Under the pieces are notes generated by a model. It made no database searches and was not told where the DNA came from. It worked only from the letters and a program-made list of their open reading frames with translations. A stretch of DNA of 64,000 nt, taken from NCBI RefSeq assembly GCF_020010905.1, contig NZ_JAGJBY010000002.1, positions 4,154,001-4,218,000 of the forward strand. The letters are read 5' to 3'. Source of the DNA: Streptomyces acidiscabies (GTDB lineage: Bacteria; Actinomycetota; Actinomycetes; Streptomycetales; Streptomycetaceae). Made by a program: the position numbers and the translations under genes. Shown in pieces: positions 1 to 64,000 of the stretch (the first letter of the stretch is position 1; every line of letters begins with the position of its first letter).

Positions 1-121
1 GCGGGGTCGCCGCCGCTGCGGGGGTGGTGGCGAGGCCGGCCGCGCCGACCGCCAGGATCGCGGCGACCGCCAGGGCCGCGCTGGGTCTGTGGATTCGCGC
101 ACGTGTACGAGGTGGGTGCAT
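1..121 (-). CDS. secreted protein, N-terminal part only
   Basis: Only the first 40 codons lie in the window; the gene runs off the left edge. The ATG at 121 opens a clear Sec signal peptide: an Arg-rich start (MHPPRTRARIHR), an Ala/Leu/Val core (residues 15-31) and an Ala-rich end (TTPAAAATP) suited to signal peptidase I. Nothing of the mature protein is visible, so no function can be given. It is transcribed away from the RHS gene and shares about 200 bp of upstream DNA with it. Confidence 0.6.
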   Translation of the reverse strand, partial: MHPPRTRARIHRPSAALAVAAILAVGAAGLATTPAAAATP

Positions 122-329
122 CGGATTCCCGTCTGCGGAAGGTCTTTCGGAGACTGGCGTGAGTGGTCGTTCGGAACTCCGCAAAGATCAGCCGGGCAGG
201 TGAGAGACGTATGTGGTCATGTCAAGAATCAGGGAAGAGGTTCCTGTTGACCGATGCGCGGCAAATCGACGGACACGTACGGTCCGTTGCGTCGTGAAGA
301 TCGACAGTGCCGTGTGAAGGAGCAAGTCC
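122..329. promoter_or_regulatory. divergent intergenic region between secreted protein and RHS toxin
   Basis: These 208 bp must hold the promoters of both flanking genes. A TTGACC hexamer at about 246-251 could be a -35 box for the RHS gene, but no convincing -10 follows. The RHS ribosome binding site GAAGGAG lies about 7 bases before the TTG at 330. No operator palindrome was seen. Confidence 0.3.
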
Positions 330-3300
330 TTGCCCAGGACGACAGGTTCGCAGGGCGGCCCGAGACCCGACGGCCGCCTGAGACGAGGGCTGACCGCCCT
401 GACCGCGGTGATCTCCGTGATCGTCGGCGTCACCGGCGCCGCGCAGCCGTCCCACAGCCGTACGCAGCCGGGCTACGCCCAGGTGAAGCCGGTTCCGGTG
501 ACGGCCGTGCGGTCGCACTACGGTCCCGTACGGCATCTCGCGAACTCGCCGTCGCCGAAGGTGACTTGGCCCAGCGGGGCGGCGGGGTTCAGTGCGGCGG
601 GCTCGACGGCGGGGCGTACGGCGGCGGCGTCCGGAACCCGGCTCAGGGCGGGCAGCCTGCCGATCTGGCTCACGCCCTCGTCCGGCAAGGCCGCGTCCGG
701 CAAGGCCGCTTCCTCAGGCAACTCCTCTGTTTCCGGCGCACCTTCTTCCTTCACGCACACCACCGCACGCGTCCTCCCGCAGCGCGCCGCCCAGTCCGCC
801 GGAGTCGACGGTGTCCTCCTCCAGCTGACCGGCCTCCCCAAGGCCAAGTCTCAACTCGCCCTGGACTACCGCGACTTCACCGCCGCGTTCGGCGCCGACT
901 GGGGCTCGCGCCTCCGCCTCGTCCAGCTCCCCGCCTGCGCCCTGACGACGCCGAGCCGCGCGGCCTGCCGTACCCAGACCCCGGTGGCCTCCACCAACGA
1001 CACCAAGGCGCAGACGATTTCGGCGCCGCTCGCCCTCGCACAGAGCACCTCCACGCAGAGCGCCCCCGCACACAGCGCCCTCGCGCAGACCACCTCCGCG
1101 CAGAGCACCTCTGCGCAAAGCACCTCCGCCCAGAGCGACGTAGTCATGGCCGCCACCGCCGCCCCCACCGGAGGCGGCGGCGACTTCACCGCCACCTCCC
1201 TCAAGTCCTCCAGCACCTGGCAGGCCGGCGGCAGTACCGACGCGTTCACCTGGTCGTACCCGATCACCGGCCCCGCCGTACCCGGAGGCCTCGCCCCCAA
1301 CCTCGCGCTGGGCTACGACTCGCAGAGCGTGGACGGCCTCACCTCGTCCACGAACAACCAGGCGTCGGTCGTCGGCGACGGCTTCTCCCTGCCGAGCAAC
1401 TACATCGAGCGCTCGTACGCCTCCTGCCACGACAACCCGGCGGGAACCACCAGGACTTGGGACAACTGCTGGTCCTCCGACAACCAGCTCACCCTTTCCC
1501 TCAACGGCACGGCCACGACCCTCGTCAAGGACGACACCACCGGCGCCTACCGCGCCCAGGGCGACTCCGACGAGCGCGTCGAGCGGCTGACCGGCGCCTC
1601 CAACGGCGCCCAGAGCGGCGAGTACTTCCGGGTCACCACCGCGAACGGCACCCAGTACACCTTCGGCCTGAACCAGCTCCCCGGCTGGGCCTCGGGCGAC
1701 GCGGCCACGAACTCGGTGCTGACGCAGCCCGTCTACGCCACCGCCTCCGGCCAGCCCTGCTACAACGCGACCTGGGCCAGCTCCTGGTGCCAGCAGGGCT
1801 ACCGCTGGATGCTGGACTACGTCAAGGACACCCACGGCGACGTGATGTCCTACTTCTACACACCGACGACCGCGCACTACGCGCGCAACCTCGGCAAGAC
1901 CGCCGACACCCCGTACATCCGCGACGCGGCCCTCGCGAGGATCCAGTACGGCCAGCGCGACGGCTCGGTGTACTCCACCAGCCCCGCCGCGCAGGTCACT
2001 TTCACCTACAACGGCCGCTGCGACACCTCCGCGACGGGCTGCGCGACCTCCACGCTGACCAGCTCGACCGCGTCGAAGTGGCCCGACGTGCCGTTCGACC
2101 TCGACTGCGCGAGCGGCGCGGCCTGCTCCTCCAACTCGCCCACGTTCTGGAGCGAGAACGAGCTGACGGGCGTCCAGACGCAGGCGCTGGTCGGCACCAC
2201 CGAGACGAACGTCGACGCGTGGGCGTTCACGTACTCCTTCCCCGCCACCGGGGACGCGACCACGCCCTCCCTGTGGCTCAACTCGGTGACCCGCACCGGC
2301 CAGGACACCTCCGGCGGCGGTTCCACGGCGTCGCTCGCCATGCCCCAAGTCACCTTCTCCGGCACCCCGTTGTCGAACCGGGTGGACCTGACCGACGGCT
2401 ACCCGCCCATCACCCGCTACCGCCTCAACACCATCACCACCGAGTCCGGCGGCATCATCAGCGTCGGCTACTCGGCCCCGGCCTGCGGCGGCGGCACCCC
2501 GAGCGACGCGAGCCACAACACCAGCCTGTGCTACCCGGGTTACTGGACGCCCACCGGCCAGACCGCGCCGATGCTGGACTGGTTCAACAAGTACGTCGTC
2601 ACCACGGTCACCCAGCAGGACCCGACCGGCGGCGGCGTCAACGACACGATCGTCACCCGCTACACGCCCGTAGGCACCCCCGCCTGGCATCACGACGACA
2701 ACCCGCTCACCCCCGCCGCCCAGCGCACCTGGGACCAGTGGCGCGGCTACGGCGGTATGAAGGCCATCACCGGCACCGCGCCCGACCCGGTGACCGAGAC
2801 CGACTACACGTACTTCCGCGGCATGGACGGCGACACGCTCTCCAGCGGCACCCGCGCGGCGTCCGTCACCGACTCCCGCGGTGACCCGGCGGTCACGGAC
2901 TCACCCCAGTACGCGGGCCTGACGTACGAGGCGATCCTCTACAACGGCCTGAACAGCGGAAAGGTCGTCAACGACACGATCACCGCGCCCTGGAGCAGCG
3001 CCGTCACCGCCACCCACGCCCTGTCCGGCGGGCTGCCCGCGCAGAAGGCGTACCTCACCGGCCAGGACTCGGTGCAGGTCTACACACCCCTCGCCTCCGG
3101 CTCCACCCGCGAGACCGAGACCGACTACACCCACGACGCCCACGGCCGCGTCACCAAGGCCGACGACAAGGGCGACGTCTCCACCACGAGCGACGACCTG
3201 TGCACCACGGCGACCTACGCGGACAACACGTCCGCCTGGATCTACGACCTCGTCGACGAGACCAAGACGGTCTCCGTGAAGTGCGCGACCACCCCGACCC

Positions 3301-6300
3301 TCCCGGGCGACGCGGTCAGCGACAAGCGGGTCTTCTACGACGGCTCCAGCACGCTGGGCGCCGCCCCCACCGCCGGTGACCCGACGTCGACCCAGCAGGT
3401 CACGTCGTACACCGGCGCCACCCCGGTCTACTCGACCATGTCGGCCCTCACCACGGACGTCTACGGCCGCCCCCTCACCAGCACCGACGCCGACCAGCGC
3501 ACCACCACGACCGCCTACACCCCGACCACCGGCGCCGCCCCCACGGCCATCGTCTCCACCGACCCGCTGGGCCAGACCCTCAGCCAGACGTACGACGCCT
3601 CGCGCGGCCTGATGCTGACGCAGACCACGGCCGCCGGGTACGTCACCAAGGCGCAGTACGACGCGCTGGGCCGCCGCACCGCCGTGTTCCGGCCCGGCAT
3701 CACCGCCGCGACGACGAAGTACACGTACGTGCTCGCCGCCGGGAAGCCGAGCACCGTCACCACGCAGACCCTCAACGACGACGGCACGTACCGCAGCAGC
3801 GAACTCCTGATGGACGCGCTCCTGCGCCCCCGCGAGACGCAGATCGCGACCGTCGACGGCGGCCGGGACGTCACCGACACCGTCTACGACACGAACGGCT
3901 GGGTCGCCAAGACCACCGCCCCCTACTACGCGAGCGGCGCCCCCTCGGCGACCCTCGTGCAGGCCCAGGACGGCGACATCCCCTCGGAGACCGGCTTCAC
4001 CTACGACGGCGCCGGCCGCAAGACCGTCGCCACCGCGTACGCCCTCGGCACCGCCACCTGGAACACCACCACCGTCTTCGGCGGGAACTTCACGACGACG
4101 ATCCCGCCGAAGGGCGGCGTCGCCGAGTCCACGCTCACCGACGCCCGGGGCCGCAAGACCGACCTGTACCAGTACCACGCGGGCGCCGCCGCCGACCCCG
4201 TCCACGACAGCGCCTCCGACTACTCCGACACCCACTACACCTACTTCCCGGACGGCCACCAGTCCGGCCAGACCGACCCGGCCGGCAACTCCTGGTCCTG
4301 GACCTACAACCTGCTCGGCGACCAGGTCACGGCCACCGACCCCGACGCGGGCGGCTCCTCGGCGAGCTACGACAACGCCGGCCAGCTCCTGACGACCACC
4401 GACGCGCGCGGCGACCAGGCGACGTACACGTACGACAAGGACGGCCGCCGCACCGGCGTCTACGACACGACCGGCAACGCCACCGCGTCCGCCGCGAACC
4501 AGACCGCGTCCTGGACGTACGACACGCTGAAGAAGGGGTACCCCACCTCTTCCACGTCGTACCAGCTCGGTACGGGGAGCCCCTCGGTCACCAACGCCGT
4601 GCTCGGCTACACCAGCCTGGGCAAGGTCGCCGCCTCGAAGACCACGCTGGCCAACCTGCCGAGCAACCTCGCGGCGCTCGCACCCAGCGCCGGGTACACC
4701 GAGTCGTACACGTACAAGACCACCGGCACGCCGGCCACCAGCCAGTCCCCGGCGGGCGGCGGGCTCCCTGCGGAGACCGTGAGCTACGGGTACGACCAGT
4801 TCGGGCAGCCGACCAGCCTGGCCGGCACAGGGACGACCGCCTGGACGTACGTCTCCGCCATCGGCTACGACGAGTACGGCGAGCCCCTCCAGTACTCCAT
4901 GGGCCCGACGACCAGCTGGGTCGACCTCACCCTCAAGTACGACGCGCAGACCGGGCAGCCCACCGACGCCAAGACCACCGACTCCAGCAGCTCCACGGTC
5001 GTCGACGACACCGCGTACACCTGGGGCAACGCGGACGTCTCCAAGGGCGCCGGGCTCCTCACCTCCACCACCGGCAGCCAGTCCGGCACCCAGTGCTACG
5101 GCTACGACTGGGCCGCCCGCCTCACCGCGGCCTGGACCGCCACCGACAACTGCGCGGCGAGCGCCGGCAGTTCGACCGTCGGGGGCCCCGACCCCTACTG
5201 GCAGAGCTGGACCTACACCGCCGACGGCCAGCGCGACACCCAGACCGACCACGGCACCACCGACACCACCACGACCTACCACTACCCGGCGCCCGGTTCC
5301 GCGACCGACCAGCCGCACACCCTCGGCAGCACCACCGCCACCGGCCCCGACGCCACCGCGAACACGGCGACCTACCACTACGACGCCTCCGGCAACACCA
5401 CCACCGTCCAGGGCGGTGCCCTCGGCGACCAGACCCTCGTCTGGAACCACCAGAACCGCCTGGACACGGACACGACGTCCGGCGGCACGACGAGTTACCT
5501 CTACGGCCTCGACGGCGGCCTCGTCCTGCGCACCGATCCGACGCAGGCGACGCTCTACCTCGGCGACGAGGAGTTGGTGGAGAACCTCTCCACCAAGGCC
5601 GTCACCGGCACTCGCTACTACTCCATCGCCGGTACGACCGTCGCCGCGCGCTCCAGCAGCGGGAACATCCAGTACCTGATTCCGAACCGCCAGGGCACGG
5701 ACTACCTGTCGGTCGACTACCAGACTCAGGCGGTGACCCGCCGCGAGTACCTCCCCTTCGGCGGCACGCGCGGTACGGCTCCCACGACCTGGACCGGCGG
5801 CAAGGGCTACGTCGGCGGCACCACCGACGCCGCCACCAGCCTCGTCAACCTGGGGCTGCGCGAGTACGACTCCCAGACCGGGCGTTTCATCAGCCGTGAC
5901 CCGCAGTTGGAGACCACGGATCCCTCGCAGCTCACGGGCTACGACTACGCCGCGAACAACCCGGTCACCGGCAGCGACCCCACCGGGCAGAGCTGGTTCA
6001 GTTCGATCTCCAACGCGGTCTCCAGTTTCGCGGACACCGCGCAGCAGGTCATCGACCGGACGAACGGTCCCATGGCCGCGCTGGGTGTCGGGGAACTGCT
6101 GATCGGCGCCGCGTCGGACGGGCTGGGCGGGGCGCTCATGGCGACCGGCATCGGGGCGCTCGGTCCCGGGGAGGCGCTGATCGCGGCGGGGTCCATGCTG
6201 GCCGTGTCCGGGAGCGCGACGGTGGCGTCGGCGGTCGCCGCGCCGAACATCGCGTACGCCGTGCAGAACGGGGACGGCGGGGGAGGGGGTGAGGACGGGG

Positions 6301-6908
6301 GCGGGTCCGACGGCTCGTCCTCGGAGGATTCGAGCCGGGACGCGGACGCGCAGAAGCTGGCCGACGAGCACGGCGAGAAGGAAGGGCGCGACGCGCCGCT
6401 GTCCCTGGACAACGCCTACCGCTCCCTGGACGGTGCCCCCGAGGGCACCCGGGCCCGGCGGATGCCCGACGAACACCAGCTGAGTGCCCCTGAGGGCGAG
6501 CAAGTGGAGAACCCGGACATCGAATATCTCGACCAGCAGGGCAACATCGTCGGCTACGGCGAGATCAAGACGATCATGAAGAACAACTTCACAACCTTCA
6601 ACCGCGCGCTCAAAGAGGCTGTCAAGCAGTTGCGCTGGCGCCAGGACAATTTCGGCTCGGACGTCAATCAGGTGTTCATCCAGGTTCCGGACATGGTCGA
6701 TGCCTCGGAAGTCAGAGGGTGGGTCCGCAGTTACCGGAATCTGCGCATCAAGAACAACGGCAGCCTCGACAGCGTCCGAGGGTTCCGGCTCCGGGTCTAC
6801 AGCGAGAGCGGCGAGAGCCGGGGCACCTTCGACGACCTCGGCGACTACGCCGACCTGGGGCATGTCGAGGGGCACACCTACTATTCGCCGAACGGGTACT
6901 CCTACTGA
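330..6908 (+). CDS. secreted RHS/YD-repeat polymorphic toxin with C-terminal PD-(D/E)xK nuclease-like domain
   Basis: 2192 residues. The TTG at 330 is preceded by GAAGGAG and leads into a signal peptide (hydrophobic stretch about residues 20-40). An Ala/Gln/Ser/Thr-rich segment with repeated TSAQS lies near residues 230-266. An SpvB-like start (GPAVPGGLAPNLALGYDS) and many YD repeats follow. The RHS core ends near residue 1883 (LGLREYDSQTGRFISRDP, then YAANNPVTGSDPTG). After the core come a Gly/Ala hydrophobic stretch (about 1905-1970), an acidic Gly/Ser linker and a variable tip. The tip has NPD (D2063) and GEIKT (E2078-x-K2080), which fits a PD-(D/E)xK nuclease core. By analogy the RHS shell encapsulates the tip and delivers it to rival cells. 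Toxicity is inferred. The two following paralogues are the candidate immunity genes. Confidence 0.85.
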   Translation: MPRTTGSQGGPRPDGRLRRGLTALTAVISVIVGVTGAAQPSHSRTQPGYAQVKPVPVTAVRSHYGPVRHLANSPSPKVTWPSGAAGFSAAGSTAGRTAAASGTRLRAGSLPIWLTPSSGKAASGKAASSGNSSVSGAPSSFTHTTARVLPQRAAQSAGVDGVLLQLTGLPKAKSQLALDYRDFTAAFGADWGSRLRLVQLPACALTTPSRAACRTQTPVASTNDTKAQTISAPLALAQSTSTQSAPAHSALAQTTSAQSTSAQSTSAQSDVVMAATAAPTGGGGDFTATSLKSSSTWQAGGSTDAFTWSYPITGPAVPGGLAPNLALGYDSQSVDGLTSSTNNQASVVGDGFSLPSNYIERSYASCHDNPAGTTRTWDNCWSSDNQLTLSLNGTATTLVKDDTTGAYRAQGDSDERVERLTGASNGAQSGEYFRVTTANGTQYTFGLNQLPGWASGDAATNSVLTQPVYATASGQPCYNATWASSWCQQGYRWMLDYVKDTHGDVMSYFYTPTTAHYARNLGKTADTPYIRDAALARIQYGQRDGSVYSTSPAAQVTFTYNGRCDTSATGCATSTLTSSTASKWPDVPFDLDCASGAACSSNSPTFWSENELTGVQTQALVGTTETNVDAWAFTYSFPATGDATTPSLWLNSVTRTGQDTSGGGSTASLAMPQVTFSGTPLSNRVDLTDGYPPITRYRLNTITTESGGIISVGYSAPACGGGTPSDASHNTSLCYPGYWTPTGQTAPMLDWFNKYVVTTVTQQDPTGGGVNDTIVTRYTPVGTPAWHHDDNPLTPAAQRTWDQWRGYGGMKAITGTAPDPVTETDYTYFRGMDGDTLSSGTRAASVTDSRGDPAVTDSPQYAGLTYEAILYNGLNSGKVVNDTITAPWSSAVTATHALSGGLPAQKAYLTGQDSVQVYTPLASGSTRETETDYTHDAHGRVTKADDKGDVSTTSDDLCTTATYADNTSAWIYDLVDETKTVSVKCATTPTLPGDAVSDKRVFYDGSSTLGAAPTAGDPTSTQQVTSYTGATPVYSTMSALTTDVYGRPLTSTDADQRTTTTAYTPTTGAAPTAIVSTDPLGQTLSQTYDASRGLMLTQTTAAGYVTKAQYDALGRRTAVFRPGITAATTKYTYVLAAGKPSTVTTQTLNDDGTYRSSELLMDALLRPRETQIATVDGGRDVTDTVYDTNGWVAKTTAPYYASGAPSATLVQAQDGDIPSETGFTYDGAGRKTVATAYALGTATWNTTTVFGGNFTTTIPPKGGVAESTLTDARGRKTDLYQYHAGAAADPVHDSASDYSDTHYTYFPDGHQSGQTDPAGNSWSWTYNLLGDQVTATDPDAGGSSASYDNAGQLLTTTDARGDQATYTYDKDGRRTGVYDTTGNATASAANQTASWTYDTLKKGYPTSSTSYQLGTGSPSVTNAVLGYTSLGKVAASKTTLANLPSNLAALAPSAGYTESYTYKTTGTPATSQSPAGGGLPAETVSYGYDQFGQPTSLAGTGTTAWTYVSAIGYDEYGEPLQYSMGPTTSWVDLTLKYDAQTGQPTDAKTTDSSSSTVVDDTAYTWGNADVSKGAGLLTSTTGSQSGTQCYGYDWAARLTAAWTATDNCAASAGSSTVGGPDPYWQSWTYTADGQRDTQTDHGTTDTTTTYHYPAPGSATDQPHTLGSTTATGPDATANTATYHYDASGNTTTVQGGALGDQTLVWNHQNRLDTDTTSGGTTSYLYGLDGGLVLRTDPTQATLYLGDEELVENLSTKAVTGTRYYSIAGTTVAARSSSGNIQYLIPNRQGTDYLSVDYQTQAVTRREYLPFGGTRGTAPTTWTGGKGYVGGTTDAATSLVNLGLREYDSQTGRFISRDPQLETTDPSQLTGYDYAANNPVTGSDPTGQSWFSSISNAVSSFADTAQQVIDRTNGPMAALGVGELLIGAASDGLGGALMATGIGALGPGEALIAAGSMLAVSGSATVASAVAAPNIAYAVQNGDGGGGGEDGGGSDGSSSEDSSRDADAQKLADEHGEKEGRDAPLSLDNAYRSLDGAPEGTRARRMPDEHQLSAPEGEQVENPDIEYLDQQGNIVGYGEIKTIMKNNFTTFNRALKEAVKQLRWRQDNFGSDVNQVFIQVPDMVDASEVRGWVRSYRNLRIKNNGSLDSVRGFRLRVYSESGESRGTFDDLGDYADLGHVEGHTYYSPNGYSY

Positions 6909-6949
6909 CCGCCCGATGCCGCCCCGCCCCCGACCGAAAGGCACGTTCC

Positions 6950-7618
6950 TTGCCGCTCTACCGAGTGCGCGAATCTCTTCCCGACGCGACGAGCGCGCTG
7001 GCACGGGCGCGAGGGATCATGCGCGATCTGGCCTCCTGGAAGAGCATCCCCTGGCCCCAACTGGAGCCGGTGGCCACGGCCGAGCAGTACGCGCATGCGC
7101 TCCGATCCTTCGGGACCGGCCGCATCATCGGGGACCGGGAACCCGAAGCCGGGCCGCTTCTCGACGAACTGCGACGCCGTGACGCCATCACGTTCGACGA
7201 GGAACAGCCGTACTCCTGGCTGTTCCTGGCGGACCTGCGGCTCGGCCCCGACCTCGCCGACCTCTGGCCCCTGCCCGAGAGCATGACCCTCAGCCTGAAC
7301 CGGACCCCGCCCTTCGGTGGTCCCGGCAGCGAGCCGGAGGACGACTGCACCGAGGAGGAGCTCGACCGGATGGTCGCCGTGCTCGGGCCGCTCATGCTGA
7401 CCGCTTCCTGGAACTGCGGCTGGCGCGGACTGTCCGAGTTCAAGGGGTGCGGGGTGAAACTCTGCCTGAACAGTGTCTGGTCGGATGGGGCTGCCGAGCC
7501 GTCACCGGGAGAGTTCGGCGTCTGGATCTCCCTCGGTGGCCCGCTCGCCCGCAGGCCCGAAGGCGAAGCCTGGCTCCGGGACTCGGGACTCACGCTGGGC
7601 GAACCCCAGCACGGGTGA
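6950..7618 (+). CDS. candidate immunity protein 1 (paralogue of the next gene)
   Basis: 222 residues, cytoplasmic, no signal peptide or membrane segment. The start is TTG at 6950 with GAAAGG about 8 bases upstream; no ATG or GTG fits the paralogue alignment. It is clearly homologous over its full length to the next gene. Shared blocks include ALARAR.IMRDLA, TAEQYA.ALR.F.T.R, DLWPLPE, DCTEEELDRMV.VLGPL, LCLNSV and SPGEFGVW, then RDSGL.LGEP at the end. I do not recognise the family. Its place 41 bp behind an RHS toxin is the standard position for an immunity gene, and that is the basis of the call. Confidence 0.6.
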   Translation: MPLYRVRESLPDATSALARARGIMRDLASWKSIPWPQLEPVATAEQYAHALRSFGTGRIIGDREPEAGPLLDELRRRDAITFDEEQPYSWLFLADLRLGPDLADLWPLPESMTLSLNRTPPFGGPGSEPEDDCTEEELDRMVAVLGPLMLTASWNCGWRGLSEFKGCGVKLCLNSVWSDGAAEPSPGEFGVWISLGGPLARRPEGEAWLRDSGLTLGEPQHG

Positions 7619-7678
7619 TCCGGCGAGGGGCCGGCCCTTCGTACTGGCCTTCGTACCGTCCTTCGAAAGGAACTCCAC

Positions 7679-8353
7679 TTGGCCTCCACACTCTGGCCCG
7701 TACTCGCCCCCTTTCCCGATGCCGGGAGCGCGTTGGCGCGGGCGCGGGCGATCATGCGCGACCTCGCCGACGGGTTCGGCCTCTGGTGGCCCGAACTGGA
7801 ACCGATCAGTACGGCGGAGCAGTACGCGTACGCTCTCCGTACCTTCGACACCGCCCGCATGGTCGCGGACCGCGATCCCGTGGCCGTCTTTCCCTTCCTG
7901 GACGAACTGGTGCGGCGCGATGCCGTCACGTTCGCGGCGGATCAGCCGAGGTCATGGCTCGTGGCGGACCTGCGTCTCACTCCGGAGCTCGGTGACCTCT
8001 GGCCGCTGCCCGAAGGCGTGACGGTCTTCCTCGGCACGACCTTGCCCTTCGGTACGCCGGAGACCGAGTCCCATCATGACTGCACGGAAGAGGAACTGGA
8101 CCGGATGGTCGAGGTGCTCGGGCCGTTGAGTCTGGTCGCGGACTGGGGCTGCGACTGGCGGGGTCTGTCCGACACGAAGAACTGCGGGCTGCGGCTCTGT
8201 CTGAACAGCGTCCAGATGGATCAGCACAGCCTGCCGTCCCCCGGCGAGTTCGGTGTCTGGGTCGAACTCGGCAACCGGGTCGCCTGGAAGCCGGAAGGCG
8301 AAGCCTGGCGCCGGGACTCGGGACTTGTGCTGGGGGAGCCGCGAGCGGGGTGA
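7679..8353 (+). CDS. candidate immunity protein 2 (paralogue of the preceding gene)
   Basis: 224 residues, TTG start at 7679 with GAAAGGA upstream. It is homologous end to end with the gene at 6950 and has the same acidic DCTEEELDRMV block and SPGEFGVW motif, so the pair arose by tandem duplication. The two have diverged most in the N-terminal 60 residues and around residues 120-135. It may protect against a related toxin tip, or be a spare copy after toxin-tip exchange. The function is inferred from context only. Confidence 0.55.
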   Translation: MASTLWPVLAPFPDAGSALARARAIMRDLADGFGLWWPELEPISTAEQYAYALRTFDTARMVADRDPVAVFPFLDELVRRDAVTFAADQPRSWLVADLRLTPELGDLWPLPEGVTVFLGTTLPFGTPETESHHDCTEEELDRMVEVLGPLSLVADWGCDWRGLSDTKNCGLRLCLNSVQMDQHSLPSPGEFGVWVELGNRVAWKPEGEAWRRDSGLVLGEPRAG

Positions 8354-8473
8354 TCCGTCCTGAGGGTGGTGCGGGGGAGCGCGAGGATGTGGGGTCCGCG
8401 CCGTACCGAGTGGGGCGATAAATCGTCATACTGGAACTCGCCGGAAAGGCAACGACGGGGGCGGCGGAGCGAG

Positions 8474-11029
8474 ATGGCGGAGTCGAGGCTGATCCAGGGC
8501 CGGTACCGGCTGCTGGAGCTCATCGGGCGGGGCGGGATGGGCGAGGTGTGGCGGGCGATGGACGAGTCGCTCGGGCGACAGGTCGCCGTGAAGTGTCTGA
8601 AACCGCCCGGGCCGCAGCATGATGCGGGGTTCATGCGGATTCTGCGGGAGCGGTTCCGTCGGGAGGCTCGGGTCGCTGCCGGGTTGCAGCATCGGGGGGT
8701 CACCGTCGTCCATGACTTCGGGGAGTCGGACGGGGTGCTCTACCTGGTGATGGAGTTCCTCGACGGGCTCAACCTGTGCCAGATCCTTACGGCAACGGGT
8801 CATCGTCCGCTGCCCGTTCCGGACGTCGTCGACATCGCCGACCAACTCGCCGCCGCGCTCTCCTACACGCACCGCCAGGGCATCGTCCACCGTGACCTGA
8901 AACCCGCGAACGTGGTCCGCCTCGCCGACGGCACCGCCAAGATCTGCGACTTCGGCATCGCGCGGCTCGGCCACGACATCGCCGTCACCTCCCGCCTGAC
9001 CGGCGTCGGCGTCGCCATGGGCACGCCGCACTACATGTCGCCGGAACAGATCGGCGGCAGCGAGGTCGACCTCCGCAGCGACCTGTACTCGCTGGGCTGC
9101 GTCCTGTACGAACTCGCCACCGGCGCCCCGCCGTTCGCCATGGACGACCCCTGGGCCGTCCTGATCGCCCACCGCGACACCCCACCCCGCCGCCCCAGCG
9201 CCCACCGCCCCGAACTCCCCGACCACCTGGACCGCATCATCCTCGACCTCCTGGCGAAGGAACCGGCGGGCCGCCCGGGAGACGCGAGCGAGATAGTCCG
9301 CCGGATCGCTTTCGGGAGGGCGCCGGGGTATGTGCCTACGGTGGTGACGGCGCAACCGGGGTTTGTTGGTGGGGGTGTTGGGGTGCGGTGGGGTGAGAGG
9401 GAGGGCGAACCGGGTCGGGGCGGGCGGCGTGGCGATGGGGGAGAGGCGGAGGAGCTCTGGCCCGGCCCGTGCACGGAAGCTGATGGGGTGGAGCCGTACG
9501 GGGAAGGCGGGGAGGCGTCCCGGCCCGACCCGCGCAGCCAAGTCGGCGATTTGCTCCAACCCGAGGCGTGGTGCCGCGCTGGTGAGCCGTCCCGCCCTGC
9601 TGAGTTGCCCCGCGCCGGTGACTTGGCTCGTTCCAACGAGCCGCCCCACTCCAGCGAGCCGCCCCGCGCCGAGAATGCCGCCCGCCCTGCTGTGAGCCCT
9701 CACCAACCCTCGCCCCCGGTAACGGCGTTCGGCACCACCCCACCCCCCACCGACCCCCGCCTCCCCCTCTGGACCCGAGGCATGACCCACGGTCCCAAAG
9801 CCACCGGACCCCGCACCCCTCCACCCCCGCAACCAGCCCTGTCCGGCAACTGGACCCCCCGCCCCGCCCTGGGCGTCGTACCGAACCCGAGCCCCCGACA
9901 ACCCCCGTCCCCCGAGAAGTTGACGGCCCTCGCGCGGCGGCACAACGCGGGGCTCGGGCTGGGTGGGCTGGGGCGTTGGGTGGAGGCCGGGGAAGTGCAT
10001 CGGGCCGTTGCTGCCGAGCGGGCGCAGGTGTTGGGGGCGGATCATCCTGACACCCTCGCTAGTCGGTATGAGGGCGCGTTCGCTCTCAGTCGTACCGGGC
10101 GCGCGCAGGACGCGTTGCGGGAGTATCAGCAGGTCGCGGCGGCCCGTGCGAGGTGCCTCGGTGACGATCATTCCGACACTCTCGCCGCGCGCCAGGAAAC
10201 GGCGTACGTGCTGGGGCAGTTGGGCCGGCATCTGGAGGCGCACCAGATGTACACGACCGTCCTCGCCGCCCGCACGCGCGCGATGGGCGCCGATCACCCC
10301 GACACCCTGCGCTGCCGCCACAACCTCGCCTTCAACCTGGGCAAGTTGGGCCGGCTGACGGAGTCGTACCGGATGGCCCGAGAGGTCGCGGCGGACAGGG
10401 CACGGGTGTTGGGCGAGGAACACCCGGACACGCTGGTCACCCGGTACGAAGTGGCGTACACGCTCGGCCAGTTGGCGCGCTGGCCCGAAGCGCTGGCCGC
10501 GTACCGGGAGGTCGCCGAGGCCCGCGCACGGGTCCTCGGACCCGATCACCCCGACACCCTCGCCGCCCGCCACGAGACCGGCATCGGCCTCGGCAGGCTC
10601 GGCCGCAGCGCGGAAGCCCTCGCCCTGTACCGGGAGTTGACGCAGGACCGGACCCGCGTCCACGGCCCCGCCCACCCCGAGACCCTCCGCGCCCGCCACG
10701 GCCTCGGCGTCAACCTGGGCCGCCTCGGCCGCTGGGAGGAGGCGCTGGCCGAGTCCCGCGACGTACACGCGATCCGCGCCCGCGTCCTGGGCGAGGATCA
10801 CGAGGACACCTTGGTCAGCCGTCGCGAGGTCGCCGTCGCGCTGGGCTGGCTGGGCCGCTGGCAGGACGCGCTCACCCACTACCGCGAGATCGCCACGACC
10901 CGCGAACACCTCCTGGGCCCCGACCACCCCGACACCCTCACCGCGCGCGAGGACGAGACACAGTGCCGGCGTCGGCTGGGAGGCGACAGGGCACCAGAAC
11001 CCAGGGTGCTGCGGCAGCGCGGCGCCTAG
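8474..11029 (+). CDS. Ser/Thr protein kinase fused to TPR-type repeats
   Basis: 851 residues from the ATG at 8474 (MAESRLIQGRYRLLELIG). A Hanks-type kinase domain spans about residues 10-275: glycine loop GRGGMGEV, ATP-binding K40, HRDLKPAN (D141) and DFG (D159). A Pro/Arg/Glu-rich linker of about 200 residues follows, rich in repeated EPPR/EPSRP motifs. From about residue 488 there are eight 42-residue TPR_10/12-like repeats, each with an H(P/S/E)(D/E)TL motif after a GxLGRW-type helix. There is no membrane helix or PASTA sensor, so it should act in the cytoplasm and use the repeats for protein binding. It stands alone after the toxin/immunity genes; a link to them is not shown. Antisense low-complexity frames in the linker were ignored. 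Confidence 0.9.
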   Translation: MAESRLIQGRYRLLELIGRGGMGEVWRAMDESLGRQVAVKCLKPPGPQHDAGFMRILRERFRREARVAAGLQHRGVTVVHDFGESDGVLYLVMEFLDGLNLCQILTATGHRPLPVPDVVDIADQLAAALSYTHRQGIVHRDLKPANVVRLADGTAKICDFGIARLGHDIAVTSRLTGVGVAMGTPHYMSPEQIGGSEVDLRSDLYSLGCVLYELATGAPPFAMDDPWAVLIAHRDTPPRRPSAHRPELPDHLDRIILDLLAKEPAGRPGDASEIVRRIAFGRAPGYVPTVVTAQPGFVGGGVGVRWGEREGEPGRGGRRGDGGEAEELWPGPCTEADGVEPYGEGGEASRPDPRSQVGDLLQPEAWCRAGEPSRPAELPRAGDLARSNEPPHSSEPPRAENAARPAVSPHQPSPPVTAFGTTPPPTDPRLPLWTRGMTHGPKATGPRTPPPPQPALSGNWTPRPALGVVPNPSPRQPPSPEKLTALARRHNAGLGLGGLGRWVEAGEVHRAVAAERAQVLGADHPDTLASRYEGAFALSRTGRAQDALREYQQVAAARARCLGDDHSDTLAARQETAYVLGQLGRHLEAHQMYTTVLAARTRAMGADHPDTLRCRHNLAFNLGKLGRLTESYRMAREVAADRARVLGEEHPDTLVTRYEVAYTLGQLARWPEALAAYREVAEARARVLGPDHPDTLAARHETGIGLGRLGRSAEALALYRELTQDRTRVHGPAHPETLRARHGLGVNLGRLGRWEEALAESRDVHAIRARVLGEDHEDTLVSRREVAVALGWLGRWQDALTHYREIATTREHLLGPDHPDTLTAREDETQCRRRLGGDRAPEPRVLRQRGA

Positions 11030-11037
11030 TACAGACA

Positions 11038-11065
11038 CGCCGAGTCCCCCCGGGGGGACTCGGCG
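11038..11065. terminator. bidirectional hairpin terminator
   Basis: Perfect 14-bp inverted repeat: CGCCGAGTCCCCCC (11038-11051) directly followed by its complement (11052-11065). It sits 8 bp after the kinase stop and 10 bp from the end of the convergent secreted-protein gene, so it can serve both. Confidence 0.85.
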
Positions 11066-11075
11066 AATCAGCGGA

Positions 11076-11597
11076 CTACCAGGTGAACGCGCTCGACTGC
11101 GCGCTCGTAGCCGTGCAGTACGACGTGAACGTCCCACCCGCGTTGGTCACCACGAACTTGAGCGACCAGTTGGAGGCGCTCGGCGTGCCCGAGAGGACCG
11201 TCGAGTCGGTGACGTCGCCCGTGGCCAGGGCGCCCGAGGACAGCGGGAGGGGGCCGAAGGACAGCGGCGCGCCCGTGGTCGCCGCCGGGTGCACGGCGCC
11301 GGAGAACTGCACCTCACCCCCGGACGCCTTCTTCAGCTTCAGCGTCGTCGTCACGGAGTTCGCCGCGTACGGGAACTGCGCGACGATGGCCGCCGAGTCG
11401 AGCTTCACGGTCTTGACGCCACCGGAGTCGGCCGCGGTGAGGGTGATGGCGCCGCTGCCCGCCGCGTCACAGTCGTACGAGGCGGTCGCGGACGCCGGGG
11501 CGACGGCGACGGCAGAGCCGGCCAGCGCCAGCGACGCCGCGAGGGCGGTGACGGCGGTCGCGGTCAGGGTGAATCGGCGCGTCGACAAGCGGTTCAT
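11076..11597 (-). CDS. small secreted protein of unknown function
   Basis: 173 residues from an ATG with AAGGAG about 8 bases upstream. Residues 1-38 form a classical signal peptide (MNRLSTRRFTLTATAVTALA, then SLALAGSAVAVAPASA). The mature part is about 135 residues, rich in Thr, Ser, Gly and Ala, with only two Cys (in YDCD near the mature N-terminus and SYC near the C-terminus), which could pair. Alternating hydrophobic/Thr segments suggest a beta-sandwich. I do not recognise the family. It is transcribed divergently from SARP1 and may be one of its targets. Confidence 0.75.
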   Translation of the reverse strand: MNRLSTRRFTLTATAVTALAASLALAGSAVAVAPASATASYDCDAAGSGAITLTAADSGGVKTVKLDSAAIVAQFPYAANSVTTTLKLKKASGGEVQFSGAVHPAATTGAPLSFGPLPLSSGALATGDVTDSTVLSGTPSASNWSLKFVVTNAGGTFTSYCTATSAQSSAFTW

Positions 11598-11774
11598 GTG
11601 GGGTGCTCCTTCTTGGCAGGTGCCGTATTCCTGAGAACTGGGCTGTGTGCGAGAGCCGGGCCCGGCGTCACGGACCGAGTACAACCCACGCTTCTTTTCC
11701 GGCGATTGGCGATCACTTGGCACCGGACCGTCGGTGACGGAGCGTCGCGGAGGGTGAGGAGAGCGGAACGGCCC

Positions 11775-11802
11775 TGTCAAGATGCGTATCCGCCTTGTCA
11801 AG
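11775..11802 (+). promoter_or_regulatory. direct repeats upstream of SARP1, candidate operator
   Basis: TGTCAAGAT occurs at 11775 and again at 11796, a 21-bp period (two helical turns), followed closely by another TCAAG (11804-11808). SARP proteins bind direct repeats on one DNA face, so this may be an autoregulatory or cross-regulatory site about 80 bp before the SARP1 start. The 282-bp gap (11598-11879) also serves the divergent secreted-protein gene. Confidence 0.35.
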
Positions 11803-11879
11803 ATCAAGCCATCTCCACAGAATGGCCATGCTGTGTCTTCGCGGGGGGCGGGACATTCACAGTCCTGGAAGGAGGCGGC

Positions 11880-14366
11880 ATGACGGTCTGTCTGTCGTTT
11901 CAGGTGCTGGGCCCGCTCAAGGTGAGAGCGGACGGCCGGCCACTGCTGCTGCGCAGCGCACGACAGCGCACGGTGCTCGCCGTGCTCCTGCTCACCCCCG
12001 GCCGCGCGGTCTCCGTGGACGCGCTCGCCGACGCCGTCTGGCACGGCCGGCCCCCCGTCACCGCCCGCAACCAGATCGCCATCTGCGTCTCCGCGCTGCG
12101 CAAGACGTTCCGCGACGAGGCGGGCGTCGACGGCCTGATCGAGACCCAGCTCCCCGGCTACGTCCTGCACCGCGAGGGCCACTACGTGGACGTGGCCGCC
12201 CTGTACGAGTCGGCGGCAGCCGCCCGCGCCGCCGCCGAGGCCGGGAACACCGACGAGGCCGCCGCCCGCTTCGAGGACGCCCTCGCGCTATGGGCGGGGC
12301 CGGTGCTCGACGGCATGGACGACAGCGTGCTGAGCGGCGTCGTCGACCGGATCACCGAACTGCGCAGCAACCTGACGGAGGAGTACGCCGCCGTCCAGCT
12401 ACGGCGTGGCCGCTACCGGTCGGTGGTGGAGTCCCTCGGTCCGCTCGTCGCCGAACACCCGCTGCGGGAGGACGCCCGCGCCGTCCTCATGCGCGCCTAC
12501 CATCTCTCCGGCCGCCGCTCCGAGGCCCTCGACTGCTACCGGGAGGGCCGCCGCATCCTGGTCGCGGAACTCGGCGTCGAACCGGGCGCGGAACTGCGGG
12601 AGTTGCACCGTACGGTCCTGGAGGGCGACGCCCGCGTACAGCCGCGCGCCGCCGCCGTGCCCGAGCAACGGCGCCCCGACGCCGCGCGCCCGCACGAGGA
12701 GTCCGGCCCACGGGGTACGGCGGCCGGGGCCCCGTTAGGGCACGCCCGCTCTCACCGGGAGACCGACCTCCGCCCCGAATCCGCCCGCGAGCACGAGGAA
12801 CCCTCCCTCTGGTACGGGCTCAGCAACCTCGAACCCAGCCGTCCCCGGGGGGAGTTCGACGCACCCGCCGTCGCTCACCGCCAACTCGCCCTGCCCCCCG
12901 AGGAGTCGGCCGCGCCCTCCGCCGGTGAGAGCGACGCGGTCCGGCTCGGATACCGGGCGCTGCCCGCCCAAGCCGCCCGTCTCCTGCGGCAGTTGAGCAT
13001 GCTGGACGTGCCCGACGTCCCGGAGTGGATCGGCTGCCCCGTCCTCGGCGTCACCCCGGACGCCTCCGAGGCACTGCTGAGCCGGCTCGTCGCCGCCGGG
13101 CTCCTGGAGGTCCGCCCGGCCAGGGGCGGCACGGCCCGCTTCCGCCTCCCGGACGCGACGCGCCGCTTCGCCCGGGGCCGCTGCCTCGCCGAGGACACCC
13201 CGCAGGACCGCGAACAGACCCTGGACCGCGTCCTGACCGCCGTCCTCGCCCTCGTCCACGCGGCCCAGGAACAGCTCTACGGCAAGAGCGCCGGCCCCGC
13301 CCCCGCCGCACCGGTGCTCGGCGAGACGGCCGGTGAACTCGTCGCCGACCCCATGGAGTGGTTCGAGAGCGAACGTGAGACGCTCGGCGGCCTCGTCGCC
13401 CAGGCCGTACGGGAAGGCCGCACCGAGCGCGCCTGGCACCTCGTCGCGGGCGCGGTCCCCTTCTACGAGACCCGCAACTACCTGGACGACTGGCGCCGCA
13501 CCGCCGAACTCGCCCTCGACGGCGCCCGCCGCACCGGTGACACCCGGGGCGCGGGCACCATGCTCCGCTCCCTGGGCACCCTCGCCATCTACCAGCGCCG
13601 CCACCAGGAGGCCCGCGACCTCCTGCGCACCGCCCTCGACCACCTGGAGGACACCGACGACAGCCAGGGCCGGGCCATCGTGCGCCGCAACCTCGCGGTG
13701 TGCGCCCGCTTCCTCGGCGACCTCGCCGAGGCGGCCCGCTACTGCGAGGAGTCCCTCGTCCTGTTCCGGCGCGCCGAGGACAACTCCGGGCTCTCCCACG
13801 CGCTGGGCCTGCTCGCCCAGATCGAGATCGAGCAGGGGGACCCCGAGCGCGGGGTGAGCCTCAGCAACCAGGCCATCGAGGTCAGTTACGAGGCCGGGTC
13901 GCTGCGCAGCCGTACCCAGAACCTCTACCGGCTCGCCGAAGGGCTGCTCGGTGCGGGGCGCTGCGCGCAGGCCGAGCGGATCTGTCACGACGTGGTCGGC
14001 CTCGCGCGCGGTCAGGGCGACCGGCTCGGCGAGGCGCACGGGCTGTGCGCGCTCGGCGAGGCGCAGTGGCGCCAGGACGAACCCTGGAAGGCCCGCGCCG
14101 GGCTGCTGCGCGCGCTGCGCCTCGCCGAAGAGGTCGGCGACCGGTTCCTCCAGGCCAGGATCGTCGTCCACCTCGCCTGCGCCGAAGCCGTACGCGGTGG
14201 CTCCGGCGCGGGGGAGCCCCTGGACTGGGCTCAGAAGGAGTTCCGTACCCTCGGGGCGCCCGCGTGGGAGCGGCGGGCGGGGCGGCTGCGCGAGGTCCTC
14301 GGTGCACATGACGCGTCCCGTCCTGTCGAGGGGTCGATCCTGGCCGGGGTGCTCACCGACCGCTGA
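11880..14366 (+). CDS. SARP-family regulator with C-terminal TPRs, no NB-ARC (SARP1)
   Basis: 828 residues, ATG at 11880 with GGAAGGAGG. An OmpR-type winged-helix DNA-binding domain (about residues 5-95, starting SFQVLGPLKVRADG) is followed by a bacterial transcriptional activation (BTAD) domain (about 100-250). A charged linker (250-350) then leads to a helical/winged region (about 355-430) like the one that follows the ATPase in AfsR proteins. Several TPRs fill about 500-810. The P-loop ATPase usual in AfsR-type SARPs is missing: no GxxxxGK[TS] is present. It is probably a pathway-specific activator of the adjoining cluster, with the TPRs as a ligand or partner module. Confidence 0.85.
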   Translation: MTVCLSFQVLGPLKVRADGRPLLLRSARQRTVLAVLLLTPGRAVSVDALADAVWHGRPPVTARNQIAICVSALRKTFRDEAGVDGLIETQLPGYVLHREGHYVDVAALYESAAAARAAAEAGNTDEAAARFEDALALWAGPVLDGMDDSVLSGVVDRITELRSNLTEEYAAVQLRRGRYRSVVESLGPLVAEHPLREDARAVLMRAYHLSGRRSEALDCYREGRRILVAELGVEPGAELRELHRTVLEGDARVQPRAAAVPEQRRPDAARPHEESGPRGTAAGAPLGHARSHRETDLRPESAREHEEPSLWYGLSNLEPSRPRGEFDAPAVAHRQLALPPEESAAPSAGESDAVRLGYRALPAQAARLLRQLSMLDVPDVPEWIGCPVLGVTPDASEALLSRLVAAGLLEVRPARGGTARFRLPDATRRFARGRCLAEDTPQDREQTLDRVLTAVLALVHAAQEQLYGKSAGPAPAAPVLGETAGELVADPMEWFESERETLGGLVAQAVREGRTERAWHLVAGAVPFYETRNYLDDWRRTAELALDGARRTGDTRGAGTMLRSLGTLAIYQRRHQEARDLLRTALDHLEDTDDSQGRAIVRRNLAVCARFLGDLAEAARYCEESLVLFRRAEDNSGLSHALGLLAQIEIEQGDPERGVSLSNQAIEVSYEAGSLRSRTQNLYRLAEGLLGAGRCAQAERICHDVVGLARGQGDRLGEAHGLCALGEAQWRQDEPWKARAGLLRALRLAEEVGDRFLQARIVVHLACAEAVRGGSGAGEPLDWAQKEFRTLGAPAWERRAGRLREVLGAHDASRPVEGSILAGVLTDR

Positions 14367-14387
14367 CCCGGTCGGTCTGCCGGTCCG

Positions 14388-14525
14388 TCAGGTCCAGGGC
14401 AGGTCGTTCTCGGACACGCTGACGCTGGTCCACGGCAGGTCGCCCGTCGGGTCCGCCGTGAGGCCCACGACGAGCAGCAGCGGAATGAAGATGAGGGCAC
14501 CCGCGAGTGTTCGGTGCTTACGCAT
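14388..14525 (-). CDS. 45-residue exported micropeptide with two DLPWT motifs
   Basis: ATG at 14525 with GGGGAG about 9 bases upstream. A basic start (MRKHR) and a hydrophobic core (TLAGALIFIPLLLVVGLTA) form a signal peptide or membrane anchor. What remains is a hydrophilic tail ending DLPWTSVSVSENDLPWT, in which the pentapeptide DLPWT occurs twice, once at the very C-terminus. The gene lies between SARP1 (convergent) and SARP2 (divergent). The spacing, RBS and composition support a real gene. Function is unknown. The layout, a short exported peptide beside a TPR-containing regulator, resembles peptide-pheromone systems, but that is inference only. Confidence 0.6.
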   Translation of the reverse strand: MRKHRTLAGALIFIPLLLVVGLTADPTGDLPWTSVSVSENDLPWT

Positions 14526-14617
14526 ATCTGATTCTCCCCGTTGAGTATTTCTGTTGTGGTGCTCGTGAAACATCCTAGAGGTACGCGCTTTTGACGCGAT
14601 TTCGCCATCGTTTCGGC

Positions 14618-14635
14618 TGCTCGAAATCCACTCGA
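14618..14635 (-). promoter_or_regulatory. SARP-box-like heptamer repeats
   Basis: On the minus strand TCGAGTG (14635-14629) and TCGAGCA (14624-14618) repeat with an exact 11-bp period and 4-bp spacer, the layout of DnrI/ActII-ORF4-type SARP sites built on TCGAGC. They lie in the relatively AT-rich 181-bp gap between the micropeptide gene and SARP2, so they could drive either gene. Confidence 0.5.
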
Positions 14636-14706
14636 TAACGAGCGAAAAGCGGTGGCTCATAGAGTGCGGAGCGCTCAGCAAGTCGTTTCGCGGGGGAGGC
14701 TGAACT

Positions 14707-16884
14707 TTGCTGAACTCCGCTGGGGTGCTCACATTCCGGCTGCTCGGCCCGGTCTCCGTGACCAGGGAGGGCTCGGACGTTCCGCTCTCCGGAGCCAAGA
14801 TCCATACCGTGCTCGCCGTGCTGTTGATGGCACGCGGCACACTCGTCGCCGACAGCCGGCTCAGCGCCGCGCTCTGGGGGGATACACCGCCACCAACGTC
14901 GAATTCGCAGATATACACCTACGTCTCAAGGCTCAGGAAAACCCTGGGGAACTGTGCGCGGATCTTCCGGAAAGGGCCTGGATATGTGCTCGAAGTCCGG
15001 GAGGCCGACGTCGACCTGTTCTCCTTCGAGCGGCTCGACCAACTCGGCCGCGAGGCCCTTGAGCAGAACCGGCCCGAAGAGGCCGGCCGGCTGCTCGGCG
15101 GGGCGCTCGACTGCTGGAGCGGCCAGGCCCTGGAGAACGTGACCGAACACCTTCTGCGGTACGAGCGGCCTCGGCTGGAGTTCCGGCGTACGCAGGCGCT
15201 GGAGCGCAGGATCGAGGCGGACCTCTCACTCGGCCGACACCGCGCCCTAGTCCCCGAGCTGCTGTCCCTGGTGGCCCGTTTCCCGCTGGACGAAACCTTG
15301 CGCGCCCACCTGATCACGGCTCTGCACCGCTCCGACCGCCAGGCCGAGGCGGTCCAGGTGTACGACGAGGGCCGCCGCGCCCTAGCCGGACAACTAGGCG
15401 TAGTACCGGGCCGCCATCTGGCCGACGCCTACCTAAAAATGCTGCGAGGCGACAGCACAGAGCCGCCACCCGTACTACTGCCACCCCGATGCACCACATT
15501 CACCGGCCGCACAGCAGAGGCGGACCGCTTGAGGTCGCTGCTCCTAGGCGCCCGCTTGAGATCGGCCCTGATCACAGGAGCCCCCGGCACAGGCAAAACG
15601 GCCCTGGCCATCGAGGTAGCCCACGGCTGCGCGGAAACGTTCCCGGACGGCGTGCTCCACGCAAGCCTCCGACATCAGGACGGCACGGCACGGACACTTC
15701 GCGAGGTCCTCACGGAACTGCTCGGCGTACTGGGGGAATCGGGCAAGGGGGATGGGCCGGGGCGGGCGGGAGCGGCAGGCACCGGCGGACCGGGGCGAGC
15801 GGGAACGGCTGGCACCAGCGGACCAGGGCTGGGGAAACGGGCTGGCACCGGCGGGCCGAAGTCGGGAGAAGTGGCTGGCATCGGCGGGCCGAGGCCGGTG
15901 GGACCGGGAGGCATCGGCGGGCCGGGACGGGCGGGAGCGGCGGACGTCGGTGGGCTGGGGCTGGCGGGACCGAGAGACACCGGCTGGCTGGAGCTGGGGG
16001 AAGCGGCGGGCATCGGCTGGCCGGGGCGGGCGGGAACGGCTGGCACCAGCGGACCAGGGCTGGGGGAACGGGCTGGCACCGGCGGGCCGAAGTCGGGAGA
16101 AGTGGCTGGCATCGGCGGGCTGAGGCCGGTGGGACCGGGAGGCATCGGCGGACCGGGACGGGCGGGAGCGGCGGACGCCGGCGGGCTGGGGCTGGCGGGA
16201 CCGAGAGACACCGGCTGGCTGGAGCTGGGGGAAGCGGCAGGCATCGGCGGATCGGGATCGGACGGCATCGGCTGGCCGGAGCGGGCGGGAGCGGTGGACA
16301 CCGGCTGGTCGGAGTCGGAGGAACCGGCTGGCACCAGCGGGCCGGGGTCGGGGGAACCGGTGCACGCCGGTCGCCCCGAGCTGGACGACCTCGTGCGTCG
16401 CTACCGCGCCCGCCTCGCCCGCACCCACCTCCTCCTCGTCCTCGACGACGCCGTCAGCGACGCCCAGCTCACCCCCCTGCTCCCGCCCGACCCGGACAGT
16501 GCCCTGCTCGTCACGAGTCGGGCCCCGCTGGCGGCCGTACCCGCAGCTCACACGCTCACCCTCGGCCCGCTGGACGAGGAGGACGCCGTTCGGCTGCTCG
16601 CCGAAACCGCCGGCGCCGACCGGATCCGCGCGGAACCCGACGCCGTCCGCGACCTCGTACGGCACTGCGCAGGGCTGCCGTCGGCGCTCAGCAGCGCGGG
16701 CGCCCGGCTGGCGCGGCGCCCCCGGCTCACCGTGGCCCGTCTGCTCACCCGGCTCACCGAGCCCCGCACCCGAGAGCCAAGTCCCCGACAGGCAAGCACC
16801 CGAGAGACACGCCCCCAGCAGCCAAGCCCCCGACAGACAACCGACCGACATACCAGCACCCGACAAACCAGACAAGGAAGGTGA
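14707..16884 (+). CDS. SARP-family regulator with NB-ARC domain carrying a Gly-rich insertion, no TPRs (SARP2)
   Basis: 725 residues, TTG start at 14707 about 9 bases after GGGGGAGG. It has an OmpR-type DNA-binding domain (about 7-95, FRLLGPVSVTREG), a BTAD domain (100-245) and then an NB-ARC ATPase starting at FTGRTAEADRL (about 264). Walker A is GAPGTGKT (291-298) and the Walker B-like motif is LLLVLDDA (about 573-580). Between them a Gly/Ala/Pro-rich stretch of about 210 residues (345-555) interrupts the ATPase; it contains two near-identical 77-residue units. The protein ends in a Thr/Arg/Gln/Pro tail soon after the NB-ARC and has none of the TPRs normal for AfsR. It stops 5 bp before the prenyltransferase start, so it heads that operon. 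Confidence 0.85.
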   Translation: MLNSAGVLTFRLLGPVSVTREGSDVPLSGAKIHTVLAVLLMARGTLVADSRLSAALWGDTPPPTSNSQIYTYVSRLRKTLGNCARIFRKGPGYVLEVREADVDLFSFERLDQLGREALEQNRPEEAGRLLGGALDCWSGQALENVTEHLLRYERPRLEFRRTQALERRIEADLSLGRHRALVPELLSLVARFPLDETLRAHLITALHRSDRQAEAVQVYDEGRRALAGQLGVVPGRHLADAYLKMLRGDSTEPPPVLLPPRCTTFTGRTAEADRLRSLLLGARLRSALITGAPGTGKTALAIEVAHGCAETFPDGVLHASLRHQDGTARTLREVLTELLGVLGESGKGDGPGRAGAAGTGGPGRAGTAGTSGPGLGKRAGTGGPKSGEVAGIGGPRPVGPGGIGGPGRAGAADVGGLGLAGPRDTGWLELGEAAGIGWPGRAGTAGTSGPGLGERAGTGGPKSGEVAGIGGLRPVGPGGIGGPGRAGAADAGGLGLAGPRDTGWLELGEAAGIGGSGSDGIGWPERAGAVDTGWSESEEPAGTSGPGSGEPVHAGRPELDDLVRRYRARLARTHLLLVLDDAVSDAQLTPLLPPDPDSALLVTSRAPLAAVPAAHTLTLGPLDEEDAVRLLAETAGADRIRAEPDAVRDLVRHCAGLPSALSSAGARLARRPRLTVARLLTRLTEPRTREPSPRQASTRETRPQQPSPRQTTDRHTSTRQTRQGR
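15790..16251 (+). repeat. 231-bp tandem duplication inside SARP2
   Basis: Two copies offset by exactly 231 bp (77 codons); for example the GGCACCAGCGGACCAGGGCT block occurs at 15811 and 16042. The frame is kept. Copies differ by a few bases (KRAG/ERAG, GGPRP/GGLRP, ADVGG/ADAGG). The repeat lies within a longer Gly-rich tract (about 15740-16370). Confidence 0.85.
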
Positions 16885-16889
16885 CCGCC

Positions 16890-17798
16890 ATGAACGAAGC
16901 GGTGCACGCCCTCCACTCGGCCATCGATGACGCGGCCGGGCTCCTGGAGGTGGACTACGAACGCGGCGATGTGCTGCGCATCCTGAACCTGTACGGAGGT
17001 GAACTCGCCGACGCCGTCGTCGCGTTCCGCGTGTCCACCGGCGAGGGCCGCGCGGGTGAGCTGGACTGCCGGTTCACGATCCCCGACGGGCTCGATCCGT
17101 ATCAACTTGCCGTCGACAATGGGTTGTTGGAGAAGGATGGCCATCCCGTCTCCCGGCTTCTCGCCGAGCTGAGCGCGCGCTGCCCCGTCGACGGCTACGG
17201 CATCGACTTCGGCGTCGTCGGTGGCTTCAAGAAGATCTGGGCCGTCCTGCCCCGCACCCAGCTCCAGGACGTCAGGACGCTCGCCGCGCTCCCCTCGATG
17301 CCGGGCAGCCTCGCCGCGAGCCTGGACTTCATCGACCGGCACGGCCTCGGCGACACCGTCGGCCTGCTCGGCGTCGACTACCGCCACCGCACCGTCAACA
17401 TCTACTTCGGCGAACCCCCCGCCGGAGGCATCGCGCCGGAGTCCGTCCGGGCCATGCTCCGCGAGGTCGACCAGGCCGAACCCAGCGAGCAGATGCTCCG
17501 CCTCGGCCGCCAGGCGTTCGGCGTGTACGTGACCCTCGACTGGGACTCCCCGGCGATCACCCGCGTCTGCTTCGCCGTCGCGACGACGGACCCGGCGTCC
17601 CTGCCGGTCCAACTCGACGACCGCATCCGGCAGTTCGTACGGCACGTCCAACGCGCCGACCCGGAGACCAGGTTCGTGTACGCCGTCGCCTCCCAGCCGG
17701 ACGGCGAGTACTACAAGCTCCAGTCCTACTACCGGTGGGGCGCGGGAGTCCCGGACATCATGCAGCTCCCCGACGGCGCCCTCGCGGACCCGGTCTGA
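16890..17798 (+). CDS. aromatic prenyltransferase, ABBA (NphB/CloQ) family
   Basis: 302 residues, close to the 300-310 of NphB and Fnq26. ATG at 16890 with AAGGAAGG, 5 bp after the SARP2 stop, so translation is coupled. It shows family features: LDCRFTIP, DPYQLAVDNGLL, YGIDFGVVGGFKKIWAVLP, VGLLGVDYRHRTVNIYF, GVYVTLDWDSPAITRVCFAV and the C-terminal YYKLQSYYRWG. These soluble PT-barrel enzymes attach a geranyl, farnesyl or similar group to an electron-rich ring. The THN synthase at 27434 makes a THN-derived naphthalene the likely acceptor, as in naphterpin and furaquinocin biosynthesis. The prenyl donor length cannot be read from the sequence. Confidence 0.93.
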   Translation: MNEAVHALHSAIDDAAGLLEVDYERGDVLRILNLYGGELADAVVAFRVSTGEGRAGELDCRFTIPDGLDPYQLAVDNGLLEKDGHPVSRLLAELSARCPVDGYGIDFGVVGGFKKIWAVLPRTQLQDVRTLAALPSMPGSLAASLDFIDRHGLGDTVGLLGVDYRHRTVNIYFGEPPAGGIAPESVRAMLREVDQAEPSEQMLRLGRQAFGVYVTLDWDSPAITRVCFAVATTDPASLPVQLDDRIRQFVRHVQRADPETRFVYAVASQPDGEYYKLQSYYRWGAGVPDIMQLPDGALADPV

Positions 17799-17843
17799 CC
17801 TCCCCCCTTTTCCCTCATCCAACTCCTTCCAGAAGGACGAACC

Positions 17844-19580
17844 ATGAGCACCGTAGACGTACCTGTCCTGATCGTCGGAGGCGGCGGCTCCGGCCTCGCC
17901 GCCTCCGTGTTCCTCTCCGCCCACGGCATCGACCACCTCCTCGTGGAGCGCCGCGCGGACACCTCACGCCTGCCGAAGGCGCACTACCTCAACCAGCGCA
18001 CGATGGAGATCTTCCGCCAGCACGGCCTCGCGGACGACGTGACCGAACTCGCCGCCGGGCCCGAGCAGTTCGGCAAGGTCCGCTGGCAGACCACGCTCAC
18101 CGGCCCCGGCCCCCTCGACGGCCGCGTCATCCACGAGATGGACGCCTTCGGCGGCGGCGAGCTGCGCACCTCGTACGAGGCGGCGGGCCCCGAACTGCCC
18201 GCCAAGCTGCCGCAACTGCGCCTGGAGCCGATCCTGCGCCGCCACGCAGAGCAACAGGGCCCGGGGCGGGTCAAGTTCGGGCACGAGGTGGTCGCGCTGA
18301 CCGAGAACGCCGAGAACGTCACCGCCGAGATCCGCGACACGGAGACCGGCGAGACGACGACGGTCGTCGCGCAGTACGTGATCGCGGCGGACGCCGGCCG
18401 CACCGTCGGCCCTGCCCTCGGCATCCAGATGGAGGGCCTGCCCGCCCTGTTCGACGCGACCACCGCGTACTTCTCCGCCGACCTGTCGCAGTGGTGGACC
18501 GAGGGCTCGGTCATCACCTGGTTCCTCAACCCCTACCGCCCCGACCTGTCCAGCGCGCTCATCGAGATGGGCCCGACCTGGGGCAAGCACTGCGAGGAGT
18601 GGGGCCTGCACCTGCCCCTCGCCGGCATCGACCGCACCGACGAGGCAGCCGTCGTCGGCCGTATCCGCGAGGTCCTCGGCCTGCCCGAACTGGAGCTGAC
18701 CCTGCACGACGTGACGAGCTGGAGCGTGGAGGCGGTCATCGCCGAGCGCTACCGGCAGGGCAGGGTGTTCCTCGTCGGCGACGCCGCCCACCGGCAGCCC
18801 CCGGCCGTCGGACTCGGGCTCAACAGCGGCATCCAGGACGCGCACAACCTCGCCTGGAAGCTCGCCTCCGTGCTGACGGGCCGCGCGGGAGACGGCCTGC
18901 TCGACACGTACGAGGCCGAGCGCCGCCCGGTCGGCCAGTTCAACCTGGGCTGGGCGATGTCCGCCGCCGGACACCACCAGGTCGTCATCGACGCCGCCGT
19001 GGGCCTCGGCCCGCACGTGCCGCCGCAGCGCCGTACCCCGGTGTTCTTCTCCTACTTCTCGCCGACCCCGGTCGGGGCGGCGCAGCGGGCCCGCGCGGCG
19101 GAGATCTTCGCGACCCACCGCGCCGAGTGCCAGGCCCTGGACGTGGAGACCGGCTTCGCCTACGAGCGCGGCGCGGTCGTCCCCGACGGCAGCGCCCCGC
19201 CCGCCCGTTCGCCCCTCGGCGACGTGTACCGGCCCACCACCCGCCCCGGCCACCTCCTGCCGCACGCCTGGACCGAGGAGGACGGCGAGCGCCTGTCCAC
19301 CCACGACCTCGTCGGCACCGGCTTCGCGCTGCTCACCGGCCCGGACGGCACCGCCTGGGCCGAGGCCGCCGAACAGGTCGCCGACAAGCTCTCCGTACCG
19401 CTGACCGTGACCCGTGTCGACGAGGCCGTCTGGCAGTCCCTGCCCGGCACCGGTCCGGCGGGCGCCGTGCTGGTACGCCCCGACCAGCACGTGGCCTGGC
19501 GGGCGACCGGCACCGAGGCCGACCCGGCCGGCGCCCTGGCCGAGGCGTTCTCCCTCGTCCTCGGGCACCGCGCCCCGTAA
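17844..19580 (+). CDS. FAD-dependent aromatic hydroxylase (PheA/TfdB-like)
   Basis: 578 residues, ATG preceded by AGAAGGA. The N-terminal dinucleotide-binding motif is GGGGSGLAAS (about 12-21). The second FAD motif is GDAAHRQPP (G312-D313, H316), followed by GLGLNSGIQDAHNLAWKL, the signature of group A flavin monooxygenases. The C-terminal 150 residues form the thioredoxin-like domain of phenol hydroxylase relatives. It likely uses NAD(P)H and O2 to hydroxylate or oxidatively dearomatise the naphthalene core or its prenylated form. It follows the prenyltransferase by 45 bp in the same operon. The exact substrate is unknown. Confidence 0.9.
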   Translation: MSTVDVPVLIVGGGGSGLAASVFLSAHGIDHLLVERRADTSRLPKAHYLNQRTMEIFRQHGLADDVTELAAGPEQFGKVRWQTTLTGPGPLDGRVIHEMDAFGGGELRTSYEAAGPELPAKLPQLRLEPILRRHAEQQGPGRVKFGHEVVALTENAENVTAEIRDTETGETTTVVAQYVIAADAGRTVGPALGIQMEGLPALFDATTAYFSADLSQWWTEGSVITWFLNPYRPDLSSALIEMGPTWGKHCEEWGLHLPLAGIDRTDEAAVVGRIREVLGLPELELTLHDVTSWSVEAVIAERYRQGRVFLVGDAAHRQPPAVGLGLNSGIQDAHNLAWKLASVLTGRAGDGLLDTYEAERRPVGQFNLGWAMSAAGHHQVVIDAAVGLGPHVPPQRRTPVFFSYFSPTPVGAAQRARAAEIFATHRAECQALDVETGFAYERGAVVPDGSAPPARSPLGDVYRPTTRPGHLLPHAWTEEDGERLSTHDLVGTGFALLTGPDGTAWAEAAEQVADKLSVPLTVTRVDEAVWQSLPGTGPAGAVLVRPDQHVAWRATGTEADPAGALAEAFSLVLGHRAP

Positions 19581-19629
19581 CCCGCCGCCCGCCCTTCCTC
19601 CCTCACGAAACGAACACGGAAACAACACC

Positions 19630-21147
19630 ATGATCGACAGAAGGTCCTTCCTCGCGGTCGGCGGCGCCGCACTCGCCACCACCGCGCTCACCGGCGCCGC
19701 ACAGCCCAAGTCGGCCACCGTCAGCGGCCGTTGGAGCAAGCTCGCCGACCGGCTCCAGGGGCGTCTGGTGCTCCCCGCCGACGCCGACTACCAGCGGGCC
19801 AAGCAGCTCTACCAGGTCCAGTTCGACAGCGCGGCCCCCCAGGCGGTCGCCTACTGCGCCTCCGCCGCCGACGTCTCCGCCTGCGTCCGGTTCGCCGCCG
19901 CCCACGGCATCCCCGTCGCCGCCCGCAGTGGCGGCCACAGCGCGGCCGGCTACTCCACCACGCAGGGCCTCGTCATCGACGTATCGCAGCTCAACTCGAT
20001 CGCCCTGGGCGAGAGTTCGGTGCGGATGGGTCCCGGTGCCCAGCTCGTCGACATCGCCGACACTCTCGCCCCGGCCGGGCTCGGCATCTCCGCCGGCTAC
20101 TGCCCGACCGTCGCCGCGGGAGGGTTCCTCCAGGGCGGCGGGATGGGGCTGTTCACCCGCAGCATCGGCATCGCCTCCGACAAGGTGACCGCCGCCCAGG
20201 TCGTCCTCGCGGACGGACGGATCGTCAGCGCGTCGCCGCACTGCAACAGCGACCTGTACTGGGCGCTGCGCGGCGGTGGCGGCGGCAACTTCGGGATCGT
20301 CACCTCGTACGACATCGCCCCCTCGCCGCTGACCAACGTCGCCGCCATCAACCTCGTGTGGACCTTCGACCAGGCCCTCGACATGCTCGACGGCTGGACG
20401 CAGTGGCTGCCCGACGCGCCCTGGACGATCGGCAGCGGCGTCAACGTCACCCTCACCGACGCGGGCCCCGGCGGGGTGCCGACCGCGTCCGTGTTCCTCG
20501 GCTCGGTCGACACCGGCGCCGGGTTCGACGCCGAGATCGCCCGGCTGATCTCGCTGGTCGGCCGTCCGCCGGTCTACCAGCAGAAGTTCACCGCCCCCTA
20601 CCGGGCGATCCTCATGCAGCTCTACCAGTGCTCCGACCTCACCGCGCAGCAGTGCCACCGCACCGACACCTCGCCCGACGGCAAGATCCAGCGCCCCGCG
20701 TTCGGGGCCTGGCGCAGCCGCCTCTTCAAGGAACGCGGTATGCCGCGCGACGGCTGGGCCAAGGCGCTCGACGCGTTCAACGGCAACCGGTTCGCGGGCG
20801 GGCAGATGCGCCAGCTCCAGATCTCCGCGCTCGGCGGCCGGGCCAACACCGTCGCCCGCGACGCCACCGCCTACGTCCACCGCGACAGCCTCTTCTCCGT
20901 CAGCTACCTCACCTCCAACGCGGCCTCCGCGAGCGAGGAGGCCAAGGCCGCCGCCTGGGAGTACGTCGACAACGGGTTCGCCGTCATCGACCCCCACTCC
21001 CAGGGCGAGACCTACCAGAACTTCATCGACCCCCGGCTGCCCGACTGGCGGCGCTCCTACTACGCCGAGAACTACGCGCGGCTGGCCCGGATCAAGCGGA
21101 CGTACGACCCGTACGGGTTCTTCCGGTTCGCCCAGAGCATCGGCTGA
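19630..21147 (+). CDS. Tat-exported FAD-linked oxidase, berberine-bridge-enzyme type
   Basis: 505 residues, ATG at 19630. The twin-arginine signal is DRRSFLAVGGAALATTALTG, so it is probably exported folded. The FAD-binding PCMH domain carries both residues used for bicovalent flavin attachment: His103 in RSGGHSAAGYS and Cys158 in GYCPTVAAGG. The C-terminus YDPYGFFRFAQSI is the conserved BBE ending. Family members, including plant cannabinoid synthases, carry out oxidative ring closures via hydride abstraction. Next to a prenyltransferase and a type III PKS, a late oxidative cyclisation or quinone-methide-forming step is plausible, possibly outside the membrane. A hairpin follows the stop. Confidence 0.92.
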   Translation: MIDRRSFLAVGGAALATTALTGAAQPKSATVSGRWSKLADRLQGRLVLPADADYQRAKQLYQVQFDSAAPQAVAYCASAADVSACVRFAAAHGIPVAARSGGHSAAGYSTTQGLVIDVSQLNSIALGESSVRMGPGAQLVDIADTLAPAGLGISAGYCPTVAAGGFLQGGGMGLFTRSIGIASDKVTAAQVVLADGRIVSASPHCNSDLYWALRGGGGGNFGIVTSYDIAPSPLTNVAAINLVWTFDQALDMLDGWTQWLPDAPWTIGSGVNVTLTDAGPGGVPTASVFLGSVDTGAGFDAEIARLISLVGRPPVYQQKFTAPYRAILMQLYQCSDLTAQQCHRTDTSPDGKIQRPAFGAWRSRLFKERGMPRDGWAKALDAFNGNRFAGGQMRQLQISALGGRANTVARDATAYVHRDSLFSVSYLTSNAASASEEAKAAAWEYVDNGFAVIDPHSQGETYQNFIDPRLPDWRRSYYAENYARLARIKRTYDPYGFFRFAQSIG

Positions 21148-21153
21148 CCCGCA

Positions 21154-21181
21154 GGCCCGGCCCCCGCTGCGGGGCCGGGCC
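21154..21181 (+). terminator. intercistronic hairpin, possible attenuating terminator
   Basis: GGCCCGGCCCC (21154-21164) pairs with GGGGCCGGGCC (21171-21181) across a 6-base loop, directly after the BBE oxidase stop. It may lower readthrough into the terpene cyclase gene or protect the upstream mRNA. Confidence 0.55.
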
Positions 21182-21221
21182 CGTTCTCCGCCACCCAGGC
21201 CGCACCAGACAGGAGCACGAC

Positions 21222-22835
21222 ATGAAGATCGCGGACCTCACGCGCCCGGCCCCGCTGCGACTGCCCCAGGGGATCACCCCGGCCGAACTGCGCCACGCCA
21301 CCGCCCGCCTCACCGCCCACATCAGCGCCAGAACCGACGACGACGGCGCGATACGCGAACAGTGCGAGAGCCGGGTCCTGGAATCCGCCCTCGCCCTCGC
21401 CCTGATGACCCGCACCGACGCCGCCTCCCCGGCCCGCGACCGCCTCCTCGGCTATCTGCGCGGCCACCTGGAGTCCCCGGACGACCTCGACCGCGTCCTC
21501 GCCACCCACGCCGTCGAAGGCGCCGCCGGGCGGGCGGCGGGCGGCAACAGCGTCCTCGCCGGGACCCTCGCCGCGAACATCCTGGGCTCCGCGCCCGGCT
21601 TCATCTCCACCCGGCGGCGCCTCATGGTCTACGCCGTGCTGTCGGTCCTCGGCTGCCCGCTGCCCGCCGACGCGGAACTCCCCGGCGGCGGACACGTCCC
21701 CACCGACCCGCTGCACTCCTGGGCCGCCGTCCAGCAGGCCGCGATCACCCTGATCCTCGCCACCGCCCTCGGCGTCCACAACCAGGCCACCGACACCGCC
21801 CTGGACACCCTGCTGGCCACCGACCCCGACACCACCGTCTGGGAGGGCTACGCGCTCATGCACCTGCTGGTGCTGCACGCCCTCGCCGGCACCGGCCGCC
21901 ACGACGACACCGTACGGCGCGGCCTCACCACCCTCCTGCGCCACCAACGCCCCGACGGCGGCTTCCCGTTCGTCCTGGAGATGCACAACTGGTGCACCTC
22001 CACCGGCGGCCTCGCCCTGCACGCCGCCGGCGCCGACCCCGCACTCCTGCGCCGCATGGCGTCCACCCTCGCCGCCGAACGCGGCGGCGCCCCCCTGCCC
22101 TCCCTCTCCCGGGGCACCCCCCTCACCGGCGGCTGGTCCATGTCACCGGCCGTCGCCCAGAACGACGTCGACGACACCTCCTGCGCCCTGGAGTTCCTGC
22201 ACGCCGTCGCCCCCGTCGCCCACGCCGGGACCGTACGCGCCGGCGTCGCCGCCCTCCTCGCCGTACAGGGCGCCGACGGCGGCTTCCCCACGTACGTCGC
22301 GGGCGCCTCGTCCGAACCCTGCATGACGGCCGCCGCCGTCGGCGCCCTCGGCCCGCACCCGGCGACTGCCCCGCAGCGGGCGAAAGCGCTCGCGTTCCTC
22401 GCCGACCACCAGGACGAGGACGGCGGCTTCGAACCCGGCTGGAGCCGCTCCCGGCTGCACAGCCTCTTCCGGGTCCGGCTCGCCGCCTGCACCGCCCACC
22501 CCGACGACCTGCGCTCCGGCGCCATGGCCGCCCGCGTGGAGCGCACCGTCCTCGACACCCAGAACGACGACGGCGGCTGGGGCATGCGCCCCGGCGACCC
22601 CAGCGACGACATCAGCACCGCCTACGGCATCGTCACCCTCTGCCACGCCGACGACCCGCGCGCCCTCGGCGCCGCCCTCACCTGGCTCCTGGAGCGGCAG
22701 AAGGCCGACGGCGGCTACGGCGGCCCGCCCGACATGGTCGGACCGCGCCCCTTCGCCTACCACTTCCCCCTGCTCACCGACATCCCGGTCCTGCTGGCCC
22801 TCGGACACGTCCGGGCCCGTCTCCTGGACACCTGA
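21222..22835 (+). CDS. class II (DxDD) terpene cyclase
   Basis: 537 residues, ATG at 21222 with AGGAG. It is built of prenyltransferase/squalene-oxidase-type repeats with QW-like motifs (QRPDGGFPF, QGADGGFPTY, QDEDGGFEPGW, QNDDGGWGM, QKADGGYGG). The general-acid motif is D315-V-D317-D318-T, the DxDD of class II cyclases, within a DVDDTSCALEFLH block. No class I DDxxD partner domain is present. Such enzymes start cyclisation by protonating a terminal alkene or epoxide. It could cyclise a linear prenyl diphosphate before transfer, or the prenyl chain already attached to the naphthalene. It takes the place that vanadium haloperoxidases fill in napyradiomycin-type pathways; none is seen here. Confidence 0.88.
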   Translation: MKIADLTRPAPLRLPQGITPAELRHATARLTAHISARTDDDGAIREQCESRVLESALALALMTRTDAASPARDRLLGYLRGHLESPDDLDRVLATHAVEGAAGRAAGGNSVLAGTLAANILGSAPGFISTRRRLMVYAVLSVLGCPLPADAELPGGGHVPTDPLHSWAAVQQAAITLILATALGVHNQATDTALDTLLATDPDTTVWEGYALMHLLVLHALAGTGRHDDTVRRGLTTLLRHQRPDGGFPFVLEMHNWCTSTGGLALHAAGADPALLRRMASTLAAERGGAPLPSLSRGTPLTGGWSMSPAVAQNDVDDTSCALEFLHAVAPVAHAGTVRAGVAALLAVQGADGGFPTYVAGASSEPCMTAAAVGALGPHPATAPQRAKALAFLADHQDEDGGFEPGWSRSRLHSLFRVRLAACTAHPDDLRSGAMAARVERTVLDTQNDDGGWGMRPGDPSDDISTAYGIVTLCHADDPRALGAALTWLLERQKADGGYGGPPDMVGPRPFAYHFPLLTDIPVLLALGHVRARLLDT

Positions 22836-22883
22836 GCCCTCCTGAGAAACAACCGTCCCCCACACCACACTGGAGACACACGC

Positions 22884-24995
22884 ATGCTGCGAAAACTGGC
22901 CGCCCTGCCCAGCGGAAGGGTGGGCAAATGGGTCGTCATCGCGATCTGGGCCGTGATCCTCGTCCCCGCGCTGATGCTCGCCGGGAAGCTCGGTGACGCC
23001 GAGGAGAACGACAACTCGGCCTGGCTGCCGGGCAACGCCGAGTCCACCGCCGTCGTCGAGCGCGCCCAGAAGCTGATGCCCGCCGACACCGTCCCCGCGA
23101 TCGTCGTCTACGACCGGGCCGCCGGGACCACCCCCGCCGACCTCGCCAAGGCGCGCGCCGACGCCACCGCGTTCAAGAGCATCACCAACGTCGTCGGCGA
23201 ACCCCAGGGCCCCGTCGTCTCCGAGGACGGCAAGGCCCTCCAGACCGTCGTCCAGGTCCGCAAGGACAAGACCGGCTGGGAAGGGCTCGGCAAGGTCGTC
23301 GACGCCATGACCGACGTCGGCGAGAAGGACGCGGCCGGGCTCGGCTTCCACGTCGCCGGGCCCGCCGGGTACGGCGCCGACTCCATCAAGGCGTTCGGCG
23401 GAGGCGGCGCGCTCACCACCATCACCGCCCTGGTCGTCGTCGCGATCCTGCTGCTCACCTACCGCAGCCCGCTCCTGCCCCTGCTGCCGCTGCTCACCGT
23501 CGGCGTGGCCCTGATGGCGGCGGAGGCGCTGATCTACCTGCTCGCCGAGAACGCCGGACTGGTCGTCAACAAACAGACCAGCTTCATCCTCGTCGTCCTG
23601 CTCTTCGGCGCCGCCACGGACTACGCGCTGCTATTGATCTCCCGCTACCGGGAGGAACTCGCCCGCCACGAGGACCGGCACGAGGCGATGGCCGAGGCCC
23701 TCTACCGCTCCGGGCCCGCGATCGTCGCCAGCGCCGCGACCGTCGCCGTCAGCCTCATGCTCCTCACCCTCGCCGTCCTCAACTCCACCAAGGGCCTGGG
23801 CCCGGCCTGCGCGGTCGGCATCCTCGTCGGCCTGCTCGCCATGACGACCCTCATGCCGGCCCTCCTTGTCGCCTGCGGGCGGTGGATCTTCTGGCCGAAG
23901 AAACCCGTGTACGGCGCCGAGGCGCAGGCCGTGGAGAGCGTCTGGGACCGGGTCGGGAACGTCATCTCCGGCCGGCCCCGCCTCGTGTGGGCCGGGACCG
24001 TCCTCGTGCTCGGCGCGATGGGGCTCGGGGCGCTCGGGCTCGACGCCTCCGGCCTCTCCAACAAGGACCAGTTCACGAACAAACCGCAGATGGCCGTCGG
24101 CGAGGAGATCCGCGCCGAGCACTTCCCGGCCGGCTCGGGCGACCCCGTCTACGTCGTCACCAAGGCCGACGCCGCCGCCCAGGTCAGGACAGCTCTTACG
24201 GCCGTACCCGGCATCACCGGCGTCGGCGACCCCGTCGTCAAGAGCGGCGAAGCGGTCCTGCTCGCCCAGCTGAAGGACGAGCCCAGCAACGAGGCGGCGA
24301 TGAACACCGTCGACCGCGCCCGCACCGCCGTCCACAAGATCGAAGGGGCCGACGCGCAGGTCGGCGGCTCCACCGCGATCATGCTCGACACAGAGAACGC
24401 GGCGGCCCGCGACTCGAAGGTGATCATCCCGATCGTCCTCCTCGTCGTCCTGCTCATCCTCGGCCTGCTGCTGCGCGCGGTGGTCGCGCCGCTGCTGCTG
24501 ATGGCGACCGTCCTCCTGTCGTTCGGCGCCGCCCTCGGCGTGAGCAGCCTCGTCTTCGAGCACGTCTTCGGCCTCGCCGGCGCCGACGCCTCGTTCCCGC
24601 TGCTCGCGTTCGTGTTCCTCGTCGCCCTCGGCATCGACTACAACATCTTCCTGGTCACCCGCGTCCGCGAGGACGCCGCCCTGCACGGCACCCGGCGCGC
24701 CGCGCTCACCGGCCTCTCCGCCACCGGCGGGGTCATCACCTCGGCGGGCGTCGTCCTCGCGGGCACCTTCGCCGCGATGGCCTCCCTGCCGCTGGTCTTC
24801 GCCGTCGAACTCGGCTTCGCCGTCGCGTTCGGCGTCCTGCTCGACACGCTCGTGGTGCGCTCGGTGCTCGTCACCGCGCTCACCCTCGACGTGGGCCGCT
24901 GGATGTGGTGGCCCAGCAAGCTGTTCCACCGCCGCGACGACGCGGACGCGTCCGCGGGTGAGAGCGGGCAGGTACCCGCCTACAGCGGCAGGTGA
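22884..24995 (+). CDS. MMPL/RND-family transporter
   Basis: 703 residues, ATG at 22884, 48 bp after the cyclase. The topology is two repeats of one N-terminal helix, an extracytoplasmic domain and a bundle of about five helices. Characteristic motifs are the loop segment around NDNSAWLPGNAEST, FGAATDYALLLISRYREEL in the first half and FLVALGIDYNIFLVTRVRED in the second. Proton-driven export of lipids or secondary metabolites is the family role. As the last gene before a terminator in the biosynthetic operon it most likely exports the product and gives self-protection. Confidence 0.93.
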   Translation: MLRKLAALPSGRVGKWVVIAIWAVILVPALMLAGKLGDAEENDNSAWLPGNAESTAVVERAQKLMPADTVPAIVVYDRAAGTTPADLAKARADATAFKSITNVVGEPQGPVVSEDGKALQTVVQVRKDKTGWEGLGKVVDAMTDVGEKDAAGLGFHVAGPAGYGADSIKAFGGGGALTTITALVVVAILLLTYRSPLLPLLPLLTVGVALMAAEALIYLLAENAGLVVNKQTSFILVVLLFGAATDYALLLISRYREELARHEDRHEAMAEALYRSGPAIVASAATVAVSLMLLTLAVLNSTKGLGPACAVGILVGLLAMTTLMPALLVACGRWIFWPKKPVYGAEAQAVESVWDRVGNVISGRPRLVWAGTVLVLGAMGLGALGLDASGLSNKDQFTNKPQMAVGEEIRAEHFPAGSGDPVYVVTKADAAAQVRTALTAVPGITGVGDPVVKSGEAVLLAQLKDEPSNEAAMNTVDRARTAVHKIEGADAQVGGSTAIMLDTENAAARDSKVIIPIVLLVVLLILGLLLRAVVAPLLLMATVLLSFGAALGVSSLVFEHVFGLAGADASFPLLAFVFLVALGIDYNIFLVTRVREDAALHGTRRAALTGLSATGGVITSAGVVLAGTFAAMASLPLVFAVELGFAVAFGVLLDTLVVRSVLVTALTLDVGRWMWWPSKLFHRRDDADASAGESGQVPAYSGR

Positions 24996-25002
24996 ACCGT
25001 CT

Positions 25003-25037
25003 CTGCCACGGCGACCCCGTCCGGGGTCCCGTGGCAG
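25003..25037 (+). terminator. hairpin terminator of the prenyltransferase-MMPL operon
   Basis: CTGCCACGG plus GACCCC pair with GGGGTC plus CCGTGGCAG around a short loop (one bulged C). The stem begins 8 bp after the MMPL stop codon. Confidence 0.75.
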
Positions 25038-25080
25038 GGGCGACCGCACGCACGGAAACACGGCAACGGGGGCAAGATCC

Positions 25081-26370
25081 ATGCACACGGAGACGAGGGA
25101 CAGGGAACTCCGCCGCGACACCACGACGGAAGGCACCGGTGCGCGGCGCATCGCGGAACTCGAACACGAGGTCCGCGAACTCAGACGCGCGAATGAGACG
25201 CTCAAGCAGTACGTCAGTAAGGCACTTGATCTCGATACCGGGCCTCGGGGGGAGGAGCGGGCGGGTGTGCGGGCTGCGGGGTCGGATCTGGATGTGGACC
25301 GGGCGGGCGGGCGATCTGCGGGATCGGACGTGGAGGTGGACCGGCCGGGCGGGCGGTCTGTGGGACCGGGCCGGGACTTGGACGCGGACCGGCCTGGCGT
25401 GCAGTCGGACGGGGATCGGTCGGGCGTGCAGTCCTTGAGCCGGGACCCGGACGTGGATCGGTCGGGTATGAGGTCTGCGGGACGAGACCTGGACCTGTAC
25501 GCGGACCGGTCCGGCACGCGGTTCTCGGGCCGGGACCCGGACCGGTCGGGCGGGCCGGACCCGGAGCGCCCCTCGCGCAGGCCCGCGCCCGCCACCGGCG
25601 TCGAGTTCCGGGTGCTCGGTCCCGTCGAGGCCGCCGTCGACGGGCGCTGGGTCGACCTCGGGGCGCCCAAGCAGCGTGCCGCGCTCGTCCTGCTGGTCAG
25701 CCAGGTCGGCCAGCCCGTCTCCGTCGACGCCCTCGTCGACGCGCTGTGGGAGGGGCGGCCCCCGCAGTCCGCGATCACCTCGCTGCACGCCTACATCGCC
25801 AACCTGCGGCGCGCCCTCGAACCCCACCGCGCGCCCCGCACCCCGGCCACCGTGCTGTGCACGCGCGGACGCGGCTACCTCCTCGACAGCCGGGCCGTGG
25901 AGGTCGACGCGCATCGCTTCTGGGAGCACGCGACCGCCGGGTGGCAGGCGCTGGACCGGGGTGATCCGCAGCGCGCGCTGTACGCGTTCGAGGCGGGTCT
26001 CGGGCTGTGGCGGGGGGAGGCGTACGCGGAGGTCGCGGGCGCGCCGCACGTCGCGCCCGAGGCGGTGAGGCTGGAGGAACTGCGGCTGTCGGTGGTCGAG
26101 GGGAGGTGCGCCACCCTCATCGCCGTCGGCAATCACGAGATGGCGGTGCCTGAACTGGTCGCCTTCACGCAGGCGCATCCCTTGCGGGAGTACGGCTGTG
26201 AGTTGCTCACTCTCGCGCTGTACCGGTCGGGACGGCAGGCCGACGCGCTCTCGGTGCTGCGGGCTCACCAGAAGAAGATGGTCGAGGGGCTGGGCATCTC
26301 ACCGAGCCCGGCGTTGCAACATCTGGAGCTGGAGATCCTGCGGCAGGCACCGGAGTTGGAGCGCTCCTGA
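25081..26370 (+). CDS. SARP-family regulator with N-terminal transposase-like leucine zipper and repeat linker (SARP3)
   Basis: 429 residues, ATG at 25081. The SARP module is at the C-terminal end: DNA-binding domain from about residue 175 (VEFRVLGPVEAAVDGRW) and BTAD to the end. Ahead of it are two unusual parts. Residues about 23-50 (RIAELEHEVRELRRANETLK) form a heptad coiled coil that closely resembles the OrfA leucine zipper of IS3-type transposases. Residues about 53-165 are an Asp/Arg/Gly/Ser low-complexity linker with repeated DxDRxGxRS units. No helix-turn-helix of OrfA is present. The zipper could dimerise the regulator, as SARPs bind tandem sites. It is convergent with the methyltransferase gene. 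Confidence 0.85.
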   Translation: MHTETRDRELRRDTTTEGTGARRIAELEHEVRELRRANETLKQYVSKALDLDTGPRGEERAGVRAAGSDLDVDRAGGRSAGSDVEVDRPGGRSVGPGRDLDADRPGVQSDGDRSGVQSLSRDPDVDRSGMRSAGRDLDLYADRSGTRFSGRDPDRSGGPDPERPSRRPAPATGVEFRVLGPVEAAVDGRWVDLGAPKQRAALVLLVSQVGQPVSVDALVDALWEGRPPQSAITSLHAYIANLRRALEPHRAPRTPATVLCTRGRGYLLDSRAVEVDAHRFWEHATAGWQALDRGDPQRALYAFEAGLGLWRGEAYAEVAGAPHVAPEAVRLEELRLSVVEGRCATLIAVGNHEMAVPELVAFTQAHPLREYGCELLTLALYRSGRQADALSVLRAHQKKMVEGLGISPSPALQHLELEILRQAPELERS

Positions 26371-26404
26371 TCCTCCGGAGAGGAAGTGACCCTCTCGACC
26401 ACGT

Positions 26405-26436
26405 GGCGCGGTGACCCTCCCGGGGGCCACCGCGCC
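26405..26436. terminator. bidirectional terminator between SARP3 and the methyltransferase
   Basis: GGCGCGGTG (26405-26413) pairs with CACCGCGCC (26428-26436). It lies in the 71-bp convergent gap and can end both transcripts. Confidence 0.6.
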
Positions 26437-26441
26437 GCTCG

Positions 26442-27437
26442 TCACCGGGCCAGTACGAGGGTCGTCGGCGATGGTGTCTCCACGAACCGCACCTCCTCGA
26501 ACCCGGCCGCCGTCAGCCACGCGTGATAGTCGCTCCGCCGCCAGGTGGAACCGTGCCGGCTCTTCAGGAGCATCTCCCCGGCGAAGGTCAGCGCGAAGGC
26601 GGGCCCGCTGCGCTCGTCGTCGGTGATGTAGTCGGAGACGACGAGCGTCCCGCCCGGCCGCAGGGCCCGCCGGATGCGGGCGAACACCGCCTCGTTGTCC
26701 TCGGGCCCTTCCTGGTGGGCGATGTTGGAGTACATGACGACGTCGTGCTCCCCGTCCCCGAAGTCGACGGTGTGGAAGTCGCCGTCCACATGCTCGACCC
26801 GATCGCCCACCCCCTGTTCGGCGAGCAGCCGTCGGGCGATGGCGTTGATCGGCACCCAGTCGATCTGCGTGGCACGGGCGTCCGGGTTGAGGCCGAGCCA
26901 CACCGCCGAGCACACCCCGGAACCGCCGCCGACGTCCAGGACCGAGATCTTCCCGGCATCGGCCAGCCCGAGTTCCTCGGCGGCGATGTGCGCGACGGGC
27001 ACGGACTGCGCGGCGATCGCCTGGACCAGGTTCTCCCAGTGCGGGTTGTCGGCGACCTCCACGACCGCGTCCGACACCGGACCGCCCGCTTTCACGACGT
27101 CCGGCAGCGCGGCCAGCGAGCCGAGGTGGCCCATCTTGAGGCGGGCGAACGCGGCCAGCGACGCGGGCTTGCCGGAGACCAGGAACGCCGACGCCTCAAG
27201 GGAGTTGCGGTAGCGGCCGTCCGCCACCTCGACCAGCTCCAGCGCGACGAGGCCGTCCAGGAGGGCCTGCGCACCGCGTACCGCGACACCGGCCCGCGCC
27301 GCCAGCTCCTCAGGGGTGCCGGCGCCGTCCTCAAGGTGGGTGAACAGGTCGTACGTCGCGGCCGTGCCCACGACTCCGGTCGCCCAGTAGCCGTTGATCA
27401 GCCGCATCACGCGGTCGGATGCGGGGGTGCTGGTCAT
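26442..27437 (-). CDS. SAM-dependent O-methyltransferase
   Basis: 331 residues. The ATG overlaps the THN synthase stop by 4 bp (ATGA), so it is the last gene of the minus-strand operon. An N-terminal winged-helix dimerisation domain (about 10-90) precedes a Rossmann methyltransferase domain with motif I LDVGGGSGVCSAVWLG (about 166-181), an acidic HVDGDFHTVDF region and LRPGGTLVVSDYI. It is typical of plant-like and actinomycete small-molecule O-methyltransferases (methyltransf_2). A hydroxyl of the naphthoquinone is the likely acceptor, though C-methylation cannot be excluded. Confidence 0.88.
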   Translation of the reverse strand: MTSTPASDRVMRLINGYWATGVVGTAATYDLFTHLEDGAGTPEELAARAGVAVRGAQALLDGLVALELVEVADGRYRNSLEASAFLVSGKPASLAAFARLKMGHLGSLAALPDVVKAGGPVSDAVVEVADNPHWENLVQAIAAQSVPVAHIAAEELGLADAGKISVLDVGGGSGVCSAVWLGLNPDARATQIDWVPINAIARRLLAEQGVGDRVEHVDGDFHTVDFGDGEHDVVMYSNIAHQEGPEDNEAVFARIRRALRPGGTLVVSDYITDDERSGPAFALTFAGEMLLKSRHGSTWRRSDYHAWLTAAGFEEVRFVETPSPTTLVLAR

Positions 27438-28525
27438 GCGGTCCTCCCCATGGAGTGGTGGTCGTCGACCCAGGTGCCGAGGGCCATCTCGGCGGTGATG
27501 CCGGGGCCGAACCCGGCGATCAGGCCGGTCGCCCCGGTGGGCAGCGGGCCTTCCTCGAACCGTCTGCGCAGGGCGTCGAGGACGACGGCGCTGGCGATGT
27601 TCCCGTACTCGGTGAGCGTCCCCCAGCTGTGCCGGAAGACCGAGCCGTCGACCCCGAGGTACTTCGCGAGGTCGTCCAGGATGCGGGGGCCGCCCGCGTG
27701 GATGATGTAGAAGTCCAGGTCCCCGGCGTCCCAGCCGTGGCCGGCCGCGAGGTCCTTGAGGACCGGCGCGAGCGGCTCCATGGTGCCCGGCACCCGACGG
27801 TCGAGCTGGAAGTGGAACCCCGTGTCCCGGACCGCGTACGAGATCCAGTCCTCGGTGTTCGGGATCAAGTACGAGGCGTTGCGCGCCAGTTGGACACCAG
27901 TGACACCCGATCCGCCTCCGCCGCGTACGACGGCCGCCGCGACCGCGTCGCCGAACAGGCCGTCCGACAGCAGCGAGCCGATGTCGTCCGCGTCCGGCTG
28001 GTAGCACAGGGAGCACAGCTCGCACGACACGATCAGGACGTTGCTGTCCGGGTGCGCCGCGCAGAAGTCGTGGGCCCGGTTGATCGCCGCGCCGCCCGCC
28101 GCGCAGCCCAGTTGGGCGATGGGCAGTTGCCGGGTGTCGTAGCGCAGGCCCATCGTGTTGATCAGCCACGCCGTCAGCGAGGGCATCATGAAGCCGGTGC
28201 ACGACACGTAGATGATCGCGTCGATGTCCTCGGCCCGCAGCAGCGCGTTCGCCAGCGCCTCCTCTATCGCCTCCGGGCAGCGCTTCTTCGACTCCATCTC
28301 GTAGATACGGTTCCGTTCCTCGAAACCGGGGTGGGACAAGGTCTTCTCGATGGGCTGGACCAGGTGTCGTTTCTTGACCCCGGTGTTCTCTATCAGCCGG
28401 AGCGCGAGCGGCAGTTGCGGTTTTCCGGCGTGTGCCGTGCGGGCGAAATCCAGGGTCTGTTCCATCGTGATGACGTATTCCGGTACGCGCACTGCGGGTT
28501 TGCAGAGAATGGGCATGTCCGGCAT
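27434..28525 (-). CDS. rppA: type III polyketide synthase, 1,3,6,8-tetrahydroxynaphthalene synthase (RppA-like)
   Basis: 363 residues, ATG at 28525 with GAGAGGCG upstream. The catalytic triad is visible: Cys141 in QLGCAAGGAAINRAHDFC, His276 in YIIHAGGPRILDDL and Asn309 in TEYGNIASAVVLDALRR. Long stretches match RppA proteins, such as LPLALRLIENTGV, YVSCTGFMMPSLTAWLIN, SLCYQPD and GFGPGITAEMALG. The RppA reaction condenses five malonyl-CoA into THN, the aromatic core of flaviolin, naphterpin, napyradiomycin and furaquinocin. It lies 49 bp after the lyase gene and overlaps the methyltransferase by 4 bp. This gene sets the product class of the cluster. Confidence 0.94.
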   Translation of the reverse strand: MPDMPILCKPAVRVPEYVITMEQTLDFARTAHAGKPQLPLALRLIENTGVKKRHLVQPIEKTLSHPGFEERNRIYEMESKKRCPEAIEEALANALLRAEDIDAIIYVSCTGFMMPSLTAWLINTMGLRYDTRQLPIAQLGCAAGGAAINRAHDFCAAHPDSNVLIVSCELCSLCYQPDADDIGSLLSDGLFGDAVAAAVVRGGGGSGVTGVQLARNASYLIPNTEDWISYAVRDTGFHFQLDRRVPGTMEPLAPVLKDLAAGHGWDAGDLDFYIIHAGGPRILDDLAKYLGVDGSVFRHSWGTLTEYGNIASAVVLDALRRRFEEGPLPTGATGLIAGFGPGITAEMALGTWVDDHHSMGRTA

Positions 28526-28574
28526 TCGCCTCTCAGCAGTAAGGGAATTCTCGGAAAGTGTTTGTTCAGAGGGG

Positions 28575-29927
28575 TTAATGCCGGACGACTTCGTCGTCGA
28601 CCAGCAGGGCGGCGGCGCCCGTGTACGTGCAGGGGTCCAGCAGGCGGGAGATCCGGTCGGCCGTCAGATGCGCGGTGACCTCGGGCAGTTCGCCCAGGAC
28701 GTCACCGAGAGCGCGCTCGCTGCGGTCCGCCTGCGCAGAGGCTTCGGTCACCAACTCGCGGGCGCGGGCCTTGCCGAGCGGTCCGGCGAGGGCGGCACAG
28801 ATCCGCTCCGAGACGATCCGGCCGCCGGTCAGCTCCAGGTTCGCGCGCATCCGGTCGGGCCGGACGACCAGCCCTTCGGCCAGCTCCACGGCCGTGTGCG
28901 CGGCGCCCCCGGCCAGCCGCAGGCACTCCCGCAGCAACTGCCACTCGGCGTGCCAGACCCCGGCCGACCGCTCGTCCTCGCACACGAGACACTGCGTCAG
29001 CCCTGCCGCGAGCACCGGGACCTGGAGCGCGGCGCTGCGCAACAGGGTCGCCAGTACGGGGTTCTGCTTGTGCGGCATCGCGGACGACGCGCCCCGCCCG
29101 GCCGGTGAGGGTTCGGCTACCTCGCCGACTTCGGTCCTGGCCAGCGACTGGACGTCCACGGCGATCTTCCCGAGCGCGCCCGTGGTCAGCGCGAGTACGG
29201 CTGCGAGGTCGGCGATCGGGGTGCGCAGCGCGTGCCAGGGCAGGGGCGGCCGGGCGAGGCCCGTCTCCACGGCGTACGCGTCGAGCAGCGGTCCCACCGG
29301 CCCCGCTTCCTGATACCCGGCAAGCGTCCCGGCGGCCCCGCCCAACGAGAACGGCAGCCCCCCGTCCAGCAACGCCGCGACCCGGTCCCGGGCATCCAGC
29401 ACGAGCCGCCGCCAGCCGGCCGCCTTCAGCCCGAAGGTGGTGGGTACGGCGTGCAGGGCGAGGGTCCGCCCGGCGAGCACGGTGTCCCGGTGCCGCACGG
29501 CGAGTTCGGCGAGCGCTGCGGCGGTCCGCTCCAGGTCGGCACGGACCAGGGAGAGCACCCGGCGGGCGACGAGCATGGCGCCGGTGTCGAAGACGTCCTG
29601 GCTGGTCGAGCCGTGATGAACGTACGCGGCGGCGTCGGGCGAGGTCTCGGCGACGACCCGGGTGAGGGCGCCGACGAGCCCGACCACGGGGTTCGCGGTC
29701 TCCCGTGCGATGAGGGCAAGGGCGCGGACATCGAACCGCTCGACGCGGGCGGCCTCGGTAATGACCTTGGCGGCTTCGCCGGGGACCACCCCAACGACGG
29801 CCTGCGCCCGGGCGAGCGCGGCTTCGGCGTCCAGCATGGCTTGCAGCCAGGCGGCGTCGGAGGTGGCGGCTTCGGCGGGGGTGCCGGCGCGGACGGGGGA
29901 GAGGAGGCCGAGGTCGTGGTCGGTCAT
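28575..29927 (-). CDS. fumarase/aspartase-superfamily lyase, likely nitrosuccinate lyase (CreD-like)
   Basis: 450 residues. The ATG overlaps the upstream gene's stop (ATGA). It belongs to the carboxymuconate cycloisomerase/adenylosuccinate lyase branch, with HHGSTSQDVFDT (about 103-114) and the signature GRGASSAMPHKQNPV (about 278-292). In beta-ketoadipate catabolism such a protein would be PcaB, but no pca genes are near. Instead it sits directly behind a CreE-type flavoprotein, the pairing seen in cremeomycin biosynthesis. There CreE oxidises aspartate to nitrosuccinate and CreD splits it to fumarate and nitrous acid. I therefore read it as the nitrite-releasing lyase. Confidence 0.8.
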   Translation of the reverse strand: MTDHDLGLLSPVRAGTPAEAATSDAAWLQAMLDAEAALARAQAVVGVVPGEAAKVITEAARVERFDVRALALIARETANPVVGLVGALTRVVAETSPDAAAYVHHGSTSQDVFDTGAMLVARRVLSLVRADLERTAAALAELAVRHRDTVLAGRTLALHAVPTTFGLKAAGWRRLVLDARDRVAALLDGGLPFSLGGAAGTLAGYQEAGPVGPLLDAYAVETGLARPPLPWHALRTPIADLAAVLALTTGALGKIAVDVQSLARTEVGEVAEPSPAGRGASSAMPHKQNPVLATLLRSAALQVPVLAAGLTQCLVCEDERSAGVWHAEWQLLRECLRLAGGAAHTAVELAEGLVVRPDRMRANLELTGGRIVSERICAALAGPLGKARARELVTEASAQADRSERALGDVLGELPEVTAHLTADRISRLLDPCTYTGAAALLVDDEVVRH

Positions 29928-32659
29928 GCGGACGCTCGCAGGGTTGGGGGTGACGGGGGTGATGCGGGGGAGGGGGGTGTGGCTGGAGGGGCGTCGGTGG
30001 AGGGGGTCTGCGCAGGGGCTGAGGGCGTGGTGGGGAGTTCTGGCGTGGGGCGGGTGGGAGTGGCCGGGGTGTCGGCGGGTTGTGTCCGCGCGGGATCGGA
30101 GGGTGTGGGGTGAGCGCGGGTAGCCGGGGTGCTGGCGGGTGGTGTGCGCGCAGGACCTGAGGGCGTGGCGGGGAGTTCTGGCGCGAGGCGGGTGGGAGCG
30201 GCCGGGGCACCGACGGACGGTGTCCGTGGGGTGGGGAGTTCCAGCGCGGGGCGGGTGGTAGTGGCCGGGGTGTCGGTGGGTGGTGTCCGCGTGGGGTCCG
30301 AGGGAGCGGCGGGAGGTTCTGGCGTGGAGTGGGAGAAAGGGGTCGGCGAGGCAGCCGGGATGTGCGGGGGAGCCGAGGGCGCGATGGCGAGTTCTGGCGC
30401 GAGGGCGGTCGGTGCACCGGCGGGCGGCGTCCGTGCGGGCGATGACTGCGTGTCGGGAAGTTGAGGCGCAGGGTTGGCGAGGTCGGTCGGTGCACCGGCG
30501 GGCGGCGTCCGTGCGGGCGATGACTGCGTGTCGGGAAGTTGAGGCGCAGGGTTGGCGAGGGCAGCCGGGGCATCGACAGGCGGCGTCCGCGCGGGCAATG
30601 ACTGCGCGTCGGGAAGCCGAGGCGCAGGGCTGGCGAGGTCGGTCGGTGCACCGGCGGGCGGCGTCCGTGCGGGCAGTGACTGCGTGGCGGGAAGTTGAGG
30701 CGCAGGGTTGGCGAGGTCGGTCGGTGCACCGGCGGGCGGCGTCCGTGCGGGCAATGGCTGCGTGGCGGGAAGTTGAGGCGCAGGGCTGGCGAGGGCGGCC
30801 GGGGCATCGACGGGCGGCGTCCGCGCGAGGCCCTGTCCTGACACCCCGTCCGACAGCACCCCGGGACCCCCCGACGCCGCCTCCCCCGCCAACACCGCCC
30901 GCGCCACCGCATCCGCATCGCCCAGGATCACCGAGTCGACCCCCGGCCGGATCCCGGCAGCGGTCACCCAGTGGACCCCCTCCGTCGGCACCCCCAGCGC
31001 GAACCGGCGCGGATGAGCCCGCCCCGTCGCGTCGACCAGTCGGTACGGGCGTTCCGTCACGGCCAACCCCCGCGTCGCGACCTCCGTCCCGCAGCTCCCG
31101 GCGATCGAGAACCGCCTCGCCCGCCCCGACTCCAACAGCCCCCGCAGCAACGGGTCCGCCGTACGCGCGAGGTCCGGCTCCGGCAACCGTGCCTCGATCA
31201 GCGCGGTCGCCCGTACCGGTGGCCCCGGTACGACACCGGAGACGACGCTGAACCCGTCCCCGGCCGACACCCGGACCTCCGGCCCGAGGATCTCCACGAC
31301 CCCCGCCTCGATCAGCGCGATCAACTCCGCCACCCGCGAGACCGGCGGCCCGATGGACAGGAACGCGTTCAGCGGGGTGTACCAGCCCTGGACGTCGTCC
31401 CGGTACGAACCACCCTCCAGCCGCCCGTGATCGACGGCGGCACGGATCTCGTTGCGCAGATCCCGCAGCACATCGAGGGCAGCCTTGAGCGGCCCGCGTA
31501 CGTTGCCCGCACGAGCCTCACGCACGTCGTCCGCGAGATGCCCCAGGAGCCACGCCCGGTACGCGTCCGGGTCACGAAGGTCCCGCCCGAGCCAGGGCCG
31601 AGCCACCCGCTCCCAGTCCCACCGCTCCCCGGCCGAGACCCCGGCGGCGTCCAGCAACCGCGCCTCGGCGGCCCGGTCGGGCGCCGCCAGGAACTCCCGT
31701 ACGAACGATTCACGCGAGCCCAGCAGCGTGCCGTAATAGACGCTCTCGACCTCCTTGGCGATCAACGGCCACAGATCGGCGGCGAACGACAGCCGCTCCC
31801 CGTCCTCGGCCCGCCGGTGCAGCCGGGCGACGGCCGCGAGGGTCAGCAGACGCGGCTCGTGGCGGCCGTACGCACCCTTCTGGTTCTCACCGCGCGCGTG
31901 GTACGGCACCCCGCGCCGCGACCCGGCGACGATGCGCGGCTCCCGCCCCGAAGGCTCGTAGCGCAGACGGTCGGCATCCCGGACGAACCTCCCGCCCCGC
32001 TCCTCGGTCAGCAGCGCGAGCACGTCGAAGAAGTTCAGCCCGAGCCCGCGTACGAAGACGGTCTCGCCCGGAGAGATCCCGGACAGGTCGAGGTCGGCGG
32101 GGTTCGCGGGGCCGAAGTAACCGGCGAGGCGCGGTTCGCCGGGCGCGGGGCGGACGGGAAGGTGCCCCTGCGCCAGGACCACGGCGTCAAGGCCGGTCAG
32201 CCGAGTGCCGTCGGCCAGCAGCAGCGACTGCGTACCGTCCGCCGCGTCGTCGAGCGCGACCGCAGACGTACGGTGCTCCACGACGGTGACATGCGCGGGC
32301 GCCGCGTCCCGCACCGTACGGAACACGCCCTCCAGGTACGCCCCGTACAGAGCCCGCGTCGGATAGTCGTCCGGCCCGAGCCGCCCCGCAGCCCACTCGT
32401 ACAGGCTCGGCCCCTCCTCCACCGGGCCGTCCATCGTCACCGTATGGTCCGTGAACATCGTGACCTGCGAGGCCACCGTGTTCATCAGCAGCCGCCGCGA
32501 CTGATCCGTACGCCACACCTTCCCGGCCCCCGGCGCGTACGGATCGACGACGTGCACGGTCACCGCCTCGTGCGCCGGCGACTTCCGCTCGTTCGCACAC
32601 AGCCGCTCCAGGACGGACAGCCCACGCGGCCCCGCTCCGACAAGACAGACGACAAGCAC
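29924..32659 (-). CDS. FAD-dependent N-oxygenase, likely nitrosuccinate synthase (CreE-like), with a repeat tail
   Basis: 911 residues, GTG at 32659 with AGGAGA, 11 bp after the aminotransferase stop. The core (about 1-600) has an FAD motif at the extreme N-terminus (VGAGPRGLSVLERL), WRTDQSRRLLMNTVASQVTMF and GRHEPRLLTLAAV, typical of the FAD_NAD_binding_9 proteins to which CreE belongs. The adjacent lyase supports aspartate-to-nitrosuccinate chemistry. The last 300 residues or so are a Pro/Ala/Thr-rich tail with 26-residue repeats that is not part of the enzyme fold; its role is unknown. The tail ends in an overlap with the lyase start. Confidence 0.78.
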   Translation of the reverse strand: MLVVCLVGAGPRGLSVLERLCANERKSPAHEAVTVHVVDPYAPGAGKVWRTDQSRRLLMNTVASQVTMFTDHTVTMDGPVEEGPSLYEWAAGRLGPDDYPTRALYGAYLEGVFRTVRDAAPAHVTVVEHRTSAVALDDAADGTQSLLLADGTRLTGLDAVVLAQGHLPVRPAPGEPRLAGYFGPANPADLDLSGISPGETVFVRGLGLNFFDVLALLTEERGGRFVRDADRLRYEPSGREPRIVAGSRRGVPYHARGENQKGAYGRHEPRLLTLAAVARLHRRAEDGERLSFAADLWPLIAKEVESVYYGTLLGSRESFVREFLAAPDRAAEARLLDAAGVSAGERWDWERVARPWLGRDLRDPDAYRAWLLGHLADDVREARAGNVRGPLKAALDVLRDLRNEIRAAVDHGRLEGGSYRDDVQGWYTPLNAFLSIGPPVSRVAELIALIEAGVVEILGPEVRVSAGDGFSVVSGVVPGPPVRATALIEARLPEPDLARTADPLLRGLLESGRARRFSIAGSCGTEVATRGLAVTERPYRLVDATGRAHPRRFALGVPTEGVHWVTAAGIRPGVDSVILGDADAVARAVLAGEAASGGPGVLSDGVSGQGLARTPPVDAPAALASPAPQLPATQPLPARTPPAGAPTDLANPAPQLPATQSLPARTPPAGAPTDLASPAPRLPDAQSLPARTPPVDAPAALANPAPQLPDTQSSPARTPPAGAPTDLANPAPQLPDTQSSPARTPPAGAPTALAPELAIAPSAPPHIPAASPTPFSHSTPEPPAAPSDPTRTPPTDTPATTTRPALELPTPRTPSVGAPAAPTRLAPELPATPSGPARTPPASTPATRAHPTPSDPARTQPADTPATPTRPTPELPTTPSAPAQTPSTDAPPATPPSPASPPSPPTLRASA
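30424..30836. repeat. 78-bp tandem repeats in the CreE-like gene tail
   Basis: The anchor CCG(T/C)GCG recurs at 30431, 30509, 30587, 30665, 30743 and 30821, an exact 78-bp period (26 codons). On the coding strand each unit reads like PARTPPAGAPTDLANPAPQL with small changes. Units are nearly identical, so recent expansion is likely. Degenerate relatives continue to about 29940. It is coding, so not a CRISPR array. Confidence 0.9.
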
Positions 32660-32670
32660 GGGCTCTCCTG

Positions 32671-33816
32671 TCAGGACGTGCGGACGTTGTTCTTCAGCTC
32701 GGCCCGCAGCACGTCCACGACCCGCTCGACCTGGTCGTCACGGAGCTCGGCGTGCATGGGGATGGCGAGGTTGCGGTGGAAGAGGTCGGCGGAGACCGGG
32801 CAGCTCTGTACGGCGTCGTAGACCGGCTGGAGATGGCTCGCCCAGGTGCCGTGCCCGCAGCCGATGCCCTGCGCGCGCAGCGACGCGGCGAGGGAGGAGC
32901 GGTCGACGAGCGGGGAGAGCGTCACGAGGTACGACTGCCAGGCGTGGGTGCGGTCGTCGGGGACGTACGGCAGCGTCAACAGGTCCTCGTCGGCGAGGAG
33001 TTCGCCGTACCGGGCCGCGACCGCGCTACGGCGGGCCAGGAGTTCGTCGACCCGCTCCACCTGCACCTGGAGGATCGCGGCGGCGATGTCGGAGAGCTTG
33101 TAGTTGTAGCCGATGTCGGTGAACGTCGGGATCGGCAGCCCGACCACCTGAGCCTGGTCGTAGATGCTGCCGATGCCGAACGACGACCGCAGCCGCGCGT
33201 CCGCCCCGATCACCGGATCGGCGGCGAGCAGCGCCCCGCCCTCCCCGCTGGTGGCGCCCTTGCGGCCGTGGAAGGAGAGGCAGGCGACCGGCGCGAGCGC
33301 GCCCGCGGGCCGCCCCCGGTAGGTCGCGCCGACCGCGCAGGCCGCGTCCTCGACGACGAACAGCCCGTGCCGGTCGGCGAGTGCCATCAGCTCGTCGTAG
33401 TCGGCGGGCAGGCCGACCGTGTCCACGGCGATCACCCCCACCGTGCGCGGCCCGATGAGTGCCTCCACCGCCTGCGGATCGATCGTGCCGGTGTCGGGCC
33501 GCACGTCCGCGAAGACGGGCGTCGCACCGACGTACCGCACCGCGTGCGCCGGGGCGGGGAACGTGTAGTCGGCGACGATCACCTCGTCGCCCGGCTCGAC
33601 GCCGAGCGCCAGCATCGCCAGGTGCAGCGCGGCGCCGCAGTTGCTCAGCGCGACCGCGTCGCCGACGCCGTACCGCTGCTTGAGCTGCGCCTCGAACGCC
33701 TTGCCGCGCGGACCCTGGCCGGCCGGCCAGCCGGAGGCGAACACCTCGGCCACGGCGGAGAGTTCGCGGGCACCGAGGCTCGCGTGGACGAGGGGGACGC
33801 TGTCGTTGGTGGTCAC
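32671..33816 (-). CDS. PLP-dependent aminotransferase, DegT/DnrJ/EryC1/StrS family
   Basis: 381 residues. The GTG at 33816 overlaps the cupin stop by 4 bp (GTGA) and has AAAGGACGG upstream. Family motifs: GNLS-like ALSNCGAALHLAMLALGV, GDEVIVADYTFPAPAHAV, VEDAACAVGA and the Schiff-base Lys186 in SFHGRKGATSGEGGAL. Such enzymes transaminate sugars or cyclic ketones. No sugar genes are nearby. In furaquinocin-type pathways an aminotransferase converts an oxidised THN derivative to 8-aminoflaviolin, so a quinone substrate supplied by the upstream cupin is proposed. The amino group would be the target of the nitrite made by the next two gene products. Confidence 0.85.
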   Translation of the reverse strand: MTTNDSVPLVHASLGARELSAVAEVFASGWPAGQGPRGKAFEAQLKQRYGVGDAVALSNCGAALHLAMLALGVEPGDEVIVADYTFPAPAHAVRYVGATPVFADVRPDTGTIDPQAVEALIGPRTVGVIAVDTVGLPADYDELMALADRHGLFVVEDAACAVGATYRGRPAGALAPVACLSFHGRKGATSGEGGALLAADPVIGADARLRSSFGIGSIYDQAQVVGLPIPTFTDIGYNYKLSDIAAAILQVQVERVDELLARRSAVAARYGELLADEDLLTLPYVPDDRTHAWQSYLVTLSPLVDRSSLAASLRAQGIGCGHGTWASHLQPVYDAVQSCPVSADLFHRNLAIPMHAELRDDQVERVVDVLRAELKNNVRTS

Positions 33817-34352
33817 GGGGCGACCGTCCTTTCTGCGGGCGGGGTGAAGCGGAGCGGGGTGATCTGCTGGACGTCGTAGCGCCGGCGCATCCGCTCGACC
33901 GCCTCGGGGTCCACCGAGGGACCAGCGGCGAAGATCTCGACGATCTCCTCGAAATACCGCTCGTGGTCCGGCGAGGGGGAGCTCTGGAAGAGCATCCGGG
34001 CCGGGGTGTCCGAGGCGTTGCGGAAGGCGTGCGGGGTGCCCGGCGGCACGAACATGCAGCTGCCGGTGACAGCCCGGACGGGACGCTCGCCCTTCGGGGA
34101 CTCCCAGCCGTGCCAGGTGTCCTCGGTCCGCTCGGCGGGCTCGAACGCGAACAGCTCCAGCTCGCCGTCCAGGACGTAGAAGAACTCCTGGGACTCGCTG
34201 TGCGCGTGCGCGCCGACGTCGAATCCCGGCGGCACGACCACTTCGAACACGGAGGAGGAGGAACCGTCCGCCGCGGTGACTTTGAACGTCACGTCCTGGG
34301 CTTTCGTGACGAGTTTCCTGCCGTGTCCTGGCGGGACGATCAGACCGCTCAT
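33813..34352 (-). CDS. cupin-fold oxygenase, MomA-like quinone-forming monooxygenase
   Basis: 179 residues, ATG at 34352. A single cupin barrel with motif 1 PPGFDVGAHAHSESQEFFYVLDGELELF (His residues and Glu as metal ligands) given here in part only: GAHAHSESQEF near residues 51-61, and motif 2 FVPPGTPHAFRNAS near 111-124. Known cupin enzymes encoded beside rppA (MomA type) oxidise THN to flaviolin and on to mompain. It is the first gene of the minus-strand operon and overlaps the aminotransferase, which suggests it makes the ketone/quinone that is aminated. A quercetinase-like role is a weaker alternative. Confidence 0.78.
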   Translation of the reverse strand: MSGLIVPPGHGRKLVTKAQDVTFKVTAADGSSSSVFEVVVPPGFDVGAHAHSESQEFFYVLDGELELFAFEPAERTEDTWHGWESPKGERPVRAVTGSCMFVPPGTPHAFRNASDTPARMLFQSSPSPDHERYFEEIVEIFAAGPSVDPEAVERMRRRYDVQQITPLRFTPPAERTVAP

Positions 34353-34368
34353 GAGTGTCGCTCTCTGT

Positions 34369-34437
34369 GGAATGCATTCCGTGGAATGCTTCTACGGAAT
34401 GCGCGGGGCGCGGAGAAAGGCGGACGGCGGAATTCCG
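34369..34437. promoter_or_regulatory. cluster of GGAAT half-sites in the divergent cupin/polyprenyl synthase promoter
   Basis: GGAATGC occurs at 34369, 34383 and 34396 (13-14 bp spacing). The first is half of the perfect palindrome GGAATGCATTCC (34369-34380). Another palindrome, CGGAATTCCG, lies at 34428-34437. All are just upstream of the cupin start. Repeated half-sites of this kind suggest a cooperative regulator, possibly one of the SARPs, though 11-bp spacing is not kept. Confidence 0.45.
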
Positions 34438-34576
34438 GGCCGGTGGTCACGGCCGATTCCCCAGTGAGAATGCCAGCGCCGACTTGGTGGCCGATTGGCG
34501 CCCGCTTGCCGCCAAGCCGGGGCCAACTCGCCGCGTATTCCCCGGCAAGGGGCCGTGACGAGGATGCGGTTGCGCA

Positions 34577-34592
34577 CGGATTCCAGAATCCG
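34577..34592. promoter_or_regulatory. palindrome upstream of the polyprenyl synthase
   Basis: CGGATTC-CA-GAATCCG is a 16-bp inverted repeat 27 bp before the ATG at 34619. Its half-site overlaps in sequence with the GGAAT sites upstream (GGATTC/GAATCC). Candidate operator for the plus-strand unit. Confidence 0.4.
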
Positions 34593-34618
34593 GTTCCGAC
34601 CACCCCGAGGGGGAAACC

Positions 34619-35761
34619 ATGCAGTCCGCCACCGCACCGCCTGGAGTGCTTCCCGGGCTCACCGCAGGGGCGAGCGTGCCCGAGATCCCGGTAGAGGCGG
34701 GCGGGCTGGAGGTATCAGACGCCGCGCGCCAGGCCGAGGAGAGCTGCGCCGAGCTCCTCGGCCGAGTCGACCGCCGCATCGCCGACCTCCTCAACTCCGA
34801 GGCCGCGCACTGGAGTTCCGTCGACCCCCGGGCCGCCGTACCCGTCGGCGTCGTGGCGGAGCTGATCGCGGCGGGCGGCAAGCGGCTGCGCCCCCTGTTC
34901 TGCGTCACCGGGTTTCTCGCGGCCGGCGCGGACGGCGACGAGGACACTGTCGTGGACGCGGCAGCCGCCCTGGAGCTGCTGCACGCCTTCGCGCTGCTCC
35001 ACGACGACATCATCGACAACTCGCCCACCCGGCGCGGCAGTCCGACCGCCCACGTCGCGTACGCGGACCTGCACGCACGGAACGGCTGGGCGGGGGAGTC
35101 GCGCCGGTACGGCGAGGGCGTCGCGATCCTCGCCGGGGACCTCGCCCTCAGCTACGCGAACCGGCTCGCGGGAACCCTGACCGGCCCGGCGGCGCAGGTC
35201 TGGCACGAGCTGGTCACCGAGATGATCGTCGGCCAGCAACTGGACGTCGCCCTCGCCGCCGAGGCCGTCCCCGACGAGGCGCTGGCCCGCTGGGTCGCCG
35301 TCTGCAAGTCCGGCCGCTACACCATCCACCGCCCGCTCGCGCTGGGCGCGGCCCTCGCCGGACGCCCCGCGCTGTACGGCGCGTTCGAGGCGTACGGCGT
35401 CGCGGCCGGGGAGGCGTTCCAGCTGCGGGACGACCTGCTCGACGCGTTCGGCGACGAGGAGGTCACCGGCAAACCGGCCGGTCTGGACCTCGACGAGCAC
35501 AAGATGACCCTGCTGATCGCGCTGGGCGCGGCGAAGGACCCGGAGGTGGCGCGGCTCGGCGAGGAGAGCCGGCACACCGACTGGAACCCGGCCGCCCTGC
35601 ACACCGCCCTCCTCGCCTCCGGCGTACGCGCGGACGTCGAGAAGCGCATCGACGCCCTCGTCACCGACGCCCGCACGGCCCTCACCGGCGCCGCACTGCC
35701 CGACCCCTGGCGCCTGCGGCTCGAAGAACTCGCCGACATGGTCGCCTACCGCGACCGCTGA
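34619..35761 (+). CDS. polyprenyl diphosphate synthase (trans-isoprenyl diphosphate synthase)
   Basis: 380 residues, ATG with GAGGGGG upstream. First aspartate-rich motif: LLHDDIIDNS (D129-D130-x-x-D133); second: LRDDLLDAFGDE (D271-D272-x-x-D275). GGKRLRP (about 86-92) binds the allylic and IPP phosphates. It condenses IPP with DMAPP to a C10-C20 diphosphate. The Phe at position -5 from the first Asp motif argues against very long chains, but the exact length cannot be fixed. It supplies the donor for the ABBA prenyltransferase or the class II cyclase. No mevalonate genes are in the window, so IPP presumably comes from the MEP pathway. Confidence 0.92.
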   Translation: MQSATAPPGVLPGLTAGASVPEIPVEAGGLEVSDAARQAEESCAELLGRVDRRIADLLNSEAAHWSSVDPRAAVPVGVVAELIAAGGKRLRPLFCVTGFLAAGADGDEDTVVDAAAALELLHAFALLHDDIIDNSPTRRGSPTAHVAYADLHARNGWAGESRRYGEGVAILAGDLALSYANRLAGTLTGPAAQVWHELVTEMIVGQQLDVALAAEAVPDEALARWVAVCKSGRYTIHRPLALGAALAGRPALYGAFEAYGVAAGEAFQLRDDLLDAFGDEEVTGKPAGLDLDEHKMTLLIALGAAKDPEVARLGEESRHTDWNPAALHTALLASGVRADVEKRIDALVTDARTALTGAALPDPWRLRLEELADMVAYRDR

Positions 35762-35783
35762 CGACTCCCGAAGGACCCCTGCC

Positions 35784-37397
35784 ATGAGCACACTTCTGTA
35801 CCGACTGACCCCCAGGCCCGACCACGCCGCACTCCACCGCAAGGGCCTCTACCTCGGCGTCGTCCCCCAGGCGGCGGCCCGCGTGCGCGGCGCGATGCCG
35901 GTGGTCCTCGACCACGACCTCGACGTCCTGCCCGACGCCGGCCGCGATCTGACGGTGGCTCAACTCGCGGCCCACGTCGCGGACATGGCGAACCGTCTCG
36001 CCGTGGCCGGAGTCCGACGCGGCGGACACGTCGTGATCTGCAAGGCCCCCAACTTCGACCTCTGGCTCCTCGCGACGGCCGTCGAACGCCTCGGCGCCGT
36101 CCCGGTGATGCTCTCCCACCACCTCGACTCCGAGGCCCTCTCCGCGCTCCTCGCCCGCCTCGACCGGCCGTACCTGATCACCGACGGCCCCAAGCTCGGC
36201 TCCCTCACCGAGGACGCCGTCGACCTGGACACCCTGACCCGGGGCGTGCTCGGCGTGGGCGACGCCGGTCCCGGCGCGGTCCCGCTCGCCTCCCTGGACG
36301 GCTCGGTGCCGGTCCGCCCGGTGCTGCGTGGCCTCGACGAACCGGCGATGATCACCCACACCTCGGGCACCACCGGCCTGCCGAAACTCGTCGTCCACAC
36401 ACCGCGCACGATGCGCTCCCGGCTGCGCCCCCAGATCTTCCTGCTCGGCCTGATGCGCAAGCGCGGCACCGTCGCGATCCACACCCCGTTCGGCCACTCC
36501 CGGACCTTCGCGGCGATGTCCCTGTGCCTCCTCCAGGGCATGCCGCCGCTGCTGGTGAACAACGGCACCCCGGACTCCGTCGCCACGTTCTTCGCCGCCC
36601 AACGCCCTTGGCTGATCGAGGCGTTGCCCAACACCTTCCTCGCCTGGGAGGAGTTGGCCGACGACGCGCGCCGCCCGTTCGCGTCCGTCAAGTACTTCAG
36701 CAGCACCTTCGACGCGATCCACCCGCGCACCGTACGCCGCCTGCTGCACGCCTCCACGCAGCGCGCGCAGTTCTTCCAGATCTACGGCCAGAGCGAGGTG
36801 GGCCCCGCAGCGGGGCGCCCGTACTTCCGCCGGTTCGCGCACCGCATGGACGGCCGCTGCGTCGGCTACCCGCTGCCGGGCAGCGCTCAGGTGCGGCTGG
36901 TGAGCCGGGACGGGCAGCGGCCCTCGCAGGACAACCCCGGGTTCATCGAGGTGCGGTGGGACGGCATCGCGAAGACGTACCACGGCGAGCAGGAGCGCTA
37001 CGACGCCAACCTGACCGACGGCTGGTGGCGCACCGGCGACGTCGGCTACCGCACCCGGTTCGGCTGCCTGCACATGCTGGACCGCGAGTTCGACGCGATC
37101 GACGGCGTCGGCAGCAGCCTGGAGATCGAGGACGTCCTCCTCGACGAACTCGCGGAACTCGCCGAGGTGGTCGTCGTGCAGGGGCCCGACGGCGAGGCGG
37201 TCCCGGTCGTCTGCACCCACCACGACGAACCGCTCGACCTCGGCCGCTGGCGCACCGCCACCGCCGGATACCCGCAGCTCACCGAACCCGTCCAGATCCC
37301 GCTGGCCGAACTCCCGCGCACCGCCACCCTCAAGACGCGCCGCGTCGAACTCTCCCGCCGCCTCGCGGCCCGGCTACCAGGGACCGTGGTCGAGTAG
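35784..37397 (+). CDS. AMP-forming adenylating enzyme, candidate CreM-like diazotase
   Basis: 537 residues, 22 bp after the polyprenyl synthase, same operon. ANL-superfamily motifs: P-loop MITHTSGTTGLPKLVVH, IYGQSEVGP, GWWRTGDVG and a C-terminal LPRTATLKTRR, where the usual Gly before the catalytic Lys is Leu. There is no acyl-carrier gene or obvious acid substrate in the cluster. In cremeomycin biosynthesis an acyl-CoA-ligase homologue (CreM) activates nitrite with ATP to diazotise an aromatic amine. With CreE- and CreD-like genes present, that is the favoured role. A plain aryl/acyl-CoA ligase remains possible. Confidence 0.7.
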   Translation: MSTLLYRLTPRPDHAALHRKGLYLGVVPQAAARVRGAMPVVLDHDLDVLPDAGRDLTVAQLAAHVADMANRLAVAGVRRGGHVVICKAPNFDLWLLATAVERLGAVPVMLSHHLDSEALSALLARLDRPYLITDGPKLGSLTEDAVDLDTLTRGVLGVGDAGPGAVPLASLDGSVPVRPVLRGLDEPAMITHTSGTTGLPKLVVHTPRTMRSRLRPQIFLLGLMRKRGTVAIHTPFGHSRTFAAMSLCLLQGMPPLLVNNGTPDSVATFFAAQRPWLIEALPNTFLAWEELADDARRPFASVKYFSSTFDAIHPRTVRRLLHASTQRAQFFQIYGQSEVGPAAGRPYFRRFAHRMDGRCVGYPLPGSAQVRLVSRDGQRPSQDNPGFIEVRWDGIAKTYHGEQERYDANLTDGWWRTGDVGYRTRFGCLHMLDREFDAIDGVGSSLEIEDVLLDELAELAEVVVVQGPDGEAVPVVCTHHDEPLDLGRWRTATAGYPQLTEPVQIPLAELPRTATLKTRRVELSRRLAARLPGTVVE

Positions 37398-37730
37398 CCC
37401 GAGGACGAGGATCGCCACCGCCGTGGCGAGGAAGACGATCCCGCCCACGATGTTGCGGGAACCGACCCGCACGTGGGCGATGATCGCCCCCACGAAGTAC
37501 AGGATCAGACCGATCGCGGCCAGCGTGCCCAGCACCGGCACCGCGAGCCCGGCCAGCAGTCCGACGGTGCCCGCCGCCAGCAACGACCCCAGGACCGGGA
37601 CGTACTTGCGGGGGATGCCCTTCATGTCCGCCTGGGTCTTGGGGTACTCATGGCCGATCAGGTACGTGACGGCGGCGGCACCGTTGAAGACCGCGCCGAT
37701 GATGGTCATGGTGACGAAAGCGGTGGACAA
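37374..37730 (-). CDS. DoxX-like small integral membrane protein
   Basis: 118 residues with four predicted membrane helices (about 5-25, 46-65, 67-86, 93-113). The TTG at 37730 has GGAGAG about 4 bases upstream; an in-frame ATG lies 7 codons later. The layout and the motif YLIGHEYPKTQADMKGIPRKYVP fit the DoxX-like family of uncertain function. Its end overlaps the last 24 bp of the convergent ligase gene. Nothing ties it to the cluster chemistry. Confidence 0.7.
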   Translation of the reverse strand: MSTAFVTMTIIGAVFNGAAAVTYLIGHEYPKTQADMKGIPRKYVPVLGSLLAAGTVGLLAGLAVPVLGTLAAIGLILYFVGAIIAHVRVGSRNIVGGIVFLATAVAILVLGLLDHGPW

Positions 37731-37850
37731 GTTCTCTCCGCATCTTTGAGGACGACCTTGCTGAGCACCGTACCGAGATGCCCCCCGAGCGCTGATGATC
37801 GTACAGGCGACGACCCGCCAAGTCTCGGGGACAGAGCGCTACTTGGGGCC

Positions 37851-38097
37851 CTAGGCCCTGTCGTCAAATTCCCGCCTGCCGGGCGACGCCTGCCACGCGC
37901 TCCCCCAAGCTCTGCGAGCAGGGGGGACCCCCAGCGGCGTTGTCGTCGGTCGCCGACGCTCCGCGTCGACTCTCTCCTCCGCCTTGCAGCTGCACGCTCC
38001 CCCGAGTTCTCGACTTCGCTCGAACAGGGAGGTGCCCCCATGACGCCTCCCGGCCCGCCCTCCGGGCGGACGACGGGAATTTGACGACAGGGCCTAG
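37851..38097. mobile_element. 247-bp MITE with 24-bp perfect terminal inverted repeats
   Basis: The left end CTAGGCCCTGTCGTCAAATT... (24 bp, 37851-37874) is exactly reverse-complemented at the right end (38074-38097). Both outer ends read CTAG, which may be the target duplication. No transposase is encoded; the inside holds smaller palindromes (e.g. GCCCGCCCTCCGGGCGG). This is a non-autonomous element presumably moved by an IS transposase elsewhere. It fills most of the 363-bp gap 37731-38093; the first 120 bp of that gap hold the DoxX-like gene's promoter and nothing else I recognise. Confidence 0.85.
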
Positions 38098-38456
38098 ACC
38101 ACGTCCCAGCCGTGCTCCCGGTGCGCCGGTTCCGCCTTGCTCACCGGCAGCCACTCCAGCTCGTACACGGCGTCGCCCACCCGGAACACGCCGGCCGACC
38201 AGTCGGCGAGTTCACCGTCGACGTCCTCGCCCCGCACCACGCCGTCGTCGGCGGTCAGCGTGCCGGAGGAGCCCACCGGCCACACCATCCACTCCGGCAG
38301 CTCCTGTTCACTGATCATGCGCCGGCGCCACAGCCACCCCGTGTACTCCCGCCAGACGTCCACCCGGGTGACCAGCAGCCCGACCTCCTGCCGGTCGGCG
38401 AACACCCTCGCCGCACCCCGTCGATACGGTTCGAGCCGCACGTCACGCGTGATCAC
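38094..38456 (-). CDS. hypothetical protein, stop codon supplied by the MITE end
   Basis: 120 residues, GTG at 38456 (a weak GAGAG upstream). It is acidic and Trp-rich (WREYTGWLWRRRM, EWMVWPVGS) with an ordered mixed composition; no membrane segment or known motif. I do not recognise it. The TAG stop lies within the CTAG outer end of the MITE right repeat, so the insertion fixes or restored the C-terminus (…HGWDVV). It is divergent from the phytoene-desaturase-like gene. Confidence 0.6.
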   Translation of the reverse strand: MITRDVRLEPYRRGAARVFADRQEVGLLVTRVDVWREYTGWLWRRRMISEQELPEWMVWPVGSSGTLTADDGVVRGEDVDGELADWSAGVFRVGDAVYELEWLPVSKAEPAHREHGWDVV

Positions 38457-38489
38457 ACTCTCGCACCCCCACCCGTGCTACCAAGAACC

Positions 38490-40043
38490 ATGTCTGTACA
38501 CGAAGCATCCCACGCGTACGACGCCGTCATCGTCGGCGGCGGTCACAACGGCCTTGTCGCCGCCGCCTATCTGGCCCGCGCCGGGCGGTCGGTGCTCGTG
38601 CTGGAGCGGCTGGAGAGCACGGGCGGCGCGGCGGTCTCCACGCGGCCGTTCGCCGGGGTGGACGCGCGCCTCTCGCGGTACTCGTACCTGGTGAGCCTGC
38701 TCCCCGACAAGATCGTCCGGGACCTCGGCCTGAGTTTCCGCGTCCAGTCCCGCGACATCTCCTCGTACACCCCCGTCGAGCGCCACGGGAAACCCACCGG
38801 CCTCCTCGTCGGCGGCGGCGACCACCGCACCCGGGACGCCTTCGCGCAGCTCACCGGCTCGGACCGGGAGTTCGAGGCGTGGCAGCGGTTCTACGGCCTC
38901 ACCGGGCACGTCGCCCGCCGCGTGTTCCCGACGCTCACCGAACCCCTGCCCACCCGCGAGGAGTTGAGGCGCAGGGTCGACGACGAGGAGGCGTGGCGCG
39001 CCCTGTTCGAGGAGCCGATCGGGACGGCCATCGAGGAGCGGTTCGCGGACGACACCGTGCGCGGAGTCGTGCTGACGGACGCCCTGATCGGCACGTTCGC
39101 CGACGCGCACGACGCCTCGCTGGCCCAGAACCGCTGCTTCCTGTACCACGTCATCGGCGGCGGTACCGGAGCCTGGGACGTCCCCGTCGGCGGCATGGGC
39201 GCCCTCACCGACGCCCTCGCCACGGCGGCCCGCGAGGCCGGCGCCGTCCTCGCCACCGGCCACGAGGTCACCAGGATCGACACCGACGGCCGTACGGCGG
39301 AGGTGAGTTACCGCACCGCCGACGGCGAGGGCGTCGCCACCGCCCGCCACGTCCTCGTGAACGCCTCACCACAAGCCCTCGCCCAACTCACCGGCGCCAC
39401 TGAGCCGGAGCCCGCCGAGGGCGCCCAACTCAAGGTGAACATGCTCCTGAAGCGCCTCCCCCGGCTGAAGGACACCGCCGTCGACCCGCGCGAGGCGTTC
39501 GCCGGAACCTTCCACATCGCCGAGGGATACGGCCAACTCGCCACCGCCTACGCCGAGTCGGCCGCCGGACAGCTCCCCACCGCCCCGCCCTCGGAGATCT
39601 ACTGCCACTCCCTGACCGACCCGACCATCCTGGGCCCGGAGTTGACGGGCCATCACACCCTCACCCTCTTCGGCCTGCACACCCCCGCCCGCCTCTTCCG
39701 CGAGGACAACGACGCCACCCGCGAGGAACTCCTCACCCGCACTCTCGCCCAACTCGACGCGCACCTCGCCGAACCGCTGGCCGACTGCCTCGCCACCGAC
39801 GCCGACGGCCGCCCCTGCATCGAGGCGAAGACGCCGCTCGACCTGGAACGCGACCTGCGCCTCCCCGGGGGCAACATCTTCCACCGCGCCCTGTCCTGGC
39901 CCTACTCCCAGAAGGGCGACGGGCGTTGGGGCGTCGAGACACCGCACGCGAACGTCTACCTGTGCGGCGCGGGCGCGATCCGAGGCGGAGGGGTGAGCGG
40001 CGTTCCGGGTCACAACGCGGCCATGGCAGTGCTGGAGCAATAG
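38490..40043 (+). CDS. phytoene-desaturase-like FAD/NAD(P)-dependent oxidoreductase
   Basis: 517 residues, ATG at 38490. N-terminal Rossmann motif VIVGGGHNGLVAAAYLARAG with VLVLERLESTGGAA (FAD). GAWDVPVGGMGALTDAL (about 228-244) and the C-terminal FAD motif NVYLCGAGAIRGGGVSGVPGH place it in the amine-oxidase/phytoene dehydrogenase superfamily (PYROXD2-like). No carotenoid genes are near, so carotenoid synthesis is unlikely. It lies just outside the meroterpenoid cluster, and whether it acts there is open. Confidence 0.85.
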   Translation: MSVHEASHAYDAVIVGGGHNGLVAAAYLARAGRSVLVLERLESTGGAAVSTRPFAGVDARLSRYSYLVSLLPDKIVRDLGLSFRVQSRDISSYTPVERHGKPTGLLVGGGDHRTRDAFAQLTGSDREFEAWQRFYGLTGHVARRVFPTLTEPLPTREELRRRVDDEEAWRALFEEPIGTAIEERFADDTVRGVVLTDALIGTFADAHDASLAQNRCFLYHVIGGGTGAWDVPVGGMGALTDALATAAREAGAVLATGHEVTRIDTDGRTAEVSYRTADGEGVATARHVLVNASPQALAQLTGATEPEPAEGAQLKVNMLLKRLPRLKDTAVDPREAFAGTFHIAEGYGQLATAYAESAAGQLPTAPPSEIYCHSLTDPTILGPELTGHHTLTLFGLHTPARLFREDNDATREELLTRTLAQLDAHLAEPLADCLATDADGRPCIEAKTPLDLERDLRLPGGNIFHRALSWPYSQKGDGRWGVETPHANVYLCGAGAIRGGGVSGVPGHNAAMAVLEQ

Positions 40044-40044
40044 A

Positions 40045-40061
40045 TCTGACGCTCCATCAGA
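40045..40061. promoter_or_regulatory. palindromic operator TCTGA-N7-TCAGA
   Basis: TCTGA (40045-40049) and TCAGA (40057-40061) flank 7 bp, 44 bp before the NMO-family start. The same 17-bp palindrome, including the flanking AAA, occurs at 53393-53409. This points to one TetR-type repressor for both operons; its gene is not in the window. Confidence 0.6.
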
Positions 40062-40104
40062 AAACCTCTTCCTTCGGACGGCCGTCTGCGGCATCCTGCG
40101 CGAC

Positions 40105-41217
40105 ATGCAGACGGAGCTGAGCAACCAACTGGGAGTCGAGCACGCCCTTTTCGGCTTCACGCCGTTCCCCGCCGTCGCCGCGGCGATCAGCCGGGCCGGC
40201 GGGTTCGGCGTGCTCGGCGCGGTCCGCTACACCGCCCCCGACGACCTCAAACGCGACCTGGACTGGCTCGACGCACACGTGGACGGACGGCCGTACGGAC
40301 TGGACGTCGTCATGCCGGCCAAGAAGGTCGAGGGCGTCACCGAGGCCGACGTCGAGGCCATGATCCCCGAGGGGCACCGGCAGTTCGTGCGCGAGACCCT
40401 CGCCAAGCACGGCGTGCCCGAACTCGCCGAGGGCGAGGTGTCCGGCTGGCGGATCACCGGCTGGATGGAACAGGTCGCCCGCAACCAGCTCGACGTCGCC
40501 TTCGGCTACCCGATCAAACTCCTTGCCAACGCGCTGGGTTCACCCCCGGCGGACGTCATCGCCCGTGCCCACGCCCACGACGTACGGGTCGCGGCCCTCG
40601 CCGGAAGTGCCCGGCACGCGCTCAAGCACAAGGACGCGGGCATCGACATCGTCGTGGCGCAGGGCTACGAGGCCGGCGGGCACACGGGCGAGATCGCCTC
40701 AATGGTCCTGACCCCAGAGGTCGTTGAGGCCGTCGACCCGCTGCCCGTGCTCGCCGCCGGAGGCATCGGCAGCGGCGCCCAGGTCGCCGCCGCGTTCGCG
40801 CTCGGCGCGCAGGGCGTCTGGCTCGGCTCGCTCTGGCTCACCACCGCCGAGGCCGACATGCACTCGACGGCCGTCACCCGCAAGCTCCTCGCCGCCGGGT
40901 CCGGCGACACCGTCCGCTCCCGCGCCCTGACCGGCAAACCGGCCCGGCAGTTGCGCACCGAGTGGACCGACGCCTGGGACGACCCGGACGGCCCCGGCAC
41001 CCTCCCCATGCCCCTCCAGGGCCTGCTGGTCGCCGAGGCGCTCTCCCGGATCCAGAAGTACGAGGTCGAGCCGCTGCTCGGCACGCCCGTCGGGCAGATC
41101 GTCGGCCGGATGACCGAGGTCCGCAGCGTCCAGGCCGTCGTCGACGACCTCACGCGCGGCTTCGAGAAAGCCGTCGAGCGCGTCAACCGGATCGCCGCAG
41201 GAAGGACCCCCCGATGA
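40105..41217 (+). CDS. nitronate monooxygenase-family flavoprotein (IpdC-like possible)
   Basis: 370 residues, ATG at 40105. TIM-barrel FMN family: GFTPFPAVAAAISRAGGFGVLGA at the N-terminus (quoted in part: AISRAGGFGVLGA), AQGYEAGGHTGEIASMVL (about 192-209) and VLAAGGIGSGAQVAAAFALGA (part) are typical. Family members oxidise nitronates to nitrite, but in actinobacterial steroid catabolism a homologue (IpdC) acts on a CoA intermediate. Its stop overlaps the start of an acyl-CoA ligase (ATGA), and it shares an operator with a second acyl-CoA operon, so CoA-linked catabolism is the better guess. Confidence 0.85.
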   Translation: MQTELSNQLGVEHALFGFTPFPAVAAAISRAGGFGVLGAVRYTAPDDLKRDLDWLDAHVDGRPYGLDVVMPAKKVEGVTEADVEAMIPEGHRQFVRETLAKHGVPELAEGEVSGWRITGWMEQVARNQLDVAFGYPIKLLANALGSPPADVIARAHAHDVRVAALAGSARHALKHKDAGIDIVVAQGYEAGGHTGEIASMVLTPEVVEAVDPLPVLAAGGIGSGAQVAAAFALGAQGVWLGSLWLTTAEADMHSTAVTRKLLAAGSGDTVRSRALTGKPARQLRTEWTDAWDDPDGPGTLPMPLQGLLVAEALSRIQKYEVEPLLGTPVGQIVGRMTEVRSVQAVVDDLTRGFEKAVERVNRIAAGRTPR

Positions 41218-42761
41218 CCCCCGGCTTCTGGGCCCAGGCCGCCGAGAACCCCGACCGCGTCGTCCTGGTCGCCCCCGACGGCGAGGAGTGGACCGCCGGA
41301 CGCCTCCACGCGCAGGCCAACCGCCTCGTCCACGGCCTGCGCGCCGCCGGACTCGAACGCGGCGACGCCTTCGCGGTCGTCCTGCCCAACTCCCCGGAAT
41401 GCATCGTCACTTACCTCGCCGCCACCCAGGCGGGCTTCTACCTCGTGCCGATCAACCACCACTTCGTCGCCCCCGAGATCGCCTGGATCGTCGCCGACTC
41501 CGGCGCCAAAGTCCTCATCGCCCACGAACGGTTCGCCGCTGCCGCCGCCCAGGCCGCCGACGAGGCGGGTCTCCCGCCGAGCCACCGGTACGCCCTCGGC
41601 GCCGTCGACGGATTCCGCCCGTACGCCGAACTCCTCGACGGACAGCCGGAGTCGGCCCCCTCGGGCCGCACGCTCGGCTGGGTCATGAACTACACGTCCG
41701 GTACGACGGGACGCCCGCGCGGCATCCGCCGTCCGCTGCCCGGGAAGCTTCCCGAAGAGACCTACCTCGGCGGCTTCCTGGGGATCTTCGGCATCCAACC
41801 CTTCGACGACAACGTCCACTTGGTGTGCTCGCCGCTGTACCACACGGCCGTCCTCCAGTTCGCGGGCGCGTCGCTGAACATCGGGCACCGGCTGGTCATG
41901 ATGGACAAGTGGACGCCGGAGGAGATGCTCCGCCTGATCGACCGTCAGAAGTGCACGCACACCCACATGGTGCCCACCCAGTTCCACCGCCTCCTCGCCC
42001 TCCCCGAGGAGGTCCGCGCCCGCTACGACGTGTCGTCGATGCGGCACGCCATCCACGGCGCCGCCCCCTGCCCCGACCACGTGAAACGGGCGATGATCGA
42101 CTGGTGGGGCAACTGCGTCGAGGAGTACTACGCGGCCAGCGAGGGCGGCGGGGCGTTCGCGAGCGCCGAGGACTGGCTGAAGAAGCCCGGCACGGTCGGA
42201 AAGGCCTGGCCCATCAGCGAGTTGGCCATCTTCGACGACGACGGCAACCGGCTGCCGCCCGGCCAACTCGGCACGGTCTACCTGAAGATGAACACCGGCG
42301 GGTTCGCCTACCACAAGGACGAGCAGAAGACCCGCAAGAACCGCATCGGCGACTTCTTCACCGTCGGGGACCTCGGACTCCTCGACGAGGACGGGTACTT
42401 GTTCCTGCGCGACCGGAAGATCGACCTCATCATCTCCGGCGGCGTCAACATCTACCCCGCCGAGATCGAGGCGGCCCTCCTCGCGCACCCGGCCGTCGCC
42501 GACGCCGCCGCGTTCGGGATCCCCCACGACGACTGGGGCGAGGAGGTCAAGGCGGTCGTCGAACCGGCCCCGGGATTCACCCCGGGACCGGACCTGACCG
42601 CCGACCTCCTCGCCCACTGCGCCGGACACCTGGCCGGCTACAAACGGCCCAAGAGCATCGACTTCATCGCCGAGATGCCCCGCGACCCCAACGGCAAGCT
42701 CTACAAACGCCGGTTGAGGGAGCCGTACTGGGCCGACTCAGCCGCTCCGAAGACCGGGTGA
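41214..42761 (+). CDS. acyl-CoA synthetase (FadD type)
   Basis: 515 residues, ATG overlapping the preceding stop by 4 bp. ANL motifs: MNYTSGTTGRPRGIRR (P-loop), EEYYAASEGGG, FFTVGDLGLLDEDGYLFLRDR and the C-terminal MPRDPNGKLYKRRLREPYW with the catalytic Lys. The sequence is of the type linked to steroid or branched-acid catabolism in actinobacteria. It activates an unknown carboxylic acid to its CoA thioester for the same pathway as the NMO-family protein. Confidence 0.88.
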   Translation: MTPGFWAQAAENPDRVVLVAPDGEEWTAGRLHAQANRLVHGLRAAGLERGDAFAVVLPNSPECIVTYLAATQAGFYLVPINHHFVAPEIAWIVADSGAKVLIAHERFAAAAAQAADEAGLPPSHRYALGAVDGFRPYAELLDGQPESAPSGRTLGWVMNYTSGTTGRPRGIRRPLPGKLPEETYLGGFLGIFGIQPFDDNVHLVCSPLYHTAVLQFAGASLNIGHRLVMMDKWTPEEMLRLIDRQKCTHTHMVPTQFHRLLALPEEVRARYDVSSMRHAIHGAAPCPDHVKRAMIDWWGNCVEEYYAASEGGGAFASAEDWLKKPGTVGKAWPISELAIFDDDGNRLPPGQLGTVYLKMNTGGFAYHKDEQKTRKNRIGDFFTVGDLGLLDEDGYLFLRDRKIDLIISGGVNIYPAEIEAALLAHPAVADAAAFGIPHDDWGEEVKAVVEPAPGFTPGPDLTADLLAHCAGHLAGYKRPKSIDFIAEMPRDPNGKLYKRRLREPYWADSAAPKTG

Positions 42762-42790
42762 CGCCTTGACGCCCTTCTCGGTACCGGGAA

Positions 42791-43909
42791 TCAGGCGGCG
42801 ACGAGTTCCTTCTCGCGGTCCGGCGTCCTGGTGCTGGGCTTCTTGTTCGGCAGCGAGAGCCGGAAGACCTTGTGCCAAGCGGAGAACACCTGCTTGGGCA
42901 GCGGCCCGGTGACGTACTCCAGCTCGTACTTCTCGAACAGCGCGCGCACCTTCACCGCGACCTCGGCGTACCGGTTGCTCGGCAGGTCCGGGAAGAGGTG
43001 GTGCTCGATCTGGTGCGAGAGGTTGCCGGTCATGAAGTGCATGGCCTTGCTGCCGCTGATGTTCGCCGAGCCCATCATCTGGCGCAGGTACCACTGGCCG
43101 CGCGTCTCGCCCTTGATCGACCGGCGCTCGAAGACCTGCACGCCCTCGGGGAAGTGCCCGCACATGATCACCGAGTGGGTCCAGACGTTGCGGACCAGGT
43201 TCGCGGTGAACGTGGCGGCGAGCGTGGTGAGGAACGACGGGCCCGACAGCAGCGGGTGGATCACGTAGTCCTTGAGCACCTGCTTGCGGATCTTGCGGCC
43301 CACAGCCTTGGCCCGCGCGCGGAACTCCGGGTTCTTGCGGCGGCGCTTCTGGAGGTTCTTGCCGAGCTCCAGGTCGTACGCCGCGATGCCGTACTCGAAG
43401 AAGCAGGCGTTGAGGAAGTTCCACAGCGGCTGGCCGAGGTGGAACGGGTGCCACCGCTGGTCCTCGTCGACGCGCATGATGCCGTAGCCGAGGTCGTTGT
43501 CCTTGCCGATCACGTTGGTGTACGTGTGGTGCAGCTCGTTGTGCGAGTGCTTCCACTGCTCGGACGGCGAGACGTGATCCCACTCCCAGGTGGTGGAGTG
43601 GATCTTCGGGTCCCGCATCCAGTCCCACTGACCGTGCAGGATGTTGTGGCCGATCTCCATGTTGTCCATGATCTTCGCGACGGACAGCCCCGCCGTGCCG
43701 ATCACCCACGCGGGCGGGAAGAAGGAGAACAGCAGCACACCCCTGCTGACCAGTTCGAGCTTGCGCTGCGCCGAGATCACCTTGCGGATGTAGGCGGCGT
43801 CCTTCTCACCACGGTCGGCGATCACCTCGTCGCGGATCGCGTCCAGCTCGCGGCCGAGCTCCTCGATCTGCTCGGCGGTGAGGTGGGCGGTGGGGTCGAT
43901 AGCGGTCAA
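42791..43909 (-). CDS. membrane fatty acid desaturase (DesA3-like)
   Basis: 372 residues, TTG at 43909, 9 bp after the reductase stop, so probably translationally coupled; no better start is present. The three His clusters of acyl-lipid desaturases are present: GHNILHGQ (about 87-94), HNELHHTYTN (about 122-131) and HQIEHHLFPD (about 296-305). Membrane segments lie near 55-80 and 220-245. It inserts a double bond into acyl-CoA or lipid acyl chains with electrons from the upstream flavo-iron-sulfur reductase, like the mycobacterial DesA3/Rv3230c pair. Confidence 0.9.
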   Translation of the reverse strand: MTAIDPTAHLTAEQIEELGRELDAIRDEVIADRGEKDAAYIRKVISAQRKLELVSRGVLLFSFFPPAWVIGTAGLSVAKIMDNMEIGHNILHGQWDWMRDPKIHSTTWEWDHVSPSEQWKHSHNELHHTYTNVIGKDNDLGYGIMRVDEDQRWHPFHLGQPLWNFLNACFFEYGIAAYDLELGKNLQKRRRKNPEFRARAKAVGRKIRKQVLKDYVIHPLLSGPSFLTTLAATFTANLVRNVWTHSVIMCGHFPEGVQVFERRSIKGETRGQWYLRQMMGSANISGSKAMHFMTGNLSHQIEHHLFPDLPSNRYAEVAVKVRALFEKYELEYVTGPLPKQVFSAWHKVFRLSLPNKKPSTRTPDREKELVAA

Positions 43910-43918
43910 GGTGTACGC

Positions 43919-44974
43919 CTACCGTTCGATGTCGCAGGGGCCCGCCGCGGCGGACACACAGGTCTGGATGAGGACACCCGGCTCGGCCTCGGTGATCTCG
44001 CCGGTGCGCAGGTCGCGGACGGCGCCCGACTTGAGCGGTGTGACGCAGCCGAAGCAGATGCCCATACGGCACCCGGAGGGCATCAGCACGCCGGCCGCCT
44101 CGCCGACGTCCAGCAACGGCGTGGCGCCGTCCGCGTCGACGGTCTTGCCGGTGGTGCTGAACGTGACCTCGCCGCCGTCGCCGGTGACGACGACGCTGGG
44201 ACGGAAGCGCTCGATGTGCAGGCGCTCCCGGACGCCGTGCTCGGCCCAGTGCTTCTCGGCGGCGTCGAGCAGGCCCGCGGGCCCGCAGGCCCAGGTCTCG
44301 CGCTCGGCCCAGTCGGGTACGAGTTCGTCGAGCCGGGCGATGTCGAGCCTGCCGTCGGTGTCGGTGTGCACCTCGGTGAGCCGCAGCTTCTTCCGCGCGA
44401 CCAGGTCGTGCAGCTCGCCGCGGAAGATCACGTCGTGCGGACGCGGCGCGGAGTGGACCATGACGGCGTCGTCGGACTCGGTGTCGCGCAGCATGCCCAT
44501 CACCGGCGTGATGCCGCTGCCGGCCGTCAGGTAGAGCACCTTGGCGGGCTTGGCCTGCGGCAGCACGAAGTCACCGGCCGCCTGCTCCAGCTGGATCAGC
44601 GTGCCCGGTTTCGCCCTGCGGATCAGGTGGTTGCTGACCTTGCCGTCCGGGATCGCCTTCACGGTGATCGTGACGCGGCCGTCGGGGCGGTCGGTCGGCG
44701 AGGTGATGGAGTAGGTACGCCACAGGCGTACGCCGTCGACGTCGACCCCGATGCCCACGTACTGACCGGCCCGGTGGCCGCGCCAGCCCCGCCCCGGCTT
44801 GATCACGACGGTCGCGGCGTCACCCGTCTCGGGGTGCACGGCCTCGATGCGCCCGCGCAGGTCGGCGCCCGCGCGCAGCGGGCTGGCCAGGTCGAGATAG
44901 TCCGACGGCAGCAGCGGCGTTGTGACCATCTCCAGCAGTTTCCACGCCCTGCTGCGAAGGGCTGTACTCGTCAT
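43919..44974 (-). CDS. flavodoxin-type oxidoreductase with 2Fe-2S ferredoxin domain, desaturase partner
   Basis: 351 residues, ATG at 44974. FAD-binding motif WRTYSITSP (about 85-93), NAD(P)-binding LTAGSGITPVMGMLRDT (about 148-164) and a C-terminal plant-type 2Fe-2S domain with CRMGICFGC and a later Cys in IQTCV. This order matches the mycobacterial Rv3230c reductase that feeds DesA3. It is the first gene of the two-gene unit, divergent from a PucR-type regulator. Confidence 0.92.
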   Translation of the reverse strand: MTSTALRSRAWKLLEMVTTPLLPSDYLDLASPLRAGADLRGRIEAVHPETGDAATVVIKPGRGWRGHRAGQYVGIGVDVDGVRLWRTYSITSPTDRPDGRVTITVKAIPDGKVSNHLIRRAKPGTLIQLEQAAGDFVLPQAKPAKVLYLTAGSGITPVMGMLRDTESDDAVMVHSAPRPHDVIFRGELHDLVARKKLRLTEVHTDTDGRLDIARLDELVPDWAERETWACGPAGLLDAAEKHWAEHGVRERLHIERFRPSVVVTGDGGEVTFSTTGKTVDADGATPLLDVGEAAGVLMPSGCRMGICFGCVTPLKSGAVRDLRTGEITEAEPGVLIQTCVSAAAGPCDIER

Positions 44975-45005
44975 GGCTCCAGCTTGCTGCGCCTCCAGGC
45001 GTAAA

Positions 45006-45021
45006 ATCCTGACCGCAGGAT
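45006..45021. promoter_or_regulatory. palindrome in the divergent reductase/regulator promoter
   Basis: ATCCTG-ACCG-CAGGAT lies 32 bp upstream of the reductase ATG and 63 bp upstream of the regulator ATG. It is a likely operator for the PucR-type protein or another controller of the desaturase pair. Confidence 0.5.
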
Positions 45022-45083
45022 GTGAATTCTGTCGGCCGAGTTGTTCGCAGGGAACAAAAACGGAGACAGGGCAGGGAATAAAG

Positions 45084-46223
45084 ATGAGTGACGCGATCCG
45101 GAAGGCCGGCGAACTGACCCTGGACGAGACCACGGTCACAGCGCTGCGGGCCGTGCTGACGACCGCCGCCGACGAGGTCGTCCAGGCGATCATCGACGAG
45201 GTTCCCCCCTACGCGGGCGCCCTTTCGGGCCGTATGGGCGGCACCATCCGCGGAGCCGTCCGCACCGCCCTGGGGCACTACCTGGACCTCGCGAGCGGGA
45301 ACGCCACGGGCGGCGACGGCGGTGACGCGGCCTACGAGCTGGGGCGCGGCGAGGTACGGGACGGCCGGTCGATGGACGCCCTGCTCAGCGCCTACCGCGT
45401 CGGCGCCCGCGTGGCCTGGCGATGCCTGGCGGCGGGTGCCGTACCCGCGGGCCTGCCCGCCGCCGAGGTCGCCAAGTTCGCCGAGCTGACGTTCGCCTAC
45501 ATCGACGAGCTCTCCGCCGCGAGCGCCGCGGGCCACGCCGACGAACTGGCGGCCCGGGGCCGGGCCCACGAGCGCCACCTGGAACACCTGGCCCGCGACC
45601 TCCTCGCCGGCGCGAGCCCGGACGTACTGCTCGTCTCCGCCGGGCGGGCCAGGTGGCAGCCACCGGGTTCACTGACCGTGGTCCTCCTGCCCGCCGCCCA
45701 GGTCCGGCCCGCCTACCGCGCGCTCGACCCGGGCACCCTCGTCCTCGACGACCTGCCGGACGCCACCGGCGTGCTGCTCGTCCCCGACGCCGACCGGTCG
45801 CGCCTCTTGAGGCAGCTGACCGGCCGCACCGCCGTGGTCGGCCCGGCCCGGCCGTGGACCCGCGCGTCCGCCTCGTACGCACGAGCCGTACGCGCGCGCT
45901 CCCTCTCCGCCGAGATCCGCGACACCGAGGACCACCTCCCCGAGCTGGTGCTGAGCGCTGACGCGGACGCGCTCGCGGACCTCCGCGACCGGGCTCTCGC
46001 ACCGCTGCGGACCCTGCCCGCCGCGTCCGCGCGGCGGCTGGAGGAGACGCTGCGGGCGTGGCTGCTGCACCAGGGCAGGCGGGAGGAGGTGGCGGCGACG
46101 CTGTTCATCCACCCCCAGACCGTCCGGTACCGGATGTCGCAGCTGCGGGAACTGTTCCCTGACCTCACATCACCGCACCGGGTCCTCGAACTGACCCTGG
46201 CGGTCGGCCTGCGGACCGACTGA
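45084..46223 (+). CDS. PucR-type helix-turn-helix regulator
   Basis: 379 residues, ATG at 45084. The C-terminal about 60 residues hold the PucR/CdaR-type HTH: LRAWLLHQGRREEVAATLFIHPQ (part) followed by TVRYRMSQLRELFPDL. The N-terminal two-thirds is an all-alpha RsbRD-N-like region (AIIDEVPPYAGALSG; YRVGARVAWRCL) followed by a small alpha/beta part. It is divergent from the desaturase operon with a palindrome between, so it probably senses a lipid or membrane state and controls those genes. Confidence 0.85.
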   Translation: MSDAIRKAGELTLDETTVTALRAVLTTAADEVVQAIIDEVPPYAGALSGRMGGTIRGAVRTALGHYLDLASGNATGGDGGDAAYELGRGEVRDGRSMDALLSAYRVGARVAWRCLAAGAVPAGLPAAEVAKFAELTFAYIDELSAASAAGHADELAARGRAHERHLEHLARDLLAGASPDVLLVSAGRARWQPPGSLTVVLLPAAQVRPAYRALDPGTLVLDDLPDATGVLLVPDADRSRLLRQLTGRTAVVGPARPWTRASASYARAVRARSLSAEIRDTEDHLPELVLSADADALADLRDRALAPLRTLPAASARRLEETLRAWLLHQGRREEVAATLFIHPQTVRYRMSQLRELFPDLTSPHRVLELTLAVGLRTD

Positions 46224-46246
46224 CGCGTTTCTCGCCCGGGGGAAGG

Positions 46247-46711
46247 TCAAGAAGCCGGACCCTCGCCCACCTCCGACTCGTACGCCAGCAGCGTGTTCAC
46301 GAACAGGCGGCGCTCCAGCGGGGTCAGGGGAGCCAGGACCCGGCGCCATGCCGCCGCGCCCGGGGCCAGCCACGCCGTGATCGCCGGTTCGTGGGCGGGG
46401 GACAGGGCGATGATCCGGCGTCGGCGGTCCCGTTCGTCCTCGCGGCGTTCCAGGACGCCCTTTCTGCTCAGGTCGCCGATCAGGAGGCTGACGGTCGTGG
46501 GGGCGACGCCGAGCCGCGCCGCGAGTTCGTTCACCGTCATCGGGCCGTCGAAGAGGAGGTACGAGAGCAGGGAGAGGTGGCGGGGGGCCAGGGAGAGGGA
46601 CTGGAGCGCCTCGGGGATCGGTAGCTTCTTCGCTCGGCCGACCAGGCGGGGCATGAGCAGGAGCAGTTCACGGACGGCGGGGTCGACGCCGTTGTTTTCG
46701 TCGGAGGGCAT
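46247..46711 (-). CDS. MarR-family transcriptional regulator
   Basis: 154 residues from the ATG at 46711 (MPSDENNG), which has AGGAG 10 bases upstream. An ATG at 46732 has no RBS and abuts the operator. The winged helix is clear: MTVNELAARLGVAPTTVSLLIG (part, helix-turn-helix), GVLERREDERDRRRRIIALS (wing). It is divergent from a tautomerase gene with a perfect palindrome between, so autoregulation and control of that gene are likely. Confidence 0.88.
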   Translation of the reverse strand: MPSDENNGVDPAVRELLLLMPRLVGRAKKLPIPEALQSLSLAPRHLSLLSYLLFDGPMTVNELAARLGVAPTTVSLLIGDLSRKGVLERREDERDRRRRIIALSPAHEPAITAWLAPGAAAWRRVLAPLTPLERRLFVNTLLAYESEVGEGPAS

Positions 46712-46736
46712 GGACAGGCGGCTCCTGGTCATTTAT

Positions 46737-46750
46737 CTTTGACATCAAAG
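46737..46750. promoter_or_regulatory. MarR-type operator palindrome
   Basis: CTTTGA-CA-TCAAAG, a perfect inverted repeat of the size and AT content MarR dimers bind. It lies 25 bp upstream of the MarR start and 67 bp upstream of the tautomerase start. Confidence 0.65.
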
Positions 46751-46817
46751 CTAATTTGTCTGGCAAGGCAATCTGGCGGCCATGGTACGCATGCCGCCTG
46801 CGAGAAGGGGGCTGGTC

Positions 46818-47198
46818 ATGCCGCACTGCACTGTCCATCTGGGCGAGGAGGCCCTCACGGGCCGGGAGACGGAACTGATCGTCGCCGTCACCGACGCGGT
46901 GGGGTCCGTCTTCGGGGACGGCTTCCGCAAGCTGGTGGGGGTGGACCTGATCGGCGTTCCGGCACACCGCCGGGGCACCGGGGGAGTGGTGACGGGCGGT
47001 GCGACGCCGCAGATCACCCTGAGCATGAGGGAGGGGGCCTACCGGCACCCGGACTTCCCCGAGGCCCCGGCCCGCCTGGTCGGCGCGCTCACCGACGCGG
47101 TGGCCGGGGTGTTGGGGGAGGAGATACGGGAGGGGACGCTGGTGACGTTGGTGGGGGTGCCGGAGGAGAGGACGGGGGTGGGGGGCCGGCTGGTGTGA
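46818..47198 (+). CDS. tautomerase-superfamily protein (4-oxalocrotonate tautomerase/MIF-like)
   Basis: 126 residues. The ATG at 46818 is chosen because AAGGGGG lies 9 bases upstream and the protein then begins Met-Pro (MPHCTVHLGEEALTG). After Met removal Pro-1 would be the catalytic base, as throughout this superfamily. Two beta-alpha-beta halves are visible, with a Val/Leu-rich C-terminal half. It is probably repressed by the adjacent MarR protein. The substrate is unknown. Confidence 0.7.
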   Translation: MPHCTVHLGEEALTGRETELIVAVTDAVGSVFGDGFRKLVGVDLIGVPAHRRGTGGVVTGGATPQITLSMREGAYRHPDFPEAPARLVGALTDAVAGVLGEEIREGTLVTLVGVPEERTGVGGRLV

Positions 47199-47290
47199 GA
47201 GGTCGGCGGCGCGGCGGTACTGCGGGGCCCCGCAGTACCGGACCGGCTCGACCCGGGGCGCGCCCCCACCACCCCTCCCCCCACCCCGAC

Positions 47291-47302
47291 TTGACCAGTC
47301 AA
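47291..47302. promoter_or_regulatory. short palindrome before an acyl-CoA ligase
   Basis: TTGAC-CA-GTCAA, 24 bp before the ATG at 47327. It could be an operator or overlap a -35 element (TTGACC). Confidence 0.35.
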
Positions 47303-47326
47303 CGCGGCACACCCAGGATCACCCCC

Positions 47327-48829
47327 ATGACGTCAGGACAGGCCAGCACCACGGTCGACGGGGTGCTGCGGCGCAGTACCGGCCGTACCCCGGCGCGTGT
47401 CGCCATCGAGTACCGCGACCGCACCTGGACCTACGAGGAACTCGACGACGCGGTCTCCCGCGCGGCGGCCGTGCTCCTCGGCGAGGGGCTCGTGAAGGGG
47501 GACCGGGTCGGCGCCTACGGGCACAACTCCGACGCCTACCTCATCGCGTTCCTCGCCTGCGCCAGGGCGGGACTGGTCCACGTCCCGGTGAACCAGAACC
47601 TCACGGGCGACGACCTCGCCTACCTGATCACCCAGTCCGGCAGCACCCTCGTCCTCACCGACCCCGACCTCGCGCACCACCTCCCGGACGGGACACGGCA
47701 GTTGGCGCTCAGGGACACCGACGGCTCGCTCCTCGACCGACTCGCCGCAGCGGCGCCGTACGACGGAGAGGGGGCGCGCGCCGAGGACCTGGTCCAGCTG
47801 CTGTACACGTCCGGGACGACCGCCCTGCCCAAGGGCGCGATGATGTCCCACCGCGCCCTGGTCCACGAGTACCTGAGCGCGATCGCGGCGCTCGACCTCA
47901 GCGCCGGGGACCGGCCCGTGCACGCGCTGCCGCTGTACCACTCGGCGCAGATGCACGTGTTCCTGCTGCCGTACCTCGCGGTCGGGGCGACGAACGTCAT
48001 CCTCGACGCGCCCGACGGGGACCGGCTGTTCGACCTGATCGAGACGGGCCGCGCGGACAGCCTGTTCGCCCCGCCCACCGTGTGGATCGCCCTCGCGAAC
48101 CGGGAGGACTTCACGGCCCGCGACCTCAGCGGGCTGCGCAAGGCGTACTACGGGGCGTCGATCATGCCGGTCCCGGTCCTGGAGCGGCTGCGGGAACGGC
48201 TCCCGAAGCTCGGCTTCTACAACTGCTTCGGCCAGAGCGAGATCGGCCCCCTCGCCATGGTCCTCGCACCGGACGAGCACAAGGGGCGGCTCGACTCGTG
48301 CGGGCGGACGGTCCTGTTCGTGGACGCGCAGGTCGTCGACGAGAACGGGCAGGAGGTGGCCGACGGAACGGCCGGGGAGATCGTGTACCGCTCGCCGCAA
48401 CTGTGCGAGGGGTACTGGGAGAAGCCGGAGGAGACCGAAGCGGCGTTCCGGGACGGCTGGTTCCACTCCGGGGACCTCGCGGTCAGGGACGCGCACGGCT
48501 TCTACACGATCGTCGACCGCGTGAAGGACGTCATCAACACCGGCGGCGTCCTCGTCGCCTCCCGCCAGGTCGAGGACGCGCTCTACACCCAGGAGGCGGT
48601 CGCCGAGGTCGCGGTGATCGGACTGCCGGACGACCAGTGGATCGAGGCGATCACCGCCGTGGTCGTCCCGAGAGGCGAGACCACCGAGGCCGAACTCCTC
48701 GCCCACGCCCGCGAGAAGCTGGACCACTTCAAGGCACCCAAGCGGATCGTGTTCGTGGACGCGCTGCCGCGCAACGCGAGCGGCAAGATCCTCAAGCGCG
48801 AGCTGCGGGACACGCTCAACGGGGCCTGA
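47327..48829 (+). CDS. acyl-CoA synthetase / aryl-CoA ligase
   Basis: 500 residues, ATG at 47327. ANL motifs: LLYTSGTTALPKGAMMSH (P-loop), NCFGQSEIGPLA, GWFHSGDLAVRDAHGFYTIVDR (part) and the C-terminal LPRNASGKILKREL with catalytic Lys. It shows general FadD-type architecture with no sign of a carrier protein. It is convergent with paaK (14-bp overlap). The substrate cannot be named; context suggests acid catabolism. Confidence 0.88.
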   Translation: MTSGQASTTVDGVLRRSTGRTPARVAIEYRDRTWTYEELDDAVSRAAAVLLGEGLVKGDRVGAYGHNSDAYLIAFLACARAGLVHVPVNQNLTGDDLAYLITQSGSTLVLTDPDLAHHLPDGTRQLALRDTDGSLLDRLAAAAPYDGEGARAEDLVQLLYTSGTTALPKGAMMSHRALVHEYLSAIAALDLSAGDRPVHALPLYHSAQMHVFLLPYLAVGATNVILDAPDGDRLFDLIETGRADSLFAPPTVWIALANREDFTARDLSGLRKAYYGASIMPVPVLERLRERLPKLGFYNCFGQSEIGPLAMVLAPDEHKGRLDSCGRTVLFVDAQVVDENGQEVADGTAGEIVYRSPQLCEGYWEKPEETEAAFRDGWFHSGDLAVRDAHGFYTIVDRVKDVINTGGVLVASRQVEDALYTQEAVAEVAVIGLPDDQWIEAITAVVVPRGETTEAELLAHAREKLDHFKAPKRIVFVDALPRNASGKILKRELRDTLNGA

Positions 48830-50093
48830 GGTCCACGATCCTGCGGATCTTGCCGACCGACCGCTCAAGGGTCTCGGGGTCGACGACCTCCACGGTCACC
48901 GTGACGCCGATCCCGTCCTTGACGGCCGCCGTGATCGCCGCCTCCGCCGTACGCCGGTCCTCGGGGGTCGCGTCGGGGCGGGCCTCCGCGCGGACGGTGA
49001 GGGCGTCGAGGCGGCCCTCGCGGGTCAGGCGGAGCTGGAAGTGCGGTGCGACACCCGGGGTGCGCAGGACGATCTCCTCGATCTGGGTGGGGAAGAGGTT
49101 GACGCCGCGCAGGATGACGAGGTCGTCGCTGCGGCCGGTGACCTTCGCCATCCGGCGGAAGACGCGGGCCGTACCGGGGAGCAGCCGCGTCAGGTCACGG
49201 GTGCGGTAGCGGACGACCGGCATCGCCTCCTTCGTGAGGGACGTGAAGACCAGTTCGCCCTCCGACCCGTCCGGCAGCACCTCGCCGGTCAGCGGGTCGA
49301 CGACCTCCGGGTAGAAGTGGTCCTCCCACACGTGCAGCCCGTCCTTCGTCTCGACGCACTCCTGGGCGACCCCCGGCCCGATCACCTCGGACAGCCCGTA
49401 TATGTCGACCGCGTCGATCCCGAACCGCTCCTCGATCTCCCGCCGCATCGCCTCCGTCCACGGCTCCGCCCCGAACACCCCGACCTCCAGCGAGGTGGAG
49501 CGCGGATCGACGCCCTGCCGTTCGAACTCGTCGAGGAGCGTCAGCATGTACGAGGGGGTGACCATGATGACCCGGGGTTCCAGGTCCCGGATGAGCTGCA
49601 CCTGCCGGCTCGTCATGCCCCCGGACGCGGGGACGACCGTACAGCCGAGCCGCTCGGCCCCGTAGTGCGCGCCGAGCCCGCCGGTGAACAGCCCGTACCC
49701 GTACGCCACATGGACGACGTCCCCCGGCCGCCCGCCCGCCGCGCGGATCGACCGGGCCACGAGGTCCGCCCACAGGTCCAGATCGGCCTGCGTGTACCCG
49801 ACGACGGTCGGTACGCCGGTCGTTCCGCTGGACGCGTGCAGCCGCCGGACCTGTCGCCGGTCGACCGCGAACATCCCGTACGGATAGTGGGCCCGCAGAT
49901 CCGCCTTCGTCGTGAACGGGAACCTCGTGAGGTCGGCGAGCGACTCGCAGTCCTCCGGCCGCAGGCCCGCCTTGTCGAAGGCGTCCCGGTAGAACGGCAC
50001 GTTCTCGTACGCGTGCCGCAGCGACCACCGCAGCCGCCGCAGTTGCGTGGCCCGCAGCTCCTCGGCACCCATGCGTTCACCGGCGTCCAGCAT
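48816..50093 (-). CDS. paaK: phenylacetate-CoA ligase
   Basis: 425 residues from the ATG at 50093 (MLDAGERMG), with GGAGGTGAGG upstream; a GTG 9 bp earlier is also possible. PaaK-type motifs: LRHAYENVPFYRDAFDKAG (N-terminal), FPFTTKADLR, HASSGTTGVPTVVGYTQ (P-loop), IYGLSEVIGPGVAQEC, YRTRDLTRLLPG and SDDLVILRGVNLFPTQIE. It activates phenylacetate or a related aryl acid to the CoA ester. The paa oxygenase genes are not in the window. Confidence 0.92.
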   Translation of the reverse strand: MLDAGERMGAEELRATQLRRLRWSLRHAYENVPFYRDAFDKAGLRPEDCESLADLTRFPFTTKADLRAHYPYGMFAVDRRQVRRLHASSGTTGVPTVVGYTQADLDLWADLVARSIRAAGGRPGDVVHVAYGYGLFTGGLGAHYGAERLGCTVVPASGGMTSRQVQLIRDLEPRVIMVTPSYMLTLLDEFERQGVDPRSTSLEVGVFGAEPWTEAMRREIEERFGIDAVDIYGLSEVIGPGVAQECVETKDGLHVWEDHFYPEVVDPLTGEVLPDGSEGELVFTSLTKEAMPVVRYRTRDLTRLLPGTARVFRRMAKVTGRSDDLVILRGVNLFPTQIEEIVLRTPGVAPHFQLRLTREGRLDALTVRAEARPDATPEDRRTAEAAITAAVKDGIGVTVTVEVVDPETLERSVGKIRRIVDLRPR

Positions 50094-50161
50094 CCGCCTC
50101 ACCTCCGCACCTCCAGTAACACAGATGACCAGGGGCGGGACAAGGGGAGATGATCGGCCGC

Positions 50162-51007
50162 ATGCCGACTTTCACCGCATCCGACGGAACGGAACTCGCT
50201 TACCACGTACGGGGTGAGGGCCCGCCCCTGATCGCCCTGCCGGGTGGCCCGATGGTGGCGTCCGAGTACCTGGGCGACCTCGGCGGCCTGAGTGCCCACC
50301 GCACGCTGATCCTCCTCGACCTGCGCGGCACCGGCGACTCCGCGACCCCGGCCGACCCGGCGACGTACCGCTGCGACCGTCAGGTCGACGACGTGGAAGC
50401 ACTCCGCGCCCACCTCGCCCTCGACCGCGTCGACCTCCTCGCCCACTCGGCGGCCGGAAACCTCGCCCTTCTCTACGCTGCCCGCCACTCCGACCGCGTC
50501 TCTAGCCTCGCCCTGATCGCGGTGACCCCCCGAGCCCTCGGCCTCCACGCCACCGACGAGGACCACCTCACCGCCGCGCAGCTGCGGGCAGGCGAGGACT
50601 GGTTCGAGGAGGCGTACGCCAACCTGAAAGCCGTCCAGGCGGGGGAGAGCGCTCTCAGCCTCGAAGCGGTGGGCGGCTTCATCTACGGCCGTTGGGACGC
50701 CGCGGCCCGCGCCCACCTCGCCCTCATGGAGTCCCTGACGAACGACGAGGCGTCCGACCTCTTCCACACCCCGGCCGCCTACGACCCCCCGGCCACCCTG
50801 GCAGCCCTCGCCCGACTCGACGCCCCCGTTCTTCTTCTCTGCGGCGAGCACGACGGCGCCCCCGACCCCGGCCTCACCCACCGTGCCGCCGACCTCCTTC
50901 CACGCACCGAGGTCGCAGTCCAGCCCGGCGCCGGACATATTCCGTGGATCGACGACGCCGACTGGTTCGTACGCCGCGTCAACACCTTTCTGCGGTCGGC
51001 AGAGTGA
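50162..51007 (+). CDS. alpha/beta hydrolase
   Basis: 281 residues from the ATG at 50162 (MPTFTASDGTELAYH); GGGGAG lies 12 bases upstream, while the ATG at 50150 directly abuts it. Fold landmarks: LLDLRGTGDSATP, nucleophile Ser in LLAHSAAGNLALLY, acid Asp in CGEHDGAPDPG and His in QPGAGHIPWID. The family covers esterases, lactonases and peptidases such as proline iminopeptidase. The substrate is unknown. It is divergent from paaK. Confidence 0.85.
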   Translation: MPTFTASDGTELAYHVRGEGPPLIALPGGPMVASEYLGDLGGLSAHRTLILLDLRGTGDSATPADPATYRCDRQVDDVEALRAHLALDRVDLLAHSAAGNLALLYAARHSDRVSSLALIAVTPRALGLHATDEDHLTAAQLRAGEDWFEEAYANLKAVQAGESALSLEAVGGFIYGRWDAAARAHLALMESLTNDEASDLFHTPAAYDPPATLAALARLDAPVLLLCGEHDGAPDPGLTHRAADLLPRTEVAVQPGAGHIPWIDDADWFVRRVNTFLRSAE

Positions 51008-51045
51008 TCGACACCCCCGCCCCGCCCCCGGCTACCCTCCCCGCC

Positions 51046-51726
51046 ATGCACACCGTCAAGACCAACGGCATCACCCTCGCCCACCGCACCTGGGGTCCCG
51101 AAGACGCCCCGCCCGTCGTCCTCCTCCACGCCCGCGGCCTCGACAGCGCGGACTGGACGCGGGTGGCCGAGCGCCTGGCGGCGGGCCCGCGCCGCGTCCA
51201 CGCCCCCGACCTGCGCGGACACGGCCACAGCGACTGGCCGGGGACGTACGGGTACGAGGCGATGCGCGACGACGTCCACGGCTACCTCGAAGCCCTCGGC
51301 CTCATCGGCGCCGACCTGATAGGGCACTCCCTGGGCGGCGTCGTCGCCTACCTCCTCGCGCAGGAACACCCGGACGCCGTACGCCGGTTGGTGCTGGAGG
51401 ACGTCCCCGTCACCGTCCCCCTCGACCCGCCCCGCCCACCCGCCGAACGCCCCGACGGCGACCTCCCGTACGACTGGGCGATGATCACCGCGACCGACGC
51501 CCAGCGCAACGCCCCGGACCCGGCCTGGCGGGAAGGCGCGGCGCGGGTCACCGTACCGACCCTCCTCATCGGCGGCGGCCCGACCAGCCTCATCCCCCAG
51601 GAGCAGGTCGCCGAACTCGCCGGACTCCTCCCCGACGCCCGCCATGTGACCGTCGACGCGGGGCACTTGGTGCACGCGACCCGGCCGGCGGAGTTCCTCG
51701 CGCACGTCGAGGAGTTCCTGGGCTAA
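51046..51726 (+). CDS. alpha/beta hydrolase
   Basis: 226 residues, ATG at 51046. Landmarks: APDLRGHGHSDWPG, nucleophile elbow IGHSLGGVVAYLLA and His in VDAGHLVHATRP. It is short for the family, with a reduced lid. It follows the other hydrolase by 38 bp, so they may share a transcript, but the two proteins are not close paralogues. Its stop overlaps the end of the convergent FadD gene. Confidence 0.85.
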   Translation: MHTVKTNGITLAHRTWGPEDAPPVVLLHARGLDSADWTRVAERLAAGPRRVHAPDLRGHGHSDWPGTYGYEAMRDDVHGYLEALGLIGADLIGHSLGGVVAYLLAQEHPDAVRRLVLEDVPVTVPLDPPRPPAERPDGDLPYDWAMITATDAQRNAPDPAWREGAARVTVPTLLIGGGPTSLIPQEQVAELAGLLPDARHVTVDAGHLVHATRPAEFLAHVEEFLG

Positions 51727-53318
51727 CGGTCCGCCTCCCCGGCGACCTCCCGCGCCCACCGGTAGTCCGCCTTCCCGCTGGGCGAGCGCCGGATCGTCTC
51801 GGCGATCACCAGCTGCCGGGGGACCTTGTACCCGGCGAGGCTGGCCCGGCAGTGGGTCTGGAGCGCGTCGAGCGTCAACCCGGCGGAGCCCGGCCGGAGT
51901 TGGACGACCGCCGCGACATGGTTGCCCCACGTCGCGTCGGGCACCCCGGCCACCAGGGCGTCGTACACGTCCGGGTGGGCCTTCAGGGCCTGTTCGACCT
52001 CCTCCGGGTACACCTTCTCCCCGCCCGTGTTGATGCACTCCGACCCCCGGCCCAGCACCACGACCACCCCGTCCTCGTCGACGGTCGCCATGTCGCCGAG
52101 CAACACCCAGCGCTCGCCGTCGAGTTCGAAGAACGTCTCGGCGGTCTTCGCGGGGTCGTTGTAGTAGCCGAGGGGGACGTGCCCGCACTGGGCGACGCGG
52201 CCCACCTCGCCGGGGGCGACGGACTCATGCGTCGCCGGATCGACCACCCGGGTACGGGAGTTGACCCGGACCCGGAACCCCTTCTCGGGCCCGGAGTCGT
52301 CCGTCGCGGTGCCGTTGAAGCCGGACTCGGAGGACCCGAAGTTGTTCAACAGCATGGTGTTCGGCAGGAGTTCGCCGAACCGGCGGCGGACGGTGTCCGA
52401 GAGGATCGCGCCGGAGGACGAGACGCTGAACAGGGACGAACAGTCGGTGTCCCGGAGCGGGCCCGACAGGGCGTCGATCAGGGGGAGGAGCATCGCGTCG
52501 CCCACCAGGGAGATTGCGTTGACCTTCTCCTTCGCGACCGTCCGCAGCACCTCCTCCGGCACGAACTTCCGGTGCAGGACGACCCGTTGGCCGAAGTTGA
52601 AGCCGATGAACGCCGTCAGGGTCGAGGTGCCGTGCATGAGCGGGGGAGTGGGGAAGAAGGTGATCCCGGGCGCCCCGGCGGCGACCCGCTCGGCCAGCTC
52701 CTGAGGCTTCTTCACCGGCTCCCCGGTCGGCGCGCCCCCGCCCATCCCGGAGAAGAACAGGTCCTCGTGCCGCCACAGCACGCCCTTGGGCATCCCGGTC
52801 GTACCGCCGGTGTAGATGATGAACACGTCGTCGGCGGACCGCGCGGGGAAACCCCGCGAGGAAGACCCCTCGGCATCGGCGAACGGGGTCCCCAACTCCC
52901 CCTCCCCGACCCGCAGCAGCTCCCGCACCCCCGGCGTCCGGGGCAGCACCGCCCGCACCCGGTCCTCGAACTCCCCGTCGAACACCAGCCCGGCGAGGTC
53001 CGCGTCCCGGTACAGATACGCCAACTCGTCCTCGACGTACCGGTAGTTGACGTTCACCGGCACCAGCCGCGCCTTGAGGCACCCCAGCGCCGCCTGGAGG
53101 TACTCGACCCCGTTGTACAGGTGCAGCCCGACATGCTCACCGGCCCGCAGACCCCGCGCCAGCAGATGATGCCCGATCCGGTTGGCGGCGGCGTCCAACT
53201 CGGCGTAGGTGAGCCGCAGTTCCGCGCCGGTGCCAGGATGGTCGACGTACACGAGTGCCTCGCGGCCGGGGACGACGTCCACGACCGACTCGAACAGGTC
53301 GGCAAGGTTGTACTCCAC
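51723..53318 (-). CDS. acyl-CoA synthetase (FadD19-like)
   Basis: 531 residues from the GTG at 53318, which has GGGGAGGAACG just upstream and gives VEYNLADLFESVVD, the usual start of this subfamily. An ATG 30 bp earlier lacks a good RBS. ANL motifs: IIYTGGTTGMPKGVLWRHED (P-loop), NNFGSSESGFNG, WVLLGDMATVDEDGVVVVLGR (part), GGEKVYPEEVE and RSPSGKADYRWAR with catalytic Lys. The relatives activate steroid side-chain carboxylates. It is divergent from the EchA-Ltp operon across the shared operator. Confidence 0.88.
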   Translation of the reverse strand: MEYNLADLFESVVDVVPGREALVYVDHPGTGAELRLTYAELDAAANRIGHHLLARGLRAGEHVGLHLYNGVEYLQAALGCLKARLVPVNVNYRYVEDELAYLYRDADLAGLVFDGEFEDRVRAVLPRTPGVRELLRVGEGELGTPFADAEGSSSRGFPARSADDVFIIYTGGTTGMPKGVLWRHEDLFFSGMGGGAPTGEPVKKPQELAERVAAGAPGITFFPTPPLMHGTSTLTAFIGFNFGQRVVLHRKFVPEEVLRTVAKEKVNAISLVGDAMLLPLIDALSGPLRDTDCSSLFSVSSSGAILSDTVRRRFGELLPNTMLLNNFGSSESGFNGTATDDSGPEKGFRVRVNSRTRVVDPATHESVAPGEVGRVAQCGHVPLGYYNDPAKTAETFFELDGERWVLLGDMATVDEDGVVVVLGRGSECINTGGEKVYPEEVEQALKAHPDVYDALVAGVPDATWGNHVAAVVQLRPGSAGLTLDALQTHCRASLAGYKVPRQLVIAETIRRSPSGKADYRWAREVAGEADR

Positions 53319-53392
53319 CGTTCCTCCCCACCTCGGCTCGCCGGTCATCAGAGCAAAGGCGGCGGCAACTGGGAAGGCTCACGGCAGAGAAA

Positions 53393-53409
53393 TCTGACTG
53401 ACTGTCAGA
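53393..53409. promoter_or_regulatory. palindromic operator TCTGA-N7-TCAGA, second copy
   Basis: TCTGA (53393-53397) and TCAGA (53405-53409) in the divergent FadD/EchA promoter; the inner bases extend it to CTGAC-TGACT-GTCAG plus one. It has the same half-sites and spacing as the site at 40045, 13 kb away. Confidence 0.6.
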
Positions 53410-53487
53410 AAGTCGCCGGTCGCCCCTTGAAGTGCCCACCGGGCTCCTGCAACCTGTTCCCCCGAAGGCTCAGGAGGGGAAAGTGCC

Positions 53488-54288
53488 ATGAGCGGTACCG
53501 AACACCTCACAGTCCGGCGCGAGGGCGCCACCCTCGTCCTCACACTCAACCGGCCCGAAGCGAAGAACGCCCTCTCGCTGCCCATGCTCGTCGGCCTGTA
53601 CGACGGCTGGATCGAGGCCGACGAGGACGACGGCATCCGCTCGATCGTCTTCACCGGCGCCGGCGGCACCTTCTGCGCCGGCATGGACCTCAAGGCCCTC
53701 GCGGGCAAGGGCATCGACGGCGAGCACTACCGCAGCCGCCTCGACGCCGACCCCGACCTCCACTGGAAGGCGATGCTCCGCCACCACCGCCCCCGCAAAC
53801 CGGTCATCGCTGCCGTCGAGGGCCACTGCGTCGCGGGCGGCACCGAAATGCTCCAGGGCACGGACATCCGCGTCGCGGGCGAGTCCGCGACCTTCGGCCT
53901 GTACGAGGTGAAACGCGGCCTCTTCCCCATCGGCGGATCGACGGTCCGTCTCCAGCGGCAGATTCCCCGCACCCACGCCCTGGAGATGCTCCTCACCGGC
54001 CGCCCCTACACCGCCCGCGAGGCCGCCGCGATCGGCCTGATCGGACACGTCGTCCCCGACGGCACCGCCCTGGAGAGAGCCCTGGAGATCGCCGAACAGG
54101 TCAACGCCTGCGGCCCGCTCGCCGTCGAAGCCGTCAAGGCGTCCGTGTACGAGACCGCCGAACTCACCGAGGCCGAGGGGCTCGCCGCCGAACTCAAGCG
54201 CGGCTGGCCGGTGTTCGCGACCGCCGACGCCCAGGAAGGCACCCGCGCCTTCGCCGAGAAACGCGCCCCCGTCTACAAGCGGGCCTGA
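53488..54288 (+). CDS. enoyl-CoA hydratase/isomerase (crotonase family)
   Basis: 266 residues, ATG at 53488 after GGAGGGG. Crotonase features: LNRPEAKNALSLPM, oxyanion-hole GAGGTFCAGMDLKAL (about 61-75) and the second loop EGHCVAGGTEMLQGTDIRVAG (about 112-131). It hydrates or isomerises an enoyl-CoA formed in beta-oxidation of the acid activated by the adjacent FadD. It is the first gene of a four-gene plus-strand operon with DUF35 and thiolase-fold proteins. Confidence 0.9.
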   Translation: MSGTEHLTVRREGATLVLTLNRPEAKNALSLPMLVGLYDGWIEADEDDGIRSIVFTGAGGTFCAGMDLKALAGKGIDGEHYRSRLDADPDLHWKAMLRHHRPRKPVIAAVEGHCVAGGTEMLQGTDIRVAGESATFGLYEVKRGLFPIGGSTVRLQRQIPRTHALEMLLTGRPYTAREAAAIGLIGHVVPDGTALERALEIAEQVNACGPLAVEAVKASVYETAELTEAEGLAAELKRGWPVFATADAQEGTRAFAEKRAPVYKRA

Positions 54289-54304
54289 CCGAAGGACCAC
54301 CACC

Positions 54305-55237
54305 GTGCTCAAGGCACCGCTCGTCGTCGAGTTCCCCTTCACCCGCTCCCTCGGCCCCGTCCAGAGCGCCTTTCTCACGGGCCTGCGCCAGGGATACGTC
54401 CTCGGCGTGCGGACCCGCGACGGCCGTACCCTCGTCCCGCCGGTCGAGTACGACCCCGTCACCGCCGAGGAGATCCGCGACCTCGTCCACGTCGGCCTCA
54501 CCGGCACCGTCACCACCTGGGCCTGGAACCCCGCCCCGCGCCGTGGCCAGCCGCTCGACACGCCCTTCGCCTGGGTCCTGGTGAAGCTGGACCAGGCCGA
54601 CACCGCCCTCCTGCACGCCCTCGACGCCCCCGGCCCCGACGCCGTGCACACCGGCATGCGCGTCCGCATCCGCTGGGCCGACGAACGCGTGGGCGCCATC
54701 ACCGACATCGCCTGCTTCGAGCCGGACGACCGCGAGGAGTCCGTGGTCGGTGTCCACGTGGGCGAGTCCGAGAACCCGGTCACCGGCATCGTCGCCCCCG
54801 CCCGCCTCGACTACACCTACTCGCCCGGCCGCGCCCAGACCGCGTACATCGCCGCCCTCTCCGAACAGCGCACGGTCGGCGAACGCTGCCCCCGCTGCCG
54901 CAAGGTGTACGTCCCCCCGCGCGGCGCCTGCCCCACCTGCGGCGTCGCGACCGCCGAACAGGTCGAGGTAGGACCGGCCGGCACGGTCACCACCTTCTGC
55001 GTCGTCAACATCAAGGCGAAGAACCTGGACATAGAAGTCCCTTATGTCTACGGCCACATCGCCCTCGACGGCGCCGACCTCGCCCTGCACGGCCGGATCG
55101 CGGGCATCCCGTACGACCAGGTCCGCATGGGCCTGCGCGTCGAACCCGTCTGGACGGAAGGCGCCCGCTACCCCGACCACTACCGGCCGACCGGCGAACC
55201 CGACGCCGACTACGACACCTACAAGGAGCTGCTGTGA
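54305..55237 (+). CDS. tandem OB-fold DUF35 protein with one zinc ribbon
   Basis: 310 residues, GTG at 54305, 16 bp after echA. The C-terminal half has a rubredoxin-like zinc ribbon, CPRCRKVYVPPRGACPTCG (about 198-216), followed by an OB fold, as in DUF35 proteins. The N-terminal half (VTTWAWNPAPRRGQPLDTPFAW) looks like a second OB fold without the Cys ribbon, so the protein appears to be an internal fusion or duplication. DUF35 domains bind thiolase-fold partners; in steroid side-chain cleavage such a domain (ChsH2) forms an aldolase with Ltp2. The next two genes encode those partners. Confidence 0.85.
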   Translation: MLKAPLVVEFPFTRSLGPVQSAFLTGLRQGYVLGVRTRDGRTLVPPVEYDPVTAEEIRDLVHVGLTGTVTTWAWNPAPRRGQPLDTPFAWVLVKLDQADTALLHALDAPGPDAVHTGMRVRIRWADERVGAITDIACFEPDDREESVVGVHVGESENPVTGIVAPARLDYTYSPGRAQTAYIAALSEQRTVGERCPRCRKVYVPPRGACPTCGVATAEQVEVGPAGTVTTFCVVNIKAKNLDIEVPYVYGHIALDGADLALHGRIAGIPYDQVRMGLRVEPVWTEGARYPDHYRPTGEPDADYDTYKELL

Positions 55238-56283
55238 CCCGGGACATCGCGGTCGTCGCCTTCGCGCAGAGCGACATCCGGCGCACCACCGAGGAGTCGT
55301 CCGAGGTCGAGATGCTGATGCCGGTCCTGCACGACGTCCTGGACCGCACCGGCCTCACGACGCCCGACATCGGCTTCACCTGCTCCGGCTCCTCCGACTA
55401 CCTCGCGGGCCGCGCCTTCTCCTTCACCCTCGCCCTCGACGGAGTCGGCGCCTGGCCGCCGATCGCGGAGTCGCACGTCGAGATGGACGGCGCCTGGGCG
55501 CTGTACGAGGCGTGGGTCAAACTCCGTACGGGCGACGCGGATACGGCGCTCGTCTACGCGTACGGCAAGTCCTCGCCCGGCCACTTGAGGGACGTCCTCA
55601 CCCGTCAGCTCGACCCGTACTACGTCGCCCCCCTGTGGCCCGACTCCGTCGCGCTCGCCGCCCTCCAGGCGCAGGCCCTCATCGACGCGGGCGACACCGA
55701 CGAACGCGAACTCGCCGAGATCGCCGCCCGCAGCAGGCGCGCCGCGACCCTCAACCCCCATGCGCAGAACCGGGGTTCGCATCCGCAGGGCGAGTACGTG
55801 GTGGCGCCGCTGCGGCACGGCGACTGCCCGCCGATCGGGGACGGGGCCGCCGCCGTGATCCTCGCTGCCGGGGACCGGGCGCGTGAGCTGTGCGACCGGC
55901 CCGCCTGGATACGCGGCATCGACCACCGCATCGAGGCGCACTCCCTCGGCGTCCGCGACCTCACCGACTCCCCGTCGACACGCCTCGCCGCCGAGAAGGC
56001 CGGCGCCTTCGAACGGCCCGCGGACACCGCCGAGTTGCACGCCCCGTTCAGCTCCCAGGAAGTCGTCCTGCGCAAGGCGCTCAAGCTCGACGACAGCGTG
56101 CGCGTCAACCTTTCCGGCGGGGCGCTCGCCTCCAACCCCGTGATGGCCGCCGGGCTCATCCGCATCGGCGAGGCCGCGACCCGCGTGCACCGCAGCGAGG
56201 CCGACCGGGCGCTCGCCCACGCCACCTCCGGGCCCTGTCTCCAGCAGAACCTGGTCGCCGTCCTGGAAGGGGATCCGCGATGA
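55234..56283 (+). CDS. thiolase-fold protein lacking the nucleophilic Cys (lipid-transfer/aldolase type) 1
   Basis: 349 residues, GTG overlapping the previous stop by 4 bp. N-terminal DIAVVAFAQSDIRR; central ESHVEMDGAWALYEAW where true thiolases have their Cys; PIGDGAAAVILAAGDRA; C-terminal LSGGALASNPVMAAGLIRIGEA in place of the thiolase GHP-G motif. Missing catalytic residues fit the Ltp-type proteins that work as retro-aldolases or scaffolds rather than thiolases. Confidence 0.82.
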   Translation: MTRDIAVVAFAQSDIRRTTEESSEVEMLMPVLHDVLDRTGLTTPDIGFTCSGSSDYLAGRAFSFTLALDGVGAWPPIAESHVEMDGAWALYEAWVKLRTGDADTALVYAYGKSSPGHLRDVLTRQLDPYYVAPLWPDSVALAALQAQALIDAGDTDERELAEIAARSRRAATLNPHAQNRGSHPQGEYVVAPLRHGDCPPIGDGAAAVILAAGDRARELCDRPAWIRGIDHRIEAHSLGVRDLTDSPSTRLAAEKAGAFERPADTAELHAPFSSQEVVLRKALKLDDSVRVNLSGGALASNPVMAAGLIRIGEAATRVHRSEADRALAHATSGPCLQQNLVAVLEGDPR

Positions 56284-57446
56284 GCAAGGAACCCGTGGCC
56301 GTCGTCGGGATCGGCCAGACCAAGCACGTCGCGGCCCGACGGGACGTGTCCATCGCCGGGTTGGTCCGGGAGGCAGCCCAACGGGCGCTGGCTGACGCCG
56401 AGTTGACGTGGGCCGACGTCGACGCCGTCGTCATCGGGAAGGCGCCGGACTTCTTCGAGGGCGTGATGATGCCCGAGCTGTATCTCGCGGACGCGCTCGG
56501 CGCCGTGGGGAAGCCGATGCTGCGGGTGCACACGGCGGGGAGCGTCGGCGGGTCAACTGCCTTGGTGGCGGCGAGCCTTGTGGCTTCGCGCGTCCACGCG
56601 ACCGTCCTCACCCTCGGGTTCGAGAAGCAGTCCGAGTCCAACGCTATGTGGGGGCTGTCCCTGCCGATTCCCTTCCAGCAGCCGCTGCTTGCGGGGGCGG
56701 GCGGCTTCTTCGCACCGCACGTGCGCGCCTACATCCGGCGCAGCGGCGCTCCCGACACCATCGGCTCGCTCGTGGCGTACAAGGACCGGCGCAACGCGCT
56801 CAAGAACCCGTACGCCCATCTCCACGAGCACGACATCACCCTCGACAAGGTCCAGTCCTCGCCGATGCTGTGGGACCCGATCCGCTACTCCGAGACCTGC
56901 CCCTCCTCCGACGGGGCCTGCGCGATGGTCCTCACCGACCGTACGGGCGCGGCGCGTTCGCCCCGGCCGCCCGCCTGGATGCTGGGCGGCGCGATGCGCA
57001 GCGAACCGACGCTGTTCGCGGGCAAGGACGCGGTGTCGCCGAAGGCCGGGCAGGACTGCGCGGCCGACGTGTACCGGCAGGCCGGGATCGCCGATCCGCG
57101 CCGGGAGATCGACGCCGTCGAGATGTACGTGCCGTTCTCCTGGTACGAGCCGATGTGGCTGGAGAACCTCGGCTTCGCCGACGAGGGCGAGGGCTGGAAG
57201 CTCACGGAGTCCGGGGTGACCGAACTCGACGGCGACCTCCCCGTCGACATGTCCGGCGGCGTCCTGTCCACCAACCCCATCGGCGCCTCCGGCATGATCC
57301 GCTTCGCGGAGGCTGCCCTCCAGGTGCGCGGGCAGGCCGGGGAACACCAGGTGGACGGTGCGCGCAGGGTGCTGGGACATGCGTACGGCGGCGGCTCCCA
57401 GTTCTTCTCGATGTGGCTCGTCGGAGCCGAGGCGCCCACGTCCTGA
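56280..57446 (+). CDS. thiolase-fold protein lacking the nucleophilic Cys (lipid-transfer/aldolase type) 2
   Basis: 388 residues, ATG overlapping the previous stop (ATGA). N-terminal VAVVGIGQTKHVA; RVHTAGSVGGSTALVAASL where thiolases have Cys (here Gly); ETCPSSDGACAMVLTDR; MYVPFSWYEPMWLENLGF; C-terminal SGGVLSTNPIGASGMIRFAEA. It resembles Ltp proteins paired with DUF35 domains in C-C cleavage of steroid-like side chains. It ends the EchA-DUF35-Ltp operon. Confidence 0.84.
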   Translation: MSKEPVAVVGIGQTKHVAARRDVSIAGLVREAAQRALADAELTWADVDAVVIGKAPDFFEGVMMPELYLADALGAVGKPMLRVHTAGSVGGSTALVAASLVASRVHATVLTLGFEKQSESNAMWGLSLPIPFQQPLLAGAGGFFAPHVRAYIRRSGAPDTIGSLVAYKDRRNALKNPYAHLHEHDITLDKVQSSPMLWDPIRYSETCPSSDGACAMVLTDRTGAARSPRPPAWMLGGAMRSEPTLFAGKDAVSPKAGQDCAADVYRQAGIADPRREIDAVEMYVPFSWYEPMWLENLGFADEGEGWKLTESGVTELDGDLPVDMSGGVLSTNPIGASGMIRFAEAALQVRGQAGEHQVDGARRVLGHAYGGGSQFFSMWLVGAEAPTS

Positions 57447-57553
57447 GAGCCGAAGCGCACGGCTCCCGAAAGGTACGGCCGACGTGCTCTGTCGGGGCCC
57501 GGAGCCGATCGCTAGGCTGACCCGCGGACGACGGAACCGGGAGGAGCACGGAC

Positions 57554-57796
57554 GTGGCCGAAAGCACCATCCAGCAGCAGCCGTTGGCGGGCTGGGAGAA
57601 GCCGGACCTGGACCTGAGCGAGGCCGAGTGGCAGCCGGGCAGCAAGGGCCTGGGGGATGTCCAGATAGCCTTCGTCGAGGGCTTCATCGCGATGCGCAAC
57701 AGTGGCCGCCCCCAGAGCCCGTCCATCGTCTTCACCCCCGCGGAGTGGGGAGCGTTCGTCTCGGGCGCACGGGAAGGCGAGTTCGACCTCACGTGA
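57554..57796 (+). CDS. DUF397 protein
   Basis: 80 residues, GTG at 57554 with GGGAGGAG upstream. Family features: WEKPDLDLSEAEWQPGS, GDVQIAFVEGFIAMRNS and a C-terminal FTPAEWGAFVSGAREGEFDL. DUF397 proteins are common in Streptomyces, usually beside an XRE-type regulator and an anti-sigma-like kinase; neither is adjacent here. It is therefore an orphan copy. Function unknown. Confidence 0.9.
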   Translation: MAESTIQQQPLAGWEKPDLDLSEAEWQPGSKGLGDVQIAFVEGFIAMRNSGRPQSPSIVFTPAEWGAFVSGAREGEFDLT

Positions 57797-58334
57797 ACGC
57801 CGGGCCGGGGCGGCTTCCCGCCCCGCACCCCGCGCTCGGCCCTGCCGAGGGCAACGCGAACCACGTCCGGCTTGCGGCCCGGTGCCGGACGAGGGGTGAG
57901 GCGGGGCGGAAGCTGAGACGGGGTGGGGTGGGGCGAAGGCATGAGACGGGGCGCCGCAGCCGGTTCCGGGCCGAAAACCGTGGCCGGGTCGAGGACTGCG
58001 GCGGGGCCGGGAGTTGAGGCCGGGCGGAAGTTGCGGCGGGGCCTGGAGCTGAGGCGGAGCCGGGAGTTGCGGCCTGGCGGAAGTTGCGGCCGAGCGGAAA
58101 AGCCGCAGTCGGCCCGCACCTCGCCCGGAACCACCCCCGCCGGAACCACCTCGCCCAGAACCACTCCGTCCGGAACCATCCCGTCCGGAATCACTCCGCC
58201 ACCTCCCCGCCGCCCCCGCCCTGCGAAACCCCCGGCGGGCCCTGTACCCGTGCTCCACCACCAGCCGACCCTCGCTCCACCACCATCCGACCCGCGCTCG
58301 GCCACACACCCCCGCCACCCCGTACGATGGCCGT
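57797..58334. other. 538-bp GC-rich low-complexity region without a convincing gene
   Basis: Purine-rich units built on GCGGAAGTTG and GCCGGGAGTTG/GAGCTGAGGC recur at about 57895-58095, followed by pyrimidine-rich units built on CGGAACCAC/CGGAACCAT at about 58120-58200. Open frames here have Arg/Pro-only compositions and no RBS, so I take the region as repeat-like intergenic DNA that includes the promoter of the next gene. Confidence 0.5.
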
Positions 58335-58832
58335 ATGTCGTTCCTCCGCCGCCGAAGCGCAACCCCCGCCGGCCCCGATTTCGACGTCCTCGCCATGGAT
58401 CCGGGCGACTGGCCCGGCAACCTCGGCGCCGGCCTCCTCCCCGCTCCCGACGGCACCTGCCAGGGCGTCTTCCTGCGCTACGACCTCTTCGGCGGGCGCG
58501 GCCCCGCGATGATCATCGGCAACCTTCCCGAGGGCTCCCCGGCCCGGGACACCGCCGACGGCGAGATCCCCTTCGAGGTCGCCCAGCTCCTGCTCGCGCT
58601 GGAGAACGACGAGGAGGTCACCGTCACCGGCACCGAGGACATGCCGGTGATGCAGGGCGACAACCTCCTCATCGTCCGGCGCCTCAAGCTCTCCGAGAGC
58701 CGGATCTCCTGCGTCCAGTTCGACCGCAGCGACAACGTCCTGGTGACCATCGCCGCCTGGGACCGCCCCATCACGGACGACCTGTACGCCCTCCTGAAGC
58801 CGCTCCCGGCGGAGCTGTTCCAGCAGGGCTGA
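58335..58832 (+). CDS. conserved hypothetical protein
   Basis: 165 residues, ATG at 58335, no strong RBS. Soluble mixed alpha/beta sequence with no signal peptide: DFDVLAMDPGDWPGNLGAGL near the start, then a small barrel-like part (EVTVTGTEDMPVMQGDNLLI). Codon bias is that of a real gene. I do not recognise a domain. It is convergent with the amidase gene (18-bp gap). Confidence 0.7.
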   Translation: MSFLRRRSATPAGPDFDVLAMDPGDWPGNLGAGLLPAPDGTCQGVFLRYDLFGGRGPAMIIGNLPEGSPARDTADGEIPFEVAQLLLALENDEEVTVTGTEDMPVMQGDNLLIVRRLKLSESRISCVQFDRSDNVLVTIAAWDRPITDDLYALLKPLPAELFQQG

Positions 58833-58850
58833 GCCCTTCAGAAAAGAGCC

Positions 58851-60773
58851 TCAGCCCCGGAGCGACGGCACGACGTCCACATCGGCGGCGCGCACGTACG
58901 CGACGCGATGGCCGTACTGGATCTCGTAGTACATGTCCTTGCCCACGACCACCCTGTGCGAGTCGGTGGCGAAGGTGACCGCGTAGTAGTACTCACCGGG
59001 CACCTCGCCGCCGACGACGTACGACTGCCCGGCGGGCAACGTGTACGACAGCGGCGACACCGCCTGGACCGGGACACCCTTCGGATACGCGGACGCCTCC
59101 GGATAGGCACGCCCGTACACCGGCACCGACGCGCGGCCCGCCTTCGCCCGGGCGACCAGCCCCGCCGCGTGCACGGCCGTCGCATGCTTGCGCGGATTCT
59201 TGAACCACGCCTTCTGCCCCAGGTACCAGATCGCCGTCCAGTCACCGGAACGTCCCGCGACCGCGTACTGCTGCCCGGTGGAGACCCGCGAGGAGAGGTC
59301 GTTGACGCCGGTCGTCGGTTCCGTACCCCGCCCGATGTCCTTGACCAGCGGATACGTCTCACCGGGGCCGGTGTACAGGCGCACCTCGCTGGACCCGTGG
59401 TCCGCGCAGGGCTGCCCCTTCGCCACGCAGTCCATGTACGTGGGCCGGTTCGCGCCGTACGAGGGGCGGATCGTCACCAGCCCACCGTGCCCCTGCGCCG
59501 TCGCCTTGATCGGCGCCTTCAGCAGCTCGAAATAGTGCCGCCAGTCCCAGTACGGACCCGGGTCGGTGTGCATCCCGGGGACGTTCGCGGTCGTCGGACC
59601 GGGCACGTTGTCGTGGCCCAGGATGTGCTGCCGGTCCAGCGGTACGCCGTACCGGTGCGCGAGGTAGCGGACCAGGCGGGCCGAGGCGCGGTACATGGCC
59701 TCCGTGTACCAGGCGTCGGGCTGCGCGAGGAACCCCTCGTGCTCGATGCCGACGGACGCGGTGTTGATGTACCAGTTCCCCGCGTGCCAGGCGACGTCCT
59801 TCGTCTTGACGTGCTGCGCGATGTGGCCGTCGGTGGAGCGCAGGGTGTAGTGCCAGGACACGTACGTCGGGTCCTGGACCATGTTCAGGACGCCCTCCCA
59901 GGAGCCCTCGGTGTCGTGGACGACGATGTACCGCACCGGCTGGGACGCCGGGCGGTTCGCGAGGTCGTGGTTGCCGTAGTCCTTGTCGCCGAACTCCTTG
60001 TACGGCGCCGGGATCCACTCGCAGGACACGTCCCTCGGACACTCGGTCCCGGCCGTCACCGGCTGCCGCAGCCCGGCGCGCGCCAACTGCCGCTCGTCCG
60101 GCGCCAGTCGAGGCTGAGCGTCGAGGGCGACGAGCTGACCGGCGTCGGTGGTCCGCTCCTGACCGGCACGCAGTACGTCGTACACGTCGTCGGCGTACGC
60201 GGCTGCCGTCGCCGTGTCGTCGGCGCCGGAGAAACGGGCCACGGCGGCGTACCACTCGGCGGGGTCGGTGCTGAGAGGCTCACCGAGGGCGCGCTGAGCT
60301 GCGGCGAGGAGGGCCGCGCCGCCCTCGATGTTCGCGGCGGGGTCGGTGCGGAGGGTCTCGGGGGCGAGGCCGGTGAGGGCGGCGGCGCGGGCGAGGGTGT
60401 GCAGGCGGGGGGCGTCGACGCTCTGCGCGAGAACAGCCGCCGGGCGCAGCACCGGACGCGCCGAGTCCCCCCGGGGATCCTCCTCGCCCTCGCTGTGGTG
60501 CGACGCGCCCGCGAGGGCCGTGCCCGCGTCCGTCAGGTGCATCGGGCCGTAGCCGCCGGTGACGCTGGGCGCCCCGGCGTGGTCGTCCCAGCGGGACTGG
60601 AGGTAGGAGACGCCGAGCAGGACGCTGCGCGGGACCCCGTACTCGGCCGCCGCCGCGTCGAACGCGCGTTGCAGGGCGAGCCGGGACGCGCCGGACTCGT
60701 GGGGCGGGGCGGCGGCCAGCAGTGGGAGCAGCAGGGCTGCCGAGGCGACGGCCTGGGGGATACGTCTGGGCAA
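58851..60773 (-). CDS. secreted N-acetylmuramoyl-L-alanine amidase
   Basis: 640 residues, TTG at 60773 with GGAGG 5 bases upstream. A signal peptide (PQAVASAALLLPLLAAAPP) leads to a lysozyme-like helical region (about 30-180, GVSYLQSRWDDHAG; GGYGPMHLTDAG). The Amidase_2 (PGRP-type) domain spans about 275-425: zinc ligands in YIVVHDTEGSW and PGMHTDPGPYWDW, with SWHYTLRSTDGHIAQHV and ASVGIEHEGF between. The C-terminal about 200 residues are SH3-like wall-binding repeats. It hydrolyses the bond between MurNAc and the stem peptide, for wall turnover or lysis. Confidence 0.9.
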   Translation of the reverse strand: MPRRIPQAVASAALLLPLLAAAPPHESGASRLALQRAFDAAAAEYGVPRSVLLGVSYLQSRWDDHAGAPSVTGGYGPMHLTDAGTALAGASHHSEGEEDPRGDSARPVLRPAAVLAQSVDAPRLHTLARAAALTGLAPETLRTDPAANIEGGAALLAAAQRALGEPLSTDPAEWYAAVARFSGADDTATAAAYADDVYDVLRAGQERTTDAGQLVALDAQPRLAPDERQLARAGLRQPVTAGTECPRDVSCEWIPAPYKEFGDKDYGNHDLANRPASQPVRYIVVHDTEGSWEGVLNMVQDPTYVSWHYTLRSTDGHIAQHVKTKDVAWHAGNWYINTASVGIEHEGFLAQPDAWYTEAMYRASARLVRYLAHRYGVPLDRQHILGHDNVPGPTTANVPGMHTDPGPYWDWRHYFELLKAPIKATAQGHGGLVTIRPSYGANRPTYMDCVAKGQPCADHGSSEVRLYTGPGETYPLVKDIGRGTEPTTGVNDLSSRVSTGQQYAVAGRSGDWTAIWYLGQKAWFKNPRKHATAVHAAGLVARAKAGRASVPVYGRAYPEASAYPKGVPVQAVSPLSYTLPAGQSYVVGGEVPGEYYYAVTFATDSHRVVVGKDMYYEIQYGHRVAYVRAADVDVVPSLRG

Positions 60774-60912
60774 TGCGGCCTCCGGTGGGGGGATCGCGCG
60801 GGCCGGACACGTCTGTGCCTACCGGCTCGCTGACGGTCCGTCAATCATGCCCGGGAGGAGGCGATCCCCCTTGTCACAGCGCTACCCTGCGCGTTTCGCC
60901 GCCGGACGTGCT

Positions 60913-60956
60913 GAGGGCCTGCGATGCACCGCCGCTCTGGCGCACCGCAGGCCCTC
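60913..60956 (-). terminator. hairpin terminator of the APH-fold kinase gene
   Basis: GAGGGCCTGCG (60913-60923) pairs with CGCAGGCCCTC (60946-60956), starting 11 bp past the stop codon of the minus-strand kinase gene. Confidence 0.65.
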
Positions 60957-60967
60957 GGTCCATGGGG

Positions 60968-62071
60968 TCAGCGCGTGCCGACCGCCGCGCGTACCGCTCG
61001 CCGTGCCATCTGGCTGTCGTCGTGCAACCGCCGCAGCAGCAGGCGCTGTTCCTCGCCGGACGGCAGGGAGCCGTGCGCGGGCGCCGGGTCGTTCAGGGCG
61101 CGCTGGGCGGCTGTCTCGTACGTACGGATCTCGCGCGTCAGGACCAGCATCAGGTTCACCAGGAACGCGTCCCGGGAGGCCGGGCCCGCCGACTGGGCGA
61201 GCTGGCTGATCTGGCGGCGGGCGCCCGGCGCGTCCGCCAGGACCGACCACAGCACCGCCAGGTCGTAGCCCGGCAGGTACCAGCCGGCGTGCTCCCAGTC
61301 CACCAGGACCGGGCCCGCCGGGGACAGCAGCAGGTTGGAGAGCAGCGCGTCCCCGTGGCAGAACTGCCCCATCCCGCCCCGGCCCGCCGACTGCGCGATG
61401 CCGTGCAGGAGCTTCTGGAGGTCGCCGAGGTCACGGTCGGTCAGCAGGCCGAGTTCGTGGTAGCGGGAGATCCGGGCCGCGTAGTCGAGCGGCGCGTCGA
61501 ACGCACCCGCCGGGGGCCGCCACGCGTTCAGCCGGCACACGGCGGCCAGCGCCGCCCGGATGTCCGTGCGCGGCGGCGCCTCCACCGGATGCCGCGTCAG
61601 CGCCGCGACCCGGCCCGCCATCCGCTCGATGACCAGGACACAGTTCTCCGGGTCCGCCGCGATCAGCCGGGGCGTACGCACCGGCGGACGCTGCCGGACG
61701 AACGTGCGGTACGCGGCTATCTCGTGCCGGCCGCGCTCCGCCCACACGGGGGAGTGGTCCAGCAGACACTTGGCCACGGCCTGCTTGCGTCCGGTCGTAC
61801 CGGCGAGGAGGACCGACCGGCCGCTGCGCCGCAGCACCTGCACCGGGGCGAAGTCCGGGCAGATCCGGTGCACCGAGGCGAGCGCGGTGCGCAACTGGGC
61901 GCCCTGCGGGCCCGAAAGGTCCAGTCTGCCGCTGAGGGGTGGTGTCCCGGCGCCCGCCGGCCTGCGCTGCCGCACCATGCCGGGGGCGACGGGTGCGAGG
62001 TAGGGGCCACCACCCTGGCGGGGGTAGACGGGCCGGGGCGGCGCGGACACGGAGGACGATGCTGCGTACAT
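60968..62071 (-). CDS. aminoglycoside-phosphotransferase-fold kinase
   Basis: 367 residues, ATG at 62071. The Pro/Gly-rich N-terminus (1-50) is likely disordered. APH landmarks: [10 protein letters not shown] (nucleotide-binding Lys), VLVIERMAG (hinge), [35 protein letters not shown] given in part here as [12 protein letters not shown] (Brenner motif, catalytic Asp) and LVDWEHAG (metal-binding Asp). The substrate is unknown; such chromosomal copies in Streptomyces need not confer resistance. It is divergent from the NsdA-like gene. Confidence 0.85.
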
Positions 62072-62305
62072 GGGCGAGACAGATCCCTTCGTGTGCCTGC
62101 GAACTAGGTGCGCCGCCCGGCCCGGTCACCCAGGTGCACCCTGGGGAGTGTCCCGGGACGACCGGGTCGGGGTGGCGCTTTCCTACCTGACACCCGATCG
62201 GCCGTGGCACACCACGTGGCGGACCCTGGCGAAGCCTGGCGAATAGTCGCCCGGCAACCACGGCGCGGCTACTGTCGACCTCAGCCGAGAACCTGGGGGC
62301 TTGAC

Positions 62306-63799
62306 GTGAGCGGAGAACCCAACACCCGACTGTCGGACCTGTTCGGCCTGGCCGGCTGGTCCAAGGGGGAACTCGCGAGACTGGTGAACCGGCAGGCGGC
62401 GGCCATGGGCCACCCCCAACTGTCCACCGACACCTCGCGGGTGCGGCGCTGGATCGACACGGGAGAGATCCCGCGCGATCCCGTACCGCGGGTGCTGGCG
62501 GCCCTGTTCACCGAGCGTCTCGGCCGTGTCGTGACCATCGAGGACCTCGGTCTGGTCCGGCACGGGCGCCCGGGGAAACGGCAGAGCGGCGGGAGCACTG
62601 AGCGTCCCGACGGGGTTCCGTGGACGCCCGACCGGACGGTCGCGTTCCTCACCGAATTCACGGGAATGGACCTCATGCTCAACCGACGCGGCTTGGTGGG
62701 CGCGGGCGCCGCGCTCGCCGCGGGCTCCGCACTCAGCAGCGCCATGTACGACTGGCTGCACACCGACCCGATCCTGTCCGCCGACGCTCCCGTCCTCGAC
62801 CACCCCCTGAACGCCGACCCCATCGGGTTCGACCGCTACGAGGCCGCCCCCATCGGGGCCGAGGAGATCGAGGCGCTGGAGCGCTCCGTGGAGGTGTTCC
62901 GCGCCTGGGACGCCGCCCGGGGCGGGGGACTCCAGCGCAAAGCGGTGGTGGGACAGCTCAACGAGGTGGGCGGCATGCTCGCCTACCGCCATCCGGCACA
63001 CCTCCAGCGCCGCCTGTGGGGTGTCGCCGCCAACCTCGCCGTCCTCGCGGGCTGGATGTCCCACGACGTCGGCCTCGAACCCACCGCCCAGAAGTACTTC
63101 CTGATCGCCGCTCACGCCGCCCGCGAGGGCGGGGACCGGCCCCGCGCCAGCGAGGCGCTGTCGCGTGCGGCGCGGCAGAAGGTGCACCTGGGCGAGCCCG
63201 GCGAGGCGCTCGACCTGATGCGGCTCGCCCAGTCCGGCGCGGGTCCCGAGACCCTGCCGCGCACCCGGGCCATGTTCCACACCGTCGAGGCGTGGGCGCA
63301 GGCCGCCGAGGGCAAGGGGCAGGCCATGCGCCGCACCCTCGGCAAGGCGGAGGACCTGTTCGCCTCCGCCCGGGACGACGGGCCCACGCCGAGCTGGATG
63401 CAGCTCTTCAACGAGGCCGACCTGTACGGCATGGAGGGCCTCGCCTACCGCACCCTCGCCGAGCACGATCCGAGCGCGGCGGCCCAGGCGCAGTACTTCG
63501 CCGACAAGGCCCTCGCGCTGCGGGACGACACCCAGCAGCGGTCCAGGATCTTCGACCACCTGTCGATGGCCTCGGCGCTGTTCATCGCGGGGGACGCGGA
63601 GCACGCCCACTACTACGCGCGGGAGGCGCTGTCGTCCATGGGCGCGAACTCGTCGCTGCGGACGTGGGACCGGCTGGGCGACATGTACCGGCTGACCGGG
63701 CCGTACGCGAAGGTGCCGAAGATCGCGCAGCTGCGGGAGGAGATCAAGTCGGCGTTGCCGAGGGCGAGGGGCGGGAGGGGGGCGGTGGTGTCGACGTGA
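62306..63799 (+). CDS. nsdA: TPR-containing regulator, NsdA-like
   Basis: 497 residues, GTG at 62306 (VSGEPNTRLSDLFGLAGWSK). An N-terminal helical DNA-binding-like region (GELARLVNRQAAAMGHPQ; DTSRVRRWIDTGEIPRDPVP) precedes a hydrophobic patch (LVGAGAALAAGSALSSAM) and a C-terminal array of TPR-like helices (about 240-480). This matches the NsdA family, a conserved Streptomyces negative regulator of sporulation and antibiotic production. The assignment rests on recalled similarity, so other members of this paralogue group are possible. Confidence 0.7.
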   Translation: MSGEPNTRLSDLFGLAGWSKGELARLVNRQAAAMGHPQLSTDTSRVRRWIDTGEIPRDPVPRVLAALFTERLGRVVTIEDLGLVRHGRPGKRQSGGSTERPDGVPWTPDRTVAFLTEFTGMDLMLNRRGLVGAGAALAAGSALSSAMYDWLHTDPILSADAPVLDHPLNADPIGFDRYEAAPIGAEEIEALERSVEVFRAWDAARGGGLQRKAVVGQLNEVGGMLAYRHPAHLQRRLWGVAANLAVLAGWMSHDVGLEPTAQKYFLIAAHAAREGGDRPRASEALSRAARQKVHLGEPGEALDLMRLAQSGAGPETLPRTRAMFHTVEAWAQAAEGKGQAMRRTLGKAEDLFASARDDGPTPSWMQLFNEADLYGMEGLAYRTLAEHDPSAAAQAQYFADKALALRDDTQQRSRIFDHLSMASALFIAGDAEHAHYYAREALSSMGANSSLRTWDRLGDMYRLTGPYAKVPKIAQLREEIKSALPRARGGRGAVVST

Positions 63800-63828
63800 G
63801 GGTCATTCCCGGTGTGATGATCTGACCG

Positions 63829-64000
63829 TCACGGCAATATCCTCGCCGCCAGTACGCACGCCGAGTCCTCGCCGGTGTGGGGTTCGGCCGCCGCCTCGGC
63901 CGCCTGCTGTGCCGTCCTCGCCTCCACGAGCCGGGAGGTGAGGACGGGGCGGGCGTCCGGGTCGGTGTGCAGGAGGAGGAGGTCGCCCGGTTCGAGGAGT
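63829..64000 (-). CDS. C-terminal end of an unidentified protein
   Basis: Only the last 56 codons are in the window; the rest lies to the right. The readable end is LLEPGDLLLLHTDPD, then an Ala-rich helix, then GEDSACVLAARILP and a TGA. The PGDLLLLHTD pattern recalls the end of SpoIIE/PP2C-type phosphatase domains, but the usual TDG is TDP here, so this is only a suggestion. It converges on the NsdA-like gene with a 29-bp gap. Confidence 0.45.
   Translation of the reverse strand, partial: LLEPGDLLLLHTDPDARPVLTSRLVEARTAQQAAEAAAEPHTGEDSACVLAARILP

Follow-up and report, generated by a model that had tools for sequence, protein, structure and literature searches.

The window, a stretch of 64,000 nucleotides from Streptomyces acidiscabies, carries a gene cluster that probably directs the synthesis of a meroterpenoid derived from 1,3,6,8-tetrahydroxynaphthalene (THN) and has its own nitrite supply; its aromatic core would undergo the cryptic amination of furaquinocin and napyradiomycin biosynthesis, lose N2 and yield a nitrogen-free product. 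Gene content, gene order, homology, conserved residues and distribution were observed directly in the sequences.

The cupin, DegT aminotransferase, CreE, CreD, THN synthase and methyltransferase genes form a tight operon on the minus strand (34352-26442), and the genes for a prenyl diphosphate synthase and an adenylating ligase diverge from it on the plus strand (34619-37397; Table 1). Four-base overlaps join CreE to CreD, cupin to aminotransferase and THN synthase to methyltransferase, with gaps of 11 bases between aminotransferase and CreE and 49 bases between CreD and THN synthase. Since the same gene order was found in four further genomes, the arrangement is not due to chance. The original prediction of overlapping creE and creD genes in one operon with aminotransferase, cupin and THN synthase is thus borne out, every gene it named being present. 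The adenylating enzyme that it placed with them is also there, but on the opposite strand and divergent, like the prenyl diphosphate synthase. The methyltransferase gene, absent from its list, closes the operon, and the cluster extends over about 11.3-37.8 kb, wider than the stretch first considered (28575-37397). A promoter and terminator scan returned no site of either kind, and no sigma-70-type site in the divergent intergenic region; shuffled sequences gave 0.4 and 2.3, so the scan says little. A GGAATG/CATTCC repeat upstream of the cupin gene was dropped, because no such repeat precedes the cupin gene in ten relatives.

Table 1. Features of the cluster, in window coordinates.
Feature	Coordinates	Strand	Evidence
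Two large SARP/AfsR-type regulators (11289-14366 and 14707-16884)	11289..16884	+	BTAD 131 and 133 bits; conserved in L057, L038, L066
ABBA (NphB-type) aromatic prenyltransferase (profile-match coordinates)	16911..17741	+	PF11468 206 bits
FAD aromatic-ring hydroxylase	17844..19580	+	PF01494 316 bits; 84% in G016
BBE-type FAD oxidase (start uncertain)	19414..21147	+	PF01565/PF08031; 68-80% in four relatives
Class II terpene cyclase-like protein, DVDD motif	21222..22835	+	SQHop_cyclase_C 45 bits; 68-84% identical in four relatives
MMPL exporter	22884..24995	+	PF03176 416 bits
SARP regulator (start uncertain)	24958..26370	+	BTAD 130 bits; 73-90% in five relatives
SAM methyltransferase of the module	26442..27437	-	Methyltransf_2 57.7 bits and dimerisation domain
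Type III PKS, THN synthase	27434..28525	-	1U0M 564 bits
CreD-like nitrosuccinate lyase	28575..29927	-	NF052556, 5XNY
CreE-like L-aspartate N-hydroxylase (predicted nitrosuccinate-forming)	29924..32659	-	8CP2 match
Pro/Ala/Thr-rich tandem-repeat C-terminal tail of CreE	29924..30862	-	78-bp and 138-bp repeats
DegT-type PLP aminotransferase (predicted 8-aminoflaviolin-forming, Fur3/NapB3-like)	32671..33816	-	PF01041 319 bits
Cupin, quinone-forming oxygenase gene of the THN module (NapB2/Fur2-like, by position and identity)	33813..34352	-	Cupin_2 61.3 bits
Divergent intergenic region between the two operons	34353..34618	.	Gene layout
Polyprenyl diphosphate synthase	34619..35761	+	PF00348 163.6 bits
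ANL ligase, proposed ATP-dependent diazotase (NapB4-like)	35784..37397	+	PF00501 128.7 bits
DoxX-like membrane protein, cluster edge	37374..37730	-	PF13564; ~80% identical in two relatives (G016 and G051)

The core set of a furaquinocin- or napyradiomycin-type cluster (THN synthase, cupin, aminotransferase and ligase) is complete within 27434-37397. The runner-up to 1U0M for the THN synthase scores 154 bits, and loci of 19 relatives encode proteins 78-94% identical to it; a DpgA label was rejected (150 bits, with 425 required), 1U0M being a far better match. Each of the four relatives with the creE-creD cassette also has the cupin, the match in L037 covering only 36% of its length. Relatives of the aminotransferase, 75-90% identical, occur in 21 other genomes of our genus sample. 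Its 568-aa open reading frame was rejected as a single protein: the true start lies at 33816, and codons 1-187 read cupin sequence out of frame. The methyltransferase gene is present, at 64-88% identity, in 13 of 19 aminotransferase-bearing loci. The ABBA prenyltransferase expected of such a cluster is present as well; it is the sole PF11468 match genome-wide and scores 234 bits against 4EE6 and 170 against 1ZB6.

Residues 2-591 of CreE align with 8CP2, an L-aspartate N-hydroxylase of solved structure, at 62.3% identity (703 bits). In an arginine-cluster check, 11 of 12 contact residues of 8CP2 are kept, the exception being Arg597 at the tunnel entrance, which is Ala here. The protein ends in about 310 extra residues, a tail length seen in the window copy only when compared with seven other CreE proteins (647-725 aa from the match start; the longest of them ends in a low-complexity tail that is shorter). 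CreD scores 737.5 bits against the NCBI nitrosuccinate lyase model, above its cut-off of 650; its best solved relative is CreD 5XNY itself (579 bits), and the GRGASSAMPHK loop is kept. These matches support the assignment of the pair to the aspartate-nitrosuccinate pathway, by which nitrite is predicted to be made from aspartate.

Among 295 congeneric genomes, CreD over the cut-off was detected in 19 of the 22 that encode the aminotransferase, as against 62 of the 273 that do not (Fisher p 3e-9, shared ancestry being ignored). It lies within 25 kb of the aminotransferase on the same contig in 12 of the 22. In the genomes of L077, L080, L081 and L082, CreD is on a contig other than the cluster's, as the two differ in length. 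The cassette sits between aminotransferase and THN synthase in five genomes, in one of which (G278) creE is broken; creD is missing from the operon of WZ.A104, and both these genomes have CreD elsewhere. Cassette-bearing strains include S. echinatus. An aminotransferase tree, built from the window and 26 of the 74 sequences collected, places cassette-less clusters within groups of cassette-bearing ones, many of its branches being weak, and the order of the other core genes is unchanged in the cassette-less L077, L079, L082 and L089, as expected of a supply function. A CreD tree was built without L078, which is apparently the same genome region as L036. Apparently a single gain of the cassette was followed by several losses or breakages, a history that fits a role in supply. 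Because the cut-off may miss true lyases (those of G240 and G272, at 574-582 bits, adjoin AvaA6-like ligases), the five genomes that carry the THN module with neither a CreD over the cut-off nor a recognisable nitrite pathway were searched with CreE too. S. sedi and A. pelletieri yielded neither a CreD match (E 1e-100) nor a CreE match (E 1e-40). The sole hit in A. spongiicola was a lyase of 461 bits, with no CreE match; S. flaveolus has a lyase of 550 bits and, on a different contig, a CreE-like protein at 43%; in S. triticirhizae we detected a CreE-like protein at 41% but no lyase.

The genes for 8-aminoflaviolin and diazo formation (napB1-4) are conserved in the furaquinocin, naphterpin, furanonaphthoquinone and napyradiomycin clusters, according to the available text of PMC12670698, which calls the NapB4-type enzyme diazo-forming. 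The furaquinocin cluster has THN synthase, cupin, aminotransferase, methyltransferase, ligase, polyprenyl synthase and aromatic prenyltransferase in common with ours; N-N genes are reported absent from the cluster of this type in the strain of PMC9686526, as far as its available text goes, whereas here creE and creD lie inside the operon, and the class II terpene cyclase-like gene is additional. The S. aculeolatus locus L136 also holds mevalonate-pathway, vanadium chloroperoxidase, FAD halogenase and ABBA prenyltransferase genes, which make it a napyradiomycin-type cluster. It shares napB1-4 with the window at 61-80% identity (THN synthase 80%, cupin 73%, aminotransferase 75%, ligase 61%), but the scan of the window's ORFs detected no haloperoxidase or mevalonate genes. 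The azamerone producer is described as having creE-creD at a separate locus (PMC11705231, available text). The cremeomycin system CreE-CreD-CreM has CreE and CreD homologues and the ligase superfamily in common with our cluster, which differs in its THN-derived core and NapB4-type ligase. The avenalumic and p-coumaric acid pathways (ava, cma) follow a like logic, from aspartate-derived nitrite through a diazotase to N2 loss (PMC10777205, in the text available); they differ in that the window's predicted substrate is a naphthoquinone, its ligase is 26-27% identical to four AvaA6-family proteins, and no AvaA7-like gene was recognised among the ORFs scanned.

In the literature searched, we found no description of creE-creD inside a THN meroterpenoid operon. 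One could be given in Noguchi 2025, which lay outside that search and is reportedly the main paper on the reductive deamination of furaquinocin (THN, 8-aminoflaviolin, PHN).

In the proposed pathway, tetrahydroxynaphthalene formed by THN synthase would be oxidised by the cupin and receive an amino group from the aminotransferase, giving 8-aminoflaviolin. CreE would convert aspartate into nitrosuccinate, from which CreD would release nitrous acid, and the ligase may diazotise the aminonaphthoquinone at the expense of ATP and nitrite. Loss of the diazo group as N2 would follow, in a reductive deamination to pentahydroxynaphthalene of the kind reported in furaquinocin biosynthesis; the steps leading on to the nitrogen-free product would be methylation, prenylation and class II cyclisation. 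We infer each catalytic step, their order and the loss of nitrogen from the genes. The sequence evidence for each enzyme assignment, and the naming of the same genes in the available part of PMC12670698, support the earlier claim that the cluster can make nitrous acid from aspartate and diazotise an aminonaphthoquinone. A domain scan, in which AvaA7 was not itself the query, recognised no AvaA7-like (NADPH-dependent denitrifying) reductase domain among the ORFs, which leaves the N2-loss step with no candidate gene. Modules without a recognisable nitrite pathway, broken cassettes, the low AvaA6 score, the fourth place of CmaA6 by sequence and the scarcity of CreE or CreD in ligase loci that lack the THN module also count against this explanation.

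Retention of the amino nitrogen is less likely than its removal after diazotisation. We consider it rather unlikely that the product is a diazo, hydrazone or pyridazine naphthoquinone meroterpenoid for which the operon cassette secures enough nitrite, even though producers with this class of module are the source of diazo napyradiomycins and azamerone (PMC10897937 and PMC11705231, available text), the position of the cassette suggests that nitrite synthesis is coordinated with that of the aromatic core, and no denitrifying reductase was recognised among the ORFs scanned. The same module serves clusters of nitrogen-free products (PMC12670698, available text), and in cassette-less sisters such as S. 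flaveolus L089 the remaining core genes identified at the locus are retained, so that the cassette is not necessarily required for the product. It is more doubtful still that gain and loss of the cassette act as an evolutionary switch inside a single meroterpenoid family, with full diazotisation of the naphthoquinone core and an N-N-containing, class II-cyclised product where it is present and an amino or nitrogen-free form where it is absent.

Removal of the nitrogen by way of a diazo group, the reading we prefer, calls on the ligase. Its best fold match is the CmaA6 diazotase 8ZTZ, which suggests ATP-dependent diazotisation; ranked on sequence only, this structure comes fourth. In the ligase tree, the window protein forms one clade with those of L078, L136 and L101 (support 96/95), and this clade and six AvaA6-family diazotases share one side of a branch that has nine other ligases of this genome opposite (support 100/99). 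We rejected it as an AvaA6 3-aminoavenalumate diazotase (NF058622; 79 bits, curated value 975), and generic ligase models score higher. The suggestion of a CreM-like diazotase stands as to clade and fold match, but by HMM the enzyme is no AvaA6 equivalog, and it is connected to CreM by way of NapB4, a CreM homologue at 43% (PMC11705231, available text). THN synthase, cupin and aminotransferase accompany the ligase in 54 of 80 loci. The enzyme could be a CoA or amide ligase, with the nitrite serving other chemistry or another cluster of the genome, which encodes a second CreE-CreD pair with a ligase 53% identical to this one; the module also exists without CreE-CreD, and CreE or CreD was found in just 3 of the 16 ligase loci without any THN-module gene. 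We hold this to be improbable, given that ligase relatives (39-55%) lie about 1-11 kb from CreE-CreD pairs outside THN clusters in L069, L075, L151, L155 and L062 (three of the five found via CreD proximity) and that NapB4-type enzymes are termed diazo-forming in print. Because the tree rows outside THN clusters were picked from CreE-CreD-linked ones, the tree is uninformative on how often such ligases link to CreE-CreD.

That the cassette is a decaying passenger without effect, nitrite coming from elsewhere, is very improbable: relatives have lost or broken it and the CreE tail is repeat-expanded, but both genes are open, the checked CreE residues (save one) and CreD loop are kept, spacing and overlaps are typical of a working operon, and the repeats fall outside the part matching 8CP2, an enzyme whose last 15 residues can be removed with activity retained (PMC10404684, available text).

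Removal of an amino group by a diazo route has already been reported for THN meroterpenoids, with the nitrite genes outside the cluster in the accounts found, as far as their available text goes; in S. acidiscabies they lie in the core operon. Close relatives with a lost or broken cassette allow the control of cryptic diazo chemistry by nitrite supply to be compared in nature, and the cluster is a compact set of genes with which a naphthoquinone diazo intermediate could be produced and trapped.

The genes for CreE, CreD, aminotransferase, cupin and tetrahydroxynaphthalene (THN) synthase were originally predicted to share an operon, and the tight minus-strand layout bears this out: three junctions of the six-gene unit are four-base overlaps and the remaining two are gaps of 11 and 49 bases. 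A 266-base gap separates it from the divergent pair of prenyl diphosphate synthase and ligase.

Features of the cluster
Feature	Position	Strand	Remark
ABBA prenyltransferase	16911-17741		left of operon; sole one in the whole genome
Class II terpene cyclase-like gene	21222-22835		left of operon; DVDD motif
Methyltransferase	27437-26442	-	operon gene 6, last
THN synthase	28525-27434	-	operon gene 5
CreD	29927-28575	-	operon gene 4
CreE	32659-29924	-	operon gene 3
Aminotransferase	33816-32671	-	operon gene 2
Cupin	34352-33813	-	operon gene 1
Prenyl diphosphate synthase	34619-35761	+	divergent from operon
ANL ligase	35784-37397	+	divergent from operon

The proposed CreE-like and CreD-like identities are also supported at the sequence level. 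CreD scores 737.5 bits against the NCBI nitrosuccinate lyase model (NF052556, cut-off 650) and 579 bits against the CreD structure 5XNY. CreE residues 2-591 give 703 bits against 8CP2, an L-aspartate N-hydroxylase structure from Streptomyces sp. V2; of twelve residues named in PMC10404684, which we took as cofactor or aspartate contacts, 11 are identical in CreE, and Arg597 of 8CP2 (tunnel entrance) corresponds to alanine. CreE also has a tail of about 310 C-terminal residues (29924-30862) made of Pro/Ala/Thr-rich tandem repeats of 26 residues and longer. None of seven other CreE proteins measured has a tail of such length; that of locus L067 has a shorter low-complexity one. The THN synthase matches 1U0M, the S. 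coelicolor THN synthase, with 564 bits (runner-up 154).

The left flank also encodes an aromatic-ring hydroxylase, a BBE oxidase, an MMPL exporter and a SARP regulator, with two large SARP-type regulators ahead of the left-flank genes. The class II terpene cyclase-like protein is kept in four relatives; to our knowledge, such a gene next to an NphB-type prenyltransferase is unusual for a THN meroterpenoid cluster. Conservation stops shortly past the ligase and a DoxX gene, and the tested ORFs at 37.8-46.3 kb were left out of the cluster because they had no match in the stretches of 14 relatives. Elsewhere, the left end of the window holds a long ORF containing RHS repeats (330-6908, 2192 aa), and enoyl-CoA hydratase, ChsH2-like and thiolase genes (53488-56283) lie outside the cluster.

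The aminotransferase is found in 22 of 295 congeneric genomes, the window's own (11.0 Mb, four contigs) counted, and is 75-90% identical in the other 21. CreD exceeds the cut-off in 81 of the 295: 19 of the 22 with the aminotransferase versus 62 of the 273 without (Fisher p 2.9e-9, kinship ignored). One aminotransferase-bearing genome, the poor draft G050, has a CreD three bits under the cut-off, and two (G156, G271) gave no CreD at E 1e-100. Some true nitrosuccinate lyases probably fall below this threshold, since lyases of 574-582 bits directly adjoin AvaA6-like ligases in two genomes (G240:C18:31215-34351, G272:C1:5123732-5126816). Aminotransferase and CreD share a contig, less than 25 kb apart (1.3-21 kb), in 12 of the 22, and creE-creD lies between aminotransferase and THN synthase in five (the window, G016, G152, G074, G278). 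The embedded creE of G278 (L040:10666-11798) carries an internal deletion and a frameshift; the cluster's other core genes were found, and a second CreE-CreD pair lies elsewhere in that genome.

Because the five embedded CreD proteins form a single clade (SH-aLRT 100), this cassette probably entered the operon once. In the aminotransferase tree, cassette-free clusters (G051, L077, L079, L081, L082, L089) are interspersed among cassette-bearing ones, S. flaveolus L089 pairing with G152 (96/95). Its 27 rows, including Actinacidiphila L094 where the pair follows the aminotransferase in a different gene order, require six state changes; the number of losses is rough because many branches are weak. 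L077, L079, L082 and L089 retain the arrangement of the remaining core genes, THN synthase and methyltransferase are inverted in L081, and the ligase of G051 has no adjoining prenyl diphosphate synthase. CreD and CreE lie on other contigs in the L077, L079 and L082 genomes; Streptomyces sp. WZ.A104 (L080) has creE without creD in the operon and CreD on a different contig.

A strict need of the THN module for CreE-CreD is counted against by five strains that carry the module without a full recognisable pair. Genome searches returned neither protein in S. sedi (L111) and A. pelletieri (L088), only a 461-bit lyase in A. spongiicola (L087), a 550-bit lyase with a separate, unlinked CreE-like protein (43%) in S. 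flaveolus, and a CreE-like protein (41%) in S. triticirhizae (L106).

The ligase (537 aa) keeps Lys517, which we take to be the adenylation lysine, invariant in alignments of 17 and of 27 relatives. Among the best 80 of 510 ligase loci from named genomes, several clipped at contig ends, THN synthase, cupin and aminotransferase occur together in 54, at least one of them in 64, and CreE or CreD in 11. S. aculeolatus L136, one of these loci and judged by gene content to be a napyradiomycin cluster, runs from THN synthase through cupin and aminotransferase to ligase, whose proteins share 80, 73, 75 and 61% identity, respectively, with their window counterparts; it additionally carries mevalonate-pathway genes, a vanadium chloroperoxidase, an FAD halogenase and an ABBA prenyltransferase.

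The idea that this adenylating enzyme could be a diazotase is supported, within limits. The predicted structure (pLDDT 84.6) has the diazotase CmaA6 (8ZTZ) as its top PDB match (E 4e-31, TM 0.79), with aryl-acid ligases close behind; by sequence only, CmaA6 ranks fourth (67 bits) and FadD 9XB8 is ahead at 98. In a tree of 24 ligases, the CreE-CreD-linked ligases listed below, that of L136 and six AvaA6-family diazotases share one side of a branch (100/99), a thin comparison in that the opposite side holds nine other ligases of the window's genome. We do not assign it to the AvaA6 family, because it scores 79 bits against the 975 required by that model (NF058622). Relatives of the ligase lie about 1-11 kb from CreE-CreD pairs outside THN clusters in L151 (55% identity), L155 (54%), L075 of G278 (50%), L069 (39%) and a second locus of the window's genome, L062 (53%). 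This is no general rule, because, where a ligase locus contains none of the THN-module genes, CreE or CreD occurs in only 3 of 16 cases, and L062, L069 and L075 were picked for their CreD.

The second locus of the window's genome (contig C1, ~4025-4041 kb; L062:7425-8978, L063:1-2878) is a probable further diazo or nitrite-using cluster; its CreE is 60% and its CreD 59-66% identical to the window's, and FAD hydroxylases lie between and beside the pair and the ligase ~11 kb off. Three Actinacidiphila loci (L102, L105, L109; 10.0-15.5 kb) show a different arrangement of the same parts, with consecutive ligase, cupin, CreE and CreD; neither a THN synthase nor an aminotransferase turned up inside these loci.

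In the simplest account of these gene arrangements, the cassette would supply nitrite in step with 8-aminoflaviolin, strains lacking it would obtain nitrite from another locus or source, and the nitrogen would be removed as in furaquinocin. Its weakest point is where the nitrogen ends up: the diazo napyradiomycins and azamerone show that an N-N bond may also be left behind by this kind of module (PMC10897937, PMC11705231), and no denitrifying enzyme was recognised among the ORFs scanned.

The aspartate-nitrosuccinate pathway and the 8-aminoflaviolin/diazo module are each already known. A furaquinocin-type cluster is reported to lack N-N genes (PMC9686526), whereas here creE-creD lies within the operon; in the azamerone producer, creE-creD is placed at a separate locus (PMC11705231), in contrast to the core operon of the window. 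What sets this cluster apart from the known systems compared is the presence of both halves in one operon, the repeated loss of the cassette and the class II cyclase-like gene.
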